Source: Caballeronia sp. NK8 (GTDB taxonomy: Bacteria; Pseudomonadota; Gammaproteobacteria; Burkholderiales; Burkholderiaceae). From it: a stretch of DNA of 64,000 bases. The stretch is taken from contig NZ_AP024324.1 of the NCBI RefSeq assembly GCF_018408855.1, positions 496,001 to 560,000 of the forward strand, read 5' to 3'. Positions within the stretch are counted from its first letter, which is position 1. The number at the start of each line of letters is the position of its first letter. Positions 1-64,000 of this stretch are shown piece after piece. Under the pieces are notes generated by a model that saw nothing but the letters and a program-made list of their open reading frames with translations, did not search any database and was not told the origin of the DNA. The position numbers were made by a program, and so were the translations under genes.

Positions 1-1507
1 GCACACCGATCGTGCCGTTCTCCGCCGCCCACAGAATGCCGTTCGCCGTGCCGTTCGCGGAAATGCTCGGCGTCGTGCCCGGGAAGCCGAACTTGTTCGC
101 CGTCTGACTCGTGGGCGCTCCCGACAACGTGGCGTTCGAGATCGTGAACGCCTTGATGTTGTCGCCGACCGATCCGAAATAGACCGTGTTGTTGAAATAC
201 GCGGGCGCGCCGAACACCGACCCGCCGAGCCGGCCGACGAGCTCCTGGTAAATATGGTCGGCGTTCGAATCGAACTTGCCCATCGAATAGCGGTTCACGA
301 CGTAGATCGTCTTGTTCTTGCCCGCGCCGATTGCGAGATGACGCACCGCGCCGGTCGAATCGGCCATATCGGGCAGCACCATCGCGCCGCCCGAGCCGAG
401 ATCCTCGTCCTGATTCGATTCCTGCATCGTATTAGACGGCTGGAAATAGTCCTGCACCCGCAATGGTCCGAGATTGAGTCGCAGAAAGCCGTTGCCGTAG
501 TTGCCGTTGATCGGCATCTCGTGCTCGTTTTGCGTCGGGTCGAAGGTGCCGTTTCCATCGAGCAGATAGATGGCTTCGCCGTCGGACGCGAGGCCCGCTC
601 CGCTCATCCAGATCGCGCCCATCTGGCCGTTCGGCGTCACGTTCAGCACGCTCGTCTGCTGGAGCGTGCCGGCGTCGTAGCCCATCACCCAGCCGGTATA
701 CGGCAGGAAATCGCAGTGCGAGGTCCATGCGGTATAGACGGTGCCGTTCAGCAGCAGCAGCGCCGCGCGCTCCACGTACTGGCCCGGATCGAATGTGAGC
801 GTGCCGTTCTGGCTGCCCGAACCGTTGCCCGGATAGGTCGCGCGAATTTCCGTCGGGCCGTTGAAGAGCTCGGCACCAGTGGCGACGTCGAGCGCGTGAA
901 TGCGCTGGTGATAGCCGCCCGACGCGTCCCTCGACATGCCGACTACATAGATCGCGCCATTCGGCCCGCGCGTGCGGTCGATGACCGGCGTCGCCGTGAT
1001 GCCGATCCTCGGGGTGATCTGGGTGCAGCCGTGGTCGCCGCTCGGCGACTCGCCGTTGCCGAGCGTCGAAACTTTCCAGAGCACGGCGCCGTTGTCGGCA
1101 TCGAAGGCGTAGACGCTCGCGTTCTCGGTCTCGACGTAGACCACGTTGTGCGAAGCGCCTGCGATCGGCACGTCTGCGAGAAAGAGCGGCTGGGCATCGA
1201 CGAGGCCATCGACGGAAAAGAACCCGAGCTTGCCGAAATTGCTCGCACTGACGTTCGCGGGCGTGAGGATCGTTTCGTTCAGCTGCTGGCCGGTGCGGGC
1301 GATGTCGTTGTGCCAGGTGACGACGTCCATCGGGTTGCCGGCAGCCGACGTGCCCGCACTCGTTGCCTTCGATACGCTCGACGCAGCCCTGCTGGCGGCG
1401 GCCGATGTCGAATCGCCGCTGGAGTCACCGCCGCTGCACGCGCCGATGATTGCCGCGATCAGCGCGGCGCCGAGTGCGACGGCATAAGCGGAATAACGCG
1501 CATTCAT
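1..1507 (-). CDS. PQQ-type beta-propeller lipoprotein (3' end outside window)
   Basis: The reading frame runs from an ATG at 1507 off the left edge, giving 502 codons with no stop. An AAGGAG box lies 7 nt before this ATG; the ATG at 1513 is too close to it. The N-terminus is a lipoprotein signal (MNARYSAYAV..., lipobox IGAC, Cys at about residue 24), followed by a Ser/Ala-rich linker. The rest has repeats resembling PQQ/pyrrolo-quinoline propeller blades (VYAFDADNGAVLWK, IHALDVATGAELF, LPDMADSTG). It is probably an outer-membrane-anchored propeller protein facing the periplasm. Whether it binds PQQ or only has the fold cannot be decided. It diverges from the SCO/copper-oxidase operon, so a functional link is possible but unproven. 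Confidence 0.75.
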   Translation of the reverse strand, partial: MNARYSAYAVALGAALIAAIIGACSGGDSSGDSTSAAASRAASSVSKATSAGTSAAGNPMDVVTWHNDIARTGQQLNETILTPANVSASNFGKLGFFSVDGLVDAQPLFLADVPIAGASHNVVYVETENASVYAFDADNGAVLWKVSTLGNGESPSGDHGCTQITPRIGITATPVIDRTRGPNGAIYVVGMSRDASGGYHQRIHALDVATGAELFNGPTEIRATYPGNGSGSQNGTLTFDPGQYVERAALLLLNGTVYTAWTSHCDFLPYTGWVMGYDAGTLQQTSVLNVTPNGQMGAIWMSGAGLASDGEAIYLLDGNGTFDPTQNEHEMPINGNYGNGFLRLNLGPLRVQDYFQPSNTMQESNQDEDLGSGGAMVLPDMADSTGAVRHLAIGAGKNKTIYVVNRYSMGKFDSNADHIYQELVGRLGGSVFGAPAYFNNTVYFGSVGDNIKAFTISNATLSGAPTSQTANKFGFPGTTPSISANGTANGILWAAENGTIGV

Positions 1508-1947
1508 TTGCATTCTCCTTCTCCGGGAGGGCCGGAACGGGCAACGCATGGAGCGACGACGATGCTAACAAAGCAATAACATGTGCGCCCCCGGATGGTG
1601 ACAGAAAAAGAGGACTTTCTCGCCAACGAACGTTCGGATGCAAAGTGGGCGGCCGATTTCGAATCAGGACAGCAATGACGCGTTTGCTTCGAGAACCCTT
1701 TCAATTCCTAAGGCGTATGTATCCGAGGGCACATATTTACCTATTTATTTATCCTCCAGAACGGATCTTGCCGATTTGGACTGCTAGTCTTCGTCCGAGA
1801 GAAATTGCAATACAAAAGAGCCATGGCTGCGACACCTCTGCTCGCGCCTGTCAGGCCGGATCTTCGACGTACAAGTCGCACCGTGATGCCCCGGAACGGG
1901 GATCGTAAAACGTGTCGATGAGGGCGATTTCGGTGAGCCAGGAAAAG
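1508..1947. other. Divergent intergenic region
   Basis: About 440 bases lie between the lipoprotein start and the SCO gene. The stretch around 1720-1830 is more AT-rich than its surroundings and is the likely place for divergent promoters. I see no convincing gene, long inverted repeat or RNA here. Confidence 0.5.
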
Positions 1948-2577
1948 ATGCCCGACTGTCTGACATCCGGCATGGGTGCGTTTGCTCCCGCCCTCACTCG
2001 CCGCGCTCTGCTTCGCGACATGGCTGCACTCGCGCTGGGCGCAATGTCCCCGTTCTCGTTTGCGCAGCATGGCGGGCTGGGACTCGTCACGCCGCCGGTT
2101 CACCTCGGCGACACCTTGCTGGTCGATCAGACCGGCAGAACGCGCCTGCTGAACGACGTGCTCCGCCAGGGCGTGACCGCGCTGCAGACGATATACACGG
2201 GCTGCGGCACGGTATGTCCCCTGCAAGGCGCGCTTTTCAGCGCGGTTCAGGAACGGATTCCGCAAATCCGTGCCCATCGTCCGGTGCAATTGCTGTCGGT
2301 TGGAATCGATCCGCTTTCCGATTCACCCTCGGCATTGCGCGCCTGGCTTGCGCGATTTCGGGCGGGTCCGGCGTGGAATGCCGCGACGCCAGCACTGAAG
2401 GATGTAGACCGGATGCGAGTGGCGCTCTCGGGCAGCAATAGCCCTCTCGGCGACATCGCGGATCATTCGACGCAGGTGTATTGCTTCGACGCCGACGCGA
2501 TGTTGCGCTGGCGAAGCGCCGACCTTCCCCGCGTCGACGACCTCTGCAATGTGCTCGGCGCACTTGCACGTACCTAA
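1948..2577 (+). CDS. SCO1/SenC-family copper chaperone
   Basis: A 209-residue protein with a thioredoxin-like SCO fold. The copper motif CxxxC is present as TGCGTVCP (Cys86 and Cys90), and the distal ligand is probably His173 in DHSTQ, spaced as in SCO1. The N-terminus carries a twin-arginine-like stretch (TRRALLRD) before a hydrophobic segment, so it is exported and may use Tat. Start chosen at ATG 1948, with AGGA just upstream; ATG 1918 or a GTG at 1912 remain possible. It is the first gene of a plus-strand run and lies 28 nt before a radical copper oxidase gene. SCO proteins usually serve the CuA site of cytochrome oxidase; no oxidase subunit is nearby, so delivery of copper to the neighbouring oxidase is the likely job (inference). 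Confidence 0.85.
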   Translation: MPDCLTSGMGAFAPALTRRALLRDMAALALGAMSPFSFAQHGGLGLVTPPVHLGDTLLVDQTGRTRLLNDVLRQGVTALQTIYTGCGTVCPLQGALFSAVQERIPQIRAHRPVQLLSVGIDPLSDSPSALRAWLARFRAGPAWNAATPALKDVDRMRVALSGSNSPLGDIADHSTQVYCFDADAMLRWRSADLPRVDDLCNVLGALART

Positions 2578-2605
2578 GCAGACTTTCTCCACGCGGAGCG
2601 AAACC

Positions 2606-4570
2606 ATGCCAGGAATTCGTTCGACGAGGGACGCGGCCCGCCTGCTCGTCTCATGCATGCGCTTTTTGCTGCTGATCGCATTGCCGCTGGCTTTGGCAGG
2701 CATATCGCCCGCTGTCCGGGCGCAAACCTCGGCCCCTATCACGCTGAGCGGCACTAACATGTGCGCGGACGTCAGCGGCGCGGCAACGGCGCCGGGAGGG
2801 CCCGTGATTTCCTGGCCCTGCTGGGGCGGCGCAAACCAGCAATGGCTCCCGGTTGCAACCGGCACCCGGTACAACCTCGTCAATCGGAACAGCGGCCTGT
2901 GCATGGACGTGTCGGGCCAGGCCCGCGACCCGGGTGGCCCCATCATCCAGTGGACCTGCAATGGCGGCTTGAATCAGGCCTTCTCGTTGACACCGCAAGG
3001 GGCGGGCTACGCAATCGTCGCGGGACATAGCGGCTTGTGCGTGAGCGCGTCGAGCACGACCTCTCAGGGTGTCCAACTCACGCAGCAGGTGTGCAATGGC
3101 AGTGCGACACAGACCTGGCAAGTGAGCGGCTTGCCGGTGCCGAGAACCGTATTGCCCTCGAAGTGGACGGCGCCCATCTCAATGCCGCTCGTCCCGTTGC
3201 AGGCCGCCAATCTTCCCAACGGAAACGTGCTGGTTTGGGCCGCGGACAGCGCGCTCAACTTCACCACCGGCGAGGTCACGCCGGGCAAGACCTACACGGC
3301 GATCTTCAATCCATCGACCGGCAACAGCAAGCAAGTGATCGTGAGCAATACCGGACACGACATGTTCTGCCCGGGCATCGCCAATCTCCCCGATGGCCGG
3401 ATTTTCGTGACCGGGGGTTCGAGCACGAGACTGACCAGCATTTATTCGCCTTCGACGAACGCCTGGACCGCGAGCGATCGCATGAACATTCCACGCGGCT
3501 ATCAGGGAAGCGTGACATTGAGCAACGGCAATGTGTTCCTGGTGGGCGGCTCCTGGAACGGAGGGCTCGGGGGCAAGACTGGTGAAACCTGGACCCCGGG
3601 TTCGGGCTGGCGGATCGACGGCGCCATCACCGACGACACCATCCTCACGAACGACAATGCGGGCGTATTTCGCGCCGACAATCACGCATGGCTGTTCGCG
3701 GTCGCCAATGGACGCGTGTTCCACGCGGGACCCAGCCGGGCCATGCACTGGTTCGATACAGCCGGTAACGGCAATGTCACCGCGGCGGGCAACCGGGGTC
3801 GCGACAGCGATGCGATGAACGGCAACGCCGTCATGTACGACGTCGGCAAGATTCTCGCGGTCGGAGGCGCGCCGAGCTACGATCAATCGCAGGCCACGTC
3901 CAATGCGACACTCATCGACATCAATAACGGAAATGCGGTGACGCAGACCATCGCGCCGATGATCTACCAGCGCGCGTTCAGCAACAGCGTCGTGCTGCCG
4001 AACGGACAGGTCGTCGTGATCGGCGGACAGACTTTTGCTGCGCCTTTCTCGGACGACAACGCCATCCTCACCCCGGAACTGTGGGACCCGGCCACCAATG
4101 CGTTCTCTCCGCTCGCCGCTCAGGCCGTGCCGCGCACGTATCACAGCGTCGCGCTGCTCCTGAACGACGGACGCGTGCTGAGCGGCGGTGGCGGATTGTG
4201 CGGGGCATGCGCGACCAATCACACTGACGTGGAGATATTGACGCCGCCCTATCTGCTCAACGCGGACGGGTCAGCCGCGTCCCGGCCCAGTCTCACGTCC
4301 GTGCCGTCCGACGCGCAGCTCGGCACGACGATCGTGGTGACGGCAAGCAGGGGAATGCGTGCCTTCGCGCTGATGCGCTCGTCGTCGGTCACCCATTCGC
4401 TGAACAACGAGCAGCGACGCGTGCCGCTGACGTTCACGGTAGGTACGGCGGGTGAATATCAGTTGAACATTCCTTCCGATCCCGGCGTCGTGGTCCCCGG
4501 CTATTACATGCTGTTCGCCCTGAACGCGAAGGGCGTGCCGAGTGTCGCGCGCGTGCTGCTGGTGCATTGA
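2606..4570 (+). CDS. Secreted galactose/glyoxal oxidase-type radical copper oxidase
   Basis: A 654-residue exported protein. Domains in order: signal peptide (about 1-40, ending VRAQ), ricin-type beta-trefoil carbohydrate-binding domain with QxW-like repeats (about 45-170), seven-bladed Kelch propeller (about 185-545), and a C-terminal DUF1929 domain. The full galactose oxidase active site can be placed: Cys255 and Tyr299 for the thioether-linked radical cofactor, stacking Trp317 in GGSW, axial Tyr512, and copper ligands His513 and His597. The Cys-Tyr spacing (44) equals that of the fungal enzyme (228 to 272). Family members oxidise primary alcohols or aldehydes with O2, giving H2O2. Start at ATG 2606 with GGAG 7 nt upstream. 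It sits between a copper chaperone and a c-type cytochrome, so electrons might go to the cytochrome instead of, or as well as, O2. The true substrate is unknown. Confidence 0.92.
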   Translation: MPGIRSTRDAARLLVSCMRFLLLIALPLALAGISPAVRAQTSAPITLSGTNMCADVSGAATAPGGPVISWPCWGGANQQWLPVATGTRYNLVNRNSGLCMDVSGQARDPGGPIIQWTCNGGLNQAFSLTPQGAGYAIVAGHSGLCVSASSTTSQGVQLTQQVCNGSATQTWQVSGLPVPRTVLPSKWTAPISMPLVPLQAANLPNGNVLVWAADSALNFTTGEVTPGKTYTAIFNPSTGNSKQVIVSNTGHDMFCPGIANLPDGRIFVTGGSSTRLTSIYSPSTNAWTASDRMNIPRGYQGSVTLSNGNVFLVGGSWNGGLGGKTGETWTPGSGWRIDGAITDDTILTNDNAGVFRADNHAWLFAVANGRVFHAGPSRAMHWFDTAGNGNVTAAGNRGRDSDAMNGNAVMYDVGKILAVGGAPSYDQSQATSNATLIDINNGNAVTQTIAPMIYQRAFSNSVVLPNGQVVVIGGQTFAAPFSDDNAILTPELWDPATNAFSPLAAQAVPRTYHSVALLLNDGRVLSGGGGLCGACATNHTDVEILTPPYLLNADGSAASRPSLTSVPSDAQLGTTIVVTASRGMRAFALMRSSSVTHSLNNEQRRVPLTFTVGTAGEYQLNIPSDPGVVVPGYYMLFALNAKGVPSVARVLLVH

Positions 4571-4571
4571 A

Positions 4572-5009
4572 ATGGCGCGGCCATTTCGCTGTGTGACGCG
4601 AACCGCCGCGATCGGACTGGCCCTTGCCGTGATGACACCTTCGGCGCGTGCGCAGGCCGAATGTGAACCCGCCGACCTGGGGTGCGCGATATTCAACGGA
4701 CAACATCCGATGGCCGCGCACCTGCGCGACGACGATCGCCCGTTGCCTTCCTGGACGACTCGATGCGTCAATTGTCATGCAGGCGCGTCGACGGCGGCAG
4801 CTTTTGCGCCACCGCTGACACACGACTCGCTGCTCGCCGCGACACCTCGCCGTGGAGGTCCGATCAGCCACTATGACGTGACGGCCTTCTGCCGCGCGGT
4901 CAAGGATGGGGTCGACCCGGCGGGCGTCCTGCTTCGCAAGTCGATGCCCCGCTATCAGATTGCCGATGCCGAATGCATGGCGCTCTGGCGGTACATCGTG
5001 CATCAATGA
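4572..5009 (+). CDS. Small periplasmic cytochrome c
   Basis: A 145-residue protein with a signal peptide (ending SARAQ) and one haem-binding motif CVNCH near residue 65. A Met in KSMPRY near the C-terminus is a candidate sixth ligand. The start ATG (4572) lies one base after the oxidase stop codon, which suggests translational coupling. Size and layout fit a class I mono-haem cytochrome of the kind found as electron acceptor or accessory subunit for periplasmic dehydrogenases. Its partner is probably the copper oxidase just upstream (inference from position). Confidence 0.85.
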   Translation: MARPFRCVTRTAAIGLALAVMTPSARAQAECEPADLGCAIFNGQHPMAAHLRDDDRPLPSWTTRCVNCHAGASTAAAFAPPLTHDSLLAATPRRGGPISHYDVTAFCRAVKDGVDPAGVLLRKSMPRYQIADAECMALWRYIVHQ

Positions 5010-5052
5010 TGGTATCTTCATCAAATGCTATGGCGCCCGGCTGAGGTGGCAC

Positions 5053-6033
5053 ATGTCCGTCTTTTTCGAAGTCGAGCACGTCACAACCTATCGCTACAAC
5101 AAGCCAGTGGAGTTTTCCCCGCACCGCGTGATGTTCCGGCCGCGCGCCGCGCACGACATCCGCGTGCTGTCGGCCACACTGGCGGTGTCGCCGCACAGCA
5201 CACAGTTCTGGATGCAGGACGTGTTCTCCAATTCGGTCGCGATCGTCGAACCACGGGTGCCCGCCGAAACGCTGGAATTCCGCGCGCGCTTCGTGATCGA
5301 GCATTTCGGCGTCAAGAATCTGGAGTTGCCGCTGGCGCCCGAAGCCGAGAACTATCCGTTCCAATACACCGACGAGGACCGCCTCGACCTGGCGCCCTTC
5401 CTCCCGCCGCAATATCCAGACGATCAGCCCCTGCTGCGCGACTGGACTGCGCAGTTTCTCCCCCGCCGCGGCACCATCCACACGCGCGACATCCTGGCCA
5501 ATATCAACGCAGCCATCCGCAGCGACTTCCAGTACCAGTCGCGTGATGCCATGGGCACTCAGCATCCATCCGAGACACTGAACAGGCGCAGCGGCACCTG
5601 TCGGGATTTCGCGCTGCTGATGATGGAGGTGGTGCGGGGACTGGGATTGGCCGCTCGCTTCGTGTCGGGGTATCTGTACGATCGGGCGCTCGATACGCCG
5701 GCTCCGCCAGCGGTACGCAATACGGGACTGCAGCAGGGCGCGCGACAGGTTGAAAGCCGCGACGAGCCGCTCGTGGCAGGCGCCGGCGCGACGCATGCAT
5801 GGTTGCACGTCTTTTTGCCAGGAGCCGGCTGGGTGCCATACGACCCGACCAACTCACTGGTCGGCGGGACCGACCTGATTCGCGTGGCGTTCACGCGCAA
5901 GCCCGAACAGGCCGCGCCAGTGTGCGGTTCCTGGCTCGGTGACGCGCAGGACTTCATGAACATGGACGTCCGCGTCAGCGTGCGGCGAATCGAGCAGCAG
6001 GCAGAGCCGGCATGTGCCGGCGAACGTTTGTAG
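5053..6033 (+). CDS. Transglutaminase-like cysteine protease family protein
   Basis: A 326-residue cytoplasmic-looking protein with no signal peptide. Residues about 1-90 match the bacterial transglutaminase-like N-terminal domain (begins FFEVEHVTTYRYN), followed by a transglutaminase core. The catalytic triad is visible: Cys183 in RSGTCRDFA, His248 in THAWLH and Asp264 in YDPTN. Start chosen at ATG 5053, because the longer upstream frame overlaps the cytochrome gene. It lies 43 nt after the cytochrome gene on the same strand and may be cotranscribed. Members act as proteases or amide-forming enzymes; the substrate is unknown. It ends 19 nt before a convergent gene. Confidence 0.88.
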   Translation: MSVFFEVEHVTTYRYNKPVEFSPHRVMFRPRAAHDIRVLSATLAVSPHSTQFWMQDVFSNSVAIVEPRVPAETLEFRARFVIEHFGVKNLELPLAPEAENYPFQYTDEDRLDLAPFLPPQYPDDQPLLRDWTAQFLPRRGTIHTRDILANINAAIRSDFQYQSRDAMGTQHPSETLNRRSGTCRDFALLMMEVVRGLGLAARFVSGYLYDRALDTPAPPAVRNTGLQQGARQVESRDEPLVAGAGATHAWLHVFLPGAGWVPYDPTNSLVGGTDLIRVAFTRKPEQAAPVCGSWLGDAQDFMNMDVRVSVRRIEQQAEPACAGERL

Positions 6034-6052
6034 CCGACCAAGGAACGAGATG

Positions 6053-6328
6053 CTATGCGCGGAGGATGTGCTTCAGCCTCTCGAATTCCGCCGGTCGCGT
6101 GTAAGACCGATAGAGTTCTCCGATTGAACCGAATGCCAGCGCGGGTTTGAGCGTCGCGCCGGGAAGAACCCTTGTGATCCACTCATAGGCGTTGGTATCG
6201 CGCGGCTCTTCACGCATGGCTACAGTCAGTAACGCGAGCGCCTTGTCAGGCGAGTGTCGGCCTAAGTCGACGAACAGGGTTTCGAATGGATGCCTTGCGC
6301 GTTTCTGAATAGTGGACAGGCTCAACAT
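6053..6328 (-). CDS. Hypothetical protein, 91 aa
   Basis: An open frame from ATG 6328, preceded by AGGAG at a spacing of about 5 nt. The product is a soluble 91-residue protein (begins MLSLSTIQKR, ends LKHILRA) without signal peptide or membrane segment. I do not recognise a family. It follows the CHAD gene on the same strand with a gap of about 73 nt, so the two may be cotranscribed. The good ribosome site and ordinary codon use argue that it is real. Confidence 0.6.
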   Translation of the reverse strand: MLSLSTIQKRARHPFETLFVDLGRHSPDKALALLTVAMREEPRDTNAYEWITRVLPGATLKPALAFGSIGELYRSYTRPAEFERLKHILRA

Positions 6329-6401
6329 GCATCTCCTGCACGGTTGGACTCCTTGCTTATACCAGCCGAACGTGACACCTTCGAGCGCCTTCGGGATGAA
6401 C

Positions 6402-7313
6402 TCACCCAGCGATCGCTCGAACTCGCCGTGATGCTGCACGCATTCGGCGATGCTTCTGTTTTTCCAGCCATTGCAGCGATTCCCGCACGACCGGGTGCGG
6501 AACCTCGTCGAACGAGGCGCTGCGGATGAGCGCCTCACTGGCGGCAATATCGTTGAACAGTCCAAGCTTGTTCTGCACGGACGTCAACTCCTTGATGGTG
6601 CGGCTGTGCCCGCCTCTGATAACGGGTTGAAAGAACTCGAGCAGATATCTCAGCTTCTTTCCCGCCTTGCGAACGTCGTGGAGATCCTCTTCGTGCGCGG
6701 TCTCGCTACGTGCTGCCCGCCTGCTCCGCTTGCGAAGCGCGCGTTGCGCCAGACGGACGCGCTCCTCCGCGAATGCCTGGATGGGAAGATCGTTGCAACG
6801 CGACTGCAGCGTCGTTTGCGCACGTAGCAAGACGTCGTTCAGGAACGCCTCGACTTCATCGCACTTGATCATCGCCTGACTGTGCATCACCGCCTGCGCG
6901 CGTTTCTCGCGCGCGGCCGCCACGAGCAATTCGATCGATGCGCGCGACTCCTGGGCAGCTTTGAGGAGATCGCCAGCGATGTCCCAGTCACGCGTTCCAC
7001 CCGCTACCGCAGCGAGACGCTTGAATTCTTCGACGGCCTGCGCGGTCGCCTCCTCCCCGAGCCATGGGGAATACGCCCAGAACAACGCGCGAAGCTTTCT
7101 GAAAGCCACGCGGAGTTGATGAAACCCTTCGGCATCGCTTGTCGTGGACAGCGCCTTCGCCCTTTGAACCGCCTCGGCTACCACCGGTGTAGCGAGAAAA
7201 GAAAACGTACTGGCGATCGTGCTCTGTCTTGAAAGCAATGAACTCGCAGTCAATCGATCATTCTTGAAGAGCGTTTTCGGGCGTGGCAAGGGCCAGTCAC
7301 CATCCATATCCAT
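6402..7313 (-). CDS. CHAD domain protein
   Basis: A 303-residue, strongly basic, helical protein. The CHAD signature appears twice, as expected for its internal repeat: FHQLRVAFRKLRA near residue 65 and DVRKAGKKLRYLLE near residue 215, both rich in conserved His, Arg and Lys. CHAD proteins bind inorganic polyphosphate and often associate with polyphosphate granules. There is no CYTH domain fused here. A lone PstS-type phosphate-binding protein lies about 1 kb away, which fits a loose phosphate theme but is not proof of linkage. The start could be any of three ATGs at 7313, 7307 or 7303; no strong ribosome site separates them. Confidence 0.87.
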   Translation of the reverse strand: MDMDGDWPLPRPKTLFKNDRLTASSLLSRQSTIASTFSFLATPVVAEAVQRAKALSTTSDAEGFHQLRVAFRKLRALFWAYSPWLGEEATAQAVEEFKRLAAVAGGTRDWDIAGDLLKAAQESRASIELLVAAAREKRAQAVMHSQAMIKCDEVEAFLNDVLLRAQTTLQSRCNDLPIQAFAEERVRLAQRALRKRSRRAARSETAHEEDLHDVRKAGKKLRYLLEFFQPVIRGGHSRTIKELTSVQNKLGLFNDIAASEALIRSASFDEVPHPVVRESLQWLEKQKHRRMRAASRRVRAIAG

Positions 7314-7691
7314 TCAAACCTCGGGTCGGACAGAAGATATAGTTTGCCCAGACCTTAACACAGCAACTTCGCGTCTCGCGATACGAAGTCACAAAACCGT
7401 CTTCAAACTGCAATCTTGCGGCCAGACGCCCGAGTCCGCAGTTGCCGAGACCGCGCCTTGAATACAGCGCTTCGCTTTCGGCTCGATGAAACTTTTATGT
7501 CATTCAGCCAGATTTATTGCGCTCACCCGCAAATTAATCGATGGCAAGTGCATCCGGTTTTGTAATAGCATTGCTGCGCGCATCGCGCGTGAACATCCAA
7601 GCTATCGGCGCTCTGCCGCTTGACGCAAATCCGCGCGCATTGCCGGAGACACGCGGGCATCGACACATAGAAAAAAACGCGGAGTTCAAAC
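7314..7691. other. Divergent intergenic region
   Basis: About 380 bases lie between the divergent CHAD and Nudix genes. I found no supported gene or clear hairpin. Open frames here continue into the Nudix gene in the wrong frame and are discounted. It presumably holds the two promoters. Confidence 0.45.
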
Positions 7692-8069
7692 TTGAAGAAA
7701 CGCGCCACTGTCATCTGTCGAAAAGGCAGACGGATTTTGCTCGTTGCAAGGGAATCCAAATGGGCGCTGCCGGGCGGAATGCTCAAGCGTGGCGAGCATC
7801 TGGCCGATGCCGCGCTCCGCGAGCTCAAGGAAGAAACGCGACTGTCCGGCAAGTCGGCGAAATATCTCTTCGACTTCAAGAGCAAGCAGAAACATCACCA
7901 CGTCTTTTACTGCGATATCTCGAACCGGGCCAAACCGCGTCCGAACAACGAAATATCCAAGTGTCGCTGGGTAGAGCTGGACGAGATGCGGCGGCTCCTG
8001 ACGAGCACGCCAACGGACGACATCGTGAAACTGGCGAGCCAAAAGCGAAAGAACGGTCGCGGGAAGTAG
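7692..8069 (+). CDS. Nudix hydrolase
   Basis: A 125-residue single-domain protein. The Nudix box (G-x5-E-x7-RE-x2-EE) is present at about residues 29-51, including the metal-binding RELKEET. The usual Gly near the end of the box is Arg, a minor deviation. It hydrolyses a nucleoside diphosphate linked to another moiety; the short length fits MutT/DIPP-like enzymes, but the substrate cannot be told. The start is a TTG at 7692 preceded by GGAG at 7 nt, and no ATG precedes the first conserved strand. It ends 28 nt before the convergent pstS-like gene. Confidence 0.88.
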   Translation: MKKRATVICRKGRRILLVARESKWALPGGMLKRGEHLADAALRELKEETRLSGKSAKYLFDFKSKQKHHHVFYCDISNRAKPRPNNEISKCRWVELDEMRRLLTSTPTDDIVKLASQKRKNGRGK

Positions 8070-8097
8070 TGCAAGTGCTGCATAGGTTTTCCCAGGC

Positions 8098-9129
8098 TCA
8101 CTTGATATTCTGACTCCAGTAAGCTTCGATCTGCTTGACGAGCGCGGCAGGCAGCGACACGTAGTGCTCGGCATCGGCGTCGGCTTGCCCTTCATTGAGC
8201 GCCCATCTGAAGAAAGCCAGCACGGCTTTCGATGCAGCCGGGTCCTTCGCCTCTCTCGGCACGAGAACGAACACCACGCCGGCAATCGGCCATGCGTTTT
8301 CGCCCGGCGCATCAGTCACGATCTGATAGAAGTCTGGCCGATCATTCCAGTCCGCTGCTGCTGCGGCCGCGCTGAAGCTATCTCGCGACGGTTGCACGAA
8401 AGTCCCGCTTCGGTTCTGCACAGCCGTATAGGCCAGATTCCGTTGCAACGCGTAAGTCAGCTCGACGTAACCGATCGAGCCCTCCACGTTCCTGATGTAC
8501 GTCGCGACTCCATCGTTGCCGGTAGCGCCGACGCCGGTCGGCCATTTGACAGCCGTAGCCGCACCCACGCTGGATTTCCAGGAAGCGCTGCTCTGCGAGA
8601 GGAAGCTCACCCAATTAAAGGTGGTGCCGGAGCTTTCGTTCCGATGCACGACGACGATCTTGAGGTTCGGAAGGGCAACACCGGGATTGAGCGAGACGAT
8701 AGCCGGATCATTCCAGTAGACGATCTTGCCAAGGTAGATGTCGGCGAGAAGCGGCCCGGACAGGCGAATCTGTCCCGGACCTACACCCGGAAGATTCACG
8801 ACGGGCACAACACCGCCAATCACGACAGGAAACTGGGCCAGTCCCGCCGCTCGCAACTCGTCGGGCATGAGCGGCATGTCCGAGGCGCCGAAAGTCACTC
8901 TGGCTGCCTTGATTTGTCGAACACCATTTCCCGAACCCGTGGGCTGATAGTCGACGCGCTGACCCGTCTTCGTATGATATGTGGCCGCCCATTTCAGCAA
9001 CAGCGGATATACGAAGGTAGAGCCGGCGCCGGAAATCTCCGCGGATAACGCGGTGACCGCATGGCATGCGCAGACGCAAAACGCCACGGCGACGAGCAGG
9101 CGGGAAGAACCGGTCAGTCTTGTTTTCAT
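8098..9129 (-). CDS. pstS: PstS-type phosphate ABC transporter substrate-binding protein
   Basis: A 343-residue periplasmic binding protein with signal peptide (about 1-29). Typical PstS features are ISGAGSTFVYPL at the mature N-terminus, GSGNGVRQI, FGASDMPL, the phosphate-binding RNESSGTT, and IGYVEL. Start chosen at ATG 9129, with AGGAG 8 nt upstream. It is encoded alone: no pstC, pstA, pstB or phoU gene lies in the window, so it must supply permease components encoded elsewhere or have another role such as sensing or scavenging. No Pho box was recognised upstream. Confidence 0.88.
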   Translation of the reverse strand: MKTRLTGSSRLLVAVAFCVCACHAVTALSAEISGAGSTFVYPLLLKWAATYHTKTGQRVDYQPTGSGNGVRQIKAARVTFGASDMPLMPDELRAAGLAQFPVVIGGVVPVVNLPGVGPGQIRLSGPLLADIYLGKIVYWNDPAIVSLNPGVALPNLKIVVVHRNESSGTTFNWVSFLSQSSASWKSSVGAATAVKWPTGVGATGNDGVATYIRNVEGSIGYVELTYALQRNLAYTAVQNRSGTFVQPSRDSFSAAAAAADWNDRPDFYQIVTDAPGENAWPIAGVVFVLVPREAKDPAASKAVLAFFRWALNEGQADADAEHYVSLPAALVKQIEAYWSQNIK

Positions 9130-9445
9130 TGTTGAGAACTCCTCGGCGTGCCTTGCAAGGTACGGGACGACGCAGTTCGCAACGTTATGGCGCACTGTTG
9201 CAGTCGCGCCCTCGGGTTGCTGTATCTGATCTTAGGATGTGCCGGCGATTTTCCCAATGCCGACCGAGCGATTGCAGTTTGGTCGCCAGGTTTTCGCGGT
9301 ACTTTCCGCCACGGAATATGAACGGGCCTTCAAGTGCGTTCAAAGCCTGTGCCGTACAACGGCCATTCGTCTGTCAGCGTCGCACAGGTATGACAACCGC
9401 ACCGTCCTCGATCGGGCGAATCGCAGTCGTCTTCCCTGCCATAAG
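9130..9445. other. Intergenic region upstream of pstS
   Basis: About 315 bases between the maleylacetate reductase stop and the pstS start; both genes are on the minus strand. A short plus-strand open frame exists here but has no recognisable ribosome site or family. I see no clear terminator hairpin. Confidence 0.4.
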
Positions 9446-10507
9446 CTACGCAGCGGGACGGGCCCCTTCCCAGGCGCGCTGAAGTAACGCTCGAAGCGGT
9501 TCCGCCTCTATCGGCCGTGGGTTCCAGTAGGGATTTGACAAGGCCACTTCGCACGCGTAATCGAGGTCGTCTTCACCGAGTCCTATAGCGCCAAGGCCTC
9601 GCGGCACTTCAAGCTCTTCGTTGAGCTGGTAGAGACCATCGGGCGCCGACTTCACATTCAATGCTCTGGCAATTCGCTCCATCGCATCGCTTGCGACGAT
9701 GCTGTTGTAAGCGAGCGCGTGCGGCAAGACGATGGCATGCGTTTCCGCGTGCGGCAGATTGAATGTCCCACCCAATGTGTGACAAAGCTTATGATGAAGC
9801 GCCATGCCCACATTGCCGAGCACCATTCCACACAACCATGCGCCATAGAGGCATTCACTACGCGCGGTCCTGTCTTTGCTGTTCGCTTTCAACTTTCGAA
9901 GACCACTCGCCAAAGCGCGGATGCCTTCTTCCGCCATCAGCGACATGATGGGATTACCGTCCTTTGCGTATAAACCTTCCGCCGCATGCGCAATCGCGTT
10001 CAACCCGCTCACGATCGACAGTTTGAGCGGCAAGCCAATCGTCAATTCCGAGTCGTACAGAACCGTCTTCGGGATGACCCTGGCGTCACGGCCCGTTTTT
10101 TTCACGCCATTTTCGGTGATCCCGAAGATGGGCGTCATCTCCGACCCGGCGTACGTCGTCGGTATCGCGATGATCGGCAGTGAGGACTCGAGTGCGATAG
10201 CCTTACCCAGGCCAATTGTCGAACCGCCGCCGATAGCGACTGCGCAGTCCGCGCCTACTTCCTTCGCGTGTTCGCGTGCGCGACGAGCGTTCTCGATGGG
10301 AACATGCATCTGAGCGCCGTCAAAGACCCCTGCGCTCGATGGACCAAGGAGGGACGAGACGATCTCGGCCTGTGCGCTCTGCTCGGGCGTACAAAGCACC
10401 AGCGCCCGACGCGCGCCCAATGTCTCGACTTCCTGTTGAATCAGCTTCATGCTTCCAGCGCCGAAAACGACCCGGGCTGACTGCGTGGTATAGGTGAACT
10501 CGTACAT
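9446..10507 (-). CDS. Maleylacetate reductase
   Basis: A 353-residue iron-containing alcohol-dehydrogenase-type protein. The NAD(P)-binding region has AIGGGSTIGLGKAIAL and PTTYAGSEMTP. The metal or active-site histidine region reads HHKLCHTLGGTF and LPHAETHAIVLPH, the pattern typical of maleylacetate reductases (MacA/TfdF). It reduces maleylacetate to 3-oxoadipate with NAD(P)H, the step after intradiol cleavage of hydroxyquinol. Start at ATG 10507, with AGGA upstream. It is the last gene of the minus-strand operon whose first catabolic gene encodes an intradiol dioxygenase, which strongly supports this assignment. Confidence 0.9.
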   Translation of the reverse strand: MYEFTYTTQSARVVFGAGSMKLIQQEVETLGARRALVLCTPEQSAQAEIVSSLLGPSSAGVFDGAQMHVPIENARRAREHAKEVGADCAVAIGGGSTIGLGKAIALESSLPIIAIPTTYAGSEMTPIFGITENGVKKTGRDARVIPKTVLYDSELTIGLPLKLSIVSGLNAIAHAAEGLYAKDGNPIMSLMAEEGIRALASGLRKLKANSKDRTARSECLYGAWLCGMVLGNVGMALHHKLCHTLGGTFNLPHAETHAIVLPHALAYNSIVASDAMERIARALNVKSAPDGLYQLNEELEVPRGLGAIGLGEDDLDYACEVALSNPYWNPRPIEAEPLRALLQRAWEGARPAA

Positions 10508-10545
10508 GAGCGTGGTTTCCTGTCTCGTCAAGCGGTAAAGCTCGC

Positions 10546-10842
10546 TTAGATGTAGTCGACCTGATGGCGAGCGATACGAACGTCACCCACGACTTGCTTC
10601 ACCCGCAAGTGCTCAGGATGTATGGCGTACGCATCGAGCGATTCCTGATTTTCGAATTCCGTGTACAACACGACATCGCAGGCGTATTCCACGGCGCTTA
10701 CGTCCAGTCCGACCTCGAGCTTCGTAAGTCCGGGAATCTTTCCGCTCAGACTCTCGAACGCCGTCTTGACGAGATTCGCGGTCTCTTTCTTTTGTTCGGG
10801 TGTATCGCCACGAACGTTCCACATCACGATGTGCTTGACCAT
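10546..10842 (-). CDS. Dabb (stress-responsive A/B barrel) protein
   Basis: A 98-residue protein beginning MVKHIVMWNV with the Dabb pattern (HIV at the N-terminus, LEVGLDVS, VLYTEFENQESLDAYAIHPEH). These small dimeric ferredoxin-like barrels bind or act on phenolic and polyketide-like compounds in some systems; most are uncharacterised. Start at ATG 10842, with AGGA 8 nt upstream. It lies between the sugar importer permease and maleylacetate reductase in the same orientation, so it is likely part of the same pathway, perhaps acting on a reactive cyclic or enol intermediate (inference). Confidence 0.88.
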   Translation of the reverse strand: MVKHIVMWNVRGDTPEQKKETANLVKTAFESLSGKIPGLTKLEVGLDVSAVEYACDVVLYTEFENQESLDAYAIHPEHLRVKQVVGDVRIARHQVDYI

Positions 10843-10895
10843 AATTGAATTCCTGATGTACGACTTATGAACAGGCCAATGCTTATAAATGGCAG

Positions 10896-12104
10896 TTACG
10901 CCTTGTTCTTGTTGTACACATCGACGAACACGGCTGCGAGCAGAACAATGCCCTTGATGACCTGCTGATAGTCCACGCCGATACCCATGATGGACATGCC
11001 GTTGTTCATCACGCCCATGATGAAGGCGCCAACGACTGCACCCACGACCTTTCCGACACCACCGGACGCGGACGCCCCGCCGATAAAGCACGCTGCGATG
11101 ACATCGAGTTCGAATCCAGTACCTGCTTTTGGCGTGCCGCTGTTCAGACGCGCCGCGAAAATCAGGCCCGCGAGCGCGGCGAGCATGCCCATGTTCACGA
11201 ACGTCAGGAAGCTCACCGCCGGCACGCTGACGCCTGACAGGCGCGCGGCCTTCGCATTTCCGCCAACCGCGTAAACGCGGCGGCCGATGGTCGTGCGATT
11301 CATAAGGAACGTGTACACGCCAATCAGCACACCCATGATGACAAGCACCGTCGGCAAACCGCGATAGGACGCGAGCAGGTAGCAGAAACCAACGATGAGC
11401 GCCGTGAGCACGACATTCTTGGTGACGAACATCGTGAACGAGCCGCTCTCGACGCCATGCTTTGCCGCACCCGCACGATGCCGAAGTTCGATCACGAAGA
11501 AGAGCGCGCCGACAAACACGCCGAGCAGGATGGAAGTGGCGTGAAGCGCCGGGCCGTGAAAGACATCAGGGATAAAGCCCGAACTGACCGCGCCAAACCC
11601 CTCGGGGAACGGGCCGATGGACTGCCCCTGCAGCACGAGATTCGTCATGCCGCGGAACACAAGCATGCCAGCCAGCGTAACGATGAACGAGGGCATACGC
11701 CAGAAAGCAATCCAGTAACCTTGCACGGCGCCAATCAGCGCGCCAGCCGCGATACAGATAATGGTCGCCCAGACGTAGTTGACTTCATACTGGACCATCA
11801 ATACGGCAGCCAATGCGCCCACGAGCCCCGCCGTTGAACCGACGGACAAGTCGATATGACCCGATACGATCACCATCAGCATGCCGAGCGCCATGATGAC
11901 GATGTAGCTGTTCTGCAGCACCAGGTTTGTCAGATTGAGCGGCTGCATCAGCACGCCATTCGTTGCAACCTGAAAGAACACCATGATGATGACGAGCGAC
12001 AGCAGCAACCCATATTCGCTGCCGATACGCTTGATCATTCCGAACACTTCGCTTTTCTTGACCTCGGCGCCTTCGGCGGCAACCGGAGAGAGTGCCTTAC
12101 GCAT
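10896..12104 (-). CDS. gguB: Sugar ABC transporter permease, GguB/XylH type
   Basis: A 402-residue polytopic inner-membrane protein with about ten hydrophobic segments and the BPD_transp_2 signatures ([32 protein letters not shown]). It forms the channel of a carbohydrate-uptake ABC importer with the ATPase and ChvE-like protein encoded upstream. The start at 12104 has GGAG 9 nt upstream and overlaps the ATPase stop by 8 nt, implying coupling; an ATG at 12119 lacks a ribosome site. The importer belongs to the multiple-sugar (ChvE-GguAB) group, which handles pentoses, hexoses and related polyols. Confidence 0.88.
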
Positions 12105-13635
12105 TTTGAACGTCTCCATTTCGCATGATTGCTCGCATGATGCTTTCCTGCGAGGCTTCTTCTGCGGTTAATTCGCCGACGAACCGGCCCTCGTTCATGA
12201 CATAGATGCGGTCGCACATTCCGAGCAACTCGGGCATTTCCGAAGAAATCATGACCACACATTTGCCCGCTGCAACCGCCTGATTAATGATGTTGTAAAT
12301 CTCGTACTTCGCTCCCACGTCGATGCCTCGCGTGGGTTCGTCAAGAATCAACACCTCGGGTTCGGAAAACAGCCACTTGCTGATGACGACCTTCTGCTGA
12401 TTTCCGCCTGACAAGTTCCCGACAACGTGCGTCACGCCTTGCGCGCGAATTCGAAGCTTCTTGAGAAACTCGGTCGCAACCTTGATCTCCTCATGCTCAT
12501 CGACGACACCGAGTTTCGAAACACCGGAGAGGTTGGCCAGCGTAATGTTCCGTTTGATGTTGTCGTCGAGCAGCAGACCATTGCCCTTTCGATCCTCGGT
12601 GACGTAGGCGATGCCCGCCTTGATGGCCTTCTTCACCGATGATGTGTCAACCTGCCTCCCGTGCATCAGCACCTGGCCAGTGATGTCCTGCCCATACGTT
12701 CCGCCGAAAACACTCATGGCAAGCTCGGTGCGCCCGGAACCCATCAGGCCTGCGATACCCACGATTTCGCCCTTGCATGCCTTCAGGTTCACGCCCTTGA
12801 GGACTGCACGGTCGCGTTGCGTGGGATGCTTGACACGCCAATCTTTGATTTCAAAGATCACGTCACCGATGGTCGGAGTACGCGGCGGATAGCGATCGGA
12901 CATCTCGCGACCTACCATCGCCTTGATGATGCGGTCTTCGCTCACAGCTTCCGTGCCGCAGTCGAGGACATCGACTGTCGACCCGTCGCGAATCACCGTG
13001 ATTCCGTCTGCGACACGCGAGATTTCGTTCAGCTTGTGCGAGATGATGATTGACGTTACGCCGTTCGCCTTCAGTTCGAGCAGCAGCGTCAGCAGCGTGT
13101 CGCTATCCTTTTCATTCAAGCTCGCAGTCGGTTCGTCGAGGATGAGCAGTCGCACTTCTTTCGACAATGCCTTCGCGATCTCAACGAGTTGCTGCTTGCC
13201 GATCCCGAGCGTGCCAACCGCTGCGTCGGGAGAATCCGTGAGGCCGACTTTCGCCAGTAGTACCTTGGCCTTCGCACGTGAGATCTGCCAGTCGATAACA
13301 CCGCGCTCCGATTGCTCATTACCGAGAAAGATGTTCTCCGTAATCGACAACATCGGTACGAGGGCGAGCTCCTGGTGGATGATGATGATTCCGACCGCCT
13401 CGCTATCGGATATATCGGCGAACGTCCTTTCCTGGCCGTCGTAAAGGACATCGCCACCGTACGAGCCGTGCGGATAGACGCCACTGAGGATTTTCATCAA
13501 GGTCGATTTTCCGGCGCCATTCTCTCCACAAACGGCGTGAATCTCGCCCTGCCGCACCCTCATATTCACGTTATTCAGCGCTTTGACGGGGCCAAAGCTT
13601 TTCTGAATGCCGCGCATCTCCAGAATGGTATCCAT
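12097..13635 (-). CDS. gguA: Sugar ABC transporter ATPase, GguA type
   Basis: A 512-residue double-ATPase of the carbohydrate-uptake 2 family. The first half has Walker [10 protein letters not shown], a Q-loop and Walker [10 protein letters not shown]. The second half has the usual degenerate Walker A ([10 protein letters not shown]) with signature LSGGNQQK and Walker [11 protein letters not shown]. It powers the importer with GguB and the ChvE-like binding protein. ATG 13635 is preferred; a TTG at 13641 sits at a better distance from GGAG and cannot be excluded. It overlaps the permease gene. Confidence 0.9.
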
Positions 13636-13725
13636 GGTCAAAATTTCTCCGATTGGTCACGCTCAAGGCTTACCCGCGTGGGCGGGGGCTCGCAACAAAC
13701 CCCGTCACGCTGACGTTCAGGCGCC

Positions 13726-14796
13726 TTACTTGACTTGGGCCTGCGTGTAGTAGCCGCTTGTGACCAGTTCGGCCTGGTAGTTGGCCTTGTCGACCAGAAC
13801 AGGCTTCACGAGATAGGTCGGCACAACCTTCGCGCCGTTGTTGTAGCTCTTCGTGTCGTTGACAGGCACCTGTTTGTTGGTCAGGGCGTCGTCGACCATA
13901 TCGGCTGCGACGCCGGCGAGCTTGCGTGTGTCCTTGAACACGGTGGAGGTCTGGTCGCCACGAACGATGTTCTTCACGTTCTGAACATCCGCGTCCTGTC
14001 CCGTGATGATGGGCATTGCTTGCTGAGCCGAACCGTATCCCACACCTTTGAGAGACGAGATGATGCCGATCGCCAGCGCGTCGTTCGGCGCCCAGACCGC
14101 ATCCAGATGTTCCTTTCCATAGAATGCGCTCAGCAGGTTGTCCATCCGGGCCTGCGCGGTCGCACCGTCCCAGTTGCGCGTCGCGACTTTTTCGAAGGCA
14201 ACCTGCTTGCTCCGAATCACGAACTTGCCGCCGTCGATATACGGCTTGAGAACCGACATGCCGCCCGCGTAGACCATGTGAGCGTTGTTGTCATCGCTCG
14301 AACCGCCGAACACCTCGATGTTGAACGGCGTTTTACTTCCAGCTTTCTGCCATGCGCTGACAATGCTCTGCGCCTGCAGAACACCCACGCCGTAGTTGTC
14401 GAACGTGGCGTAGTAGTCGACGTTCTTGGTCTGGCTAATCAGGCGGTCGTAGGAGATGACCTTGATGCCCTTCTTCTGGGCGAGCGCCAGCGCGTCAGAG
14501 AACGTCTTGCCATCGATGGGCGCGATGACGAGCGCCTTCACGCCCTTCGCGAGCATGTTCTCGACCTGGTTGACCTGCGTGGGAACATCGTAGTTCGCGT
14601 ACTGAAGGTCCGACGAGTAGCCCTTCGCCTTCAGTGCGTCAACCATGCTCTTCCCATCGGTAATCCAGCGGGACTCGGTCTTGTCCGGCAGTGAGATGCC
14701 CACCACGCCCTTATCCTGTGCGAAGGCAGCGCCTGACGCTGCTGCAAAAGCGACCGAAGCTGCAAGAACCACCAAAACACTTTTCAAAATTTTCAT
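13726..14796 (-). CDS. chvE: ChvE-like periplasmic sugar-binding protein
   Basis: A 356-residue protein with a classical signal peptide (ending AAFAQ) and a type I periplasmic binding fold (DUF/Peripla_BP_4). The sequence GISLPDKTESRW, the GQDAD hinge motif and VWAPNDALA follow ChvE of Agrobacterium, which binds several aldoses and also signals to VirA. Start at ATG 14796 with AGGAG upstream. It is followed by GguA and GguB genes on the same strand and preceded by two Gfo/Idh/MocA dehydrogenase genes. The imported ligand is therefore likely oxidised by those enzymes. The exact ligand (sugar, cyclitol or glycoside) is unknown. Confidence 0.88.
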   Translation of the reverse strand: MKILKSVLVVLAASVAFAAASGAAFAQDKGVVGISLPDKTESRWITDGKSMVDALKAKGYSSDLQYANYDVPTQVNQVENMLAKGVKALVIAPIDGKTFSDALALAQKKGIKVISYDRLISQTKNVDYYATFDNYGVGVLQAQSIVSAWQKAGSKTPFNIEVFGGSSDDNNAHMVYAGGMSVLKPYIDGGKFVIRSKQVAFEKVATRNWDGATAQARMDNLLSAFYGKEHLDAVWAPNDALAIGIISSLKGVGYGSAQQAMPIITGQDADVQNVKNIVRGDQTSTVFKDTRKLAGVAADMVDDALTNKQVPVNDTKSYNNGAKVVPTYLVKPVLVDKANYQAELVTSGYYTQAQVK

Positions 14797-14892
14797 GACA
14801 TCGTCTCCTGATTAGGATTGCGTAATTATGTTTCCGTTTGCTGGCGTGCGGAATTCTCGGCTGATGCACCATGGCGTCAGCCTCACACGCTG

Positions 14893-15981
14893 TTATCCGA
14901 TAAAGACCTCCGCGCCGGCTTCTTTCGAAGAAGCAAACATCGCCTCGATGACACGGCTTATGTTGTATGCCTGCGTAGCGGGAACGACCGAAGGGGTGCC
15001 ATTGCGCAATGCGTCGACGAAAGCGTGCGACTCGCGGTCGAAATACACCGGATTGCCGATTTCAGCGATGTCGGGCGAATACTCGGTCTTCTTCGTCGCC
15101 CAGATTTCCGGGAAGCTGGTTTCCTGCCACTCGGTCCAGCCTTCCGGATAGTCGCCTTTGCCCGCGTCATAAATCTTGTAGCTCGAGGGCAGCGAGCGGG
15201 ACGACATGATGCCTTCTGTGCCATACGCCGTGATGTCCCAGCTTTCGGTCCATGGCAGGACATCCCAGGACATGAAGTCGACGCTGATAATCTTGTCTTC
15301 GTAATTCAACACCGCGCCTGCCGCGTCTTCACGCGATTCATCGCCATGGAAATTCGGGAACTTCGTGATGCGGGCATTCACCGAGCGCGGCAAACCGAAG
15401 TGCAGAAGAATGCGGTCGATAAGGTGGCAGCCGATAACGAAGACAGCGCCACCGATGTCGCCCGGCTGGGTCATGTGCGGCGTGCCCGCCTCATCGTGCG
15501 AGCAACCACCGTGGGCCCGTACCTGAACGACTTTCCCGAGACGTCCGCTCTTGAGCGCCGCCTGCATGGCATCCACGGAGGGCGCGAAACGCCAGCAGTA
15601 CCCGACCTGCACCAGTCCTCCGGTGCGCTCGACCGCTTCGACGATACGCTTCGCATCCGCCGAACTGCGTCCGGCGGGCTTTTCGCACAGCACAGCCTTG
15701 CCGGCTTCGAGCGCCTCGATGGTCAGGTCGGCCATCTTCTCGCTCTTCGAGTGGACGAGCACGACATGAACATTCTCGTCAGCCAAGATGTCCTCCTTCG
15801 TGCGTGCTTCAAGACCCAGGGCATCGACGAAGGGCGTGAGCAGCGGGCTCGTATCCCATGCACCGAGCATCTTCGCGTCGGTACGACGTTGGATGGCCTT
15901 CACTCGTCCGGACGTATGCGGGTGAGTGATACCAAGACATGCAACGCCGAGCGCTTCGTTGGGACCAATCTTTCGCGTCAT
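14893..15981 (-). CDS. Gfo/Idh/MocA-family oxidoreductase
   Basis: A 362-residue NAD(P)-dependent oxidoreductase with an N-terminal Rossmann domain (about 10-130) and a C-terminal alpha/beta domain. The conserved EKP motif (VLCEKPAGRS) carries the catalytic-region lysine. It is more divergent than its neighbour: the dinucleotide loop reads GITHPHTSGR instead of the usual GxGxxG. It probably oxidises or reduces a hydroxyl on a sugar, cyclitol or sugar conjugate. Start at ATG 15981, with AGGAG upstream, and 24 nt after the preceding dehydrogenase gene. Two such enzymes in one operon suggest two sequential redox steps or a 3-oxo-sugar relay. Confidence 0.85.
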   Translation of the reverse strand: MTRKIGPNEALGVACLGITHPHTSGRVKAIQRRTDAKMLGAWDTSPLLTPFVDALGLEARTKEDILADENVHVVLVHSKSEKMADLTIEALEAGKAVLCEKPAGRSSADAKRIVEAVERTGGLVQVGYCWRFAPSVDAMQAALKSGRLGKVVQVRAHGGCSHDEAGTPHMTQPGDIGGAVFVIGCHLIDRILLHFGLPRSVNARITKFPNFHGDESREDAAGAVLNYEDKIISVDFMSWDVLPWTESWDITAYGTEGIMSSRSLPSSYKIYDAGKGDYPEGWTEWQETSFPEIWATKKTEYSPDIAEIGNPVYFDRESHAFVDALRNGTPSVVPATQAYNISRVIEAMFASSKEAGAEVFIG

Positions 15982-16005
15982 GACTTATCTCCTCCGGATT
16001 TTCGG

Positions 16006-16998
16006 TTAGACCTTGACTGCCTTGCCAGTCAGCGCTGACTCGAGCGCCGCATCCGCCAGGCGCAATGCCTTCAGACCATCCTGAACCGACGTAGGCAGCG
16101 GAGAATTCGTGTTCAGTGCATCGACGAAGGCTTCGAGTTCAGCCTTGTACGCTTCAACGTAGCGTTCGAGGAAGAAGTTGAGGAGCGGTTCGCGCGCGTC
16201 CGTTACGTCCTTCGACCAGCGACGAATCGTTGATGGACGAAGATTCTCTTGCAGGAGCATGCCCTTGGAACCGGACACCTCCATGCGCTGGTCATATCCG
16301 TAGACAGCTTCACGACAGCAGTTGATATGACATTGCTTGCCCGAAGCGGTGCGCAGTTGAACCATCACCGTATCGAAGTCGGTCAGCTTCTCCAGCGATT
16401 CATCGATGAGGCGGCTGGCCATGGCCATCACTTCGACCGGTTCCTCGCCCAGCAGCCAGCGAGCCATGTCCAGGTCGTGGATAACCATGTCGCGGAAGAT
16501 ACCGCCCGAGTGCTCGACGTAGTCGCGGGGAGGCATGCCCGGGTCACGGCTCGAGATGATGACCTGACGCACGTCGCCAACGTCACCCGCATCGATCGCC
16601 TTGCGGAACGCCTGCGACGTCGGGTCGAAACGTCGATTGAAGGCAAGCATGACGCGGCCGCCCTGGCGTTCGACTTCGTTCGCGGCGGCAAGCGACTTGT
16701 CCATGTCTAGGTCGATAGGCTTTTCGCAGAGCACGGCCTTGCCACGCTTCACGGCTTCGAGCATGAACGTGATGTGCGTGTCCGTGGGCGTGCCGATGAC
16801 CACGGCATCGATGTCTTTGCGCTCGAGCACCGCTGCCGCGTCGGTCGATGCTTCGCAGCCGAGCTTGGTCGCCAGCGACGTGGCTGCGCTTTCGACCGGG
16901 TCTGCTACCACGACGAGTTTTGCGTTGGGGTTAGCGGCGACGTTGCCAGCGTGAATGCGGCCAATGCGGCCTGCGCCGAGTACTGCGATTCGAATCAT
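16006..16998 (-). CDS. Inositol 2-dehydrogenase-like Gfo/Idh/MocA oxidoreductase
   Basis: A 330-residue protein with clear Rossmann motif LGAGRIGRIHAGN, EKP motif (VLCEKPIDLD), and the downstream pattern SGGIFRDMVIHDLDMARWL, in which Asp and His match the catalytic pair of IolG-type enzymes. Similar proteins oxidise myo-inositol to scyllo-inosose, or act on other cyclitols and sugars. Start at ATG 16998 with GGAG upstream. It lies between the TIM-barrel isomerase gene and the second dehydrogenase gene. The symbol iolG is not assigned because the rest of an iol operon (iolB, C, D) is absent. Confidence 0.85.
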   Translation of the reverse strand: MIRIAVLGAGRIGRIHAGNVAANPNAKLVVVADPVESAATSLATKLGCEASTDAAAVLERKDIDAVVIGTPTDTHITFMLEAVKRGKAVLCEKPIDLDMDKSLAAANEVERQGGRVMLAFNRRFDPTSQAFRKAIDAGDVGDVRQVIISSRDPGMPPRDYVEHSGGIFRDMVIHDLDMARWLLGEEPVEVMAMASRLIDESLEKLTDFDTVMVQLRTASGKQCHINCCREAVYGYDQRMEVSGSKGMLLQENLRPSTIRRWSKDVTDAREPLLNFFLERYVEAYKAELEAFVDALNTNSPLPTSVQDGLKALRLADAALESALTGKAVKV

Positions 16999-17039
16999 GT
17001 GAGTCTCCAGGAATACTTGTCGTTTAGAGTTGGTAGCGC

Positions 17040-17918
17040 TTATGCCATAGTGGCGGGCTTCGCTGAGAACTGCGCGACGGTGGTGTCGTACGCGCGCTTC
17101 GCCATCTCGTCGAGCGGGAATTTCCGGTGTACTTCGGAGATGAGTTCAACGCCGTAGTACGGCAGCGTGCAACCTGCTTGCTCGAGCGCATCGACGAAGG
17201 CAACGCAGTCGCCTGCGCCCTCGCCGCAAAGCTGGCGATTGAAGGTCGAATCGTCGAACAGCGAACCCTTCACCTGTGCACCAACGTCGTCCATCTCGAC
17301 ACCCTTGATGAAGCGCGCCGGGATTTGCGCTACCTCGCTATACGGGGTTTTGGCGCGGGCCACGTGCCAGTGGTCGACCATCAGTCCGCCGTTGGGCTGA
17401 TTGGCGCCTTCCGCAACCTTGAGCGCGTCTGCGACGTTGCGGATGGGAGAGAAAGGCATGAACTCGATTGCGACCGTCGCATTGACCGTTGCCACGTCCT
17501 GGCAAAGCTTTGCGAACTCATCGGTCATGCGGACGAAGTCGGCCGGATTCCTATCGAACGGGCTTGCACCGATTTTGAGGTTGCGCATTCCGAGTTCTCC
17601 GCCCAGTTCGATGAAGCGGCGACGGCAATGGTCCGACTTCGCGCGCGCCTCGCCGTCGAAGTACCAGTCCATCAGAATTTCGAGCTCGAAGTACTTCATG
17701 CCAGTGTCATCGAGGATGCTTTTGACGCCCGAGAGGCCGTATTTCTCGATGCTGTGTTCGAGGTCATCGAGAATGAGGCCAACGCCACTCCAGCCTGCAC
17801 GCATTGCCGCTTCGCAACGCTCGCGCAGCGGGAACGGGCTGATTTCATTTGCTGCACACGGGTAGACGTCGCCCGCGAGGGTCCAGTAGGCTGCAAGCAG
17901 TTCTTTCTTTGCGCTCAT
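17040..17918 (-). CDS. Xylose-isomerase-like TIM barrel (sugar isomerase/epimerase family)
   Basis: A 292-residue AP-endonuclease-2/xylose-isomerase-like barrel. Candidate metal ligands follow the family pattern: Glu in FELEIL, Glu in AIEFMPF, Asp-His in MVDHWHVAR and Glu in YYGVELIS. Relatives include inosose dehydratase (IolE), hydroxypyruvate isomerase and the catalytic subunit of C-glycoside deglycosidases. Start at ATG 17918, with AGGAG 8 nt upstream; a longer frame exists but lacks a site. It sits between an intradiol dioxygenase gene and an inositol-dehydrogenase-like gene, so a dehydratase or lyase role that helps form the aromatic substrate is attractive, but this is inference. Confidence 0.82.
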   Translation of the reverse strand: MSAKKELLAAYWTLAGDVYPCAANEISPFPLRERCEAAMRAGWSGVGLILDDLEHSIEKYGLSGVKSILDDTGMKYFELEILMDWYFDGEARAKSDHCRRRFIELGGELGMRNLKIGASPFDRNPADFVRMTDEFAKLCQDVATVNATVAIEFMPFSPIRNVADALKVAEGANQPNGGLMVDHWHVARAKTPYSEVAQIPARFIKGVEMDDVGAQVKGSLFDDSTFNRQLCGEGAGDCVAFVDALEQAGCTLPYYGVELISEVHRKFPLDEMAKRAYDTTVAQFSAKPATMA

Positions 17919-17993
17919 GTGTGTTACTCCTGTATCTCTCGATGTCATCTGTTCTGATACAACACGCTCGCGCGTGCCAAACGATTACTTGTT

Positions 17994-18908
17994 TTACCGA
18001 GGCAGATTGCTGGTCGTCGTCGCGAGCGTGAAGTCCCACGAGACAGACCAATACGGCGACGAAAGTCCGACGCGCTTCGCCGCTTCGAGGTCGTCAATCT
18101 TGTCGAATTCAGCGATAAGCTCACGCTTGACGCCGAAGACCGCGTCCTCGGACAAATACGGGCAGTCTGGCGTAAAGATGTGCGTGATCACCGGATCGAA
18201 TCCGGGCGCAGTCACGATAAAGTGAAGATGCGCAGCGCGGTTGGGGTGCCGACCCATCGCGCCGAGGAGTTTTCCGACGGGACCATCCGAGGGAATCGGA
18301 TAGTGGCGCGGCTTCACGGACTTGAACCAATAGCGGCCTTCAGCATCCGAGGAAAAAACGCCACGCAGATTCGAATCGGGTTGAATGCCCTTTTGCTGCA
18401 CATCGTAGAAGCCGTCATCGTTGGTCTGCCACACCTCGAGCTTCGCGTTCGAAATCGGATTGCCCTCGATGTCCGTTACACGACCCTCGACGACCATGGG
18501 TTCACCCTTTCCATCCAGGCAGATGTTCGTGCCGTTCGTATATTCGGGTGCATCGGCGACGTAGAAGGGACCGAGAATCGTGTTCGGCGTGGCGCCGCTC
18601 GGACGACGGTGATTGATCGCGTCAACCAGCATCGAAACCCCGAGGATGTCCGAGAGCAGGATGTACTCTTGCCGCCAGTCGGTGCACATCTGACCGGTCT
18701 CGGTCAAAAAGCGAATGGCAGTGAACCACTCTTCGTGAGTCGGCTCGATTTCCTTGATGGCAGCATGCAGATGCCTGACCAAAACCGACATCACCTGGCT
18801 CAGGCGCGCGTTGGCGTCGTCGCTCATGCGAGCGTTGACGACCTCGGCCGAGCGGGCTTCATCGAAATACGGCGAGGCGGACTGAACTGCGGAGGATGTA
18901 CTTTGCAT
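17994..18908 (-). CDS. Intradiol dioxygenase, hydroxyquinol 1,2-dioxygenase type
   Basis: A 304-residue protein with the intradiol dioxygenase N-terminal dimerisation domain and catalytic domain. Fe(III) ligands are visible: Tyr168 (GFYDV), Tyr203 (RHYPIP), His227 and His229 (HLH). The sequence around GPFYVADAPE and the presence of a maleylacetate reductase gene in the same operon favour hydroxyquinol (1,2,4-trihydroxybenzene) over catechol as substrate; the product would be maleylacetate. Start at ATG 18908 with GGAG upstream. It is the first catabolic gene after the LysR gene. No hydroxylase or flavin monooxygenase that would make hydroxyquinol is encoded nearby, which makes the origin of its substrate an open question. 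Confidence 0.88.
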   Translation of the reverse strand: MQSTSSAVQSASPYFDEARSAEVVNARMSDDANARLSQVMSVLVRHLHAAIKEIEPTHEEWFTAIRFLTETGQMCTDWRQEYILLSDILGVSMLVDAINHRRPSGATPNTILGPFYVADAPEYTNGTNICLDGKGEPMVVEGRVTDIEGNPISNAKLEVWQTNDDGFYDVQQKGIQPDSNLRGVFSSDAEGRYWFKSVKPRHYPIPSDGPVGKLLGAMGRHPNRAAHLHFIVTAPGFDPVITHIFTPDCPYLSEDAVFGVKRELIAEFDKIDDLEAAKRVGLSSPYWSVSWDFTLATTTSNLPR

Positions 18909-18946
18909 TGCGAGTCTCCATCAATCTCTTCTGTAGCTTTGAGACC

Positions 18947-19001
18947 AGTCTATATTCGCCCTCGCTGGCAAAACAGAGCTAGAAAGGGAAAGTCTTTCGC
19001 G
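18947..19001. promoter_or_regulatory. 55-bp regulatory module A, upstream of dioxygenase operon
   Basis: This stretch lies between the LysR gene stop and the dioxygenase start. It aligns without gaps to 23851-23905 upstream of the porin: the first 10 bases (AGTCTATATT) and the last 5 (TCGCG) are identical, with GGAA and TCTT conserved between them; by hand count 37 of 55 positions match. Equal spacing of the two conserved ends suggests a regulator-binding module, probably for the adjacent LysR protein. Confidence 0.6.
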
Positions 19002-19040
19002 CTAAGTGGGAAGAAGCCTCAACTGCGGGGCGTATCGGAC

Positions 19041-19955
19041 TCACGCCGTCCAATGACGTTCGTAGTCGTTCTGCTGGAAGCGCTCAACGAGCGCATCGAT
19101 GAACAGTCGCACTTTCACCGGCCTATGCGAGCGGGTCTGAAACGCGATATTCATGGTCAACCGAGGAAGGTCCCAATCGTCCAGCACCGGGATCAGACGA
19201 CCAGCCTTGAGGTCGTCATGGATGATGTACTTCGGCTGCACGAGGATGCCCATATTGTCGAGCGCGGCAACTCGAAGTATCTGGCCGTCATTTGACTCGA
19301 CCAGAGGCTTCACTTTGACCACCACGTTCTCGCCGCCACGCGTGAACGAGAGCTCACGCGCGTTGTCGGCAAGCTGGTAGTTCAGAAGCCTGTGCCTTAC
19401 GAGTTCGACTGGGAATCGAGGCCGGCCGTTCGCCTCAAGGTAGTCCGGAGAGGCGGCGAGAATCCGGCGTGTTGATGCCAGCCTGCGAATTGTGATGTTG
19501 CTGTCCGGCTCAAGGACCTTCGTTCGAATCGCGACGTCGATGCCGTTCTCGATGATGTCGTAGTAGCGGTTGGCCGCGACAACATCGACGGCGATATCTG
19601 GATAACGCGCCGTGAACTCGGGAAGCATCGGCGCAATGTGCAGCATGCAGAAGGACAATGAAGCGGTAACGCGGAGCACGCCGCTTGGACGTACAACCGC
19701 TTCCTTGATGACGGCTTCGGCTTCACCCAGGTCGGAAAGTATCGATTTACAGCGCCTGTGGAACTCGGCGCCTGCCTCGGTCAGATACAGGTTGCGCGTC
19801 GTGCGGCGAACCAGCTGAACGCCAAGTCTTGCCTCCAGCGAAATCAAATACCGACTCGCCGCCGAAATGGAAAGATCGACTGATTCCGCAGCACGGCTGA
19901 TGCTGCCCGACTCGGCTACCTCCACGAACAACTGAAGTTCCTTGAACTGGTCCAT
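19041..19955 (-). CDS. LysR-family transcriptional regulator
   Basis: A 304-residue LTTR: N-terminal winged helix-turn-helix (about 1-60, with SGSISRAAESVDLSISAASR) and C-terminal LysR substrate-binding domain. The sequence resembles the large group of Burkholderia LTTRs that begin MDQFKELQLF. It lies just upstream of, and in the same direction as, the dioxygenase operon; the gap between them contains the 55-bp module repeated upstream of the porin gene. It most likely controls this operon in response to a pathway intermediate. Autoregulation is not evident because the module lies downstream of its own gene. Confidence 0.88.
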   Translation of the reverse strand: MDQFKELQLFVEVAESGSISRAAESVDLSISAASRYLISLEARLGVQLVRRTTRNLYLTEAGAEFHRRCKSILSDLGEAEAVIKEAVVRPSGVLRVTASLSFCMLHIAPMLPEFTARYPDIAVDVVAANRYYDIIENGIDVAIRTKVLEPDSNITIRRLASTRRILAASPDYLEANGRPRFPVELVRHRLLNYQLADNARELSFTRGGENVVVKVKPLVESNDGQILRVAALDNMGILVQPKYIIHDDLKAGRLIPVLDDWDLPRLTMNIAFQTRSHRPVKVRLFIDALVERFQQNDYERHWTA

Positions 19956-20094
19956 GCTGTTGCACCATCACGCCTTTGTCTCCGCCCGCATTCCAGTCGA
20001 ATGAGGGAACACACGTGACTTCGTCGAATCGTTTTTGGCATCACGCAGGCATCATCATAGTGCCGTGAATCTATCTTGATGCGACGAAAAAACA

Positions 20095-21309
20095 TCAATA
20101 ATCTATCAACTCGATATTGTCGCCGATGCAACGGCGTTGAGCATGTCGTTGAAGGGTTATCGCAAATTGATCCAGCGGCCAATCTTCCGCGAGTGCCCGG
20201 CGCATCAACTGACTCTGACTCTCCGGCGCAAGCCCGTTGACGGGAGGGTCGCGGTCCAGGTTCGTCGGAAACGGATACCCTTCTGCGCAAGAGGCAATGA
20301 CCGATAGAGCCTCGCGTTCCGTGATCTCTCCGGCGCTCAGCCGGGCGCGCAGGACCGGATAAAGCGTCTGCGACATCCGAGTGCGGTCCACGACCTCCAT
20401 CGCCCGCCCGTACGCTGATGAGATCTGGAGCAGATTCGCCATGCGCTGAACGTCGCTGGTCTTGTTGGACCCCGCTGCGTGAAATAGCGCAGGATTGAAG
20501 AAGATGGCATCGCCCTTCTTGAGCGGCACCTGGACGAAGTGATTCTCGAAATACTCCCGGAAGTCCGCTCTGCGCCACGCGACATATCCTGGAGCGTATC
20601 GCTGAGAGAACGGCAAGAGTTTGGTTGGGCCGCTCTCGACCGGCATGTCACTATGCGCGACTGCCCCCTGCAATGTGAGGAAGGGCGACATACGGTGTAC
20701 GTGCGCCGGGAATGAGGCGGCGACTTCCGCTGTCTGGAAACCCAGATGGTAGTCACGATGCGCTTGCTGTGCCGCACCACCGGGCCTAACGACGTTCACC
20801 TGGGAGGTGACCTGGAAGCACGGGCCTAACCAAGCTTCGGCGACCGCCGGCAGCCATGGATTGGAGAAGTAGCCCGTGAAGATTTCGGGCGCGGCCAACA
20901 GAAGCTTCTCCTGAGCGTTCCAGATACGGTCGTTCGCGCCGGCTTTCGCGAAATGATCGCCTTTCGAACCCGATTTTCGCTCGGCCGCGATGATCGCTTC
21001 GAAGACACCTGTCGCCTGATCGACGATTCCGGTATCGGCATAAGCGCCCTTGAGCACGAAGACGCCCGCACCGGCATCGATGACACTGGCCCATTCTGAC
21101 AACAACTCTCGCCGCTCTCTGTCGAATGAAAGTACGGATTCGAGGTCGCCACATTCGTATACAGGAATATACGAAGCCGGAGACCCGGAAAAGCTAAGCG
21201 CGGTATCCGTTTCTGCGTTGAGTGCGTCTACGAAGTCGCTTACCGCGCAGTCCTCTTCGCGAAACCAATTGACTCGCTGACCGCGATATTCGTCTCGTCG
21301 ATAGTCCAT
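20095..21309 (-). CDS. Phytanoyl-CoA dioxygenase (PhyH) family protein
   Basis: A 404-residue Fe(II)/2-oxoglutarate oxygenase-like protein. The facial triad can be placed as HRD in QAHRDYHLGF and the distal His in NPALFHAAGSN, with Arg in DVQRMANLL as the 2-oxoglutarate anchor. PhyH proteins hydroxylate or desaturate many small molecules, so the substrate is open. Start at ATG 21309, preceded by AGGAGG. It diverges from a LacI-type regulator gene 93 nt away and is probably controlled by it. It may feed the neighbouring sugar/hydroxyquinol pathway, for example by hydroxylating its substrate. Confidence 0.82.
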   Translation of the reverse strand: MDYRRDEYRGQRVNWFREEDCAVSDFVDALNAETDTALSFSGSPASYIPVYECGDLESVLSFDRERRELLSEWASVIDAGAGVFVLKGAYADTGIVDQATGVFEAIIAAERKSGSKGDHFAKAGANDRIWNAQEKLLLAAPEIFTGYFSNPWLPAVAEAWLGPCFQVTSQVNVVRPGGAAQQAHRDYHLGFQTAEVAASFPAHVHRMSPFLTLQGAVAHSDMPVESGPTKLLPFSQRYAPGYVAWRRADFREYFENHFVQVPLKKGDAIFFNPALFHAAGSNKTSDVQRMANLLQISSAYGRAMEVVDRTRMSQTLYPVLRARLSAGEITEREALSVIASCAEGYPFPTNLDRDPPVNGLAPESQSQLMRRALAEDWPLDQFAITLQRHAQRRCIGDNIELIDY

Positions 21310-21359
21310 CCATGCCTCCTGTTTTCGCTGTAGGATAGCTCGGCATAGACTTCCATAAG

Positions 21360-21380
21360 CATCAAAAATACATCAAAAAT
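21360..21380. repeat. Tandem CATCAAAAAT repeats (candidate operator)
   Basis: Two perfect copies of CATCAAAAAT start at 21360 and 21371, 11 bases apart, or one helical turn. They lie in the short divergent region between the PhyH and LacI genes, 22 nt upstream of the LacI start. Placement suits an operator or an AT-rich promoter element. It is not the palindrome usual for LacI proteins. Confidence 0.4.
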
Positions 21381-21402
21381 CTATCCGTGCAGGAGGGTCA
21401 GA

Positions 21403-22446
21403 TTGGCTCACCGGTTTTTGATCAAGGAAATCGCCGTTCAGGCAGGGCTCGGGGTGGCGACCGTCGACAGGGTATTGAACGGACGCGCCAATGTCCGCGA
21501 GCACACTCGCAAAAGAGTCGAACAAGCCATCAAGGACCTCGAGAAGCAGGAGTTGAATCTCGCGAACACAGGGCGAAAACTGATCGTCGATGTTGTGGCC
21601 GAGGCACCGTCGCGGTTCAGCGATGAGATCAAGCATGCCCTCGAGGGCGAACTCGCGCTCATGCACCCGGCGGTTGTCCGGCCGCGCTTTCTGTTGCAGG
21701 AGACAATGACGACCTCGGAAGTCGTGCAGGCACTTCGGTCGATCAATCGACGAGGAAGTCACGGTGTTTTGCTGAAAGCCCGGGACGTTCCCGAGATTGC
21801 AGAGGCTGTGGCGGAACTTCAGCGGCACGGCATTCCGGTCGTCACGATCGTCACCGACATACCGTTGTCAGGGCGCATTGCCTATGCAGGGCTCGATAAC
21901 CGAGTCGCCGGCGCGACGGCCGCTTACCTTCTTGGCCTGTTGCTGGGACCGCAGCCCGCTAATGTATTGATAACGATGAGTGACGAACACTTCCGTGGCG
22001 AGGAAGAACGCGAGATAAGCTTTCGTCGAGCATTGCGCAAACACCATCCGCGTCTGAAGCTGGTTGATGCGAGCGGCGGACATGGCCTTGATATGCCGAC
22101 CGAGGACCGAGTCCGCAGCGCGCTCGGCGACGATACCCATGTCACGGCGGTCTACTCGATGGGTGGCGGCAACATCGCAATTCTTCGCGCGCTAGAGGCG
22201 CAGCAACAAGCGCCCGCCTTCTTCATCGGACACGACCTCGACAGAGACAATGTGCAGTTGCTGCGCGATGGACGGATACAGGCCATTCTGCATCACGACC
22301 TGCGACAGGACATGCGTTCGGCCTGTCATCACATCATGCACTATCACAAGCTCCTGCCAGCATCATCCGTCGCGACTTCTTCTTCGGTCGTTGTCGTCAC
22401 TCCAGAGAACATTCCGGATTACATTGCCAGTCGCTTTCGCGATTGA
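21403..22446 (+). CDS. LacI-family transcriptional regulator
   Basis: A 347-residue regulator: N-terminal LacI helix-turn-helix (IKEIAVQAGLGVATVDRVLNGRANVRE) and a periplasmic-binding-like effector domain. The helix has VDRVLNGR instead of the usual VSRVLN, as in a subgroup linked to polyol and inositol genes. The start is TTG 21403, supported by a strong AGGAGGG at 21391-21397 and the absence of any nearby ATG. It diverges from the PhyH gene, and its effector is probably a sugar-like molecule. Confidence 0.88.
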   Translation: MAHRFLIKEIAVQAGLGVATVDRVLNGRANVREHTRKRVEQAIKDLEKQELNLANTGRKLIVDVVAEAPSRFSDEIKHALEGELALMHPAVVRPRFLLQETMTTSEVVQALRSINRRGSHGVLLKARDVPEIAEAVAELQRHGIPVVTIVTDIPLSGRIAYAGLDNRVAGATAAYLLGLLLGPQPANVLITMSDEHFRGEEEREISFRRALRKHHPRLKLVDASGGHGLDMPTEDRVRSALGDDTHVTAVYSMGGGNIAILRALEAQQQAPAFFIGHDLDRDNVQLLRDGRIQAILHHDLRQDMRSACHHIMHYHKLLPASSVATSSSVVVVTPENIPDYIASRFRD

Positions 22447-22478
22447 CTCGATCGCTTGCGACTCGCTCGTGAGGGTGC

Positions 22479-22510
22479 GAGGTCCGAAAGCGCATTGGCT
22501 CACGGACCTC
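22479..22510. terminator. Inverted repeat between convergent genes
   Basis: GAGGTCCG (22479-22486) and CGGACCTC (22503-22510) form an 8-bp perfect stem around a 16-nt loop, between the convergent LacI and porin genes. There is no strong T-run, so it is a probable but not certain bidirectional terminator. Confidence 0.5.
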
Positions 22511-22519
22511 CCGACGTCG

Positions 22520-23704
22520 TCAGAACCTTGTCGCCAGGCCTGCGATCACGCCAAACTGGCTCTTCCCATAGTTGGGGTTGGTGCTCGACGGGTTTCCGTT
22601 GACCGGGTCATCATTGGTGTTCGCGCCGTACAGGCTACCATCGAGGCCCAGGTTGGATGTCGAACTGTTGCGCACGTAGGCCAGTTCAGTGTAGAGGAGC
22701 GTTCGCTTCGAGAGTAAATAGTTCGCGCCGAGTGTGTAAAGGGTTGCGTTCCCGTTTCCCTTATTTGCGTTGGCGTGGTACACCGCGCCTGTGATAGCAA
22801 GCGCGGGCGTTGTCTGCCAGATCGCGCCAATCCATTCGTGATTGACCGTTGTCGGAAGGCTGGTACCCGCTGGCAATGCCGACGGCGCCGCGGTACCGAA
22901 ATATCCCGCATTTGATGCATCGGGAGCACTCAAGTGCTGATAGCCGAGATACGCCGTGACGGGTCCAAAAGCGTACGTCAAGCCAGTGAGAATCGAGCGA
23001 GATGTCAGATAGACGTTGCTGAACTGTCCGTTGGGGTCGCGGACTTCATCGTAGGTTGCCTGCCAGAAGAGGCCCCGATTCGCATAGGATAGTTTGATGC
23101 CGTCGGAACGTCCCTGCGCGCTTCCAAGCCCGGTAGAGGTGCCCAGCTGACCCGGCGCGCTGCCCGGGTTGCCTGCGTTCCAGGTCGGCGCGTTGGTCAG
23201 GTCATACTGGCCTTGCAACGTGAACCCCGCAATCGTCGGTGAGAGGTACTCGACGCCATTTGCCGCCTGCGAGAAGATGCGGCCGCGGACCAATGTTCCA
23301 ATGGCGTACTTCTTCGTTTGCTGCGGGTCGACATCGCCTGAATACTGGCTGATCTCAGCCGAGCCCATGTTCCCGAACTTGATTTGCCCCCATGTGTCGT
23401 TCTGCAGGCCAACGGTCGCCTGCCCCTCGAAGAAGCTTCCATTTGCGAAACTGCCGTTCATCGTGTTCAGGCGGGATTCGAGCTGGAATATCGCATGCGT
23501 GCCGCCGCCGAGATCCTCCGCACCTTTGAGGCCGAATCTGGATTGCGCCCAGCCTCCGCTCTGCGCTCCAAATACATGACCCTTCGGCTGATTTGTCTCG
23601 TAGACGATACCGTTGTCCACAATGCCGTATAAGGTAACGCTGCTCTGAGCCGTGGCTGTCGCCGCGGTTGACAGCGCGAATACGCTGAACAAGAACTTCT
23701 TCAT
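22520..23704 (-). CDS. General outer-membrane porin, Burkholderia type
   Basis: A 394-residue porin of the Gram-negative porin 4 family: signal peptide (MKKFLFSVFAL... ending ATAQ), mature start SSVTLYGIVD, repeated amphipathic beta strands, the constriction-loop region, and a C-terminal Phe (LATRF) for outer-membrane assembly. It forms trimeric 16-strand channels for small solutes. Start at ATG 23704, with GGAG 8 nt upstream. The region upstream carries the same 55-bp module found before the dioxygenase operon, so it likely imports that pathway's substrate across the outer membrane. Confidence 0.92.
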   Translation of the reverse strand: MKKFLFSVFALSTAATATAQSSVTLYGIVDNGIVYETNQPKGHVFGAQSGGWAQSRFGLKGAEDLGGGTHAIFQLESRLNTMNGSFANGSFFEGQATVGLQNDTWGQIKFGNMGSAEISQYSGDVDPQQTKKYAIGTLVRGRIFSQAANGVEYLSPTIAGFTLQGQYDLTNAPTWNAGNPGSAPGQLGTSTGLGSAQGRSDGIKLSYANRGLFWQATYDEVRDPNGQFSNVYLTSRSILTGLTYAFGPVTAYLGYQHLSAPDASNAGYFGTAAPSALPAGTSLPTTVNHEWIGAIWQTTPALAITGAVYHANANKGNGNATLYTLGANYLLSKRTLLYTELAYVRNSSTSNLGLDGSLYGANTNDDPVNGNPSSTNPNYGKSQFGVIAGLATRF

Positions 23705-24116
23705 CGTTTTGTCTCCATTTATTTCGTTATCCAAACTACACGTGTCGATATTTCGCGCGAGCCAATGTCGCCGTCAGCGCGTTAAGCGGAACCAACCACG
23801 GCTTTTCCGCATATCGCCCTCTCCTTCACTGCTCTTGTTCATTTTTTCGGAGTCTATATTCCCCGTTCACTCGAACAAAGAGCAGAACGGGGAATCTCTT
23901 TCGCGGAATCAGGGAAAATGTCCCGTCGAGCAAACGCGCAAAAGCACTCAGCGCTATGCTGTACTTTTACTTGCGGTTAACCCCCGTATCCCTTGCGACG
24001 CCTCATCGCTTACGGTTTGGGCGTTCCGATTCGAGGAGAACTCGTTCTTCTCAGGAAGAGGACAAATTGTGTTGGAGCAGCGTTCTGTCGTTAAACGAAC
24101 CTATGCGGAGATACGC
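23705..24116. other. Divergent intergenic region with regulatory module
   Basis: About 410 bases between the porin gene and a small secreted-protein gene. It contains the 55-bp module at 23851-23905, listed separately. The rest holds no supported gene. Confidence 0.5.
23851..23905. promoter_or_regulatory. 55-bp regulatory module B with perfect inverted repeat
   Basis: A gapless match to 18947-19001, lying 147-201 nt upstream of the porin start. Inside it ATTCCCCGTTC (23858-23868) and GAACGGGGAAT (23885-23895) form a perfect 11-bp inverted repeat with a 16-nt spacer. That is a strong candidate protein-binding site. In module A the same repeat is only partly kept. Confidence 0.65.
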
Positions 24117-24437
24117 ATGAACCTCAAGAAACTGTCCGTTTTTGCTGGCGCAGCAGGTATGACGTTGAGTCTGGTCTTGATCCCGGCACTTCGAGCTCAA
24201 GCCGCGGCCAGTGACGCCGACACGTCCGGCGCTACGATGTCAAAGCAGGAACTCAAAGCGCAAAAGAAGGCGGAAAGCAAAGCGCGGCGCGCAAAGAAGA
24301 ACGCCGAGTTGAGCACGCTGGAGAAGAATGGGTATAACCCGGCCGGAAACCAGACTAACTACCCGCAGAATCTCCAGAATGCTCAGCAGAAGGCAGCTGG
24401 ACAGAAGCCAACGAACGCACCTGCCGTAGCGCCGTGA
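24117..24437 (+). CDS. DUF4148-like small secreted protein
   Basis: A 106-residue protein with signal peptide (ending LRAQAAA), a Lys/Ala-rich helical middle (KAQKKAESKARRAKK) and the pattern LSTLEKNGYNPAGNQTNYP near residues 65-84. The pattern matches the conserved element of Burkholderia DUF4148 proteins. Start at ATG 24117 with GGAG 6 nt upstream; an upstream open extension is discounted because the signal peptide begins here. It is probably periplasmic. Function is unknown; such proteins are common and stress-responsive in this group. Confidence 0.72.
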   Translation: MNLKKLSVFAGAAGMTLSLVLIPALRAQAAASDADTSGATMSKQELKAQKKAESKARRAKKNAELSTLEKNGYNPAGNQTNYPQNLQNAQQKAAGQKPTNAPAVAP

Positions 24438-24612
24438 TGCTTGGCCTGCATGATTCCAACGTTTATTCGGCCCCCAAGTCGCCAGGACCACTGGATTGAG
24501 CGCGCCATTGCCCGCCGCCCGATGAACGCCCGATTCGCGCCGCTGCCTGCCGGCGAGCGGTAAGCCTCCAGTCTGTTCCGGGGCGGGCATTAGTGATCGC
24601 TACGGATGACGA

Positions 24613-26037
24613 TTAGCGTTTGCCGCGTCCACCAACGGATTTGCCAGCCGGCTTGCGTGAACCCGAAGCTGGCTTGTTCGCGCGCTTTCCAGATGGCTTT
24701 TGCACGCTGAATGGATTGCCGCTGGACAAGCTTGTGCCTTTATCTGCGGTCGCAACGCGCCGCGCTTTTTCGCCGCTTTGCATCGGCATTTTTTTGCCGA
24801 GCGCCTGCATGGCGCCAGGCGCGGCCTGCGGCACTTTCGGCTTCTTGAGCTTTTTGGGCTTCTTGATGATCTGGCCCGTCTCACTGGTCTGCGGCACTCG
24901 ATGTTCTGCTTCAAACCCCGGCTCTTCCTCGCGGGGCAGCGTATGCCGGATCAGCGCTTCGATCGCAGCCAGTTGCGGCGCTTCATCGGCGCACACGAGG
25001 GACACCGCCACGCCGCTTGCGCCCGCGCGGCCGGTACGGCCGATACGGTGCACATAGTCTTGCGCCACGATTGGCAGATCAACGTTGATCACTAGCGGAA
25101 GGTCATCGATGTCCAGTCCGCGCGCCGCCACATCGGTGGCTACGAGCATACGTACTTCGCCTGACTTGAAGCGCTCCAGCGCACGCAGGCGCGCGGGTTG
25201 CGGTTTGTCGCCGTGGATGGTATCGACCGCATAGCCCGCTTCATCCAGCATGGCCGCCAGGTAATCCACGCCCTTGCGGGTTTTGACGAACACCAGCGCG
25301 TGCTTCCAGTCGTTCTCGGAGACGAGGTGCATGAAGAGCTCCGGCTTGTTCTTTTTATCCACCGGCACCACCCACTGCTTGATCTTGCTGGCCGTGGCAT
25401 TGGGTGGGCTGACGCTGATATTGACCGGGTCGCGCAGGATGCTTGCCGCCATGGCCCGGATATCATCGGTGAACGTGGCGGAGAACAACAGGGTTTGGCG
25501 CCGAGCGGGCAAGGCAGCAAAGACGGCGTTGAGTTCACGCGCAAAGCCCAGATCCAGCATGCGGTCGGCTTCATCCAGAACCAGCGTTTCGACTTGATCA
25601 AACTGCACGGCGTTCTGGCGATTGAGATCCAGCAAACGGCCCGGCGTGGCAACGAGCACGTCGACGCCCTTGCGCAACTTCATCATCTGCGGATTGATAC
25701 TCACACCGCCGTAGGCGGCCAGAAACCGTAAGTCGAGACCTTTGCCGTAATCGATAAAGCTTTGCAGCACTTGTTCAGCCAGCTCACGCGTGGGCACCAG
25801 CACGAGAACGCGCGCGCGGTTGCTGGACGCCGCCGGACCGTCTTGCAACAGTCGTTGCAACAGCGGCAGCACGAAACCCGCCGTTTTGCCAGTGCCGGTC
25901 TGCGCCGCAGCCATGACGTCCCTGCCGCTGAGCACGGGAGGAATCGCCTTGGTCTGCACCGGCGTAGGTGTCTGGTAATTGAGGTCCTGCAAATTACGCA
26001 GCAACCGATCGATCAGGCCAAGCGAGGCAAAAGACAT
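24613..26037 (-). CDS. rhlE: DEAD-box RNA helicase RhlE
   Basis: A 474-residue helicase. Ordered motifs: Q-motif (TPVQ), I AQTGTGKT, Ia PTRELA, Ib TPGRLLD, II DEAD, III SAT, V ATDVAARGLD and VI HRIGRTGR. The C-terminal tail (about 380-474) is Lys/Gly/Arg-rich and disordered, as in RhlE proteins, and likely binds RNA. It unwinds RNA in the cytoplasm, with roles in ribosome assembly and cold growth. It is a monocistronic housekeeping gene and breaks the catabolic context on either side. Confidence 0.92.
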   Translation of the reverse strand: MSFASLGLIDRLLRNLQDLNYQTPTPVQTKAIPPVLSGRDVMAAAQTGTGKTAGFVLPLLQRLLQDGPAASSNRARVLVLVPTRELAEQVLQSFIDYGKGLDLRFLAAYGGVSINPQMMKLRKGVDVLVATPGRLLDLNRQNAVQFDQVETLVLDEADRMLDLGFARELNAVFAALPARRQTLLFSATFTDDIRAMAASILRDPVNISVSPPNATASKIKQWVVPVDKKNKPELFMHLVSENDWKHALVFVKTRKGVDYLAAMLDEAGYAVDTIHGDKPQPARLRALERFKSGEVRMLVATDVAARGLDIDDLPLVINVDLPIVAQDYVHRIGRTGRAGASGVAVSLVCADEAPQLAAIEALIRHTLPREEEPGFEAEHRVPQTSETGQIIKKPKKLKKPKVPQAAPGAMQALGKKMPMQSGEKARRVATADKGTSLSSGNPFSVQKPSGKRANKPASGSRKPAGKSVGGRGKR

Positions 26038-26220
26038 GCACGTATTCCGGGCTAAAACCTAGATTTTAGCGTTACCGCGCTGATTGCACCGCCCAGATCA
26101 ATGATCAAAAACGCGGGGTGCCGACAGAAGAACCGTATTGTCGAAATGCGAAACGCGCGTGGTAAAACGATTCTTCCGTCCGAGTGCTCTATACGAAGAC
26201 GATTGAGCGTGGGGAATGCG

Positions 26221-27153
26221 TCAGTAGTCCCACTGCACCGGTACGAAACGGAAGGCGTCACCATTCTTTGCGATGTGACCGATTGACGGGAACGCGACAT
26301 GTGCAGCGGCCAACAGAGCGCCCGTTTCAGCGGCTTCGTTGAGCAGCGCGATACGTACGTCCACGGCCAATTCAGGATCATGCTCGAAGCCATTCTGCCA
26401 ATCGGGATTGTCGAAGCCGACCTCGAAGATCGCGTCGCCTACGAAAGTCAGCTTTTCTCCGTCTGATGCTACATCCACGACGCAGTGTCCCGGTGTGTGC
26501 CCGCCCGTCACGCGCGCCTTCACGCCTGGCGCGACCTCCACGCTCTGATTGAACTGCACAATATTTTCACTGTAGAGTTCGACGAACTTCGCGGCCGCCT
26601 TGCGCAGCGCGGGAGGAACCGTCTCCGGCATCACCGTCCTTGTGAAGTCCGGATTTCTCCAGAACTCCACTTCCGAGGCCGACACGTGAATGCGCACGTC
26701 GGGGCGCAGCCTGGCCTTGACTCCGTCAACGTTCAGCCCGCCGACATGATCCATGTGCATATGCGTGATCACGATATCGGTGACCGCTGCCAGGTCGATG
26801 CCAGCCGTTTCCAGGCGCATCACCGACTGACCCGCGCGCGTGAAGTATTCGAAGCCGTCGCCCACGCCCGAGTCGATCAGGATCAGGCGTTCGCCGCTAC
26901 GCACGAGCGCGATGTTCAGCGCCCAGTCAAACGTATCACGCTGCAGGAAACGATCATCGAACCATTCGTTGCGATCCTTTTCGCTCACATTGGTGGACAT
27001 GGTGGAAGTCGGCAGCGGCAGAATGCCATCGCTGATCAGCACGACATCGACGTCACCCACGCGCACCGCGTAGCGGGAAGACACGAGTTCGCCTGTGCCT
27101 TCTTTGCCGAAGCTGGTGACGACTGGTCGCACGTTACGGGTTAGTTCTCTCAT
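26221..27153 (-). CDS. Metallo-beta-lactamase-fold hydrolase
   Basis: A 310-residue MBL-fold protein with the zinc motif HxHxDH as THMHMDHVGG, a downstream His in GGHTPGHCV, Asp in VGDAIFEV and a final His near the C-terminus. The layout resembles AHL-lactonase-like and other cytoplasmic MBL hydrolases (AiiA/AttM group), but also generic family members, so quorum quenching is only one possibility. No signal peptide. Start at ATG 27153, preceded by AAGGA at 8 nt; a longer frame exists upstream without a site. Confidence 0.86.
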   Translation of the reverse strand: MRELTRNVRPVVTSFGKEGTGELVSSRYAVRVGDVDVVLISDGILPLPTSTMSTNVSEKDRNEWFDDRFLQRDTFDWALNIALVRSGERLILIDSGVGDGFEYFTRAGQSVMRLETAGIDLAAVTDIVITHMHMDHVGGLNVDGVKARLRPDVRIHVSASEVEFWRNPDFTRTVMPETVPPALRKAAAKFVELYSENIVQFNQSVEVAPGVKARVTGGHTPGHCVVDVASDGEKLTFVGDAIFEVGFDNPDWQNGFEHDPELAVDVRIALLNEAAETGALLAAAHVAFPSIGHIAKNGDAFRFVPVQWDY

Positions 27154-27459
27154 TGCAGTATTCCTTTTCCTTCGAGGGGTTGGCCGCGCTGGGCGGTCGG
27201 TACACAAGCACGACCGCGAATCTGGCGCTTCGCTTTGCTCGTGTTTCGACCGACCGTGTGACAGATGCTATTCATGAGCGGCGAACGCCAGTAGCATCGC
27301 GAATGCGTACAGGGTGTTGTCCAACCGGCAACAATCAAGCTGGATGCTCAGAGAGATCAGAGTTGAAGTCGACCGAAGCTTTATGCTTTGAGGGACCGCG
27401 TACTACAATTGTCTGCTGGAATCCTAATAATGCTGCGCACGCGTACACTGGGAGCCGGA
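27154..27459. other. Divergent intergenic region
   Basis: About 305 bases between the divergent MBL and NTF2-like genes. An in-frame extension of the latter exists from 27430, without a better ribosome site. No hairpin or small gene stands out. Confidence 0.4.
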
Positions 27460-27927
27460 ATGAATCGACTGTTCCTCCGCATCGCCACGGTGGGCGTTGC
27501 CCTTACCCTATTCCCTTGCGCGCTGAATGCAGCGACAGTCGACAATGATCCCGCGAGCATCATCCGCTCCGCTCTGGAACAGTGGCGCGTGGATTTCAAC
27601 TCACGACGTGCCGCGCATATCTGCGACCTCTTCGCACCCGATCTTCGTTACGATTTCCAAGGCGCGCCCGAGCGGACCTACCCGTTGCTGTGTGCCCGTC
27701 TGCACCGCGCGCTGGCCGACACTACACAATCGCTTTCTTACGACCTCAAAATCAAGGAGATCATTGTCTCCGGTGACCTCGCGATCGTTCGCCTGACGTG
27801 GAGATCGACTCTTGCCGGGAACGGCAAACAGGAGTCGAACAATGAGACGGGTCTCGATGTCTTCGGCCGCCAGCCCGACGGCAGCTGGAAGATCATCCGG
27901 TACATTGCTTACCCTGAGAAAGATTGA
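27460..27927 (+). CDS. Secreted SnoaL/NTF2-like protein
   Basis: A 155-residue protein with a signal peptide (ending ALNA) and an NTF2/SnoaL-like cone fold, suggested by the early helix IIRSALEQWRVDFN and the late strands LDVFGRQPDGSWKIIRYIAYPE. Such domains bind small hydrophobic ligands or act as simple isomerases; secreted stand-alone members are mostly uncharacterised. Two Cys (in HICDLF and LLCARL) could form a disulphide. Start at ATG 27460, with GGAG at 5 nt. Confidence 0.75.
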   Translation: MNRLFLRIATVGVALTLFPCALNAATVDNDPASIIRSALEQWRVDFNSRRAAHICDLFAPDLRYDFQGAPERTYPLLCARLHRALADTTQSLSYDLKIKEIIVSGDLAIVRLTWRSTLAGNGKQESNNETGLDVFGRQPDGSWKIIRYIAYPEKD

Positions 27928-28051
27928 GTTCTAACCTCAGACTGATGGCTCACCGCGACCACGCGGATCGGCTCGCTATCGAACATTCACGCCAGCTACA
28001 TACTGTCGTGAGACGATTTCAGGTTTTAAAGAAGAAAGAGACATCGCATCG

Positions 28052-28759
28052 ATGAGCATCGATTTCGTATTGCGCCTGTTGGCCGCGTTTGCTTGCGGCG
28101 TTGCTATCGGGCTCGAGCGCCAGCTTCGTCAACGCACTGCGGGCTTGCGCACCATCACGCTTGTCGCGAGTGGCGCCTGTCTGTTCGTCACCCTTGGCAT
28201 GCTGACAGGCAACGGCGAAGCCGGCGTAACGCAGATTGCGGCGTACGTCGTGTCAGGCGTAGGTTTCCTCGGCGGGGGCGTCATCATGCGCGACAAAGGC
28301 TCCATACAAGGCATCAACACGGCGGCCACGTTATGGTGTTCCGCAGCCGTCGGCGTCTTGTGCGGCAGCGGGCACTACGGACCTGCGTTCGCTGGAACAG
28401 GGGTGGTGCTCGTCACTAATACACTATTGCGCGACTTGAGCCGCATTATCAATTCCACGCCGGTTTCCAGCGCGGATCTGGTGCGCGAATACGTTCTGAG
28501 TGTCGTCGGCCGGCAAGAAGATGAAATTCATATTCGCACGCTGTTATCGAACGCAATGGAATCACAACCGCTTTCGTTCCAGAGCCTGACCAGCGAGGAC
28601 ACGGGTAGCGAGCCAACCCAAATCAAGGTTACGGCAACGATTCGCATGCATCCGAAAGACCAGGCAAGGCTTGAGCGAATGGCCAGTCGGATGAGCATGG
28701 AGCGAGGGGTATCGAGCATCAGTTGGTCTGCAACCGAAGTCGAGCCCGCACCGGAATGA
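28052..28759 (+). CDS. MgtC/SapB family membrane protein
   Basis: A 235-residue protein with an N-terminal MgtC membrane domain of four to five helices (about 1-140) and a soluble C-terminal ACT-like domain. Signatures are GLERQLRQRTAGLRT, VSGVGFLGGGVIMR and GINTAATLWCSAAVG. MgtC proteins help growth at low magnesium and limit ATP synthase or phosphate uptake in pathogens; environmental species use them in metal or acid stress. The 5' region is only about 120 nt, and no magnesium-sensing leader is evident. Confidence 0.9.
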   Translation: MSIDFVLRLLAAFACGVAIGLERQLRQRTAGLRTITLVASGACLFVTLGMLTGNGEAGVTQIAAYVVSGVGFLGGGVIMRDKGSIQGINTAATLWCSAAVGVLCGSGHYGPAFAGTGVVLVTNTLLRDLSRIINSTPVSSADLVREYVLSVVGRQEDEIHIRTLLSNAMESQPLSFQSLTSEDTGSEPTQIKVTATIRMHPKDQARLERMASRMSMERGVSSISWSATEVEPAPE

Positions 28760-28882
28760 GTGTGCGAGCGGTGGCGTCAGGCTCATGTGGGCTGATCCAG
28801 ATCAATTGACATGTCACGCGAGGTGGAAGAACAGTCAACGCCTTCGCATCGGGTGCCTGCATTGGAGATCACTGGAGCCACC

Positions 28883-28957
28883 ATGGACGACATAACCGAA
28901 CGCGCCGCGCAACACGTGATCCGACTCGATCACAAGCGGCTTGCCTCGATTCGCTAG
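28883..28957 (+). CDS. Possible 24-aa small protein
   Basis: ATG 28883 is preceded by GGAG at 5 nt and opens a 24-codon frame (begins MDDITERAAQ) ending in TAG. It lies between the convergent MgtC and YSC84 genes. It is soluble and may be a remnant of a longer gene. Evidence is limited to the ribosome site. Confidence 0.25.
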   Translation: MDDITERAAQHVIRLDHKRLASIR

Positions 28958-28991
28958 TGGTTGACGTGCATAGTTAAATCGGCAGCATCGT

Positions 28992-29579
28992 TTAGATTTT
29001 CAGCCGCGAAACCTTTGTGCCCGCAAGCGACACGTCGCCCATCAGACCGGCATTCGTCAGCACGATCGCTTCGACGGGCGCCGTGGCCGTCGTTGTATCG
29101 ATCTCCCCGTTCGCTCCGACCTTCAGCAGCGCGACGGAACCTTCGCCACCGACCGACCAGCCCTTGGAATTTCGGAAGCTGTTGAGCGCTTCGTGCGTCA
29201 TGAATACGTAGATCATGGCCTTCGATTGCGCACCCGCCTGCAGGCCGAACGAGCCTGCTACCGTGCTGTAATAGCCAACCGACTTGCCGCCTACATGCAA
29301 CGCACCTTCACCGTATTCCCCACCGGCGACGAAGCCAACCTTGATCACGGACGGAAATACCAGCACGCCATTCGCCTTGGCGATGAGTTCTTTTGAACCC
29401 TTGACCGCCACGTACAGCCGCGACAGGGTTGCCTGAACCTTGGCGTCGATTGCCTGCCGCTTCGCGGCGTTGGACTCGGCGGCAGCGGCGTCACGGATCG
29501 TCATTTGGGAACCCGCCAGGGCAAGGCCGCCGACAGCGAGCGCTGCGGCACCTGACTGTAGAAAGTCTCTTCTGTGCAT
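28992..29579 (-). CDS. YSC84/SYLF lipid-binding domain protein
   Basis: A 195-residue protein with a twin-arginine-type signal (HRRDFLQSGAAALAV) followed by a SYLF/Ysc84 domain (LIAKANGVLVFPSVIKVGFVAGGEYGEG, SFGLQAGAQSKAMIYVF). The family binds acidic phospholipids; bacterial members are periplasmic and uncharacterised. Start at ATG 29579, with GGAGG 5 nt upstream; a long extension upstream is discounted. The twin-Arg signal implies export as a folded protein. Confidence 0.85.
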   Translation of the reverse strand: MHRRDFLQSGAAALAVGGLALAGSQMTIRDAAAAESNAAKRQAIDAKVQATLSRLYVAVKGSKELIAKANGVLVFPSVIKVGFVAGGEYGEGALHVGGKSVGYYSTVAGSFGLQAGAQSKAMIYVFMTHEALNSFRNSKGWSVGGEGSVALLKVGANGEIDTTTATAPVEAIVLTNAGLMGDVSLAGTKVSRLKI

Positions 29580-29789
29580 GGTTGCCTCCATCGTGGTTTG
29601 CAATCGAACCGGTGATGCTGTAATTGTTGAAGGCATGTATCCCATCGACACCTGCCCCGTCGAGGATCGAGCGCTGCTTCGAATCGACCGCATAACTTGA
29701 ATATCATCATCAACAGATATTCGCAACATGCGGCACGGACGTGGCAACCCATCGCGCCGCCGATGCGATAACACCCAGCGCGGGTTGCC

Positions 29790-29912
29790 GTGAGCGACTG
29801 GCGAATCTATCCCGTGGTCTGCGTGTTCTGCGCCGTCATGCTCGCGTTCGCGTTTGATCTGATCGATATGGCCGTCGCCGCGCTGCGCGTGCCGGGGCAC
29901 TTTCTTCATTGA
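29790..29912 (+). CDS. Possible small single-span membrane protein
   Basis: A GTG-started 40-codon frame (begins MSDWRIYPVV) with one hydrophobic segment rich in Val, Ala, Phe and Cys. It ends 21 nt before the SulP transporter start in the same direction, so it might be an accessory or leader peptide of that transporter. The ribosome site is weak. Shown as a candidate only. Confidence 0.3.
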   Translation: MSDWRIYPVVCVFCAVMLAFAFDLIDMAVAALRVPGHFLH

Positions 29913-29933
29913 ACGCTTCACGAGCGCCGATCC

Positions 29934-31694
29934 ATGGAAACCGACCACACGGCTCACTCACGTCAGACAGCCACCGCCGCCATCGAGCGCTGGACGCGTC
30001 ATCTGCCGATCGTGACGATGTTGAGGGACTATCGCGCAGCTTGGCTGAAGAACGACATCATCGCCGGCATCGTGCTGACGACGATGCTCGTGCCGGTCGG
30101 CATCGCGTACGCGGAGGCGTCGGGCGTCCCCGGCGTATGCGGGTTGTACGCGACGATCGTTCCGCTGCTCGCCTATGCGATCTTCGGCCCCAGCCGGATT
30201 CTCGTGCTCGGCCCGGACTCGGCGCTCGCGGCGCCGGTCCTCGCGGTCGTCGTGATCGGCGCGTCGGGCGATCCCTCGCGCGCCATCGCCGTCGCGGGCA
30301 TGATGGCGATCGTCTCGGGTCTCGTCTGCGTCGTCTTTGGCATGCTGAAGCTCGGCTTCGTCACAGAGCTGCTGTCCAAGCCGATCCGTTACGGCTACAT
30401 GAACGGCATCGCGCTGACGGTGCTGATCAGCCAGTTGCCCAAGCTCTTCGCGATCTCCATCGAGGACCAGGGTCCGCTGCGCGATCTGCTCAACCTCGCC
30501 AGAGGCATCGCCGCCGGGCAAGCCAACTGGTCCAGCTTTGCCGTGGGCGCAGGCAGTCTCGTGCTCATTCTGCTCCTGAGGCGCTTCGACAAGGTGCCGG
30601 GCATCTTGATCGCGGTCGTGCTCGCAACCTTGTGCGTCATGGTGTTTCATCTCGACCGCGAAGGCGTGAAGGTGCTCGGGACCATTCCGCAGGGATTGCC
30701 TTCGTTCTCGCTGCCGTGGGCGAGCGGCGCCGACATCGTCCGGATTCTGCTGGGCGGCTGCGCCGTGGCGCTGATCGCGTTCGCGGACACGAGCGTGCTG
30801 TCGCGCACCTTTGCGGCACGCGCCAACGTGCGCGTCGATCCGAATCAGGAAATGATCGGGCTGGGCGTCGCCAATCTCGCGACCGGCCTCTTCCAGGGCT
30901 TTCCGATCAGCAGCAGCTCTTCGCGCACGCCCGTCGCCGAAGCGGCTGGAGCGCGAACCCAGGTTACGGGCATCGTCGGCGCGCTGGCCGTCGCGGCCGT
31001 TTTGCTCGCCGCGCCGAATCTGCTTCGCCATCTGCCGAACAGCGCGCTCGCAGCCGTCGTGATCGCTGCGGCGATCGGGCTATTCGAGTTCAGCGACCTG
31101 AAGCGCATCTATCGCATCCAGCAATGGGAGTTCTGGCTGTCCCTCTGCTGCTTCGTCGGGGTCGTCCTGTTCGGCGCGATACCCGGGATCTGTATCGCCG
31201 TGGTGATCGCGGTGATCGAGTTCTTGTGGGACGGCTGGCGTCCGCATTTCGCCGTGCTGGGGCGGGTGGAGGGATTGCGCGGCTATCACGACCTGAAGCG
31301 CTACCCGAACGCCGAACAGATTTCCGGACTTCTTCTGTTTCGCTGGGATGCGCCGTTGTTCTTCGCAAACGCAGAGTTGTTTCAGCACCGCCTGATCGAC
31401 GCGCTGGATCAGGCGCCCACCCGGGTGAGGCGCGTCGTCGTCACGGCTGAGCCAGTAACGAGCGTCGACGTGACCTCCGCCGACATGCTGCGCGAGCTGC
31501 ATCGGGCGTTGAAGGATCGCGGCATCGAGATGCACTTTGCCGAGATGAAAGATCCCGTCCGCGACAAGCTCAGACGCTTCGAGCTGACGCCGATTTTTCC
31601 CGACGCGTGCTTTCATCCAACCATCGGCAGCGCGGTCGACGCTTACCTCGATATCACGCGCCCGGATCAGGGTCCGCTGCGTGAGGATCGTTGA
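29934..31694 (+). CDS. SulP-family anion transporter with STAS domain
   Basis: A 586-residue SLC26/SulP transporter. The membrane part has about 12-14 segments with family signatures (PVGIAYAEASGVPGVCGLYATIVP, GPDSALAAPV, SSSRTPVAEAAGARTQ). A C-terminal STAS domain follows (about 450-560). SulP members carry sulfate, bicarbonate or C4-dicarboxylates; the substrate is not decidable, and no carbonic anhydrase gene is adjacent. The start ATG (29934) has no strong ribosome site. Confidence 0.92.
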   Translation: METDHTAHSRQTATAAIERWTRHLPIVTMLRDYRAAWLKNDIIAGIVLTTMLVPVGIAYAEASGVPGVCGLYATIVPLLAYAIFGPSRILVLGPDSALAAPVLAVVVIGASGDPSRAIAVAGMMAIVSGLVCVVFGMLKLGFVTELLSKPIRYGYMNGIALTVLISQLPKLFAISIEDQGPLRDLLNLARGIAAGQANWSSFAVGAGSLVLILLLRRFDKVPGILIAVVLATLCVMVFHLDREGVKVLGTIPQGLPSFSLPWASGADIVRILLGGCAVALIAFADTSVLSRTFAARANVRVDPNQEMIGLGVANLATGLFQGFPISSSSSRTPVAEAAGARTQVTGIVGALAVAAVLLAAPNLLRHLPNSALAAVVIAAAIGLFEFSDLKRIYRIQQWEFWLSLCCFVGVVLFGAIPGICIAVVIAVIEFLWDGWRPHFAVLGRVEGLRGYHDLKRYPNAEQISGLLLFRWDAPLFFANAELFQHRLIDALDQAPTRVRRVVVTAEPVTSVDVTSADMLRELHRALKDRGIEMHFAEMKDPVRDKLRRFELTPIFPDACFHPTIGSAVDAYLDITRPDQGPLREDR

Positions 31695-31892
31695 AGCGCG
31701 TACTGTTCCCGTGCACCGGCAGCGTCATGGACAAACTCGAATATCACCGCCGAAAGCACCACGAATAAGGCTTCATGACACGAGATCACACGGCAGGCAG
31801 GCACGTTTCGGTCACGCACACGAGTGGTAAGATCGGTCGCATCGTTGATACCGACGGCAAACGTCCAGGCGCAATGCGGCGAGGATCTTTCG

Positions 31893-33203
31893 ATGTGCAA
31901 TCATGCCGTGCAGTTTTACGAGAACGACTGGTTTCTGTGCGAGCGCGTCGCCAGCTTTATCCGTGAGGCCGCACAGGCAGAAGAACCAACGCTCATCATC
32001 GCCACCCGTGGGCACCGCGAGGAGATCGAACGGGTGCTCGACAAGCCCACGGATCTCGAGTTGGCCTCTTTCGCAAGTCCGGCCAACGTCGTCTGGCTGG
32101 ATGCCGAGGCGACGCTGGACGCACTGCTGATCGAAGGATGGCCGAGCGCGACGCGCTGCGAAGCGGTCCTTGGCACGCTGATCGACACGATCTCGGGGAA
32201 CGGCAAGGTTCCCGTACGGGCGTTCGGCGAGATGGTCGCCATTCTTTGCGCACGCGGAAAGCCCGAGGCTGCGCTGCGTCTCGAGCAACTGTGGAATGAT
32301 CTCTCGCACAAGCATGCGTTCTCATTGCTGTGCGCTTATCCCACACGCGTGTTCCGGGGCATCGACGAGGCGCGCGCATTTCATGCGATTTGTTCAGCCC
32401 ATGATGCCGTTCTGCCGCCCGAGACATTCGTCGCGACGGCTGAGGACTCCGTGCCGTATCAGCTGGCCGTGGCGGCATGGCAGCACGAGACGAAGGCGCT
32501 CCAGCTGGAGATCGCCCGGCGGGCCGATATTCAGCGGGCACTGAGCGAGCTGAGCGCGCACCAGCACCGGATCCGCGAAAACGAGCGCAGACACATCGCC
32601 CGCGAAATACATGACGAGCTTGGCGGCGTCCTCACGGGCATCAAGGCGTATGTCTCGGTCGCAGTCGAGCGCGCCCGGCGCGAAGGCCGCGCGCCCGATC
32701 CCCAACTGATCGAGGCCACGCAACTGGCCGATACCGCACTCGACACGGTCCGTCGCGTGATCACCGAATTGCGTCCGACCGTGCTCGACGACCTCGGTAT
32801 CTGGGTGGCGCTCGAATGGTATATCGAGCAGGTCGAGAAGCAGACAGGCGTGCCCTGCTCGCTGACGATCGATCCGAAGCTGAGCGCTTCCGAGGTCGGG
32901 CCCGAACTCGGCACCGCGCTGTTTCGCATCATTCAGGAAGCGCTCACGAACGCGGTGCGGCACGCGCAGGCAAAGTCGATGATCGTGCGCGCACAATGCG
33001 ACGATGCCTTCGCGTGCTTCGAAGTCTGCGACGACGGTCAGGGCATCGATGCCGTGCGGCTGCTCGGGCAGCAATCCTGGGGGATCGCCGGTATGCACGA
33101 GCGCGCACGGCACTTTGGGGGCGCGCTCACCATCGCGGGCGCGCCCGGCATGGGCACCACGGTGAGCTTGCGGCTGCCGCTCGAGACACTGTATGCCAGC
33201 TGA
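31893..33203 (+). CDS. Sensor histidine kinase with MEDS domain
   Basis: A 436-residue soluble kinase. Residues about 1-185 form a MEDS (DcmR-type sensory) domain (HAVQFYEND, IIATRGHREEIERVL, VWLDAEATLD). Then come a short coiled coil (about 205-235), a HisKA_3 dimerisation domain with phosphoacceptor His240 (REIHDELGG), and a HATPase (EALTNAVRHAQAK, DDGQGID, GIAGMHERA). It has no membrane segment, so it senses an internal cue; MEDS domains are tied to one-carbon, hydrocarbon or redox signals. Start at ATG 31893 with GAGGA upstream. It overlaps the response regulator gene by 11 nt, so the two act as a pair. Confidence 0.9.
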   Translation: MCNHAVQFYENDWFLCERVASFIREAAQAEEPTLIIATRGHREEIERVLDKPTDLELASFASPANVVWLDAEATLDALLIEGWPSATRCEAVLGTLIDTISGNGKVPVRAFGEMVAILCARGKPEAALRLEQLWNDLSHKHAFSLLCAYPTRVFRGIDEARAFHAICSAHDAVLPPETFVATAEDSVPYQLAVAAWQHETKALQLEIARRADIQRALSELSAHQHRIRENERRHIAREIHDELGGVLTGIKAYVSVAVERARREGRAPDPQLIEATQLADTALDTVRRVITELRPTVLDDLGIWVALEWYIEQVEKQTGVPCSLTIDPKLSASEVGPELGTALFRIIQEALTNAVRHAQAKSMIVRAQCDDAFACFEVCDDGQGIDAVRLLGQQSWGIAGMHERARHFGGALTIAGAPGMGTTVSLRLPLETLYAS

Positions 33204-33837
33204 GTCCGTGATCAGGGTGTTGCTGGTGGACGACCACGCTGTCGTTCGCAATGGCGTTCGGCTCATGCTGGGAACGAGCGACGATATCGAGGTTGCCGCG
33301 GAGGCCCAGACGGCCGCCGATGCCCTGCTGCTCGCCAAGACCCAGCCTTTCGACGTCGCACTCGTCGATGTCGCGCTGCCGGATCGCAGCGGCCTCGAGC
33401 TGGTGAAGTCGTTGCGGACGCGACAACCCGCGCTCGCCGTACTGATGCTCAGCATCTATGCCGAAGAGGTATATGCGTTGCGAGCAATCAAGCATGGGGC
33501 GGCCGGCTATCTCACCAAGAGCGTGTCCGCCGAGACCTTGATCGCCGCAGTGCGCAAGGTGCACTCGGGCGGCAGGTTCATCACGCCCTCGCTCGCCGAA
33601 CGCTTCGCCGAGCACTTCGGAGAAGCGCTGGGTCCGGCACACGAAGCCCTGTCCGACCGCGAACTGGAGGTATTGAAGTTGATCGCGGGCGGCGAAAGCC
33701 TCGCCAATATCGCGGCCATGCTGCATCTGAGTCCCAATACCGTTACGACGTATCGAGCGCGAATCTGCCAGAAAATCGGCTTGAAGAGCAATGCACAATT
33801 GACGCGTTACGCGCTCGAGCAGGGCTTGCTCGTTTGA
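33193..33837 (+). CDS. NarL/FixJ-type response regulator
   Basis: A 214-residue regulator with an N-terminal receiver (acidic pocket Asp13-Asp14, phosphoacceptor Asp59, switch region YLTKS) and a C-terminal LuxR helix-turn-helix (about 147-207; LSDRELEVLKLIAGGESLANIAA). It overlaps the MEDS kinase gene by 11 nt and is its probable partner. Targets are unknown; a perfect 13-nt palindrome at 33880-33892, just downstream, could be one binding site. Confidence 0.92.
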   Translation: MPAESVIRVLLVDDHAVVRNGVRLMLGTSDDIEVAAEAQTAADALLLAKTQPFDVALVDVALPDRSGLELVKSLRTRQPALAVLMLSIYAEEVYALRAIKHGAAGYLTKSVSAETLIAAVRKVHSGGRFITPSLAERFAEHFGEALGPAHEALSDRELEVLKLIAGGESLANIAAMLHLSPNTVTTYRARICQKIGLKSNAQLTRYALEQGLLV

Positions 33838-33879
33838 GCCGCTGAATTCGCGGTCCCGCCGATTTTGTATAGATTCCCC

Positions 33880-33892
33880 TACACGACGTGTA
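33880..33892. promoter_or_regulatory. 13-nt perfect palindrome (candidate operator)
   Basis: TACACGACGTGTA reads the same on both strands apart from its central base. It lies 43 nt after the response regulator stop and 92 nt before a small gene on the same strand. The position suits a regulator-binding site for the small-gene run that follows. Confidence 0.35.
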
Positions 33893-33983
33893 TGGATTTC
33901 TTGCCTGTGCGCGCGGGGCACCAACGTCATACTGGTTTATCGGACTTCAGGCTCGGTAGCGCTTCGGACACAAGATCCCGCAC

Positions 33984-34223
33984 ATGGACCAGACGCTGAC
34001 CCCTCACGAACTTGCCACGCTGATTCGACTCGTCCGGTCGCCCGCTCAGGTCCAGATCGACTCGCTGGATTTTTGGGCACTCGCCCGCCGTGGCCTCGCA
34101 TACATCGACACGATCACGCACAAATCAGGTCAGGCACGTGTTACCGCAGCCGGCCACGCGCTGGCGAGACAGCTCGGCATGCTGTGGCCGGTTGCCTCGT
34201 GCAGAACTGCCCGGCCGGGGTGA
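33984..34223 (+). CDS. Hypothetical small protein, 79 aa
   Basis: A 79-residue soluble frame from ATG 33984. The helical start (LTPHELATLIRLVRS) followed by ALARRGLAYID and RVTAAGHALAR resembles a minimal winged-helix, but this is weak. It is encoded downstream of the two-component pair on the same strand. Confidence 0.42.
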   Translation: MDQTLTPHELATLIRLVRSPAQVQIDSLDFWALARRGLAYIDTITHKSGQARVTAAGHALARQLGMLWPVASCRTARPG

Positions 34224-34338
34224 GCGGTCCTCGGCAAACAGCGGTTCGGTTTCGCGCCTGGCAAGATCCGCGCTCGAAGGAGCGAGGTCGACCGAGCAAC
34301 GATGCGTGCGCGCACATAAGCGCATTTCGGAGATTCAA

Positions 34339-34509
34339 ATGAGCGAGTCATGGGTACCGATCGTCATCGGCATTGCGGTCATGCTGGTTGCGGCAGTCTT
34401 GATCGCCCAGCACTATCGGCGCGAAGAGCGTCGGCGGCATGACCTGAGAAAGTGGCAAGAACCCTTTCAAGAGACATGGCGATGTCGTGAATCGCACCCC
34501 CGCCGGTAG
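34339..34509 (+). CDS. Small single-pass membrane protein, 56 aa
   Basis: ATG 34339 is preceded by GGAG at 6 nt. The 56-residue product has one transmembrane helix (about 5-24, VPIVIGIAVMLVAAVLIA) followed by a basic and acidic tail (HYRREERRRHDLRKWQE). This topology is typical of small inner-membrane regulators. The family is unknown. Confidence 0.55.
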   Translation: MSESWVPIVIGIAVMLVAAVLIAQHYRREERRRHDLRKWQEPFQETWRCRESHPRR

Positions 34510-34571
34510 AAGTCATCCCGGGCATAACCGAGACGCTGTTTGATCATCACAGACACGGACGAGAGACGCTT

Positions 34572-34832
34572 ATGTCACGCGACTATCGTGAGGAGCAGGA
34601 GCTGGCTCACATTCGGGCGATGATTCTGGAGCTTGAGCGCATGGCCGATGAATTTCACGCTCAGCGCAATGCCGTGTTGAAACCCGACTATTGGCGAGAG
34701 CGAATTGCGACGATTCTCGTCGATCCAGACTTGCCCTACCCGCTCGAAAAGCACGCCACCGAGCTTCTGAGCCGGTTGGACCGGATCGCTTCAGCCGCTG
34801 GGCGCTCACATGCCGACTATTCGAGAAGATGA
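34572..34832 (+). CDS. Hypothetical protein, 86 aa
   Basis: An 86-residue soluble, helix-rich protein from ATG 34572. The pattern RAMILELERMADEFHAQRNAVLKP and YWRERIATILVDPDLPYPL suggests a small helical bundle. It follows the 56-aa membrane protein gene by about 60 nt in the same direction. I do not recognise a family. The amphipathic helices and lack of rare codons support a real gene. Confidence 0.55.
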   Translation: MSRDYREEQELAHIRAMILELERMADEFHAQRNAVLKPDYWRERIATILVDPDLPYPLEKHATELLSRLDRIASAAGRSHADYSRR

Positions 34833-34940
34833 CCGCCGAGGCAAGCGGTTCAACGCTTGAATCGAGCGGTCACGCCGCTGTTCGAATGACGAGCAACGCG
34901 CCGTAAAATCGGCGATGCTCGACCTGCACGTGTCGATTTC

Positions 34941-35846
34941 TCAAAGACTTGCCTCCATCACCCGTTCTCGCAAGCGTGGAACCACGAAGTCGATGAACGT
35001 GCGCAATTTCAGAGGCAGTCTGCGTTGCCTGTCGTAGACGAGGTGAACCGGGCGCGGTTCGGGCTCGAACCCCTCCAGGACGACGCGCAACCGCTGCTGG
35101 CGTACATACTCGACCACCTGATAGGACATCGCCCGAACCAGGCCAACGCCCGAAAGCCCGGCGTCGATTGCGGCATCAATGGTATTGACGCTCAAGCGCG
35201 GCCTGATAGGAGCGTAGATCTCGTCGCCATCAGACCAGAAGTTCCATCGCACCGACGCCGATATGCTTTCGAACGAAATCACGCTGTGACGCGCGAGGTC
35301 CTCCGGCCCGACAGGCTCCCCGCGCGTGTCGAGATATTCCGGACTGCCACACACAACGCGTCTGATTGAACCCAATCCGACCGCAACGAGGTTACTGTCC
35401 GGTAGTTCCCCGACCCGCAGCGCCACGTCCACCTGATCGTCGAGAAAATGGGTGACGCGATCGGTCAGAACCAGGCCCACGGAGACCTCCGGATACGAAG
35501 CAAGGAAGTGCGTTACAACGGGCAACACGTGCAGCCTGCCGAACATGATTGGCGCAGTAACGACCAGGTCACCTTTCGGCTCCGCATACTCTCCCGCGGC
35601 GGTTCGCTCCGCTTCGAGCACCTGCTCGAGAATGGCTTTCGCCGACGTTGCGTAAGACCGGCCAGCGGGAGTCAATTCGAGCCCTTTCGCTGAGCGGATC
35701 AACAGCGTTGCTCTCAGGTATGTCTCCAGATCGGCCATCTTGCGGCTGACCGTGGCGAGCGGAACGCCCAGCCTTCGGCTCGCCTTCGAAAAACTCCCCA
35801 TTTCCACTGCGGCGAGAAACACCGCCATTGCGTCGAGCTGGTCCAT
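34941..35846 (-). CDS. LysR-family transcriptional regulator
   Basis: A 301-residue LTTR with helix-turn-helix (about 1-60, MGSFSKASRRLGVPLATVSR) and substrate-binding domain. It diverges from the YkgB-like gene (36021) across about 175 nt and probably controls it and the downstream hydrolase fusion. Cys near residue 190 (RRVVCGSPEYLDTRG) is a common feature of the group and not by itself a redox switch. Confidence 0.88.
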   Translation of the reverse strand: MDQLDAMAVFLAAVEMGSFSKASRRLGVPLATVSRKMADLETYLRATLLIRSAKGLELTPAGRSYATSAKAILEQVLEAERTAAGEYAEPKGDLVVTAPIMFGRLHVLPVVTHFLASYPEVSVGLVLTDRVTHFLDDQVDVALRVGELPDSNLVAVGLGSIRRVVCGSPEYLDTRGEPVGPEDLARHSVISFESISASVRWNFWSDGDEIYAPIRPRLSVNTIDAAIDAGLSGVGLVRAMSYQVVEYVRQQRLRVVLEGFEPEPRPVHLVYDRQRRLPLKLRTFIDFVVPRLRERVMEASL

Positions 35847-36020
35847 GGCCTATGGCCTTCCAGAAAACGAGAGGTCGATTCCACATTTTAGTGTCTATCG
35901 CCATTCTCCGGAAATGCGCAGACTGCCTTCACGACGTCAGCACCGCGTTTCAACCATCAAAAGGACGTGCTGCGAGTGGGGGACCATTCTCCCGACTATT
36001 CTCTTACACGGAGTTTCATC

Positions 36021-36527
36021 ATGGCATCGACCAGTCAATCGACGTTTTCGGACTTTGCAGTCGCGGAACGATCCTCAGGGACTTACATATCGCAGGCCCT
36101 GCTGCGATGGTCTCTGGTTATCGTGTTCATGTGGTTTGGCGGCATGAAGTTTACGAGCTACGAGGCACATGGAATTGCCCCGTTCATCGCCAATAGCCCG
36201 ATCATGAGTTGGCTGCACGCGGCATTCGGGATTCAGGGTGCCAGCTATGTGATCGGTACGCTGGAACTGTCCACTGCGGTTGCACTTGCAGCCGGCGCAT
36301 TCGTTCCGGTGCTCTCTGCGCTCGGCGCAGCGATGTCCGCAATGACATACCTGATCACGTTGACTTTCTTTGTCACGACACCGGGGGTAGCCGAGGCAAC
36401 TGCCGGCGGCTTTCCTGCGATTTCCGCGCTGCCAGGCCAGTTTCTTCTCAAAGACCTGGTGCTTCTCGCGGCTTCATTCAGTCTTCTGGTGACGTCCTTG
36501 CCGCGCCTGTTTTCCAAGGTACGTTGA
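36021..36527 (+). CDS. YkgB-like (DUF417) membrane protein
   Basis: A 168-residue inner-membrane protein with about four hydrophobic segments and the DUF417 pattern (VFMWFGGMKFTSYEAHGIAPFIANSP). The E. coli relatives YkgB and RclC are linked to reactive chlorine resistance. Start at ATG 36021, with GGAG 7 nt upstream. It diverges from a LysR gene and precedes an alpha/beta-hydrolase fusion gene, an arrangement common in oxidative-stress loci. Confidence 0.88.
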   Translation: MASTSQSTFSDFAVAERSSGTYISQALLRWSLVIVFMWFGGMKFTSYEAHGIAPFIANSPIMSWLHAAFGIQGASYVIGTLELSTAVALAAGAFVPVLSALGAAMSAMTYLITLTFFVTTPGVAEATAGGFPAISALPGQFLLKDLVLLAASFSLLVTSLPRLFSKVR

Positions 36528-36603
36528 GTGATCCTTAGCGCTGCGCGGCCCGGTTCGCCGCGCAATGCACTCACCTCGATTTCACGCCAAACTGGAGCTT
36601 GTC

Positions 36604-38037
36604 ATGTCTGCCACGCCCACGTATCAAACTGTCTCTGTTGCTGATCGTCGCACGGGATCGACCATCGATGTGTTCTATCGCGATGCCGGACACAAGGACG
36701 CTCCCGTTGTCCTTCTGCTGCACGGCTTTCCGACTTCGAGCCATCAGTATCGCGGGCTCATCGCCCGGCTCGCCGACAAATATCGTGTAGTGGCCCCCGA
36801 CCTGCCCGGCTTCGGCCTCTCCGATGCACCCGATGCCAACACCTTTGCCTATACCTTCGACCATCTGGCCGAAGTGGTCGAAAGCTTCACCGACACGATC
36901 GGGCTGAATCGCTACGCACTTTATGTGTTCGACTACGGCGCCCCGGTTGGCTTTCGACTGGCTGCGTCGCGGCCGGAACGCGTGAGCGCGCTGATTTCAC
37001 AGAACGGCAATGCCTACGAGGAAGGTCTCAGTGATGCCTGGAATCCGATTCGCGCCTACTGGGAAGCGGCAACGGACGAGAATCGCAACAACCTCCGCGC
37101 GTTCCTGAAGTCCGAGACGACGTCATTCCAGTACACGCACGGGGAGTCGGATACGTCGCTGATCGCTCCAGAGTCCTACACGCTCGACCAGCACTTCCTC
37201 GATCGGCCGGGCAACGCGGACATTCAACTCGATCTGTTCCGCGACTACAGATCGAACGTAGCGGCGTATCCGCGCTTCCACGAATATTTCCGTACCCATC
37301 GTCCACCGATGCTGGCTGTCTGGGGCAAGAACGATCCTTTCTTTCTGCCCGCCGGCGCTGAAGCCTTCCGGGGCGATCTTCCGGATGCCGAAGTTCACTT
37401 CGTCGATGCAGGTCACTTCCCGCTGGAATCGCATCTCGACGAAGTCGCGGCGATCATCCGGGCATTTCTGGCCCGCACCGTGGATTCAGCGCAAGGCGCG
37501 GCGCTGTTCGGAGAACTTGGAGAAGCATCGGCACCTGTTGACGCGAAAGAATTGCTCGACGTCATGCGCGGGGTATTCGGCTTCGTGCCTAACCTGGGTT
37601 ACGCGCTTGCGGCCGAACCGTCGGTGCTTGGAGCCTATATCGCGATGCTTCAGTCGCTCGGGGCAAGTTCGCTCGACCCCATCGCACAGCAAGTTGCAAT
37701 GGTTTCCGCAAGCCGCGCAAACTCAGCGGATTACGGCATTGCCGTGCATGCAACTCTCGCGGCCAGACTGGGCGCATCGGCGGACGTCGTCCAGGCAATG
37801 CGGAGCGGGAGCACGATTCAGGATCAAAGGCTGGAAGCGGTGCGTCGTTTCGCTGCCGCAATCGCGACGAACCGGACGCAGGTATCGGACAGCGACGTCA
37901 ATGCCCTGAAAGCCGCGGGATTCGATCACCGCGCGATGGTGGCCATAGCACTGGCTGCCGCAGCAAAGACACTCGTGAACACTGTTGCTGTCGCGGCCAG
38001 AAATCGACCCCGCTTTCCGCGCCGATTGATCCGATGA
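36604..38037 (+). CDS. Alpha/beta-hydrolase fused to AhpD-like domain lacking cysteines
   Basis: A 477-residue two-domain protein. Residues about 1-295 are an alpha/beta-hydrolase of dehalogenase/epoxide-hydrolase type: oxyanion region HGFPTSS, nucleophile Asp110 in VFDYGAP (Asp instead of Ser), candidate acid Asp244 in GKNDPF and base His271 in AGHFPLE. Residues about 305-477 match a carboxymuconolactone-decarboxylase/AhpD fold (VSASRANSADYGIAVHATLAA), but the usual CxxC cysteines are replaced by Ala375 and Gly378, leaving only His382. The second domain is therefore unlikely to be a peroxidase and may be structural or ligand-binding. Start at ATG 36604. It lies downstream of the YkgB-like gene. 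Confidence 0.85.
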   Translation: MSATPTYQTVSVADRRTGSTIDVFYRDAGHKDAPVVLLLHGFPTSSHQYRGLIARLADKYRVVAPDLPGFGLSDAPDANTFAYTFDHLAEVVESFTDTIGLNRYALYVFDYGAPVGFRLAASRPERVSALISQNGNAYEEGLSDAWNPIRAYWEAATDENRNNLRAFLKSETTSFQYTHGESDTSLIAPESYTLDQHFLDRPGNADIQLDLFRDYRSNVAAYPRFHEYFRTHRPPMLAVWGKNDPFFLPAGAEAFRGDLPDAEVHFVDAGHFPLESHLDEVAAIIRAFLARTVDSAQGAALFGELGEASAPVDAKELLDVMRGVFGFVPNLGYALAAEPSVLGAYIAMLQSLGASSLDPIAQQVAMVSASRANSADYGIAVHATLAARLGASADVVQAMRSGSTIQDQRLEAVRRFAAAIATNRTQVSDSDVNALKAAGFDHRAMVAIALAAAAKTLVNTVAVAARNRPRFPRRLIR

Positions 38038-38038
38038 C

Positions 38039-38069
38039 AAGCGCGGCCATCACCGTGATGGCTGCGCTT
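38039..38069. terminator. Bidirectional hairpin terminator
   Basis: A 15-bp inverted repeat with one mismatch and a single-base loop (arms 38039-38053 and 38055-38069) lies directly after the hydrolase-fusion stop and 16 nt from the reductase stop on the opposite strand. It begins AAGC and ends GCTT, so both strands can form the stem between convergent genes. Confidence 0.75.
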
Positions 38070-38084
38070 GCTGCTTTCGTATAC

Positions 38085-39296
38085 TTACGCTCGCGGAACA
38101 TCGGTAAAGCGCTGGCCGCACACGCACGGCGCGGTCGCCTCGGCGAGCTGGCGGAACATGATCAATTGCTCGCTCGACAGCCGGCCCATCGTCAGCTGAG
38201 CGGCGCCCAGTTCGAGCGCCATGCGCAGGTCGAAGGCTTCATCGACATCGACAGGCGCGATGCGCTCCTCGCCGGTCTGAACCACCAGGCCCGTGCCGAC
38301 GAGCTTCTCGTAGTAGAAGTTGCGCGGCGTCAGCCCTTCGGACGACAGATGACTGCGCACCGCATCGACCATCGGCGGCGGGCCGCAGAGGTAGACATCG
38401 GCATCGCCGCCGTTGAGCTGGGACGCGCTGATGTGGTGGGTCACATAGCCCTTGTTGGGATGGCGGCTGTCGGCGCTCGCGACGGTGCAGGCATAGGTGA
38501 AGTTCGGCAGGCGCTGCGCATAGGTTTCGAGCCGGTCGATGCCAACCAGATCTTCGTCACTGTTCACGCCAAGGATCATGTGGATCGGATACGGGCTGCC
38601 GCCCTCCTCGACGATCTTGTCCAGCATGGAGAGAAACGGCGCGAGGCCCGTGCCACCTGCCAGGAACAGCACCGGCCGCTCGATGGGGCGCAGATAGAAG
38701 CTTCCCATCGGGCCGCGAAACTCGACTGAGTCCCCGACTTTGGCGTTTTCGCAAAGCCAGCTCGACATCGCGCCTTGACGCACATTGCGCACAAGAAAGG
38801 ACACGTGCGGCTCGGACGGTCCCGAGCTGAAGGAGTAGGACCGTGTCTGATCGGTGCCGGGCACCCGAATGTTGACATACTGCCCAGGAAGAAAGCCAAG
38901 ATCTGCGCGGTTTTCGAGTTCGACCGAGAAGGCGATGGTGGACTCCGACGCCCTTCGGCAGGCAACAATTCGCCCCTTGTGCGACGAAGGACCGGTGCCC
39001 GAGACATCCGAGTTCGTGGCGATGTGGATCACGCAGTCGGAACGCGGACTCATCTGGCAAGTGAGAACCTTGCGGGCGCTCGCCTCCTCCGGGCTGAGCG
39101 CGTCTTCCACACAGTCGCCCAGAACGTACTCGCCGGATTCGCAAACCGCCTTGCAGGTGCCGCACACACCATCACGGCAATCGAGCGGAATATTTATCCT
39201 GGCGCGAATGGCGGCATCGGTGATGCGCTCGCCCTCTTCGCACTCGATGAAGCGGGTCGCTCCGTCCTCAAAACGAAGGGTTATCTGATGAACCAT
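38085..39296 (-). CDS. BenC-like oxygenase reductase with FCD-like tail
   Basis: A 403-residue electron-transfer flavoprotein. Order: plant-type [2Fe-2S] domain (about 1-95; CRDGVCGTCKAVC plus distal CQ), FAD domain (RSYSFSSGP) and NADH domain (FLAGGTGLAPFLS, YLCGPPPMV). Length to the end of the NADH domain is about 340, the size of BenC/AntC; some 55 further residues follow. The tail (AFDLRMALELGAAQLTMGRL) resembles the first helices of a GntR FCD domain and stops abruptly at the convergent hairpin. It probably passes NADH electrons to the ring-hydroxylating dioxygenase encoded at 41767. A two-component-type reductase in a locus with a separate ferredoxin is unusual. Confidence 0.82.
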   Translation of the reverse strand: MVHQITLRFEDGATRFIECEEGERITDAAIRARINIPLDCRDGVCGTCKAVCESGEYVLGDCVEDALSPEEASARKVLTCQMSPRSDCVIHIATNSDVSGTGPSSHKGRIVACRRASESTIAFSVELENRADLGFLPGQYVNIRVPGTDQTRSYSFSSGPSEPHVSFLVRNVRQGAMSSWLCENAKVGDSVEFRGPMGSFYLRPIERPVLFLAGGTGLAPFLSMLDKIVEEGGSPYPIHMILGVNSDEDLVGIDRLETYAQRLPNFTYACTVASADSRHPNKGYVTHHISASQLNGGDADVYLCGPPPMVDAVRSHLSSEGLTPRNFYYEKLVGTGLVVQTGEERIAPVDVDEAFDLRMALELGAAQLTMGRLSSEQLIMFRQLAEATAPCVCGQRFTDVPRA

Positions 39297-39414
39297 GATG
39301 GCGGTGTCTCCTCTGTATCGATGGGTTTCGATGCCAATTTAGAGGTTGAACCGCGTTTCCATCAACGGACAGAGATGACGTTATCCCGGACAAAACGTGC
39401 ATTGTGCTGCATGC

Positions 39415-40053
39415 TTACTGCGGAAACCGGATCATGCCCGACCGGCTCAGCGTGACGTTCTTGCTCACGCTCGCCGGCGCATTGGCGAGAACCCATGCGG
39501 CCGACAATTCACCGAACGGGTCCTTGCTCGACATGCCGTCGGTCGCCACTACCACCTTGAACCCACGCAGCGCGGCCTCGCTCGCCGTGTACAGCACCGC
39601 GCCGTGCGCCATCGTGCCCGTGATGATCACCGTCTCGATGCCTCTCGACTTCAGCGCCGCTTCGAGATCCGTCTTGAAGAACTTGTCCACGCCCGACTGC
39701 ACGACCGTCTCGCCCCCGGTGGCCGCCACCGCCGGCGGCACCGCCGCCAGCGTGCCTGTGCTCGTCAGGCTGTAGACGATCATCAGATTCGAATGCCGCG
39801 ACTGGTTCAGCAGGTTTTGTACGGAGGGCAGTGATGCCGCACAAGTCGGGCGTTCGTTCTCGTTGCATGTGCTGGTGTCGAAATCGAGCAGCAATAACGC
39901 CGTGTGTGCGGGGTCCGTCACGGTGAATGTTTTCAATGGCGGCGGTGAAGGCATCTGCACCGAGTTCCAGGAGGCGATGATGTCCGCGTGCGCGATGACA
40001 TGGAAGGAGCAAGCCAGCGCCAGGACGCACAGCGGTTTCCAAACGGTACGCAT
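39415..40053 (-). CDS. Secreted isochorismatase-like protein without catalytic Cys
   Basis: A 212-residue isochorismatase/cysteine-hydrolase fold protein with a signal peptide (ending VIAHA). The early Asp is present (LLLLDFDTSTC), as is the cis-peptide region. The position of the nucleophilic Cys is occupied by Gly in ITGTMAHGAVLYTAS, as in PhzD-type members. It may act by the acid mechanism of true isochorismatases, or be inactive. Export to the periplasm is uncommon for this fold. Start at ATG 40053 with GGAG at 6 nt. It lies between the BenC-like reductase gene and a LysR gene, all on the minus strand. Confidence 0.72.
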   Translation of the reverse strand: MRTVWKPLCVLALACSFHVIAHADIIASWNSVQMPSPPPLKTFTVTDPAHTALLLLDFDTSTCNENERPTCAASLPSVQNLLNQSRHSNLMIVYSLTSTGTLAAVPPAVAATGGETVVQSGVDKFFKTDLEAALKSRGIETVIITGTMAHGAVLYTASEAALRGFKVVVATDGMSSKDPFGELSAAWVLANAPASVSKNVTLSRSGMIRFPQ

Positions 40054-40099
40054 AGGTCTCTCCGAGAGGGATTCCGTCAGTTGAGTGGATGCCAACGCA

Positions 40100-40990
40100 C
40101 TATGCAACGCGCTGCGCCAGTGCGTCGAATAGCTTGTGGACTGGCGCGGCCAGCGTCGCTTGCGGGCGGGAGACGAGCTTCAGCTCACGGCTCGACCATT
40201 GCTCGTCGAGATCGACCACGGAAAACGGCAACGTGTCGCGCAGCCGGCGCGTCGTCGACTCCGGCACGATCGATACACCGACACCCGCCGCCACCATGTG
40301 GCACACCGCCTCGAAGCTTTCGACCTGCGTTCGCAACTGAATGCTCTGGCCAAGGAGCAGCGCAGTCTTCGAAACGTACTGTTGATGAGACGAGCGCTCG
40401 TTCAACCCGATGTAATTCCACTCGAGCACCTGATGGAACCGAATCGCACGCTCATGGGCAAGCGAATGATGTTCGGGCACGATGACGACGAACCGGTCAC
40501 CGCGAAACGGTGTGACGGCGAGCTCACGCGTATTCACCAGCCCGACGATGATGCCGAGATCCGCGCTGCCCTCGTCGACCGCGCGCACGGTCTCGGGGCT
40601 CGTATGTTCCTGCACGTCGACGTTGATGGTGGGGTTGTCCGCGAGAAATCGCGCAAGCAGCGAAGGCAGGAATTCGTGGATCGCATTGGTGTTGGCATAG
40701 AGCTGGATATTGCCTCGCATACCTTCGCCGAATTGCGAGAGCTCGTGACGCAGCTTCGTCGTTTCCCGCAGGATCGAGATCGTATGTTGCAGGAACACTT
40801 CCCCCGCCGAGGTCAGCTCGACGCCCCGGCTGTGACGCAGCAAGAGTGCTGCCGAGACAGATTCCTCCAGTGCGCGGATGCGCGAACTCGCCGCCGCAAC
40901 CGCCATTGGCAGACTCTCGGCCGCTTTGGTGATATTCCCGCATGCGGCGACTGCCGCGAATAGTCTCAGGTCGGTGAGATCGAAGCGCAT
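40100..40990 (-). CDS. LysR-family transcriptional regulator
   Basis: A 296-residue LTTR (helix-turn-helix about 1-60, GNITKAAESLPMAVAAASSR). It diverges from the ferredoxin-dioxygenase genes across about 250 nt and is the likely regulator of that operon. The nearby reductase and isochorismatase-like genes lie downstream of it on the same strand and may share its promoter. Confidence 0.87.
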   Translation of the reverse strand: MRFDLTDLRLFAAVAACGNITKAAESLPMAVAAASSRIRALEESVSAALLLRHSRGVELTSAGEVFLQHTISILRETTKLRHELSQFGEGMRGNIQLYANTNAIHEFLPSLLARFLADNPTINVDVQEHTSPETVRAVDEGSADLGIIVGLVNTRELAVTPFRGDRFVVIVPEHHSLAHERAIRFHQVLEWNYIGLNERSSHQQYVSKTALLLGQSIQLRTQVESFEAVCHMVAAGVGVSIVPESTTRRLRDTLPFSVVDLDEQWSSRELKLVSRPQATLAAPVHKLFDALAQRVA

Positions 40991-41244
40991 GGTGTCTCCA
41001 TCACAGTGCGGACCCGTATCGGGGCGACGTTACCACATGATGTCGAATCGTCCCGATCCGGCCGAGGCACTTTCAGCGTTCGCGAACGGCGAACGCTCCA
41101 TCAACGAAATAGCAACGCGGGCCAGAATCATCTCCCGCAAAATACGGATCAATCAAAGGCGATGTGGCAGGACAGAGCGCACCGGTCCTGAAAGGAATGT
41201 TACCGATATCGCCGCTTCATACCCATCTCAAGGCGACAATTCTG

Positions 41245-41553
41245 ATGACGTGGAAACCGTTGGCACATGTTGCCGATGTTTCGTCCGGCAACGTGAAAGC
41301 GTGCCGGGTCGATAACATTCCCATCGCACTGTACAACCTCGACGGCGAGTTCTTTGCCACGCACGATACATGCACGCATGCTCACGCGTGCCTGTCGGAT
41401 GGTTATCTCGAAGACGGCAAGATCGAATGTCCGATGCATCAGGGCGTATTCGACGTGCGTACGGGAAAAGCGCTATCGGGTCCGGTCGATGTCGATATCA
41501 GGACATTCGCTGTACGGATCGATGGCGATGAGGTTCAGGTCGATGTCGAATGA
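41245..41553 (+). CDS. Rieske-type ferredoxin of ring-hydroxylating dioxygenase
   Basis: A 102-residue Rieske ferredoxin with cluster ligands CTHAHACL and CPMHQGVFD, and C-terminal strands VRIDGDEVQVDVE. Start chosen at ATG 41245, because the Rieske core begins there (MTWKPLAHVADV); an upstream extension exists. It is the first gene of the dioxygenase operon and shuttles electrons from a reductase to the oxygenase. Its normal partner reductase gene directly downstream is broken, so it must depend on another reductase. Confidence 0.88.
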   Translation: MTWKPLAHVADVSSGNVKACRVDNIPIALYNLDGEFFATHDTCTHAHACLSDGYLEDGKIECPMHQGVFDVRTGKALSGPVDVDIRTFAVRIDGDEVQVDVE

Positions 41554-41574
41554 TCTTTCCTTGAGCCTTCGATC

Positions 41575-41748
41575 ATGCGGACGCGCGCACCGGATGACGA
41601 CATGACCGGGCGTACCGTTATCGTCGGTGCGGGTCAGGCCGGCGCGAGGACCGCCGCAGCCTTGCGCCGGCTGGACCGGCGCATCGCCTGCGCCGAAATC
41701 GCCGACGTGGGACGACCGCTTCCCAGTCAGGCGCGCGCTCAAACCTAG
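41575..41748 (+). pseudogene. Truncated FAD-dependent ferredoxin reductase
   Basis: A 57-codon frame retaining the N-terminal FAD motif VIVGAGQAGARTAAALR of a ferredoxin-NAD(+) reductase, then losing similarity and stopping at 41746-41748. Intact relatives are about 400 residues. It sits between the ferredoxin and oxygenase alpha genes, where three-component dioxygenases often encode their own reductase. It is most simply an internally deleted gene; no remaining part of the reductase is visible in the 18 nt before the alpha gene. Confidence 0.72.
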
Positions 41749-41766
41749 ACCTTATGGAGACGAAAC

Positions 41767-43053
41767 ATGGAAACCGAAATCAAATGGTCGAAACGCGATA
41801 CGGCCGCTCACGCCGCCAGCCATAGCCCTGCGCACGACTATGTGTGGCCTGAGCAGGGCTGCTCGCGCATTCCGTTCTGGGTCTATACCGACGAGGAAAT
41901 CTATCGACGCGAACAGGAGCGGATCTTTCGCGGACCGAACTGGAGCTACGTCGCGCTCGAATGCGAGATTCCAAATCCCGGCGACTTCAAACGTAGTTTC
42001 GTCGGCGATCTGCCAATCGTCGTCGTCCGCGACACCGACGGCAGCGTCAATGCATTCAGCAACAGTTGCGCACATCGGGGCGTGGCGTTCTGCCAGAGCG
42101 AGCATGGCAATGCGAAGTCCTTCACGTGCCCCTATCACCACTGGAGCTACGACCTGAAGGGCAATGTCACGGGTCTGCCCTTTCGCCGCGGCTACAAGGG
42201 CAAGGGAGGCATGCCCGCCGACTTCGATCTGAAGCAGCATCGCGCGCAGCCGCTCGCGGTGAGCGTGCGAAACGGGGCGATCTTCGCGTCGTTCGACGCG
42301 AGCGTCGAGTCATTCGAAGCGTATCTCGGTCCGAAGCTCTTGACGTATTTCGACCGTGTGTTCGACGGACGCAAGCTCGAACTGCTCGGCTACATGCGCC
42401 AGCGGATCGACGGCAACTGGAAATTCATGTTCGAGAACCTGAAGGACCCGTATCACGCGAGCCTGCTGCACGTCTTCTTCGTGACCTTCGGTCTCTTTCG
42501 AATGGACGCGGAATCGGCAATCGAAATGGATGAGACCGGACGCCACGGCGCGATGATCAACCGGCGCGGAGGAAAACTCGACGAGGTGGCCGCGCACGAA
42601 ATGCGGCAGACGCTTCGCAGCGACATGCAGCTCAAGGATACGCGCGTGCTCGATCTGATCCGCGAATATCCGGGCGACGTCACCGCGGTGATGTGCACGA
42701 TCTGGCCGAACCTGATCATCCAGCAACAATCGAACACGCTCGCGATGCGCCATCTGGTGCCTCGCGGACCGGGCAGCCATGATCTGCACTGGACATTCTT
42801 CGGCTACGCGGACGATACGCCGGAGATGCGCGCACACCGGATCAGGCAGGCAAACCTGATGGGGCCTGCGGGCTTCGTTTCGGTCGACGACAGCGAAGTC
42901 ATGGTGATGTCCCAGGAGGGCGTGACGCCCTACAACGACCGCGCCGGCGTGGCGGAGATGGCCGGGCGCACGGTCGAGGATCACGACCATACGATCACCG
43001 AAGTGGCCGTGCGCGGTCTCTACCAACACTACCGCAAGGTGATGGGATTATGA
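41767..43053 (+). CDS. Aromatic-ring-hydroxylating dioxygenase alpha subunit (anthranilate/salicylate type)
   Basis: A 428-residue Rieske non-haem iron oxygenase. The Rieske centre is CAHRGVAFC with CPYHHWSYD, at about residues 100-125. The mononuclear iron site is NLKDPYHASLLH (two His and Asp). Overall length and sequence match the AndAc/NagG group that acts on anthranilate, salicylate or related ortho-substituted benzoates; the exact substrate is not assigned. Start at ATG 41767. It overlaps the beta gene by 4 nt (ATGA). It needs electrons from the ferredoxin encoded upstream. Confidence 0.9.
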   Translation: METEIKWSKRDTAAHAASHSPAHDYVWPEQGCSRIPFWVYTDEEIYRREQERIFRGPNWSYVALECEIPNPGDFKRSFVGDLPIVVVRDTDGSVNAFSNSCAHRGVAFCQSEHGNAKSFTCPYHHWSYDLKGNVTGLPFRRGYKGKGGMPADFDLKQHRAQPLAVSVRNGAIFASFDASVESFEAYLGPKLLTYFDRVFDGRKLELLGYMRQRIDGNWKFMFENLKDPYHASLLHVFFVTFGLFRMDAESAIEMDETGRHGAMINRRGGKLDEVAAHEMRQTLRSDMQLKDTRVLDLIREYPGDVTAVMCTIWPNLIIQQQSNTLAMRHLVPRGPGSHDLHWTFFGYADDTPEMRAHRIRQANLMGPAGFVSVDDSEVMVMSQEGVTPYNDRAGVAEMAGRTVEDHDHTITEVAVRGLYQHYRKVMGL

Positions 43054-43535
43054 GTACACCGACTGCCATTTCTGCGGACGTTCGCTTTGGCATCATGGAT
43101 CTTTACGCCGAATACACTGCGGCGCTCGACGAGGGCCGCTACCAGGATTGGGCCGATTGCTTCAGCATCGATGCGGAGTATCGGCTGACGACGAAGGAAA
43201 ACCATGAGCGAGGGCTGCCGATCGCCATCATCTATTGCGACGGCAAGGGCATGATCGACGACCGGGCTTTCACGACATCGGAGACGACCATTTCGCAGCC
43301 GCGCGCGTTACGGCATATCGTCAGCGGCATCAAGGTGAGTGCGTATGGCGACGGCTACCGCGTCCGCGCCGATTTCCTGATCCTGCAGACGATGCTGGAC
43401 CGCATGACTGAAATCGTGATGTCGGGCTGTTATATCGACCGTGTCGGAGTCGATGCAGGCCGCTTTCTGTTCGAAAGCCGTGTCTGCGTAACGGATACGC
43501 TGCTCTATCCGACTTCCGTCGTGGCGCCGGTCTGA
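43050..43535 (+). CDS. Aromatic-ring-hydroxylating dioxygenase beta subunit
   Basis: A 161-residue small subunit with the NTF2-like cone fold of dioxygenase beta proteins (LYAEYTAALDEGRYQDWADCFS, LRHIVSGIKVSAYGDGYRVRADFL). It gives structural support to the alpha3beta3 oxygenase. The ATG overlaps the alpha stop by 4 nt, so the two are translationally coupled. It ends close to a 9-bp hairpin at 43545. Confidence 0.9.
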   Translation: MSTPTAISADVRFGIMDLYAEYTAALDEGRYQDWADCFSIDAEYRLTTKENHERGLPIAIIYCDGKGMIDDRAFTTSETTISQPRALRHIVSGIKVSAYGDGYRVRADFLILQTMLDRMTEIVMSGCYIDRVGVDAGRFLFESRVCVTDTLLYPTSVVAPV

Positions 43536-43544
43536 CTGGAAACA

Positions 43545-43567
43545 TGTGCCCTCTCATCGAGGGCACA
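43545..43567. terminator. Bidirectional hairpin terminator
   Basis: A 9-bp perfect stem with a 5-nt loop (TGTGCCCTC and GAGGGCACA arms) lies between the convergent dioxygenase beta and porin genes. It is well placed to end both transcripts; there is no long T-run. Confidence 0.65.
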
Positions 43568-43574
43568 GCCGCGC

Positions 43575-44666
43575 TTAGAACCAGTGGTTCATACCGAACG
43601 AGACGCCCGTCTGCTTTTCATGCAAGGACGGATTCAGCGTCGCATTGGTCACGTAGCCTCCCGTGAAATGCGTGTAGTCGATATCCGCATAAAGCAAGGT
43701 GCGCTTCGAGAGTGCATAGGTGACGCCCAGAATCGCGACGCCCTTTCTTCCGTCCACGCCGTTCGTCGTATTCTTGTTGTCATAGTACGCGCCCGTGACG
43801 TTGAAGAACGGCGTCGCGTGATAGCGCACCCCGCCCCACATGTACTGATTGCGCGTCCGCCCTGCCATGTTCGAAGGAACCGCCTGCATCACGAGCGAGT
43901 AACCGCCCATCATTTCGACGGGACCGAGCGTGACGCCTCCGCCCGCGGTGTATTGATCGTTGCCGAAATACGCGCTCGACGTGGACGGAACCGGAACCGA
44001 ACGGCGCGTATAGCCCGCGCCGAAATTGAAGCCACCCGGGTGATAGTTGAAGCCGGCCGCGATCATGGAGCCGCTGGCGAGACTACCCGGCACGCCGCCC
44101 GGCGCGTAATCCGCGCGGGCCGTCCACGGACCGAAGTCGCCGTGATAGTACATGGCGTTGTCGTCGCGTCCGCTGGTGCCGCCCGATATCGCCGCGGCCT
44201 CCGTCACCTGGAGGTAGTCCAGATCGAACGGCTCGAACTCCTTGATCAGCCTGTGCTGCAGTGTGAACTGATGGCCCATGTCGACTCTGCCGAACGGTCC
44301 TCCGAATCCGAGCGTCGAATTGCGCTGGAAGATCTGATTGGTAGTACTACTGTTTGCACCCGTCGCAAGAACGTAGCCTGCCTCCAGGTTCAAGCGAACG
44401 TAGTATCCGCCGCCGAGGTCTTCGGTGCCGAGAAACCCCCAGCGATTCGATTTGTACACGCCGTTCGATGCCATCGTCAGCGCCGCGCCGCCTGCCTTGG
44501 TGCCGTTCACGAGATTGCGCAGACCGCCATCCAGCGATCCATACAACGAGACGCTGCTTTGCCCGTGAGCGGCGCCGGATGAAAGCCCCACCAGCGTCAG
44601 TGCGGCCAGCGATCGTTTTATTCCTGTCCTGCGCACGACGCGCCTTACTCCTCCAGTTCTATCCAT
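43575..44666 (-). CDS. General outer-membrane porin, Burkholderia type
   Basis: A 363-residue porin 4 family member. The signal region is long and arginine-rich (RRVVRRTGIKRSLAALTLVGLSSGAAHG), the mature start is QSSVSLYGSLDGG, and the C-terminus ends MNHWF. A start at ATG 44666 has GGAGG 4 nt upstream; ATG 44690 is possible. It lies directly downstream of a second porin gene on the same strand. The pair probably serves the nearby aromatic-acid modules. Confidence 0.87.
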   Translation of the reverse strand: MDRTGGVRRVVRRTGIKRSLAALTLVGLSSGAAHGQSSVSLYGSLDGGLRNLVNGTKAGGAALTMASNGVYKSNRWGFLGTEDLGGGYYVRLNLEAGYVLATGANSSTTNQIFQRNSTLGFGGPFGRVDMGHQFTLQHRLIKEFEPFDLDYLQVTEAAAISGGTSGRDDNAMYYHGDFGPWTARADYAPGGVPGSLASGSMIAAGFNYHPGGFNFGAGYTRRSVPVPSTSSAYFGNDQYTAGGGVTLGPVEMMGGYSLVMQAVPSNMAGRTRNQYMWGGVRYHATPFFNVTGAYYDNKNTTNGVDGRKGVAILGVTYALSKRTLLYADIDYTHFTGGYVTNATLNPSLHEKQTGVSFGMNHWF

Positions 44667-44759
44667 ATCTCCTCCATTGATAAATTTCATTTTGTGCGGC
44701 GGGACGCGCGATGTTCTGCACACCCGCTCTATCCTTCTTGGATTCCGGACAACCGCCGA

Positions 44760-45806
44760 TCAGAATTGCGTGCGAATGCCGCCACCGATCGTCTCGCCGG
44801 TGGACTCGTGGCTCGCGCGGTCGGATAGCACCGCCGCGTACAGGTCGGTTCGCTTCGACAGCGGATACAGGTACGACAGCGCCCAGGTGTTGCGATACAC
44901 CGAGCTATTGCCGGAACTCTTCGAGTAGGCATCCGAGCCGAGAATCCGGCCGATACCTACCGGGATCGAAAAACCGAGCTGGCCGGTATCGATGCCCACA
45001 TCGCCCGTCGAGATGGCATCCCAGACGTGCTGATACTGTCCGTATAGCTTCACGAAGCCCACGTCGTACGACGCGCCCGCGTTGACCACCGATTGCGTCT
45101 TCAGTCCTGGCAGCACGGTGTCGAGATCGCCGGCATTCAGGCTGAACTTGATCTGCTGATACACGACGGACGTCGCGAAGCCGCCGTTGCTGTAGGAAAC
45201 CTGACCGGTCCACTTGTTCTGGCCGAGATGACCCGGATCGTTGCCGAACGAATACATCGCGCGACCGACAAAACCGCCGATCGCCGGTGTCGAGTAGTAC
45301 ACCGAGTTCCACCACTCGCCTGCGTTGCCGAACACGCCCTGCCCGTTCACGCCGACATAGCTGTGCAGCACCATCGGGGAGAACACGAAGGAGTTGAAGA
45401 ACGGATTGAAGGTGATCGTCGAAAACCACAGCAGCGGGGGAATCAGGCCCGCCGTCGCGGTGCCGTAGCGCCCGGTCGCGCCGACCCACGCATTGCGCGA
45501 GAACAGGCCGTCCTGCGGAAAGCCGGTGCGGCCCATCGCGCCGTTCTGAACGTTGAAATAGCCCTCGAGATCGAAGATGACTTTCGTGCCGCCGCCGATG
45601 TCCTCGGCGCCGCGCATCCCGAAGTACGATGCGGTCAGGCCGCCGTTGCCCGCCAGCACGTTCGATTGTCCGTTCAGCGGTTTCTTGTAGGCGACGAACG
45701 CGTCGATGAGCCCATAAAGCTGCACGCTCGACTGCGCATGGGCCGCTACGCTGAGCAGCGCGGCACTCAAAGCCATCGCCTGCATGCCGCTTTTTATTAT
45801 TTTCAC
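44760..45806 (-). CDS. General outer-membrane porin, Burkholderia type
   Basis: A 348-residue porin starting at a GTG (45806) with GGAG 5 nt upstream, then a signal peptide ending AAHAQ, mature start SSVQLYGLIDAF and a C-terminal Phe (GIRTQF). No ATG suits the signal peptide better. It is distinct from its neighbour at 43575 and probably arose by older duplication. It follows the NCS2 permease gene on the same strand. Confidence 0.87.
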   Translation of the reverse strand: MKIIKSGMQAMALSAALLSVAAHAQSSVQLYGLIDAFVAYKKPLNGQSNVLAGNGGLTASYFGMRGAEDIGGGTKVIFDLEGYFNVQNGAMGRTGFPQDGLFSRNAWVGATGRYGTATAGLIPPLLWFSTITFNPFFNSFVFSPMVLHSYVGVNGQGVFGNAGEWWNSVYYSTPAIGGFVGRAMYSFGNDPGHLGQNKWTGQVSYSNGGFATSVVYQQIKFSLNAGDLDTVLPGLKTQSVVNAGASYDVGFVKLYGQYQHVWDAISTGDVGIDTGQLGFSIPVGIGRILGSDAYSKSSGNSSVYRNTWALSYLYPLSKRTDLYAAVLSDRASHESTGETIGGGIRTQF

Positions 45807-45822
45807 TCCGTCTCCTTTTTAG

Positions 45823-45843
45823 CTGATTTGTAGTGCTAATCAG
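45823..45843. promoter_or_regulatory. Short inverted repeat upstream of porin
   Basis: CTGATT and AATCAG arms (6 bp) with a 9-nt spacer lie 17-37 nt before the GTG porin start. The repeat may be an operator or a weak terminator of the permease transcript. Support is limited to its symmetry and position. Confidence 0.3.
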
Positions 45844-45879
45844 GTATTTCGAGCAACTAGCTACGTTGTCTACGCGGCC

Positions 45880-47289
45880 TCAGTGCTGCGTACGAGTCGT
45901 CGCAGTCGCTGGCGTTAAAGACGCTTCCCGCGTCGAGCACAGCAACGCGTGCAGGACAACGAGCGTGAGCCCGCCCGAGATGACCGGTTGCTGAAGCACG
46001 AGCTGAAGCATCAGCGGCATGGCGCGCATGACGTCCGGCGAAACGAACAGGCCGCCCAGACCGATCAGGAACGAGAGCCCCGTCGCGATGAGCCGGCGGT
46101 CGTCCCACTCGACCTGCGCGAGCATGTGCACGCCATGCATGAAGACCACGCCGAACAGCAGCGTCGCGGCAGCGGAGATCACGGGAATCGGCACCACGAC
46201 GAGCAACATGTCGAATTTCACGCAGCCGCCCAGCACGATCAGGAAGATGCCTGCAGTGAGTGTGACGAAGCGCGAGCCGACGCGCGTCGCACGCAGAATG
46301 CCGATATTGTCCGGATAGGCGATCGTGCCGAAGCCGCCCCACATCGCCGCGACGACCGAACCGAGCGCGACTCCGAAGAGTCCTTCGGACATTCTTCCCG
46401 GTGTCAGCGTTTCGCCGCCCCAGTCCGCGACCGTCTGATAAAGCGCCATCGATCCCATACCGGCGGGAATCAGCACGAGCAGAAACACGGCGACGAGATC
46501 AGGACGCACGCCGAAACCGAACGGAAAGATGTGCGGCAGGACGACCAAGGGTGCGGCGGCCACCGCTGCGAACGAAATCGGCTGGAACAGCGTATAGGCG
46601 AGCGTGCCGAGCGCGAGGCCGAGCAGGATCGAGATCCGGCGAACCCAGCGGCCGCCCTTCAGCATGGCGAAGACGATGCCGGATACCGCAACCGCGCCCG
46701 CGAACAGATTCACGCCGGGAAAGCCGGGGCTCGCGCGATTGCCGATCCACGTGGGCAGCGCGACGCTTGCGATCTGCACCATGATCAGCATCACGATCAT
46801 GCCGGAGATGAGCGGCACCCGCAGATGCCGGGCGAACAACCCGGCCACGCTGCGCCCGCGGATCGGCACCGTGAGCGCGCACCAGATCAGCGAAGCGGCG
46901 AAGAACGAACCGAACGCGGTGCCGAGTCCGCCCGCCTGCATATGCCCGACGGCCAGCAGCGCACCGAAGCTGCCCGCGTATGGACCTTGGGCAATCGGCA
47001 GCCGCAGCAGGAAGATCGACTGCAGGATCGTGATGATTCCGCACGCCATGAAAGTCATGCCGTAGAGGTACGCGATCTGCGCGTCGGGGAGTTGGAAAGC
47101 GCGGCCGAGAATGCCGGGAAATACGAACATCCCCGTCATGCCGAAGACGTTCTGCAAACCGAGCACGGCCAGTTGCGAAAGCGGCAGGCGCTCGTTGATG
47201 CCGACATCGAAGACGCGCGCGGTGGTGTCATCGGATGCGCCGTTTCGGCTCGAGGCGCCTGACTTCGACATATCTGTTCCGTTAGTCAT
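45880..47289 (-). CDS. NCS2-family nucleobase/xanthine-type permease
   Basis: A 469-residue polytopic protein with about 12-14 membrane segments and NCS2 features (LGLQNVFGMTGMFVFPGILG, the QGPYAGSFGA region, and a Gly-rich PDNIGILRATRVGSRF near the substrate site). NCS2 proteins are proton symporters of xanthine, urate, uracil or ascorbate; divergent members occur in heterocycle clusters. The start at 47289 overlaps the MFS stop by 8 nt; ATG 47271 is an alternative. It may import a nitrogen heterocycle or similar acid for the operon at 49682 onward. Confidence 0.85.
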   Translation of the reverse strand: MTNGTDMSKSGASSRNGASDDTTARVFDVGINERLPLSQLAVLGLQNVFGMTGMFVFPGILGRAFQLPDAQIAYLYGMTFMACGIITILQSIFLLRLPIAQGPYAGSFGALLAVGHMQAGGLGTAFGSFFAASLIWCALTVPIRGRSVAGLFARHLRVPLISGMIVMLIMVQIASVALPTWIGNRASPGFPGVNLFAGAVAVSGIVFAMLKGGRWVRRISILLGLALGTLAYTLFQPISFAAVAAAPLVVLPHIFPFGFGVRPDLVAVFLLVLIPAGMGSMALYQTVADWGGETLTPGRMSEGLFGVALGSVVAAMWGGFGTIAYPDNIGILRATRVGSRFVTLTAGIFLIVLGGCVKFDMLLVVVPIPVISAAATLLFGVVFMHGVHMLAQVEWDDRRLIATGLSFLIGLGGLFVSPDVMRAMPLMLQLVLQQPVISGGLTLVVLHALLCSTREASLTPATATTRTQH

Positions 47290-48580
47290 CGAGCGGTACG
47301 CCCTTCGTTTCGGGACCGAGCCAGATCGACACCATCCCGACGATGAACAGCAGCGAGACCGCCGCCGACGCCGCCGGGAACGAGCCGAACTTCGCGACCA
47401 CGACGTTGCCCGCGAGCGGGCCGATGCTGGTCAGCGCGCGCGCCATGTTCCAGCAGAAGCCCTGGCCGGTTGCGCGCACGCGGGTGGGAAAGAGCTCCGG
47501 CAAATAGGCGGCGAAGGTGCCGAACGCGCCGATCACGAAGTACCCGTACAAAGGCATGAGCCACAGCACGCCGCCGATGTCATGCACGGTCATGAACAGC
47601 ACGAGCGAAATGGCGAGCGAGCCGACCGAGAAGATGAAGTAGGACATCCGCCGGCCGAGTGCATCGAGCATCCAGATGAGCGTCAGGTAGCCGAGCGTCG
47701 CGCCGATCATCATCAGGATGAACGCGTAACTCACCGTCGAGCCGACGTCGCGGTGATCCGAGGCCATGACCGACAACTGATGAATCCAGCTCGGAAGAAA
47801 AGTGAGCCCGCCCCAGCAGCCGAGCATGGCCGCCGACGCGACGAGCACGCCAACGATCGTCTTGCGGCGCAGCCCCGGCGCGAAGATCGCGGCGAAAGTT
47901 CGCATCGCCGGTTCGGCGTCGACGCTCGCGCGCACTTTCACCCAGCGCTGCGGTTCGGGCACGAAGAAGCGGATGAGAATCGTGACGAGCGCGGGTGCGG
48001 CGCCCATGCCGAGCACCCAGCGCCAGCCGAGACTGCCAAGCAGCAGGTTATCCAGCGCGGCGGCAAGAAATCCGAACGCGAACGCCATCTGCATGATCTG
48101 CATCGCACGGGCGCGATACCGCTCCGGCCAGGATTCCGCGACGAGCGCGGCGCCCGCCGCCCATTCGCCGCCGATGCCGAAGCCGGCCATCGCCTGCGCG
48201 ACCGCGAGCTGAGTCCAGGTTTGCGAAAACGCGCTCAACAGCGTGAAAGTGGCATAGATCAGGATCGTCCAGGCCATGACGCGCGAACGGCCGAGCCGGT
48301 CGGCGGCCACGCCGAACAGCACGCCGCCGATGCCCCACGTGAGCAGCTTGCCCGCGATGATGTAACTGCCGATCTTGCTGATCTCTGCCGCGTCGGTGGT
48401 GTGCATCAACTGGCTCACGCTCGGCACGAGCACGAGCGTGAAGAGGTTCAGGTCCATCGAATCGAACATCCAGCCGAGGAACGCGGAAATCAGCGTCAGC
48501 CACTGATAGCGCGACAGCCTGAACTTCGGCGCCGCTGCCGATGCCGCCACCCCCTCGCCTATCTCCTGCGAAGTGTCCAT
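47282..48580 (-). CDS. MFS transporter, metabolite/aromatic acid:H+ symporter type
   Basis: A 432-residue 12-helix MFS protein with the family signatures GVAADRLGRSR and FGIGGEWAAGAALVAE, and the loop RARAMQIMQ. It begins the minus-strand transporter operon that continues into the NCS2 gene with an 8-nt overlap. A candidate operator (48675-48692) lies about 95 nt upstream of its start and matches the one before the GntR gene, so it is likely induced with the catabolic operon. Start at ATG 48580. Confidence 0.88.
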   Translation of the reverse strand: MDTSQEIGEGVAASAAAPKFRLSRYQWLTLISAFLGWMFDSMDLNLFTLVLVPSVSQLMHTTDAAEISKIGSYIIAGKLLTWGIGGVLFGVAADRLGRSRVMAWTILIYATFTLLSAFSQTWTQLAVAQAMAGFGIGGEWAAGAALVAESWPERYRARAMQIMQMAFAFGFLAAALDNLLLGSLGWRWVLGMGAAPALVTILIRFFVPEPQRWVKVRASVDAEPAMRTFAAIFAPGLRRKTIVGVLVASAAMLGCWGGLTFLPSWIHQLSVMASDHRDVGSTVSYAFILMMIGATLGYLTLIWMLDALGRRMSYFIFSVGSLAISLVLFMTVHDIGGVLWLMPLYGYFVIGAFGTFAAYLPELFPTRVRATGQGFCWNMARALTSIGPLAGNVVVAKFGSFPAASAAVSLLFIVGMVSIWLGPETKGVPLDD

Positions 48581-48674
48581 TCCTGCTGTCTCCTGGTCTT
48601 CTGCCGTTTTTTACGGCTGGACGCGCCAATGCAGCTTTATCGGCGCACGCCGATCACTTGCCGGGAGTATATGC

Positions 48675-48692
48675 CGTAATACAATGTTATTG
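48675..48692. promoter_or_regulatory. Candidate GntR/FCD operator 1
   Basis: CGTAATACAAT-N3-ATTG, with the core palindrome CAAT-N3-ATTG. The same 18-nt pattern is at 49583-49600; only the central three bases differ. It is placed 95-112 nt upstream of the MFS gene, where an FCD repressor could control the transporter operon. Confidence 0.65.
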
Positions 48693-48786
48693 CAATACAG
48701 AATATTGCCAGTTTGGTCGATGCGAAGACGAAGCCAAGGACGCCCGGGTGGACGGGAAAAGGAAAATGTGGAGTGGGCAGGAAGTG

Positions 48787-48830
48787 CTGCCGCCCCGATT
48801 TGCGACGAACGTCGCAGATCGGGGCGGCGG
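48787..48830 (-). terminator. Strong GC-rich hairpin terminator
   Basis: Arms of 20 nt (48787-48806 and 48811-48830) pair with two mismatches that can be G-U pairs, around a 4-nt loop. It lies 15 nt downstream of the GntR stop on the minus strand and probably ends that transcript, insulating the transporter operon. Confidence 0.7.
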
Positions 48831-48844
48831 GAGAACAGGCAGAG

Positions 48845-49558
48845 TCAGTTGATGTCTGCGAGGACTTCGACGGCGAGCCGCTCCGCTTGCTGAACATGCC
48901 GCTTGCAGGCGGCCGCGGCCTGATCGGCATCATTTCGCATAACCGCGTCGACGATCGCTGAAATTTCGCTGTAGCTCTCGTCGAGCCGTCCTTCCTGCGA
49001 AAGCGTCGTGGCGCGCAGCATCATCACGCGCGTGTGCACGAGACGAAGCATTTCGGTCAGCACCGGGTTGCCGGCGCCTTCGAGAATCACATCGTAGAAC
49101 TTGGCTTTCTGCTTTAAAAACAACAAGATGGAATCATCTGCGCGCATGTCGCGGATCGCGGCCAGTTCCTTCAGCGCCTGCATCAGCGCGACACGCTGGT
49201 CGTTCGACGCCCGTTCGGTGAACTGATGCCCGGCCAGCGCCTCCAGCGCCGCGCGCACCTCGTACAGGCCCTTCGCCTCGTTTTTCGTGATGACCGCGAC
49301 GATCGGACCCTTGTGCGGAATCGTTTGCACTAGCCCTTCGGCGACGAGCTGACTGAGCGCTTCGCGAATCAGCGTGCGGCTCACGCCCAGCATCTCGCAC
49401 AGCTCGCGCTCGATGAGCCGGTCGCCCGGCTTGAAAGTCAGGTCGCTGATGCATGAGCGCAGCCCCTCGATCACCTGCTGCCGCAACGTCGCCGCCGGCC
49501 GCACTACTTGTCTGTTCGTGTTCATTCCTTCCTTGACCGACGTTTGCGTATCTGACAT
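48845..49558 (-). CDS. GntR-family regulator, FCD (FadR-like) subgroup
   Basis: A 237-residue repressor-type regulator: winged helix (about 25-95; GDRLIERELCEMLGVSRTLIREALSQL) and FCD ligand-binding domain (about 100-225; LYEVRAALEALAGHQF, with a His-containing metal-like pocket). Start at ATG 49558, with GAGAGGGG upstream; a long extension is discounted. It diverges from the catabolic operon beginning at 49682 and has a near-palindrome 25-42 nt upstream of its start that recurs before the MFS gene. The likely effector is a pathway substrate or intermediate. Confidence 0.88.
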   Translation of the reverse strand: MSDTQTSVKEGMNTNRQVVRPAATLRQQVIEGLRSCISDLTFKPGDRLIERELCEMLGVSRTLIREALSQLVAEGLVQTIPHKGPIVAVITKNEAKGLYEVRAALEALAGHQFTERASNDQRVALMQALKELAAIRDMRADDSILLFLKQKAKFYDVILEGAGNPVLTEMLRLVHTRVMMLRATTLSQEGRLDESYSEISAIVDAVMRNDADQAAAACKRHVQQAERLAVEVLADIN

Positions 49559-49582
49559 TCGAACCCCTCTCTCATCAAAGGT

Positions 49583-49600
49583 CGTAATACAATCATATTG
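49583..49600. promoter_or_regulatory. Candidate GntR/FCD operator 2
   Basis: CGTAATACAAT-N3-ATTG, identical to 48675-48692 outside the three spacer bases. It sits in the divergent region between the GntR gene and the catabolic operon. A related ATACAAT half-site occurs at 49637-49643, about 40 nt before the first catabolic gene. Confidence 0.68.
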
Positions 49601-49681
49601 ACACGGCTTTAGCGCGTGTTCATACTGTGTGTGATTATACAATCGTACAACCGTCCAAACCACTGCACTCAAGAGGTTTTC

Positions 49682-50077
49682 ATGCAAGACATCACGTCAT
49701 CTGAACGCAGGGCTATCGGGGCAACGATCCGCAAGGAAGTGCTCGGCACGGCGCACACGCAGCGCAACGCCGAGCCTCACCTGTTCGACGCCGTCTTTCT
49801 CGAGTTCACCGAGGACTTCTGCTGGGGCAACGTCTGGAACCGACCCGGCCTCACGCGTTCGACGCGCAGCATGCTGAACCTTGCGATGCTCGCCTCGCTC
49901 GGGCGCTGGCACGAGTTCGAAGTGCATACGCGCGGTGCGGTGAACAACGGCGTGACGGAAGAGGAAATCGCCGAAGTGCTGCTGCAGGCGGGCGTGTACG
50001 CGGGCATTCCGGTGGCGGCGGAAGCGCTGCGGCGCGCCAAGGCCGTGATTCTGGAACTCAAGGCCAAGGCCGCCTGA
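49682..50077 (+). CDS. Carboxymuconolactone decarboxylase (PcaC-like) protein
   Basis: A 131-residue PcaC-like protein of the CMD family. The conserved core reads LTRSTRSMLNLAMLASL and EFEVHTRGAVNNGVTEEEIAEVLLQAGVYAGIP; the HTRGAVNNG motif matches 4-carboxymuconolactone decarboxylase, not AhpD (no CxxC). It may decarboxylate a lactone intermediate. Start at ATG 49682, with AGAGG upstream. It is the first gene of the GntR-controlled operon. No complete protocatechuate pathway is present, so its real substrate is probably an analogue. Confidence 0.86.
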   Translation: MQDITSSERRAIGATIRKEVLGTAHTQRNAEPHLFDAVFLEFTEDFCWGNVWNRPGLTRSTRSMLNLAMLASLGRWHEFEVHTRGAVNNGVTEEEIAEVLLQAGVYAGIPVAAEALRRAKAVILELKAKAA

Positions 50078-50136
50078 GCCGACTCGCGCGTCCAATGTAT
50101 GACGCGCGTGACTTCCCCGCTTTCCCCGCAAACGTC

Positions 50137-50940
50137 ATGTCACTGTTAACACAGCCAAGTTACTGCGAAATTCCTGCCGGCCGTATCGCCTACTCGCGCT
50201 GCGGGACGGGTCGGCCGCTGGTGCTGCTTCATCCGATTGGCGTCGACCGAAGCTGGTGGGACGAATATGTCGACTCCTGGGCTTCGTCTTACGACGTGAT
50301 AGCAATCGACATGCGCGGTCATGGCGAATCGAGCACGCTCAAGTCAGGCATCACGCTCGCCGACCACGCCGCCGATGTCGCCGCGGTGCTGCACAAGGAG
50401 CGCGTCGCCGGCGCCGTGCTGATCGGCGTGTCGATGGGCGGAATGGTCGCCCAGCGCGTGGCGATCCAGTTTCCCGAACTCGTCGGCGCGATGATCCTCT
50501 GCGCGACCGCCGGCGGTTTCCCCGACGACGTGCGTCCGCGCATTCGCGCCCGCGGCGATACGAGCCGTCAGGGCGCGATGCCGGAAGTCATCGACGAAAC
50601 CATCGCGCGCTGGTTCGCGACGGATACGCCGCGCCTGGATCTCGTCGCGAAGTGCCGCGCGCGCCTCGCCGCCGATGACTGGTACAGCTGGAGCGCCAAC
50701 TGGGAGGCGATTTCCCGGCTCGACAACCTCGCTGAATTGCGCGCCGTGCCCCAGCCGGCGCTCGTCGTGGCGGGCGACGCCGACGCGAGCATTCCTCCCG
50801 CGGTATCGCAAAAAATCGCCGACGCGCTGCCGGCAGGCCGTTTCGTCACGATTCCCGGCGCGGCGCATTTCGGCGCGTTCGACATGCGCGAGACCATCGC
50901 ACCGGTGTTCAACGCGTTCCTGACGAGCCTCGCGCAGTAA
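50137..50940 (+). CDS. Alpha/beta-hydrolase, 3-oxoadipate enol-lactonase-like (PcaD-like)
   Basis: A 267-residue hydrolase with oxyanion region LLHPIGVDRSWW, nucleophile elbow GVSMGG (Ser), Asp in AGDADASIPP and His in GAAHFGAF. PcaD-type enzymes open enol-lactones; relatives open other lactones or hydrolyse ring-fission products. It follows the PcaC-like gene by about 60 nt. ATG 50137 fits family N-termini; ATG 50095 is possible, and neither has a strong ribosome site. Confidence 0.83.
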   Translation: MSLLTQPSYCEIPAGRIAYSRCGTGRPLVLLHPIGVDRSWWDEYVDSWASSYDVIAIDMRGHGESSTLKSGITLADHAADVAAVLHKERVAGAVLIGVSMGGMVAQRVAIQFPELVGAMILCATAGGFPDDVRPRIRARGDTSRQGAMPEVIDETIARWFATDTPRLDLVAKCRARLAADDWYSWSANWEAISRLDNLAELRAVPQPALVVAGDADASIPPAVSQKIADALPAGRFVTIPGAAHFGAFDMRETIAPVFNAFLTSLAQ

Positions 50941-51027
50941 GACCCGAGTCCGCGCGCGGCGCGGCTCAGAATCAACCAAATAAGTGGAGCGGACGCCCGC
51001 ATGCGTCGATCGCTCCGAGGAGGCAGT

Positions 51028-51744
51028 ATGGCAATCACCATCCGTTCGTCGTTCACCGTCGATGCGCAGCCCGCCGACGTCTGGAAGACCATGACCGACA
51101 TCGAGCGCTCCGCGCCGTGTTTTCCAGGCGCGGAACTGAAAGAGCAGCAGCCCGATGGCAGCTACAAGGGCGGCTTCACCGTCAAGCTCGGCCCGCTGAC
51201 GCTCAAGTTCGCTGGCAAATTCAAGATCGCCGATCAGAACGACGCCAACCGCACGGTCGTCGTCTCGGCGAGCGGCACCGATACCAAAGGCCGTGGCGGC
51301 GCCGATGCGCAAATCAACGCGGCCGTCGCCGAAGCCGGCGGCAAGACGAAAGTCGATGTCGTGTCGGAGGTGAATCTGTCGGGCACGGTCGCGCAGTATG
51401 GTCGAGGCGCGGGGATGATCGAAGCGCTCTCGCAGCAGTTGCTGAACCAGTTCGCGAAGAATCTGACCGCGCTCATCGAGGCGGACGCGGCTCACGATGC
51501 GCAAACGACGCACACGCTCGTCAGCGCCGACGTCCCGAACGACGCCGCGACCTCCGCTACGCCGCAAAACGCGCAGGCCGCGCGTGAGACCGCCGCGCCG
51601 GTGCCGCCCGCCGAACCGCGCCGCGCGCCGCCCGCCCCTGCGCCGGTCGCGCCGCTCGACGCGGGCGCGCTGATGCGCAAGGCGATGTGGCAGTCGATCC
51701 GAAACTTCTTCGCCCGGCTTTTCAGACCCGGGCAACAGCATTGA
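51028..51744 (+). CDS. CoxG-like SRPBCC protein
   Basis: A 238-residue protein with an N-terminal CoxG/SRPBCC domain (about 1-150; FTVDAQPADVWKTMTDIERSAPCFPGAEL) and an Ala/Pro-rich linker ending in a short amphipathic tail (RNFFARLFRPGQQH), typical of CoxG proteins that recruit molybdenum hydroxylases to the membrane. Start at ATG 51028, with GAGGAGG 5 nt upstream. It lies just before the three subunit genes of the hydroxylase. Confidence 0.87.
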   Translation: MAITIRSSFTVDAQPADVWKTMTDIERSAPCFPGAELKEQQPDGSYKGGFTVKLGPLTLKFAGKFKIADQNDANRTVVVSASGTDTKGRGGADAQINAAVAEAGGKTKVDVVSEVNLSGTVAQYGRGAGMIEALSQQLLNQFAKNLTALIEADAAHDAQTTHTLVSADVPNDAATSATPQNAQAARETAAPVPPAEPRRAPPAPAPVAPLDAGALMRKAMWQSIRNFFARLFRPGQQH

Positions 51745-51774
51745 CGAAGCGGCCGACGCACCCGTGGAGCACCC

Positions 51775-52662
51775 ATGAAACCCAGTGAATTCCAGTATCA
51801 CGCGCCGACCACCGTCGACGAGGCCGCGCATCTGCTCGGCACGCTCGAGGACGCGCGCGTGCTCGCCGGCGGCCAGTCATTGATGCCGATGATGAACTTC
51901 CGGTATCTGATGACGAGTCATCTGATCGACCTGAACGGCGTCGAGGCACTAACGCGCATCGAGGAACGCGATGGCCGCCTGCACATCGGCGCGATGGCGC
52001 GGCAGCGCGACATCGAACTGTCGCCGCTCGTCACGCAGCGCGCGCCGCTGATCCGCGAGGCGTATCAACTCGTCAGCCACAAGCAGATCCGCAATCGCGG
52101 CACGCTCGGCGGCAGCCTGTGCCAGCTCGATCCATCGTCGGAACAGCCGTGCTTCACCGCCGCGCTCGACGGCGTGCTGAGCATCGCGCGCTACGAAGAC
52201 GGCGCGGTCACGCACCGCGAACTGCCGATGTCCGACTGGGCGCTGATGTACATGACGCCCGCGCTCGAAGAAGGCGAACTGCTCGCCGGCATCTCGCTCG
52301 AGATCTGGCCCGAGGGCCACGGCTATGCATTCGAGGAGTTCGCGCGGCGTCATGGCGATTACGCCATCGTCGGCGTCGCGGCGCTGTGCACCGCCGACGC
52401 GCAAGGGCGGCTCGACCGAGTCGCGCTGACGATCTGCGGCGTGGCGCCCGGCCCGGTGCGCATGCACGACGTCGAAACCGCGCTGCACGGCCGTCCGATG
52501 GACCAAGACGCGCTGCGCATCGCGAGCGACGCCGCGCGCGCGCTCGACGTGATGACCGACGCGCACGTGAGCACCGACTACCGCCAGCATCTCGCCGGCG
52601 TCCTGAGCGAAAGAGCGCTGAAGCGGGCGTTCTCGCGCGTTGCAAGACAAAACGTACAGTGA
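51775..52662 (+). CDS. Molybdenum hydroxylase, FAD (medium) subunit
   Basis: A 295-residue FAD subunit of the xanthine-oxidase family (CoxM/CutM type): FAD-binding loops VLAGGQSLMPMMNFR and NRGTLGGSLCQLDPSSE, then the CO_deh_flav_C domain. It carries electrons from the 2Fe-2S subunit to a quinone or other acceptor. Start at ATG 51775. The gene order medium, small, large matches the Cox/Cut arrangement. Confidence 0.9.
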   Translation: MKPSEFQYHAPTTVDEAAHLLGTLEDARVLAGGQSLMPMMNFRYLMTSHLIDLNGVEALTRIEERDGRLHIGAMARQRDIELSPLVTQRAPLIREAYQLVSHKQIRNRGTLGGSLCQLDPSSEQPCFTAALDGVLSIARYEDGAVTHRELPMSDWALMYMTPALEEGELLAGISLEIWPEGHGYAFEEFARRHGDYAIVGVAALCTADAQGRLDRVALTICGVAPGPVRMHDVETALHGRPMDQDALRIASDAARALDVMTDAHVSTDYRQHLAGVLSERALKRAFSRVARQNVQ

Positions 52663-52676
52663 GCAAGGAGATGGAC

Positions 52677-53189
52677 ATGGAGACTCGTACCGTCAGAGTC
52701 GTCGTCAACGGCACCGCCTATGAGCGCGACGTCGAACCGCGCCGCATGCTCGGTGACTTCCTGCGTCACGACCTCGAACTCACCGGCACGCACTACGGTT
52801 GCGAGCACGGCGTATGCGGCGCCTGCACCGTGCTGATCGAAGGCCGCACCGCGCGCGCCTGCCTGACGCTCGCGGCGCAAGTAAACGGCCACTCGCTGAC
52901 CACCGTCGAAGGGCTCGCTCACGCGGACGGCACGCTCAACGAGCTGCAAAAAGCCTTCACCGAAACACACGCGCTGCAATGCGGTTTCTGCACGCCCGGC
53001 ATGCTGATGACGCTGACCGAACTGCTGAACGAAACCGATTCGCCGACCGAAGCCGAAATCCGCGAAGCGATCACGGGCAATCTGTGCCGCTGCACGGGCT
53101 ATCAGCCGATCGTGGCCGCGGCCCTGCTCGCCGCGCAGCGCATCCGCGATCAGCGTGCCGCCGCACCGGCGGCTTACGCGACGGAGTAA
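52677..53189 (+). CDS. Molybdenum hydroxylase, 2x[2Fe-2S] (small) subunit
   Basis: A 170-residue subunit with a plant-type cluster ([12 protein letters not shown] plus distal Cys in RACLTL) and a second helical-domain cluster (CGFCTPGM and CRCTGY). It relays electrons between the molybdenum and FAD subunits. ATG 52677 has AAGGAG 6 nt upstream; ATG 52671 directly abuts that site and is less likely. It follows the medium-subunit gene with a 14-nt gap. Confidence 0.92.
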
Positions 53190-53195
53190 CACACG

Positions 53196-55562
53196 ATGGA
53201 AATTTCCGATCTGAAGGGCGCGCCCACCGACCAGCGTTACATCGGCAAGCGCATCACGCGCACCGAAGACAAGAAGCTGCTGCAAGGCCAGGGCTCCTAC
53301 GTGGACGACCTGCATCTGCCGAACATGCTGCAGGCCGCCGTGCTGCGCAGCCCGCATGCGCACGCGAAAATCGTGTCGATCGACTGCACCGCTGCCCGCG
53401 AACTCAAAGGCGTGCATGCCGTCTACACGCACGCGGACCTGAGCGGCCGCGCACGCGGCCGCGCGCCGTCGATGCTGCCGAATCCGGCGATCCGCTTCGA
53501 GCGCACACAGGAACTGCTCGCTTCGACCGAAGTCACGTTCGCGGGCGAAGCGGTGGCGTTCGTCGTCGCGGACAATCGCTATATCGCCGAAGACGCGTGC
53601 GGTCTCATCGAAGTCGAATACGACACGCTGCCCGCCGTCGCCGACTGCCGCGACGGACTGCGCGCCGAATCGCCGCTCTGCCACACCGACGCGAAAGACA
53701 ACGTCGTCGCGCATATCGAAATGGGTTTCGGCGACATCGACGCCGCCTTCGAGAATGCGCCGCATGTCGTCGAGGAAACGTACTGGCAGAACCGCGGTTC
53801 CGCGCATCCGATGGAAACGCGCGGTTATCTCGCCGAGTATCACGCGACCAACGGCGAGCTGACCGTCTGGTCGTCGGGTCAGGCGCCGCACCACGAGAAG
53901 AAGAATCTCGTCGAGTTGCTCGAATGGGATGCCGAGAAGCTGCGCGTGCTGATGAACGACGTCGGCGGCGGCTTCGGCCCGAAGCTGCCGTTCTATCCGG
54001 AAGAGGCGCTCGTCTCGATCGCGGCGGTCGCGCTCAAGCGTCCCGTGAAATGGATCGAAGACCGGCGCGAGCATTTCCTCGCGGTCACGCAGGAGCGCGA
54101 CCAGTGGTGGACCGTACGCATGGCGCTGGAAAACGACGGCAAGATTCGCGGCGTGAAGCTGGAGATGGTGCACGACAACGGCGCGTTCCTGCCGTGGGGC
54201 ATCATCACGCCGTACATCTCGATCACGACGACGCCCGGCCCGTACGTGATCCCCGCGATGGGCGCGAAGCTCGACGTCGTCTACACCAACAAGTGCGCGA
54301 CCTCGCCGGTGCGCGGCGCGGGCCGCCCGCAAGCCGTGTTCGCAATGGAGCGGATTCTCGACAAGGCCGCGCGCGCGCTCGGCATGGACCGCGCGGAGCT
54401 GCGCTGGCGCAATCTGATCCAGCCGGAGCAGATGCCGTATGACGCGGGCTTCATCTATCGCGACGGCAGTCCGCTGCGCTACGACAGCGGCGACTATCCG
54501 GCCTGCCAGAAAGCGGCGCTCGAACGCGCCAACTACGCGAGCTTCGCCGCACGCAAGGCCGAGGCGCGCAGTCAGGGCCGCTTCATCGGCATCGGCATGG
54601 CGAGCTTCGTCGAAGGCACCGGCATGGGGCCGTTCGAGGGCGCGACGGTGCGCGTGCAGGCGAATGGCCGCATCGTCGTGATCACCGGAGCATCGCCCCA
54701 AGGTCAGGGCCACAAGACCACCTTCGCGCAGATCTGCGCCGAACAACTGAACGTGCCGCTCGAAACGATCGACGTCGTGACCGGCGATACCGGCGGCATC
54801 TCGATGGGCGTCGGCACCTTCGCGAGCCGCGTGACGGTGAATGCCGGCAACTCGGTCTATATCGCCGCGCAGGCCGTGGGCGAGAAGATGCTCACGCTCG
54901 CCGCGCATCTGTGGCAGTGCGAGCCCGAAGAACTCGTGCTCGTCGAGGGGCACGTGGCACGCCGCGCGGGCATCGAACAGCGCATGAGCTACGGCCAGCT
55001 CGCGAAGATCTCGCAAGGCATGCCGGGCTTCACGATGCCCAAGGGCCTCACCGCCGGCCTCGAAGAAACGAAGTACTTCTCGCCCGCGCAGTCGACGTAT
55101 TGCAACGGCACCGCTGTCGTGGAACTGGAAGTCGATCGCGAGACCGGCCACATCACGATCCTCAACTACGTGATGGCGCACGACTCCGGCAAGCTCATCA
55201 ATCCGATGATCGTCGATGGCCAGGTGATCGGCTCGGTCGCGCACGGCATCGGCAACGCGACGCTCGAATGGATGCAGTACGACGAGAACGCGCAGCCCAC
55301 CACGACGAACTTCGGCGAATACCTGCTGCCGATGGCGACCGACGTACCGAACGTCGACATCGTGCATCTCGAAACGCCGTCGCCGCTGAACCCGCTCGGC
55401 GTCAAGGGCGCGGGCGAAGGCGGAACGATTCCGGCCGCGGCGGCGATCGTCGCGGCGATCGAGGACGCGCTCTCGGAATACGGCGTCGAATTCACCGAAG
55501 CGCCGCTCGTTCCGCAACGCGTATTTCAGAAGCTCAAGGAGGCTGGCGCCTACGCTCGCTGA
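53196..55562 (+). CDS. Molybdenum hydroxylase, Mo-cofactor (large) subunit
   Basis: A 788-residue large subunit. The molybdopterin cytosine dinucleotide signatures are present (GGGFGPKLPF; GQGHKTTFAQ; GNSVYIAAQAVG), and the base Glu741 lies in GAGEGG. The active-site loop reads SPVRGAGRP (about 370-378), the RGAGR type, and lacks the AYxCSFR loop of true CO dehydrogenase. It is therefore a ring- or aldehyde-hydroxylating enzyme that takes oxygen from water. Substrate unknown; clustering with UbiD genes suggests an aromatic or heteroaromatic carboxylate. Start at ATG 53196. Confidence 0.9.
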   Translation: MEISDLKGAPTDQRYIGKRITRTEDKKLLQGQGSYVDDLHLPNMLQAAVLRSPHAHAKIVSIDCTAARELKGVHAVYTHADLSGRARGRAPSMLPNPAIRFERTQELLASTEVTFAGEAVAFVVADNRYIAEDACGLIEVEYDTLPAVADCRDGLRAESPLCHTDAKDNVVAHIEMGFGDIDAAFENAPHVVEETYWQNRGSAHPMETRGYLAEYHATNGELTVWSSGQAPHHEKKNLVELLEWDAEKLRVLMNDVGGGFGPKLPFYPEEALVSIAAVALKRPVKWIEDRREHFLAVTQERDQWWTVRMALENDGKIRGVKLEMVHDNGAFLPWGIITPYISITTTPGPYVIPAMGAKLDVVYTNKCATSPVRGAGRPQAVFAMERILDKAARALGMDRAELRWRNLIQPEQMPYDAGFIYRDGSPLRYDSGDYPACQKAALERANYASFAARKAEARSQGRFIGIGMASFVEGTGMGPFEGATVRVQANGRIVVITGASPQGQGHKTTFAQICAEQLNVPLETIDVVTGDTGGISMGVGTFASRVTVNAGNSVYIAAQAVGEKMLTLAAHLWQCEPEELVLVEGHVARRAGIEQRMSYGQLAKISQGMPGFTMPKGLTAGLEETKYFSPAQSTYCNGTAVVELEVDRETGHITILNYVMAHDSGKLINPMIVDGQVIGSVAHGIGNATLEWMQYDENAQPTTTNFGEYLLPMATDVPNVDIVHLETPSPLNPLGVKGAGEGGTIPAAAAIVAAIEDALSEYGVEFTEAPLVPQRVFQKLKEAGAYAR

Positions 55563-55625
55563 CTGGTGCGCGCCGGCTCATCAGAAATGTGGATTTCCCG
55601 TTTTCATTGACTTTACTTGCCCGCC

Positions 55626-56354
55626 ATGACGACTGAATTCAACGCCGCGCTCCACGATTCGGAATACCGGATCACCCTCTCCCAGCCAGACCTCGGCAAC
55701 ACGCTGACGCTCGAAGCAATGCGCGCGCTCGCCGCCGAGATCCGCAAGGCCGGCCGCGATCCGGAGGTGAAAATCATCCGCATCCGCGCGTCCGGCCCCG
55801 CGTTCTGCCGTGGCCGCGCGGTCAGCGCGCCGCCCGCCACGCCGCCGACGTCCGCGCAGTTCCGCCGCAACGTCGCCGATCCGATTCTCGACGTCTATCG
55901 CGCGATGCACGAAAGCGAAGTGCCGCTCATCGCCGAAGTGCAAGGCGATGCCGAAGGTTTCGGCTGCGCGCTCGTCACCGCGTGCGACATGGCCATCGCG
56001 GCGGACAATGCGCGCTTCAGCCTGCCCGAACTGCAGAAAAACCTGCCGCCGACGCTCGTGCTTTCCGTGCTGCGCCACAAGGTGCCGCCGAAGGCATCCG
56101 CGCATCTGGTCTACCTGACCGAGACGATCGATGCCGCGAACGCGCGCGAATGGGGCATCGTCGCCGAAGTCGTGCCGGGCGCGAGCCTCGCCGCACGCGC
56201 CGACGCCATGGTCGCGTCGATCTGCACGCGCGAGCGCATCGCCATCGCCACGCTGAAGACGTATTTCCGCGAGATCACGATTCCCGACTTCTCGCTTGCA
56301 AGCGAAGTGGCCGGCGCGTCGCTCGCCAACGCAATGACGTCGATGCGCCGCTGA
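55626..56354 (+). CDS. Enoyl-CoA hydratase/isomerase (crotonase) family protein
   Basis: A 242-residue crotonase-fold protein. The oxyanion-hole regions are ASGPAFCRGR and VQGDAEGFGCALVTACDMAIA, and the usual PE motif appears in FSLPELQ. Conserved Gly positions vary from classical hydratases. No CoA ligase is encoded in the operon, so it may act on a CoA ester made elsewhere, or on a non-CoA ring-opened or dienone intermediate. Start at ATG 55626; an upstream TTG is rejected. Confidence 0.84.
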   Translation: MTTEFNAALHDSEYRITLSQPDLGNTLTLEAMRALAAEIRKAGRDPEVKIIRIRASGPAFCRGRAVSAPPATPPTSAQFRRNVADPILDVYRAMHESEVPLIAEVQGDAEGFGCALVTACDMAIAADNARFSLPELQKNLPPTLVLSVLRHKVPPKASAHLVYLTETIDAANAREWGIVAEVVPGASLAARADAMVASICTRERIAIATLKTYFREITIPDFSLASEVAGASLANAMTSMRR

Positions 56355-56408
56355 TACATCGACGCCACACGCACTACCCTGCCCGCCGGGCAGCATTCAA
56401 AGCAAAGG

Positions 56409-56427
56409 GCGCCGCGCAACGCGGCGC
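56409..56427 (+). other. Intercistronic GC hairpin
   Basis: GCGCCGCG and CGCGGCGC arms around a CAA loop lie 19 nt before the first UbiD gene. With no T-run it is more likely a processing or mRNA-stability element than a terminator. Confidence 0.45.
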
Positions 56428-56445
56428 TTCAAGGGACTTCCAGTC

Positions 56446-58113
56446 ATGGCTGATCAAGACACCTCTTCCACGTCCGCCGCGAACACGGGTTACGCGGACC
56501 TGCACGAACACATCGCGCGGCTCGACGCGGCTGGCCTGCTGTATCGAATCGACGAGCCGGTCAATAAAGACACCGAAATGCATCCGCTCGTGCGATGGCA
56601 GTTTCGCGGCGGCATTCCCGAAGCCGAACGCCGTGCGTTTCTCTTCACGAACATCGTCGACAGCAAGGGGCGCAAGTACGACATTCCGGTCATCGTCGGC
56701 GGCATCGCGGCGAATCCGGAGATTTACCGCATCGGCATGAACGTGCCCTCGCTCGACGATATCGGCGACGCCTGGAATCGCGCGATCGACAATCCGATTC
56801 CACCGGTCGTGGTTGAAAGCGGCCCGGTGCACGACATCGTGATCGAAGGAAAGGACCTCGAAGGTTCGGGCAACGGCCTCGAATCGCTGCCGCTGCCGAT
56901 CTCGACGCCGGGCTTCGATGCCGCGCCCTACATGACGATGACCGGCGTGATTTCGCGCGATCCGGAAACCGGCGTGCAGAACATGGGCACCTATCGCGGG
57001 CATCTGAAATCGGCGACGCGTCTCGGCATGATGATGCTCGTGAATCTGCGCGCGGGCGGTCTCGACCACTGGCGCAAGTACGCGGCCAAGGGTGAGAAGA
57101 TGCCGGTCGCCATCGTGCTCGGCGCGCCGCCCGTCGTCGCTTTCCAGGGGCCGCAGAAGCTGCGTCCGAACGTCGATGAACTGAGCGTCGCCGGTGGTCT
57201 TGCCGGCACGCCGGTGCGTGTCGTGAAAGGCCGCACCGTCGATCTGCTGGTGCCCGCCGAAGCGGAAGTGGTCGTCGAAGGTTATGTCGATCCGCAGTAT
57301 CTCGAACCCGAAGGCCCGTTCGGCGAGAGTCACGGCTATGTCGCGCTGGAGGACTTCAACCTCGTCATCGAGGTCACGGCGATCACGCGGCGCAAGGACG
57401 CGGTGCTGACGTCGATCATCTCGCAGGTCACGCCGTCCGAATCGAGCGTCATCAAGCGGCTCGCCTACGAACCGATGTTCCTGCGCCATCTGCGCGACCA
57501 TCTCGGCATTCGCGGCATCAAGAAGGTATCGCTGCACGAGCCGCTTACGAACCTGCGCCGCTTCGTGTTCCTGCAATTCGAGCGCGGCGCGAAGCGCACG
57601 GAAGTCTGGCGCGCGCTGTACGGCACGATGTCGCTGCAGGCGGCGATCGGCAAATTCGTGATCGCCATCGATGACGACATCGATCCGGACAACGCCGACG
57701 CGGTGTTCTGGGCGATGGGCTATCGCTGCAATCCGGTCGAGGACGTGAAGATGATTCCGTACCGCGAGCCGGGCCACGGTCCGCGCTCGGACCACGCGAC
57801 CGGCCTCGATTCCGCGATGCTGATCGACGCGACCATGAAGGCGCCGATGCCGCCGCTCGCGTTGCCGAAGAAGGAATACATGGAGAACGCGAAGCTGCTG
57901 TGGGAGCGCCTCGGCTTGCCGGCGCTCAAGCCCGAGTCGCCGTGGTACGGCTATTCGCTCGGTGACTGGACGGAGGAATGGGACCGCAACGCCGAGCAGG
58001 CGACGCGCGGTGAATGGATGCAGCGCGACGCGTCCTACCAGGCGCGGCGTCGCAGCGGCGTCGAACCGAACTCGCCGGCACGTGCCTATGAGGATGATCG
58101 TGGCGACCAATAA
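56446..58113 (+). CDS. UbiD-family prenylated-FMN decarboxylase (first copy)
   Basis: A 555-residue UbiD-family protein. The active-site residues fit the family: Arg184 in MGTYRGHLK, then Glu289 and Glu294 in EGPFGES (equivalent to the Arg and Glu-x4-Glu set of Fdc/UbiD enzymes). It catalyses reversible (de)carboxylation of an aromatic, heteroaromatic or alpha,beta-unsaturated acid with prenylated FMN. It overlaps the UbiX gene by 26 nt. A closely similar UbiD lies 2 kb downstream. It is not the housekeeping ubiquinone enzyme, judging from its setting and length. Confidence 0.9.
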   Translation: MADQDTSSTSAANTGYADLHEHIARLDAAGLLYRIDEPVNKDTEMHPLVRWQFRGGIPEAERRAFLFTNIVDSKGRKYDIPVIVGGIAANPEIYRIGMNVPSLDDIGDAWNRAIDNPIPPVVVESGPVHDIVIEGKDLEGSGNGLESLPLPISTPGFDAAPYMTMTGVISRDPETGVQNMGTYRGHLKSATRLGMMMLVNLRAGGLDHWRKYAAKGEKMPVAIVLGAPPVVAFQGPQKLRPNVDELSVAGGLAGTPVRVVKGRTVDLLVPAEAEVVVEGYVDPQYLEPEGPFGESHGYVALEDFNLVIEVTAITRRKDAVLTSIISQVTPSESSVIKRLAYEPMFLRHLRDHLGIRGIKKVSLHEPLTNLRRFVFLQFERGAKRTEVWRALYGTMSLQAAIGKFVIAIDDDIDPDNADAVFWAMGYRCNPVEDVKMIPYREPGHGPRSDHATGLDSAMLIDATMKAPMPPLALPKKEYMENAKLLWERLGLPALKPESPWYGYSLGDWTEEWDRNAEQATRGEWMQRDASYQARRRSGVEPNSPARAYEDDRGDQ

Positions 58114-58690
58114 CGGCTCTCCTGAACGGATCATCGTCGGCATCACGGGCGCGTCTGGCGTGATCTACGGGATTCGCGCGCTCGAACTGCTCGCCGAGGC
58201 GGGCGTCGAGACGCATCTCGTGATCAGCAAGGCCGCCGAGCTGACGATGACCTACGAAACCGACTTCCGCGCCGCCGATCTGCGCGCGCGCGCGTCGCGA
58301 TGGTATTCGCCCGGCGACATCGGCGCCGCCATTTCGTCGGGCTCGTTCAAGACCAAAGGCATGCTGATCGTGCCGTGCTCGGTGCGCTCGATGAGCGAGA
58401 TCGCCACCGGCATCACGAGTTCGCTGGTCAGCCGCGCGGCCGACGTCGTCCTGAAAGAGCGCAGGCGTCTCGTGCTCGGCGTGCGCGAGACGCCGCTGCA
58501 TGGCGGTCATCTGCGCACGCTCGTGCAGCTCTCCGACATGGGCGCGGTGATCGCGCCGATCGTGCCGGCTTTCTATTCGAAGCCGAAGACGATCGACGAC
58601 ATCGTGAATCACACGATCGGCCGCATGCTCGATCTGTTCGATATCGAAACCGGCGTGGTCAAGCGCTGGAAAGAGCAGCAGGACGAGTAG
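58088..58690 (+). CDS. ubiX: UbiX-like flavin prenyltransferase
   Basis: A 200-residue UbiX/Pad1-type prenyltransferase with GITGASGVIYG, PCSVRSMSEIATG and ETPLHGGH. It adds dimethylallyl phosphate to FMNH2, making the cofactor that UbiD enzymes require. ATG 58088 or 58094 starts inside the end of the UbiD gene (26-nt overlap), showing tight coupling. It gives the two UbiD enzymes their own cofactor source. Confidence 0.9.
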   Translation: MRMIVATNNGSPERIIVGITGASGVIYGIRALELLAEAGVETHLVISKAAELTMTYETDFRAADLRARASRWYSPGDIGAAISSGSFKTKGMLIVPCSVRSMSEIATGITSSLVSRAADVVLKERRRLVLGVRETPLHGGHLRTLVQLSDMGAVIAPIVPAFYSKPKTIDDIVNHTIGRMLDLFDIETGVVKRWKEQQDE

Positions 58691-58728
58691 CGATGCGCCG
58701 CTGACGCGCCTTCATCCCCATCACAGGC

Positions 58729-58757
58729 CCGCCGCGTGCGTCGGCGGCCGCCCTTTT
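58729..58757 (+). other. Weak hairpin with short T-run
   Basis: A CCGCCG/CGGCGG stem followed by TTTT (58754-58757), just before the aldehyde dehydrogenase start. It is a possible attenuator or partial terminator within the operon. Confidence 0.3.
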
Positions 58758-58760
58758 GCG

Positions 58761-60239
58761 ATGACCATGACTGAATCCAATCCGCTTTCCCGGCTCGCCG
58801 ATCCGAGCCTGTTGCGCACGCTCGCCTATATCGACGGCGCGTGGTGCGGCGCCGACGACGCCCGCACCTTCGCCGTCGACGATCCCGCCACCGGCGCGAC
58901 GATCGCCGACGTCCCGCTGATGACCGGCGTCGAGACGCGCCGTGCGATCGAGGCGGGCGAACGCGCGCAGCGCGGCTGGCGCGCGCTCACTGGCGCGCAG
59001 CGCGCGGCGGTCCTGAAGCGCTGGCACGCGCTGATGATCGCCAATACCGACGACCTCGCGATCATCATGTCGGCCGAGCAAGGCAAGCCGCTCGCGGAAG
59101 CGAAGGGCGAAATCGGCTATGCGGCATCGTTCATCGAATGGTTCGCCGAACAGGCGAAACGGGTCGATGGCGACGTGCTCGCCTCGCCTTCCAGCGACAA
59201 GCGCATGCTCGTGACGAAGGAGCCGATCGGCGTGTGCGCCGCGATCACGCCGTGGAATTTTCCGGCCGCGATGATCACCCGCAAGGTTGCGCCCGCGCTC
59301 GCCGCAGGCTGCGCCATGATCGTGAAGCCCGCCGAAGCCACGCCGCTCTCGGCGCTCGCGCTGGCCGAACTCGCGCATCGCGCGGGCGTTCCGGCGGGCG
59401 TGTTCAGCGTGGTCGTCGGCGATCCGCGCGAGATCGGCGCGGAGATGACGGCCAACCCGATCGTGCGCAAGCTCTCGTTCACCGGCTCGACGCCGGTGGG
59501 CCGGCTGCTGATGAGCCAGTGCGCGCCGACCGTCAAGAAGCTCTCGCTCGAACTGGGCGGCAACGCGCCGTTCATCGTATTCGACGACGCCGATCTCGAC
59601 GCGGCCGTCGAAGGCGCGCTCGCTTCGAAGTATCGGAACGCCGGACAAACCTGCGTCTGCACGAACCGCTTCTATGTGCAGGACAGCGTGTACGACGCAT
59701 TCGCCGACAAGTTCGCGGCGGCGGTCGGTCGCATCAAGGTCCGCAACGGCTTCGAGGGCGGCGTCACGCAAGGACCGCTCATCAACGAGGCGGCGATCGG
59801 GAAAGTCGAAGCGCATATCGCCGACGCGGTGGCGCACGGCGCGCGCGTGATCACCGGCGGCAAGCGTCATGCTGCGGGCACGCTCTTCTTCGAACCGACC
59901 GTGGTGGACGGCGTCACCGCTTCGATGCGCTTCGCGACCGAGGAAACCTTCGGCCCGGTCGCCCCGCTCTTTCGCTTTCACGACGAGCGCGAGGCGATCG
60001 AAGCGGCGAACGCCACGGAGTTCGGGCTGGCCGCGTACTTCTACAGCCGCGACATCGGCCGGATCTGGCGCGTGTCCGAGGCGCTCGAATACGGGATGGT
60101 CGGGGTCAACACCGGTCTGATCTCGAACGAAGTCGCGCCGTTCGGCGGCGTCAAGCAGTCCGGCCTCGGTCGCGAAGGCTCGAAGTACGGCATCGAGGAA
60201 TACCTCGAAATCAAATATCTGTGCATGGGCGGCGTCTGA
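58761..60239 (+). CDS. NAD(P)-dependent succinate-semialdehyde-type dehydrogenase
   Basis: A 492-residue aldehyde dehydrogenase with nucleotide-binding TPWNFPAAMITRK and GSTPVGR, catalytic Glu264 in LELGGNAPF and Cys298 in NAGQTCVC. Sequence and length fit GabD-like semialdehyde dehydrogenases, which form succinate or a similar diacid. It would complete the pathway by oxidising a ring-fission semialdehyde. ATG 58761 or 58767 may be used. Confidence 0.88.
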   Translation: MTMTESNPLSRLADPSLLRTLAYIDGAWCGADDARTFAVDDPATGATIADVPLMTGVETRRAIEAGERAQRGWRALTGAQRAAVLKRWHALMIANTDDLAIIMSAEQGKPLAEAKGEIGYAASFIEWFAEQAKRVDGDVLASPSSDKRMLVTKEPIGVCAAITPWNFPAAMITRKVAPALAAGCAMIVKPAEATPLSALALAELAHRAGVPAGVFSVVVGDPREIGAEMTANPIVRKLSFTGSTPVGRLLMSQCAPTVKKLSLELGGNAPFIVFDDADLDAAVEGALASKYRNAGQTCVCTNRFYVQDSVYDAFADKFAAAVGRIKVRNGFEGGVTQGPLINEAAIGKVEAHIADAVAHGARVITGGKRHAAGTLFFEPTVVDGVTASMRFATEETFGPVAPLFRFHDEREAIEAANATEFGLAAYFYSRDIGRIWRVSEALEYGMVGVNTGLISNEVAPFGGVKQSGLGREGSKYGIEEYLEIKYLCMGGV

Positions 60240-60307
60240 AGCCTGTCGTGCAATCAAACAATGACCGTGATGAACCCGTCCGCCGGGTCTCACATGAAGG
60301 AGAAAGC

Positions 60308-61969
60308 ATGTCGACGTCGCCTCACGATCTTTCGCCTGCGGCAACCGCCGAAGGCGCCCCGCGCGACCTGCAGGAACATATCGCGCGGCTGGAAGCCAAG
60401 GGGCTTTTGACCCGCATCGAGCGGCCGATCAACAAGGACACGGAACTGCATCCGCTCGCGCGCTGGCAGTTTCAGGGGGGACTGGACGAAGACCAGCGCC
60501 GCGCTTTCCTGTTCACCAACGTGGTCGACGGCGAAGGCCAGACCTATGACATCCCGGTGCTGATCGGCGGTCTCGCCGCCTCGCCGGAGATCTATGCGAC
60601 CGGGCTGGGCCTGCCGGTCGATCAGATCGGCAAGGTCTGGATGGAGGCGATCGCCGAGCCCATCGCGCCGGTCATGGCGGATGACGCGCCCTGTCAGGAA
60701 GTCGTGATCACGGGCGAAGAACTGAAACGCCGCGGGCTGTCGCGGCTGCCGGTGCCGGTGTCCACGCCCGGGTTCGACGCCGCGCCCTATCTCACCGCGA
60801 CGCTGTGCGTGACCAAGGACCCCGCGAGCGGCGTCCAGAACATGGGCACGTACCGCGCCGCGTTGAAGTCGGAAGACCGGCTGGGCGTACGCATGGCGAG
60901 CCGGCTGTCGGGTGCGGGCGGCTATCTGCACTGGGAGAAATATCGCGCAATGGGTCAGCAAATGCCCTGCGCGATCGTGCTGGGCTGCGCGCCGGCCGTG
61001 TTGTTCACCGGGCCGCAAAAGCTGCAGATCGATCAGGACGAGATGGCGGTAGCCGGTGGCCTGATGCGCTCGCCGGTCGAGGTGGTGCGCTGCAGGACCA
61101 TCGACCTCGTCGTCCCGGCCGATGCCGAAATCGTGATCGAAGGCCTGATCGACACCGATGCTCTGGAGCCCGAAGGTCCTTTCGGCGAGAGCCACGGTCA
61201 TATCGCGCTCGAAGACTACAACATGTCGATGCACGTCACCGCGATCACGATGAAGAAGAAGCCCGTGTTCGTCTCGATCATCAGTCAGGTGACGCCGAGC
61301 GAAAGCTCGGTGCTGAAGAAGGTGGCCTACGAGCCGCTGTTCCTCGAGCATCTGCAAAAAGTGATGGGCGTGCGCGGCGTCAAACGGGTGGTGATGCATG
61401 AGCCGCTCACCAACCTGCGCAAGGTGATCTTCGTGCAGTTTGCGCGCGGCACGCCGCAGGCGGAGGTCTGGCGCGGCATGCAGGGCGCCGCGACCCTTCA
61501 GGCACAGTGCGGCAAGCTGGTCATCGCAGTCTCCGAGGACATCGACCCGGAAAACGCCGATGCCGTCTTCTGGTCGCTGGCGTATCGCTCCGACTTCACG
61601 CACGACGTGCATGTGACGCCTTATCGCACGAGCGGCCATGGTCCGAAGTCCGGCCGTGCGCCGCTCGAAAGCACGCTTCTGATCGACGCCACGCTGAAGC
61701 ACGACATGCCGCCGCTGGCTCTGCCGGCGGAGCGATACATGAGCGCCGCACGCAAGATCTGGGAAGAGCTGAACCTTCCTCATCTGACGCCGCGCCCGCC
61801 CTGGCACGGCTACCACCTGGGCGACTGGGACAAGCGCTGGGATGAGTATGCGGATGCGGCGACCTCCGGCGGCTGGCGCGAGACCGGCGAGCGTACGTGG
61901 GCCAACCGGCGCGGCGGCGTGAAACCGGAAACACCGGTTCGCGAAGCCTCGGGCGGCCACGGCGAATAA
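60308..61969 (+). CDS. UbiD-family prenylated-FMN decarboxylase (second copy)
   Basis: A 553-residue UbiD paralogue of the protein at 56446, similar along its whole length. Active-site residues are kept: Arg183 in MGTYRAALK, Glu289 and Glu294 in EGPFGES. Start at ATG 60308, with AAGGAG 5 nt upstream; an open frame running back into the aldehyde dehydrogenase gene is rejected. Two UbiD genes with one UbiX gene suggest two successive decarboxylations or two related substrates. Codon use here and in the next gene leans slightly more to GCC/CTG than in the first copy, by eye only. Confidence 0.88.
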   Translation: MSTSPHDLSPAATAEGAPRDLQEHIARLEAKGLLTRIERPINKDTELHPLARWQFQGGLDEDQRRAFLFTNVVDGEGQTYDIPVLIGGLAASPEIYATGLGLPVDQIGKVWMEAIAEPIAPVMADDAPCQEVVITGEELKRRGLSRLPVPVSTPGFDAAPYLTATLCVTKDPASGVQNMGTYRAALKSEDRLGVRMASRLSGAGGYLHWEKYRAMGQQMPCAIVLGCAPAVLFTGPQKLQIDQDEMAVAGGLMRSPVEVVRCRTIDLVVPADAEIVIEGLIDTDALEPEGPFGESHGHIALEDYNMSMHVTAITMKKKPVFVSIISQVTPSESSVLKKVAYEPLFLEHLQKVMGVRGVKRVVMHEPLTNLRKVIFVQFARGTPQAEVWRGMQGAATLQAQCGKLVIAVSEDIDPENADAVFWSLAYRSDFTHDVHVTPYRTSGHGPKSGRAPLESTLLIDATLKHDMPPLALPAERYMSAARKIWEELNLPHLTPRPPWHGYHLGDWDKRWDEYADAATSGGWRETGERTWANRRGGVKPETPVREASGGHGE

Positions 61970-62000
61970 GCCCTTAGAGCTGGGACATCCGGAGACATCC

Positions 62001-63359
62001 ATGACTCAAAAGATTACTGTCGACATCGCCCAGGTCGTCGAGACGCAGGAGCGGAGCTGGTTCACCGTGACCCTCTTCGTTCTGTGCGCCCTCGTCATGC
62101 TGGCGGACGGCTTCGACAATCAGGCCCTGAACTACGCCGCGCCCGGCATCATCAAGGAGTGGGGCATCAACCGTGCCCTGATGACGCCGGTGTTCAACGT
62201 CAGCATCGTCGGCTGGATGGCGGGGTCGGTCGTCTTCGCGATGCTGGCGGACCGCATCGGCCGGCGACGCGCGATCCTGCTGGCGACCGTGGTGTTCGGC
62301 GGCTTTACCTTCGCCGTGCCCTTCGCGCACGATCTGGTCACACTGTCGATCATGCGTTTCTGCGCCGCGCTCGGCATCGGCGGCGGCATGCCGATGGCGG
62401 TCTCGCTGATCACGGACTATGCCCGCTCGGCCAATCGGGGTCTGGTCATCACCCTCCTCTATCTCGGCTATACGGCCGGCTCGTCCGGCGGCGGCCTGCT
62501 TGCGGCGGAGATTATTCCCGCCTATGGCTGGCGCTCGGTCTTCTATCTGGGTGGCGCTGGCGCGGTGGTGGTGGGCATCATTCTTCTGATCGGACTGCCT
62601 GAATCGATTCGCTATCTGGCCCTGCGCAATCCCGGCAGCGAGCGCATCCTGGCTTATGCCCGCAAGCTCAAGCCCAGCGCGCGGTTTGCCGATGACACGC
62701 GTTTCACCATTCAGGAACAGGTACGCACGGGCGTGCCGGTGAGGCACCTCTTCACCGAAGGCCGCTCGGCGATGACCGCCTTCCTGTGGCTGGCGCTCGG
62801 CTTTTCGTTCGTCACGCACTTCTTTCTGTCGCAGTGGATGACGACACTGCTCACCGACGAAATCGGCTTTGCCAATGCGGCCCGCAGTCAGGCTCTGTTC
62901 CAGCTCGGCGCCGGCTTCAGTTGCTTCTTCGGCTGGATGATCGACAAGAAGGGCATCTCGGTGATGACACTGACGATGATTCTCGGCGCCATTCCGGTGG
63001 CGGCGCTTGGCGTGGCCGTCGGTACGGGCGCCGGTCCCACCATGGCGATGGCGCTCGCCTCGGGTCTGCTGGTGCTGGGCGGCAATATCGGTCTCAATGC
63101 CATTTCGAGCATGATCTATCCGACCTTCATTCGCTCGACCGCGACCGGCGCTTCGTTCGCGGTGGCGCGCATCGGCGCGATCGTCGGGCCGCTGCTTGCC
63201 GGTGTGCTGATCGCTGTCGGAACGCCCATCGGAACGATCTTCTTCCTCGGTTCGTTGCCGTTGCTGGCGGCTGGGGTTGCCTGCTTCATGCTCAGTAGAG
63301 CGATCACGCCCGAAGTGGCGCGGGAGATGTCCTCGCGGTCGGCGCTGTCGCGGCATTAG
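62001..63359 (+). CDS. MFS aromatic acid:H+ symporter (AAHS type)
   Basis: A 452-residue 12-helix MFS transporter with AAHS features: DGFDNQALNYAAP in helix 1, FAMLADRIGRRRAILLATV, IGGGMPMAVSLITDY and PTFIRSTATGASFAVARIGAI. It probably imports the aromatic or heteroaromatic acid used by the operon. Start at ATG 62001, 31 nt after the second UbiD stop. It ends 21 nt before a long inverted repeat. Confidence 0.9.
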   Translation: MTQKITVDIAQVVETQERSWFTVTLFVLCALVMLADGFDNQALNYAAPGIIKEWGINRALMTPVFNVSIVGWMAGSVVFAMLADRIGRRRAILLATVVFGGFTFAVPFAHDLVTLSIMRFCAALGIGGGMPMAVSLITDYARSANRGLVITLLYLGYTAGSSGGGLLAAEIIPAYGWRSVFYLGGAGAVVVGIILLIGLPESIRYLALRNPGSERILAYARKLKPSARFADDTRFTIQEQVRTGVPVRHLFTEGRSAMTAFLWLALGFSFVTHFFLSQWMTTLLTDEIGFANAARSQALFQLGAGFSCFFGWMIDKKGISVMTLTMILGAIPVAALGVAVGTGAGPTMAMALASGLLVLGGNIGLNAISSMIYPTFIRSTATGASFAVARIGAIVGPLLAGVLIAVGTPIGTIFFLGSLPLLAAGVACFMLSRAITPEVAREMSSRSALSRH

Positions 63360-63380
63360 AGTGAGTGTCGGGGCATCGCC

Positions 63381-63449
63381 GGATCCCGTATTCGCGTCGG
63401 TCTATTGGCGTTGCCCCTGTGCTAATAGACCGACACGATCACGGGATCC
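63381..63449. repeat. Long imperfect inverted repeat
   Basis: Arms of 26 nt (63381-63406 and 63424-63449) pair with three mismatches around a 17-nt loop. The right arm extends into ACGGGATCCCGT (63441-63452), a perfect 12-bp palindrome. It lies between the convergent MFS and LysR genes, so it is probably a bidirectional terminator; a mobile-element remnant is an alternative. Confidence 0.7.
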
Positions 63450-63469
63450 CGTGACGACCCTGCCGCGTC

Positions 63470-64000
63470 CTAAGCGCGCTCCACCCGCAACGCCTCATGA
63501 CATGCCTGCAGATCCGCCATAAACACCTTCAGTATCGAAGCCATCGAAGCCCCGCGCCGCGTGATTGCACAGAACGGCCAGTTCCCGCCGAATCGTCCGG
63601 CGCAGACCCTGCGCATGTCGCCGCTCTCGACCCAGCCGGCGGCATAGTGATTGGGCAGAAACCCCACATACGCTCCCGAAAGAATGAGAATCGCCTGAGC
63701 CTCGACGTTATCGACTGTAGCCGCCGCCTTGCTTGCGCTCAGCATCCGCAGATCGTGCTGCTGAAAGTAACCTCGCGCGACGATCCGGCTTTCGGCGATC
63801 ATCTCGCTGGACACCTCAGCATCGAACGCGCTCGCGTAAAGCGGATTGCCCCTGCCGCAATAAAGGCCGTCCGCTTCGACATATAGCTCGTCGTAACTCA
63901 GCCCCGGCACGTGAATCGGAAAGTGGCCGATCGCCACATGCAGCCGCCCGTCGAGCACGCGTTCCTCAAGTTCGGCCGGTGAGCCTACGTAGATATCGAC
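63470..64000 (-). CDS. LysR-family regulator, C-terminal part (5' end outside window)
   Basis: The frame enters from the right edge and covers 176 residues of a LysR substrate-binding domain (RVLDGRLHVAIGHFPIH, EADGLYCGRGNPLY, GYFQQHDLRML, FLPNHYAAGWV). The DNA-binding half lies outside the window. It is convergent with the catabolic operon; it may regulate a neighbouring locus instead of this one. Confidence 0.82.
   Translation of the reverse strand, partial: VDIYVGSPAELEERVLDGRLHVAIGHFPIHVPGLSYDELYVEADGLYCGRGNPLYASAFDAEVSSEMIAESRIVARGYFQQHDLRMLSASKAAATVDNVEAQAILILSGAYVGFLPNHYAAGWVESGDMRRVCAGRFGGNWPFCAITRRGASMASILKVFMADLQACHEALRVERA

Follow-up and report, generated by a model that had tools for sequence, protein, structure and literature searches.

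The window analysed here is a stretch of 64,000 nucleotides from a Caballeronia-type soil bacterium, within which all coordinates are given. It carries twelve uninterrupted genes on the plus strand between positions 49682 and 63359, with intergenic gaps of -26 to 91 nt (Table 1). The sequence-only reading had named these genes as a single uncharacterised catabolic operon, and both their order and their families were confirmed: profile searches recovered a CMD protein (PF02627), an alpha/beta hydrolase, CoxG (PF06240), the FAD, 2Fe-2S and Mo subunits of a molybdenum hydroxylase, an ECH_1 protein and an MFS carrier. The same searches bore out the claimed absence of a CoA ligase, since none of the twelve proteins (0/12) belongs to the AMP-binding or CoA-transferase families. 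The full unit also takes in the genes of a GntR regulator (48845), a divergent MFS carrier (47282) and an NCS2 permease (45880); UbiD2 and the last MFS gene are an add-on to the core, which has one UbiD. Inspection of the genes downstream of the operon for substrate clues revealed nothing telling. The uncharacterised status of the operon is supported by the literature searches, among whose listed matches, with subscription journals mostly outside coverage, no described equivalent was found.

Table 1. Features of the locus (positions within the 64,000-nt window)
Feature	Position	Strand	Evidence
Facultative neighbour: Rieske ferredoxin and AndAc/AndAd-like dioxygenase alpha/beta subunits	41164..43535	+	
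Second porin-like gene (by eye), outer end of divergent half	43575..44723	-	ORF
Porin-like gene (by eye)	44760..45806	-	ORF
NCS2 nucleobase-type permease, xanthine-permease-like	45880..47289	-	NF037981, TIGR03173
MFS, nearest aromatic-acid:H+ symporters	47282..48580	-	TIGR00895, 179 bits
GntR/FCD regulator, maximal ORF; possible shorter starts 49558 or 49525	48845..49687	-	PF00392 and PF07729
Operator-like copy ATACAATC, upstream one	49587..49594	+	both copies in 14/14 sequences
Sigma-70-like promoter TTGACA-17-CATACT	49598..49626	+	TTGACA-17-NATACT in 14/14 sequences
Operator-like site ATACAATCGTACAA	49637..49650	+	50 bp from first copy
PcaC-like CMD protein, no CxxC	49682..50077	+	TIGR02425, alignment
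PcaD-like alpha/beta hydrolase, GVSMGG; alternative start 50137	50095..50940	+	TIGR02427
CoxG, Mo-hydroxylase assembly-type protein	51028..51744	+	PF06240; start refined
Mo-hydroxylase FAD subunit	51775..52662	+	PF00941, PF03450
Mo-hydroxylase 2Fe-2S subunit	52671..53189	+	PF01799, PF00111; start refined
Mo-hydroxylase large subunit	53196..55562	+	PF02738, PF20256; motifs
Crotonase-fold protein, one of two catalytic-type Glu	55626..56354	+	PF00378
UbiD1, prFMN-decarboxylase family	56446..58113	+	R-E-E triad, tree, UbiD fold
UbiX, flavin prenyltransferase; 26-nt overlap with UbiD1	58088..58690	+	TIGR00421
Succinate-semialdehyde-type dehydrogenase	58761..60239	+	TIGR01780
UbiD2, second UbiD, separately recruited	60308..61969	+	alignment, tree
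MFS, nearest aromatic-acid:H+ symporters	62001..63359	+	TIGR00895, 290 bits

The sequence shows a single divergent promoter region, with the operator-like repeat in two copies, that serves the importers to one side and the enzymes to the other. Both operator-like copies are present in all 14 sequences compared, spaced by 50 bp in 11 of them and by 51 bp in three, and an exact match to ATACAATCNTACAA occurs in the whole 9.2-Mb genome only at the 49637..49650 site; the promoter scan by itself yields 3 hits against 1.9 expected, which is close to chance. Immediately upstream of UbiD2 the operator-like site is found in 8 of the 11 operon genomes; it is missing there in the window, L006, L014 and L023. 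The operator-like site as such is lacking in L017, L028 and L044 with two mismatches allowed. A conserved operator-like site at both the divergent promoter and UbiD2 is what is expected of a GntR/FCD regulon, the conservation being partly a matter of descent because the operator-bearing genomes are closely related. No oxygenase or CoA ligase was seen elsewhere behind the same site in 14 genomes, with at most one mismatch. Of the four leftover sites, the two inspected (G000:C6 and G011:C46) each coincide, as seen by eye, with the beginning of a further GntR-like ORF; the other two are G010:C74 and G012:C36.

A synteny search had been proposed as a check, and the gene order was indeed found again in all 13 carrier genomes examined, so that the operon is not a product of chance; Paraburkholderia caledonica (L022) and Caballeronia sordidicola (L018), from soil or plants, are among the carriers. 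The divergent half (GntR, MFS, NCS2) is kept in the same 13 genomes, GntR being adjacent in each of them. The porin-like gene at 44760..45806 has a homologue in 10/13 genomes, and the outer one (43575..44723) in the same position in all 11 stretches reaching far enough, a count that leaves out L049 and L062, which end too soon. In 2/13 genomes UbiD2 and the last MFS gene have no place in the core; there UbiD2 sits elsewhere, still behind the same operator-like sequence, which it thus bears even when unlinked.

Both UbiD genes noticed in the sequence-only reading are present in the window, but they do not form a pair that arose in the operon: the tree puts UbiD1 and UbiD2 in different supported clades, which rejects in-operon duplication. 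UbiD2 is recruited separately and shares the operator-like sequence. Both proteins score over the PF01977 cut-off and below that of TIGR00148 (218 and 215 bits; cut-off 245). The partner expected of prFMN-dependent UbiD enzymes is provided by UbiX, overlapping UbiD1 and well recognised by TIGR00421 (235 bits; cut-off 109). As to the R-E-E/D triad, R and the first E are kept in 76/76 aligned rows and the third position is E in 74 and D in two, some genomes being counted twice in this alignment. The column of the HmfF furan-specificity His, equated with Asn318 of PA0254 in PMC7976604, holds Ser in 68 of 69 rows and in all 68 clade rows; the 69th row is the genome's own UbiD (28% identity). In 26 aligned members of the UbiD clade the motif PSESS is invariant, and the loci of this clade in Beta- and Alphaproteobacteria often contain a Mo-hydroxylase. 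Among solved proteins, HmfF is the closest by sequence to UbiD1 and to UbiD2 alike. Fold comparison gave the full UbiD fold for UbiD1, and the scores of four relatives (E. coli UbiD, vanillate decarboxylase, HmfF, HudA) differ by no more than about 1.5 Z units; being nearly tied, these four give no choice of substrate. The operon UbiDs share the fold and the R-E-E triad with PA0254/HudA and P. thermopropionicum HmfF, which are prFMN decarboxylases acting on five-membered heteroaromatic acids, but differ from them by the Ser at the HmfF His position, and HmfF falls into a separate clade.

The Mo-hydroxylase has the Mo, FAD and 2Fe-2S subunits of the xanthine oxidase family, and its large subunit contains the motifs VRGAGR and GAGEGG. 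GAGE holds the conserved Glu of Mo-hydroxylases of this family, and AYxCSFR is the active-site loop of form I aerobic CO dehydrogenase. The latter enzyme was rejected, as the AYxCSFR loop is absent and VRGAGR stands in its place; the CO dehydrogenase profile models scored under their cut-offs. The best solved relative of the large subunit is quinoline 2-oxidoreductase (1t3q). With this enzyme and the CoxL-like Mo-hydroxylases without AYxCSFR it shares the three-subunit build and the RGAGR and GAGE motifs, differing by sequence distance.

The claim of two lactone-type enzymes proved weaker than stated. The family likeness to PcaC and PcaD of the beta-ketoadipate pathway stands, including the residue patterns around WGxxWxRPGL and NNGVT, but both operon proteins fall below the curated cut-offs (TIGR02425, 113 bits against 156; TIGR02427, 160 bits against 256), and a PcaC and PcaD pair over both cut-offs is encoded elsewhere in the genome; true PcaC/PcaD were rejected on these grounds. 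The CMD protein shares 40-41% identity with true PcaC and 34-44% with six paralogues aligned from other clusters. Since these paralogues are as close to it as PcaC is, and since it is absent from the 39 other UbiD-clade loci (0/39), lactone decarboxylation is not implied. The crotonase has Ala at the first catalytic-type Glu, which HmfE keeps. The suggested semialdehyde exit, in turn, is likely: the aldehyde dehydrogenase scores over the TIGR01780 (SSADH) cut-off (721 bits; 646) and below that of the GabD equivalog (783 bits; 828), and the two solved proteins most closely related to it, 4v6h and 3jz4, are both SSADHs. SSADH-type enzymes may accept C5 semialdehydes too.

Considering the gene set as a whole, we suppose, with a probability of about 0.5, that the unit is a peripheral catabolic regulon under GntR control and that its substrate is a small heteroaromatic acid with one or two carboxyl groups. 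The route is best read as CoA-free, UbiD decarboxylation and Mo-hydroxylation leading to a hydrolysable ring and further, via succinate semialdehyde, to succinate. The acid would enter via the porin and the NCS2/MFS carriers, and UbiX would supply prFMN to both UbiDs, which may strip carboxyl groups off the ring, each on a substrate or at a step of its own. Hydroxylation beside the heteroatom of the ring, with water as the source of the OH, would fall to the Mo-hydroxylase with its CoxG partner and give a lactone or lactam tautomer; the PcaC-like protein, the crotonase with its single Glu and the PcaD-like protein could decarboxylate, shift and hydrolytically open this ring with neither CoA nor O2. 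The SSADH-type enzyme would oxidise the resulting aldehyde acid to succinate. A CoA transferase accompanies related Mo-crotonase modules in Variovorax L041 (by annotation) and in L067 (by eye), so a CoA step might be supplied from elsewhere.

As for the substrate, the gene set is best matched by five-membered rings. A furan- or pyrrole-type ring would best explain hydrolytic opening together with a C4 exit; this is the weakest step of the scheme and is proposed tentatively, and the presence of hmfABCDE for 2-furoate in the same genome speaks against the scheme. More speculative still is a detailed CoA-free variant, in which a dicarboxylate is converted by UbiD to a monoacid and by the Mo-hydroxylase to a gamma-carboxy-butenolide or its lactam analogue, followed by PcaC-like decarboxylation, PcaD-like opening of the enol-lactone to succinate semialdehyde and its oxidation to succinate by SSADH; if true, it would parallel, for furans or pyrroles, the lower part of the beta-ketoadipate pathway. 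The operon represents a self-contained orphan pathway whose regulator, operator-like site and genes are all defined, and it draws attention to a UbiD clade, marked by invariant PSESS, whose loci often bear a Mo-hydroxylase. If its substrate came to light, the operon could offer a second way, independent of CoA, of joining prFMN decarboxylation and Mo-hydroxylation, be of use in the valorisation of furans and N-heteroaromatics, and give better names to genes currently annotated as 'UbiD family decarboxylase' or 'xanthine dehydrogenase family protein'.

The NCS2 permease, in turn, suggests a nucleobase-like, six-membered substrate. It scores 65 bits with NF037981 (cut-off 40) and 201 bits with TIGR03173 (cut-off 414), and is encoded at 13/13 core loci and at 4/39 other UbiD-clade loci. 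The best solved Mo relatives, which besides quinoline 2-oxidoreductase include 6-hydroxypseudooxynicotine dehydrogenase, agree with such a substrate, as do TPP enzymes at 8/39 clade loci and an AndAc-like oxygenase at 2/39. A precedent is provided by lumichrome (riboflavin) catabolism, where the LumA-X cluster likewise combines decarboxylation of a heterocycle with a subsequent Mo-hydroxylase and a Rieske dioxygenase; its decarboxylase, however, is TPP-dependent, and UbiD is absent from the main text of that paper (PMC12746152). In this case the substrate would be a pyridine-, pyrimidine-, pteridine- or quinoxaline-like acid, on which UbiD and the Mo-hydroxylase act in turn, the aldehyde dehydrogenase taking a C4 or C5 semialdehyde. 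Six-membered rings usually need a ring-cleaving oxygenase or a ring reductase, however, and the core has neither; the TPP enzyme and the oxygenase are outside the core gene set, and the substrate cannot be read from the family of the Mo protein. We regard this alternative as possible, if doubtful.

It is unlikely that the substrate is a benzenoid hydroxy- or amino-dicarboxylate, decarboxylated by UbiD2 and passed to the AndAc-like Rieske oxygenase next door, with the Mo-enzyme oxidising an aldehyde. The AndAc-like alpha subunit does adjoin the operon here, as it does in 3/11 stretches long enough to tell, and in L008 it adjoins UbiD2, but no such oxygenase lies beside the other 8/11, and the unit lacks a catechol-cleaving gene. 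Both MFS carriers are nearest to aromatic-acid symporters (AAHS in the case of the last one), each below the TIGR00895 cut-off of 419 bits, and the near tie in the UbiD1 fold comparison is consistent with a benzenoid acid; the quinoline hydroxylase as the best solved Mo relative argues against it.

The proposed link with HmfABC/HmfFG did not survive as membership, and a variant of the Hmf furan-dicarboxylate/2-furoate pathway (HmfABCDEFG) is highly improbable in spite of a part list that matches except for HmfD and HmfH and of the closeness of both UbiDs to HmfF among solved relatives. Our yardstick was the cluster of Caballeronia sp. Lep1P3 (L084), to whose genes we gave Hmf names on the basis of their order and families, following the table of genes in PMC12064950. 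Both systems comprise a Mo-hydroxylase with a CoxG-type domain, crotonase, UbiD, UbiX (HmfG) and MFS. However, the identities to HmfA, B, E and F are 26-36% (HmfA 33%, HmfE 26%, HmfF 29%); MoS reaches 55%, and UbiX is 50% identical to HmfG. The operon has no CoA synthetase HmfD, no UbiD orthologous to HmfF with its His, no HmfE-type crotonase and no HmfA-type large subunit with a fused CoxG-like stretch, CoxG being a separate gene; it adds the PcaC/PcaD-like proteins, SSADH, a second UbiD and the GntR divergon. The parts are thus distant paralogues, and the genome keeps its own hmfABCDE on another contig, with the HmfD homologue at C6:245623.

All the genes named in the sequence-only reading of this operon were found in the window, unbroken and in the order claimed; the source is a 9.2-Mb genome of seven contigs. 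The catabolic unit is real and conserved across its carriers, counted here as 13 genomes, of which 11 have the full operon and the others are Paraburkholderia solisilvae (G012) and Burkholderia sp. L27 (G013), leaving out three loci interrupted by contig ends (L012, L016, L040). All 13 genomes possess CMD (PcaC-like), PcaD-like hydrolase, CoxG, three Mo-hydroxylase subunits, crotonase, UbiD1, UbiX and ALDH, together with GntR, the divergent MFS gene and the NCS2 permease. UbiD2 and the last MFS gene follow ALDH in 11 of 13, and the nearer porin-like gene is present in 10 of 13. Among carrier stretches long enough to include the respective positions, the second porin-like gene occurs in 11 of 11 and the alpha subunit of a Rieske oxygenase in 3 of 11. 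By eye, an XdhC-like gene lies 3' of the operon in L012, L013, L014, L015 and L019 and adjoins the core in L049 and L062 (family scores concern the L013 copy only and are below cut-offs); in the window a LysR gene occupies its place. The closest genome_contigs record to UbiD2 is from Caballeronia pedi (98%), own-genome records having possibly been excluded from that search. The enzyme families are ordinary and their combination is new; no description of the unit was found in the literature searched.

The unit is very probably regulated by GntR through putative operator-like sites. A promoter-like motif (TTGACA, 17-nt spacer, NATACT) is present in 14 of 14 GntR-CMD gaps, flanked in each by two copies of ATACAATC spaced 50 bp apart (51 in L059-L061). 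The promoter scan by itself is near chance (3 found vs 1.9 expected); the support comes from conservation, itself partly due to kinship. ATACAATCNTACAA has one exact occurrence in the whole own genome. A search of 14 genomes gave 16 exact operator-like sites, every one adjoining the GntR genes of carrier loci or the window's own, and 31 sites with at most one mismatch, vs 4 for a reversed-pattern control. Ten of the 15 one-mismatch sites are ATGCAATCATACAA, one per genome; an eleventh overlaps one of these, and four lie elsewhere. In 8 of 11 operon genomes ATGCAATCATACAA stands directly 5' of UbiD2, and in L007 and L008, whose UbiD2 is not linked to the core, it lies upstream of NCS2-UbiD2; it was not found at UbiD2 in the window, L006, L014 and L023, the window retaining, by eye, a two-mismatch remnant. 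Sphingomonas oligophenolica (L038) has an exact site, within a palindrome by eye, beside a GntR gene 39% identical. Directly 5' of the Mo large subunit there are one-mismatch sites in L026 and L027 and a two-mismatch site in L025; at two mismatches none was found in L017, L028 and L044. Next to its second GntR copy, L007 has two ATACAATC sequences with 50-bp spacing and, by eye, a remnant resembling the start of CMD, which together look like a scar left by relocation of the core operon.

Locations of sites and gene clusters
Feature	Sequence	Position
ATACAATC copies, GntR-CMD gap	window	49587 and 49637
Second porin-like gene	window	43575
Putative relocation scar	L007	about 17600-17717
Dehydrogenase/dioxygenase cluster	window	9446-21309
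hmfABCDE homologues, L089	own genome, C6	232000-251900
L046, grouped with L089	own genome, C5	
Further UbiD-UbiX pair, L047	own genome, C6	519500-537500

UbiD1 orthologues have a patchy distribution (6 of 299 Burkholderiaceae genomes at E <=1e-200, own genome counted). Of 399 Burkholderiales genomes, 20 have MoL relatives at E <=1e-210, with the next best at 61% identity. A UbiD of at least 50% identity across more than 350 residues occurs at 39 other loci, which are of unequal length, some incomplete and some related by kinship; at these we found the Mo large subunit (23), 2Fe-2S subunit (15), FAD subunit (13), PcaD-like hydrolase (13), GntR relative (10), UbiX (9), TPP enzyme (8), CoxG (7), amidohydrolase-2 (5), NCS2 (4), crotonase (4), AndAc-like oxygenase (2) and ALDH at 45% or more (1); CMD was found at none of the 39. 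Without L063-L066, chosen with prior knowledge of a nearby Mo gene, the large subunit is present at 19 of 35; it was not found at eight loci around CMD paralogues, a small control. L031, from a Rhodospirillaceae MAG (TMED23), carries two oppositely oriented UbiDs, each adjoining a Mo large-subunit match. In L069, from another Burkholderiales family, an ALDH sharing 70% identity with that of the window directly adjoins a UbiD 58% identical to UbiD1, with no Mo-hydroxylase match. In L007, L008/L050 and L038 (Paraburkholderia/Burkholderia, Sphingomonas) a TPP enzyme adjoins cytochrome c, with NCS2 and UbiD2 close by; the L007 enzyme has a Tat signal match slightly below cut-off.

As to the enzymes, the three best solved relatives of MoL are quinoline 2-oxidoreductase, a CoxL and 6-hydroxypseudooxynicotine dehydrogenase. 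The crotonase alignment shows the first of two catalytic-type Glu lost and the second kept, as in the homologues of L041, L064, L065 and L067. ALDH is SSADH-like; CMD shares 40-41% identity with true PcaC and 34-44% with six paralogues of other clusters. Gene set, gene order, operator-like sites, residues and fold are observed directly; from knowledge of the families we would propose prFMN-dependent decarboxylation, hydroxylation with water-derived oxygen, hydrolytic ring opening and semialdehyde oxidation, a general scheme to which we assign a probability of about 0.5. A five-membered ring as the substrate is suggested by a core without ring-cleaving oxygenase and with a C4-type dehydrogenase, though we consider it rather unlikely. 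The substrate could instead be N-heteroaromatic, a reading favoured by the presence of the NCS2 permease and by the precedent of lumichrome catabolism (PMC12746152). Membership of the Hmf pathway is rejected: against the Caballeronia hmf cluster L084, where gene names are assigned from gene order, identities were measured (UbiD1/UbiD2 vs HmfF 29%, MoL vs HmfA 33%, MoM vs HmfB 36%, MoS vs HmfC 55%, ECH vs HmfE 26%, UbiX vs HmfG 50%, and CoxG 25% to a C-terminal stretch of HmfA), and contig C6 of the own genome has a separate cluster of hmfA, B, C, D, E and MFS homologues (71-84% identity), so the operon is neither the Hmf pathway nor the genome's sole 2-furoate set.

In the own genome (L089 and L046), neither HmfF nor HmfG has a match within the stretch of the hmfABCDE and MFS homologues; an HmfF-like UbiD (46%) lies on a different contig. 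Elsewhere in the window, a Fe-type alcohol dehydrogenase and an intradiol dioxygenase (Pfam) accompany, by eye, a sugar-type ABC transporter, two Gfo/Idh-like oxidoreductases and a TIM-barrel epimerase-like gene; this set may represent a route for a cyclitol or sugar via a hydroxylated benzene. As for L047, its UbiD-UbiX pair is accompanied by a PbuX-type permease over cut-off, an 8-oxoguanine-deaminase-like amidohydrolase, an arylmalonate-decarboxylase-like protein and, by eye, two amidohydrolase-like genes and Mo-hydroxylase subunits.
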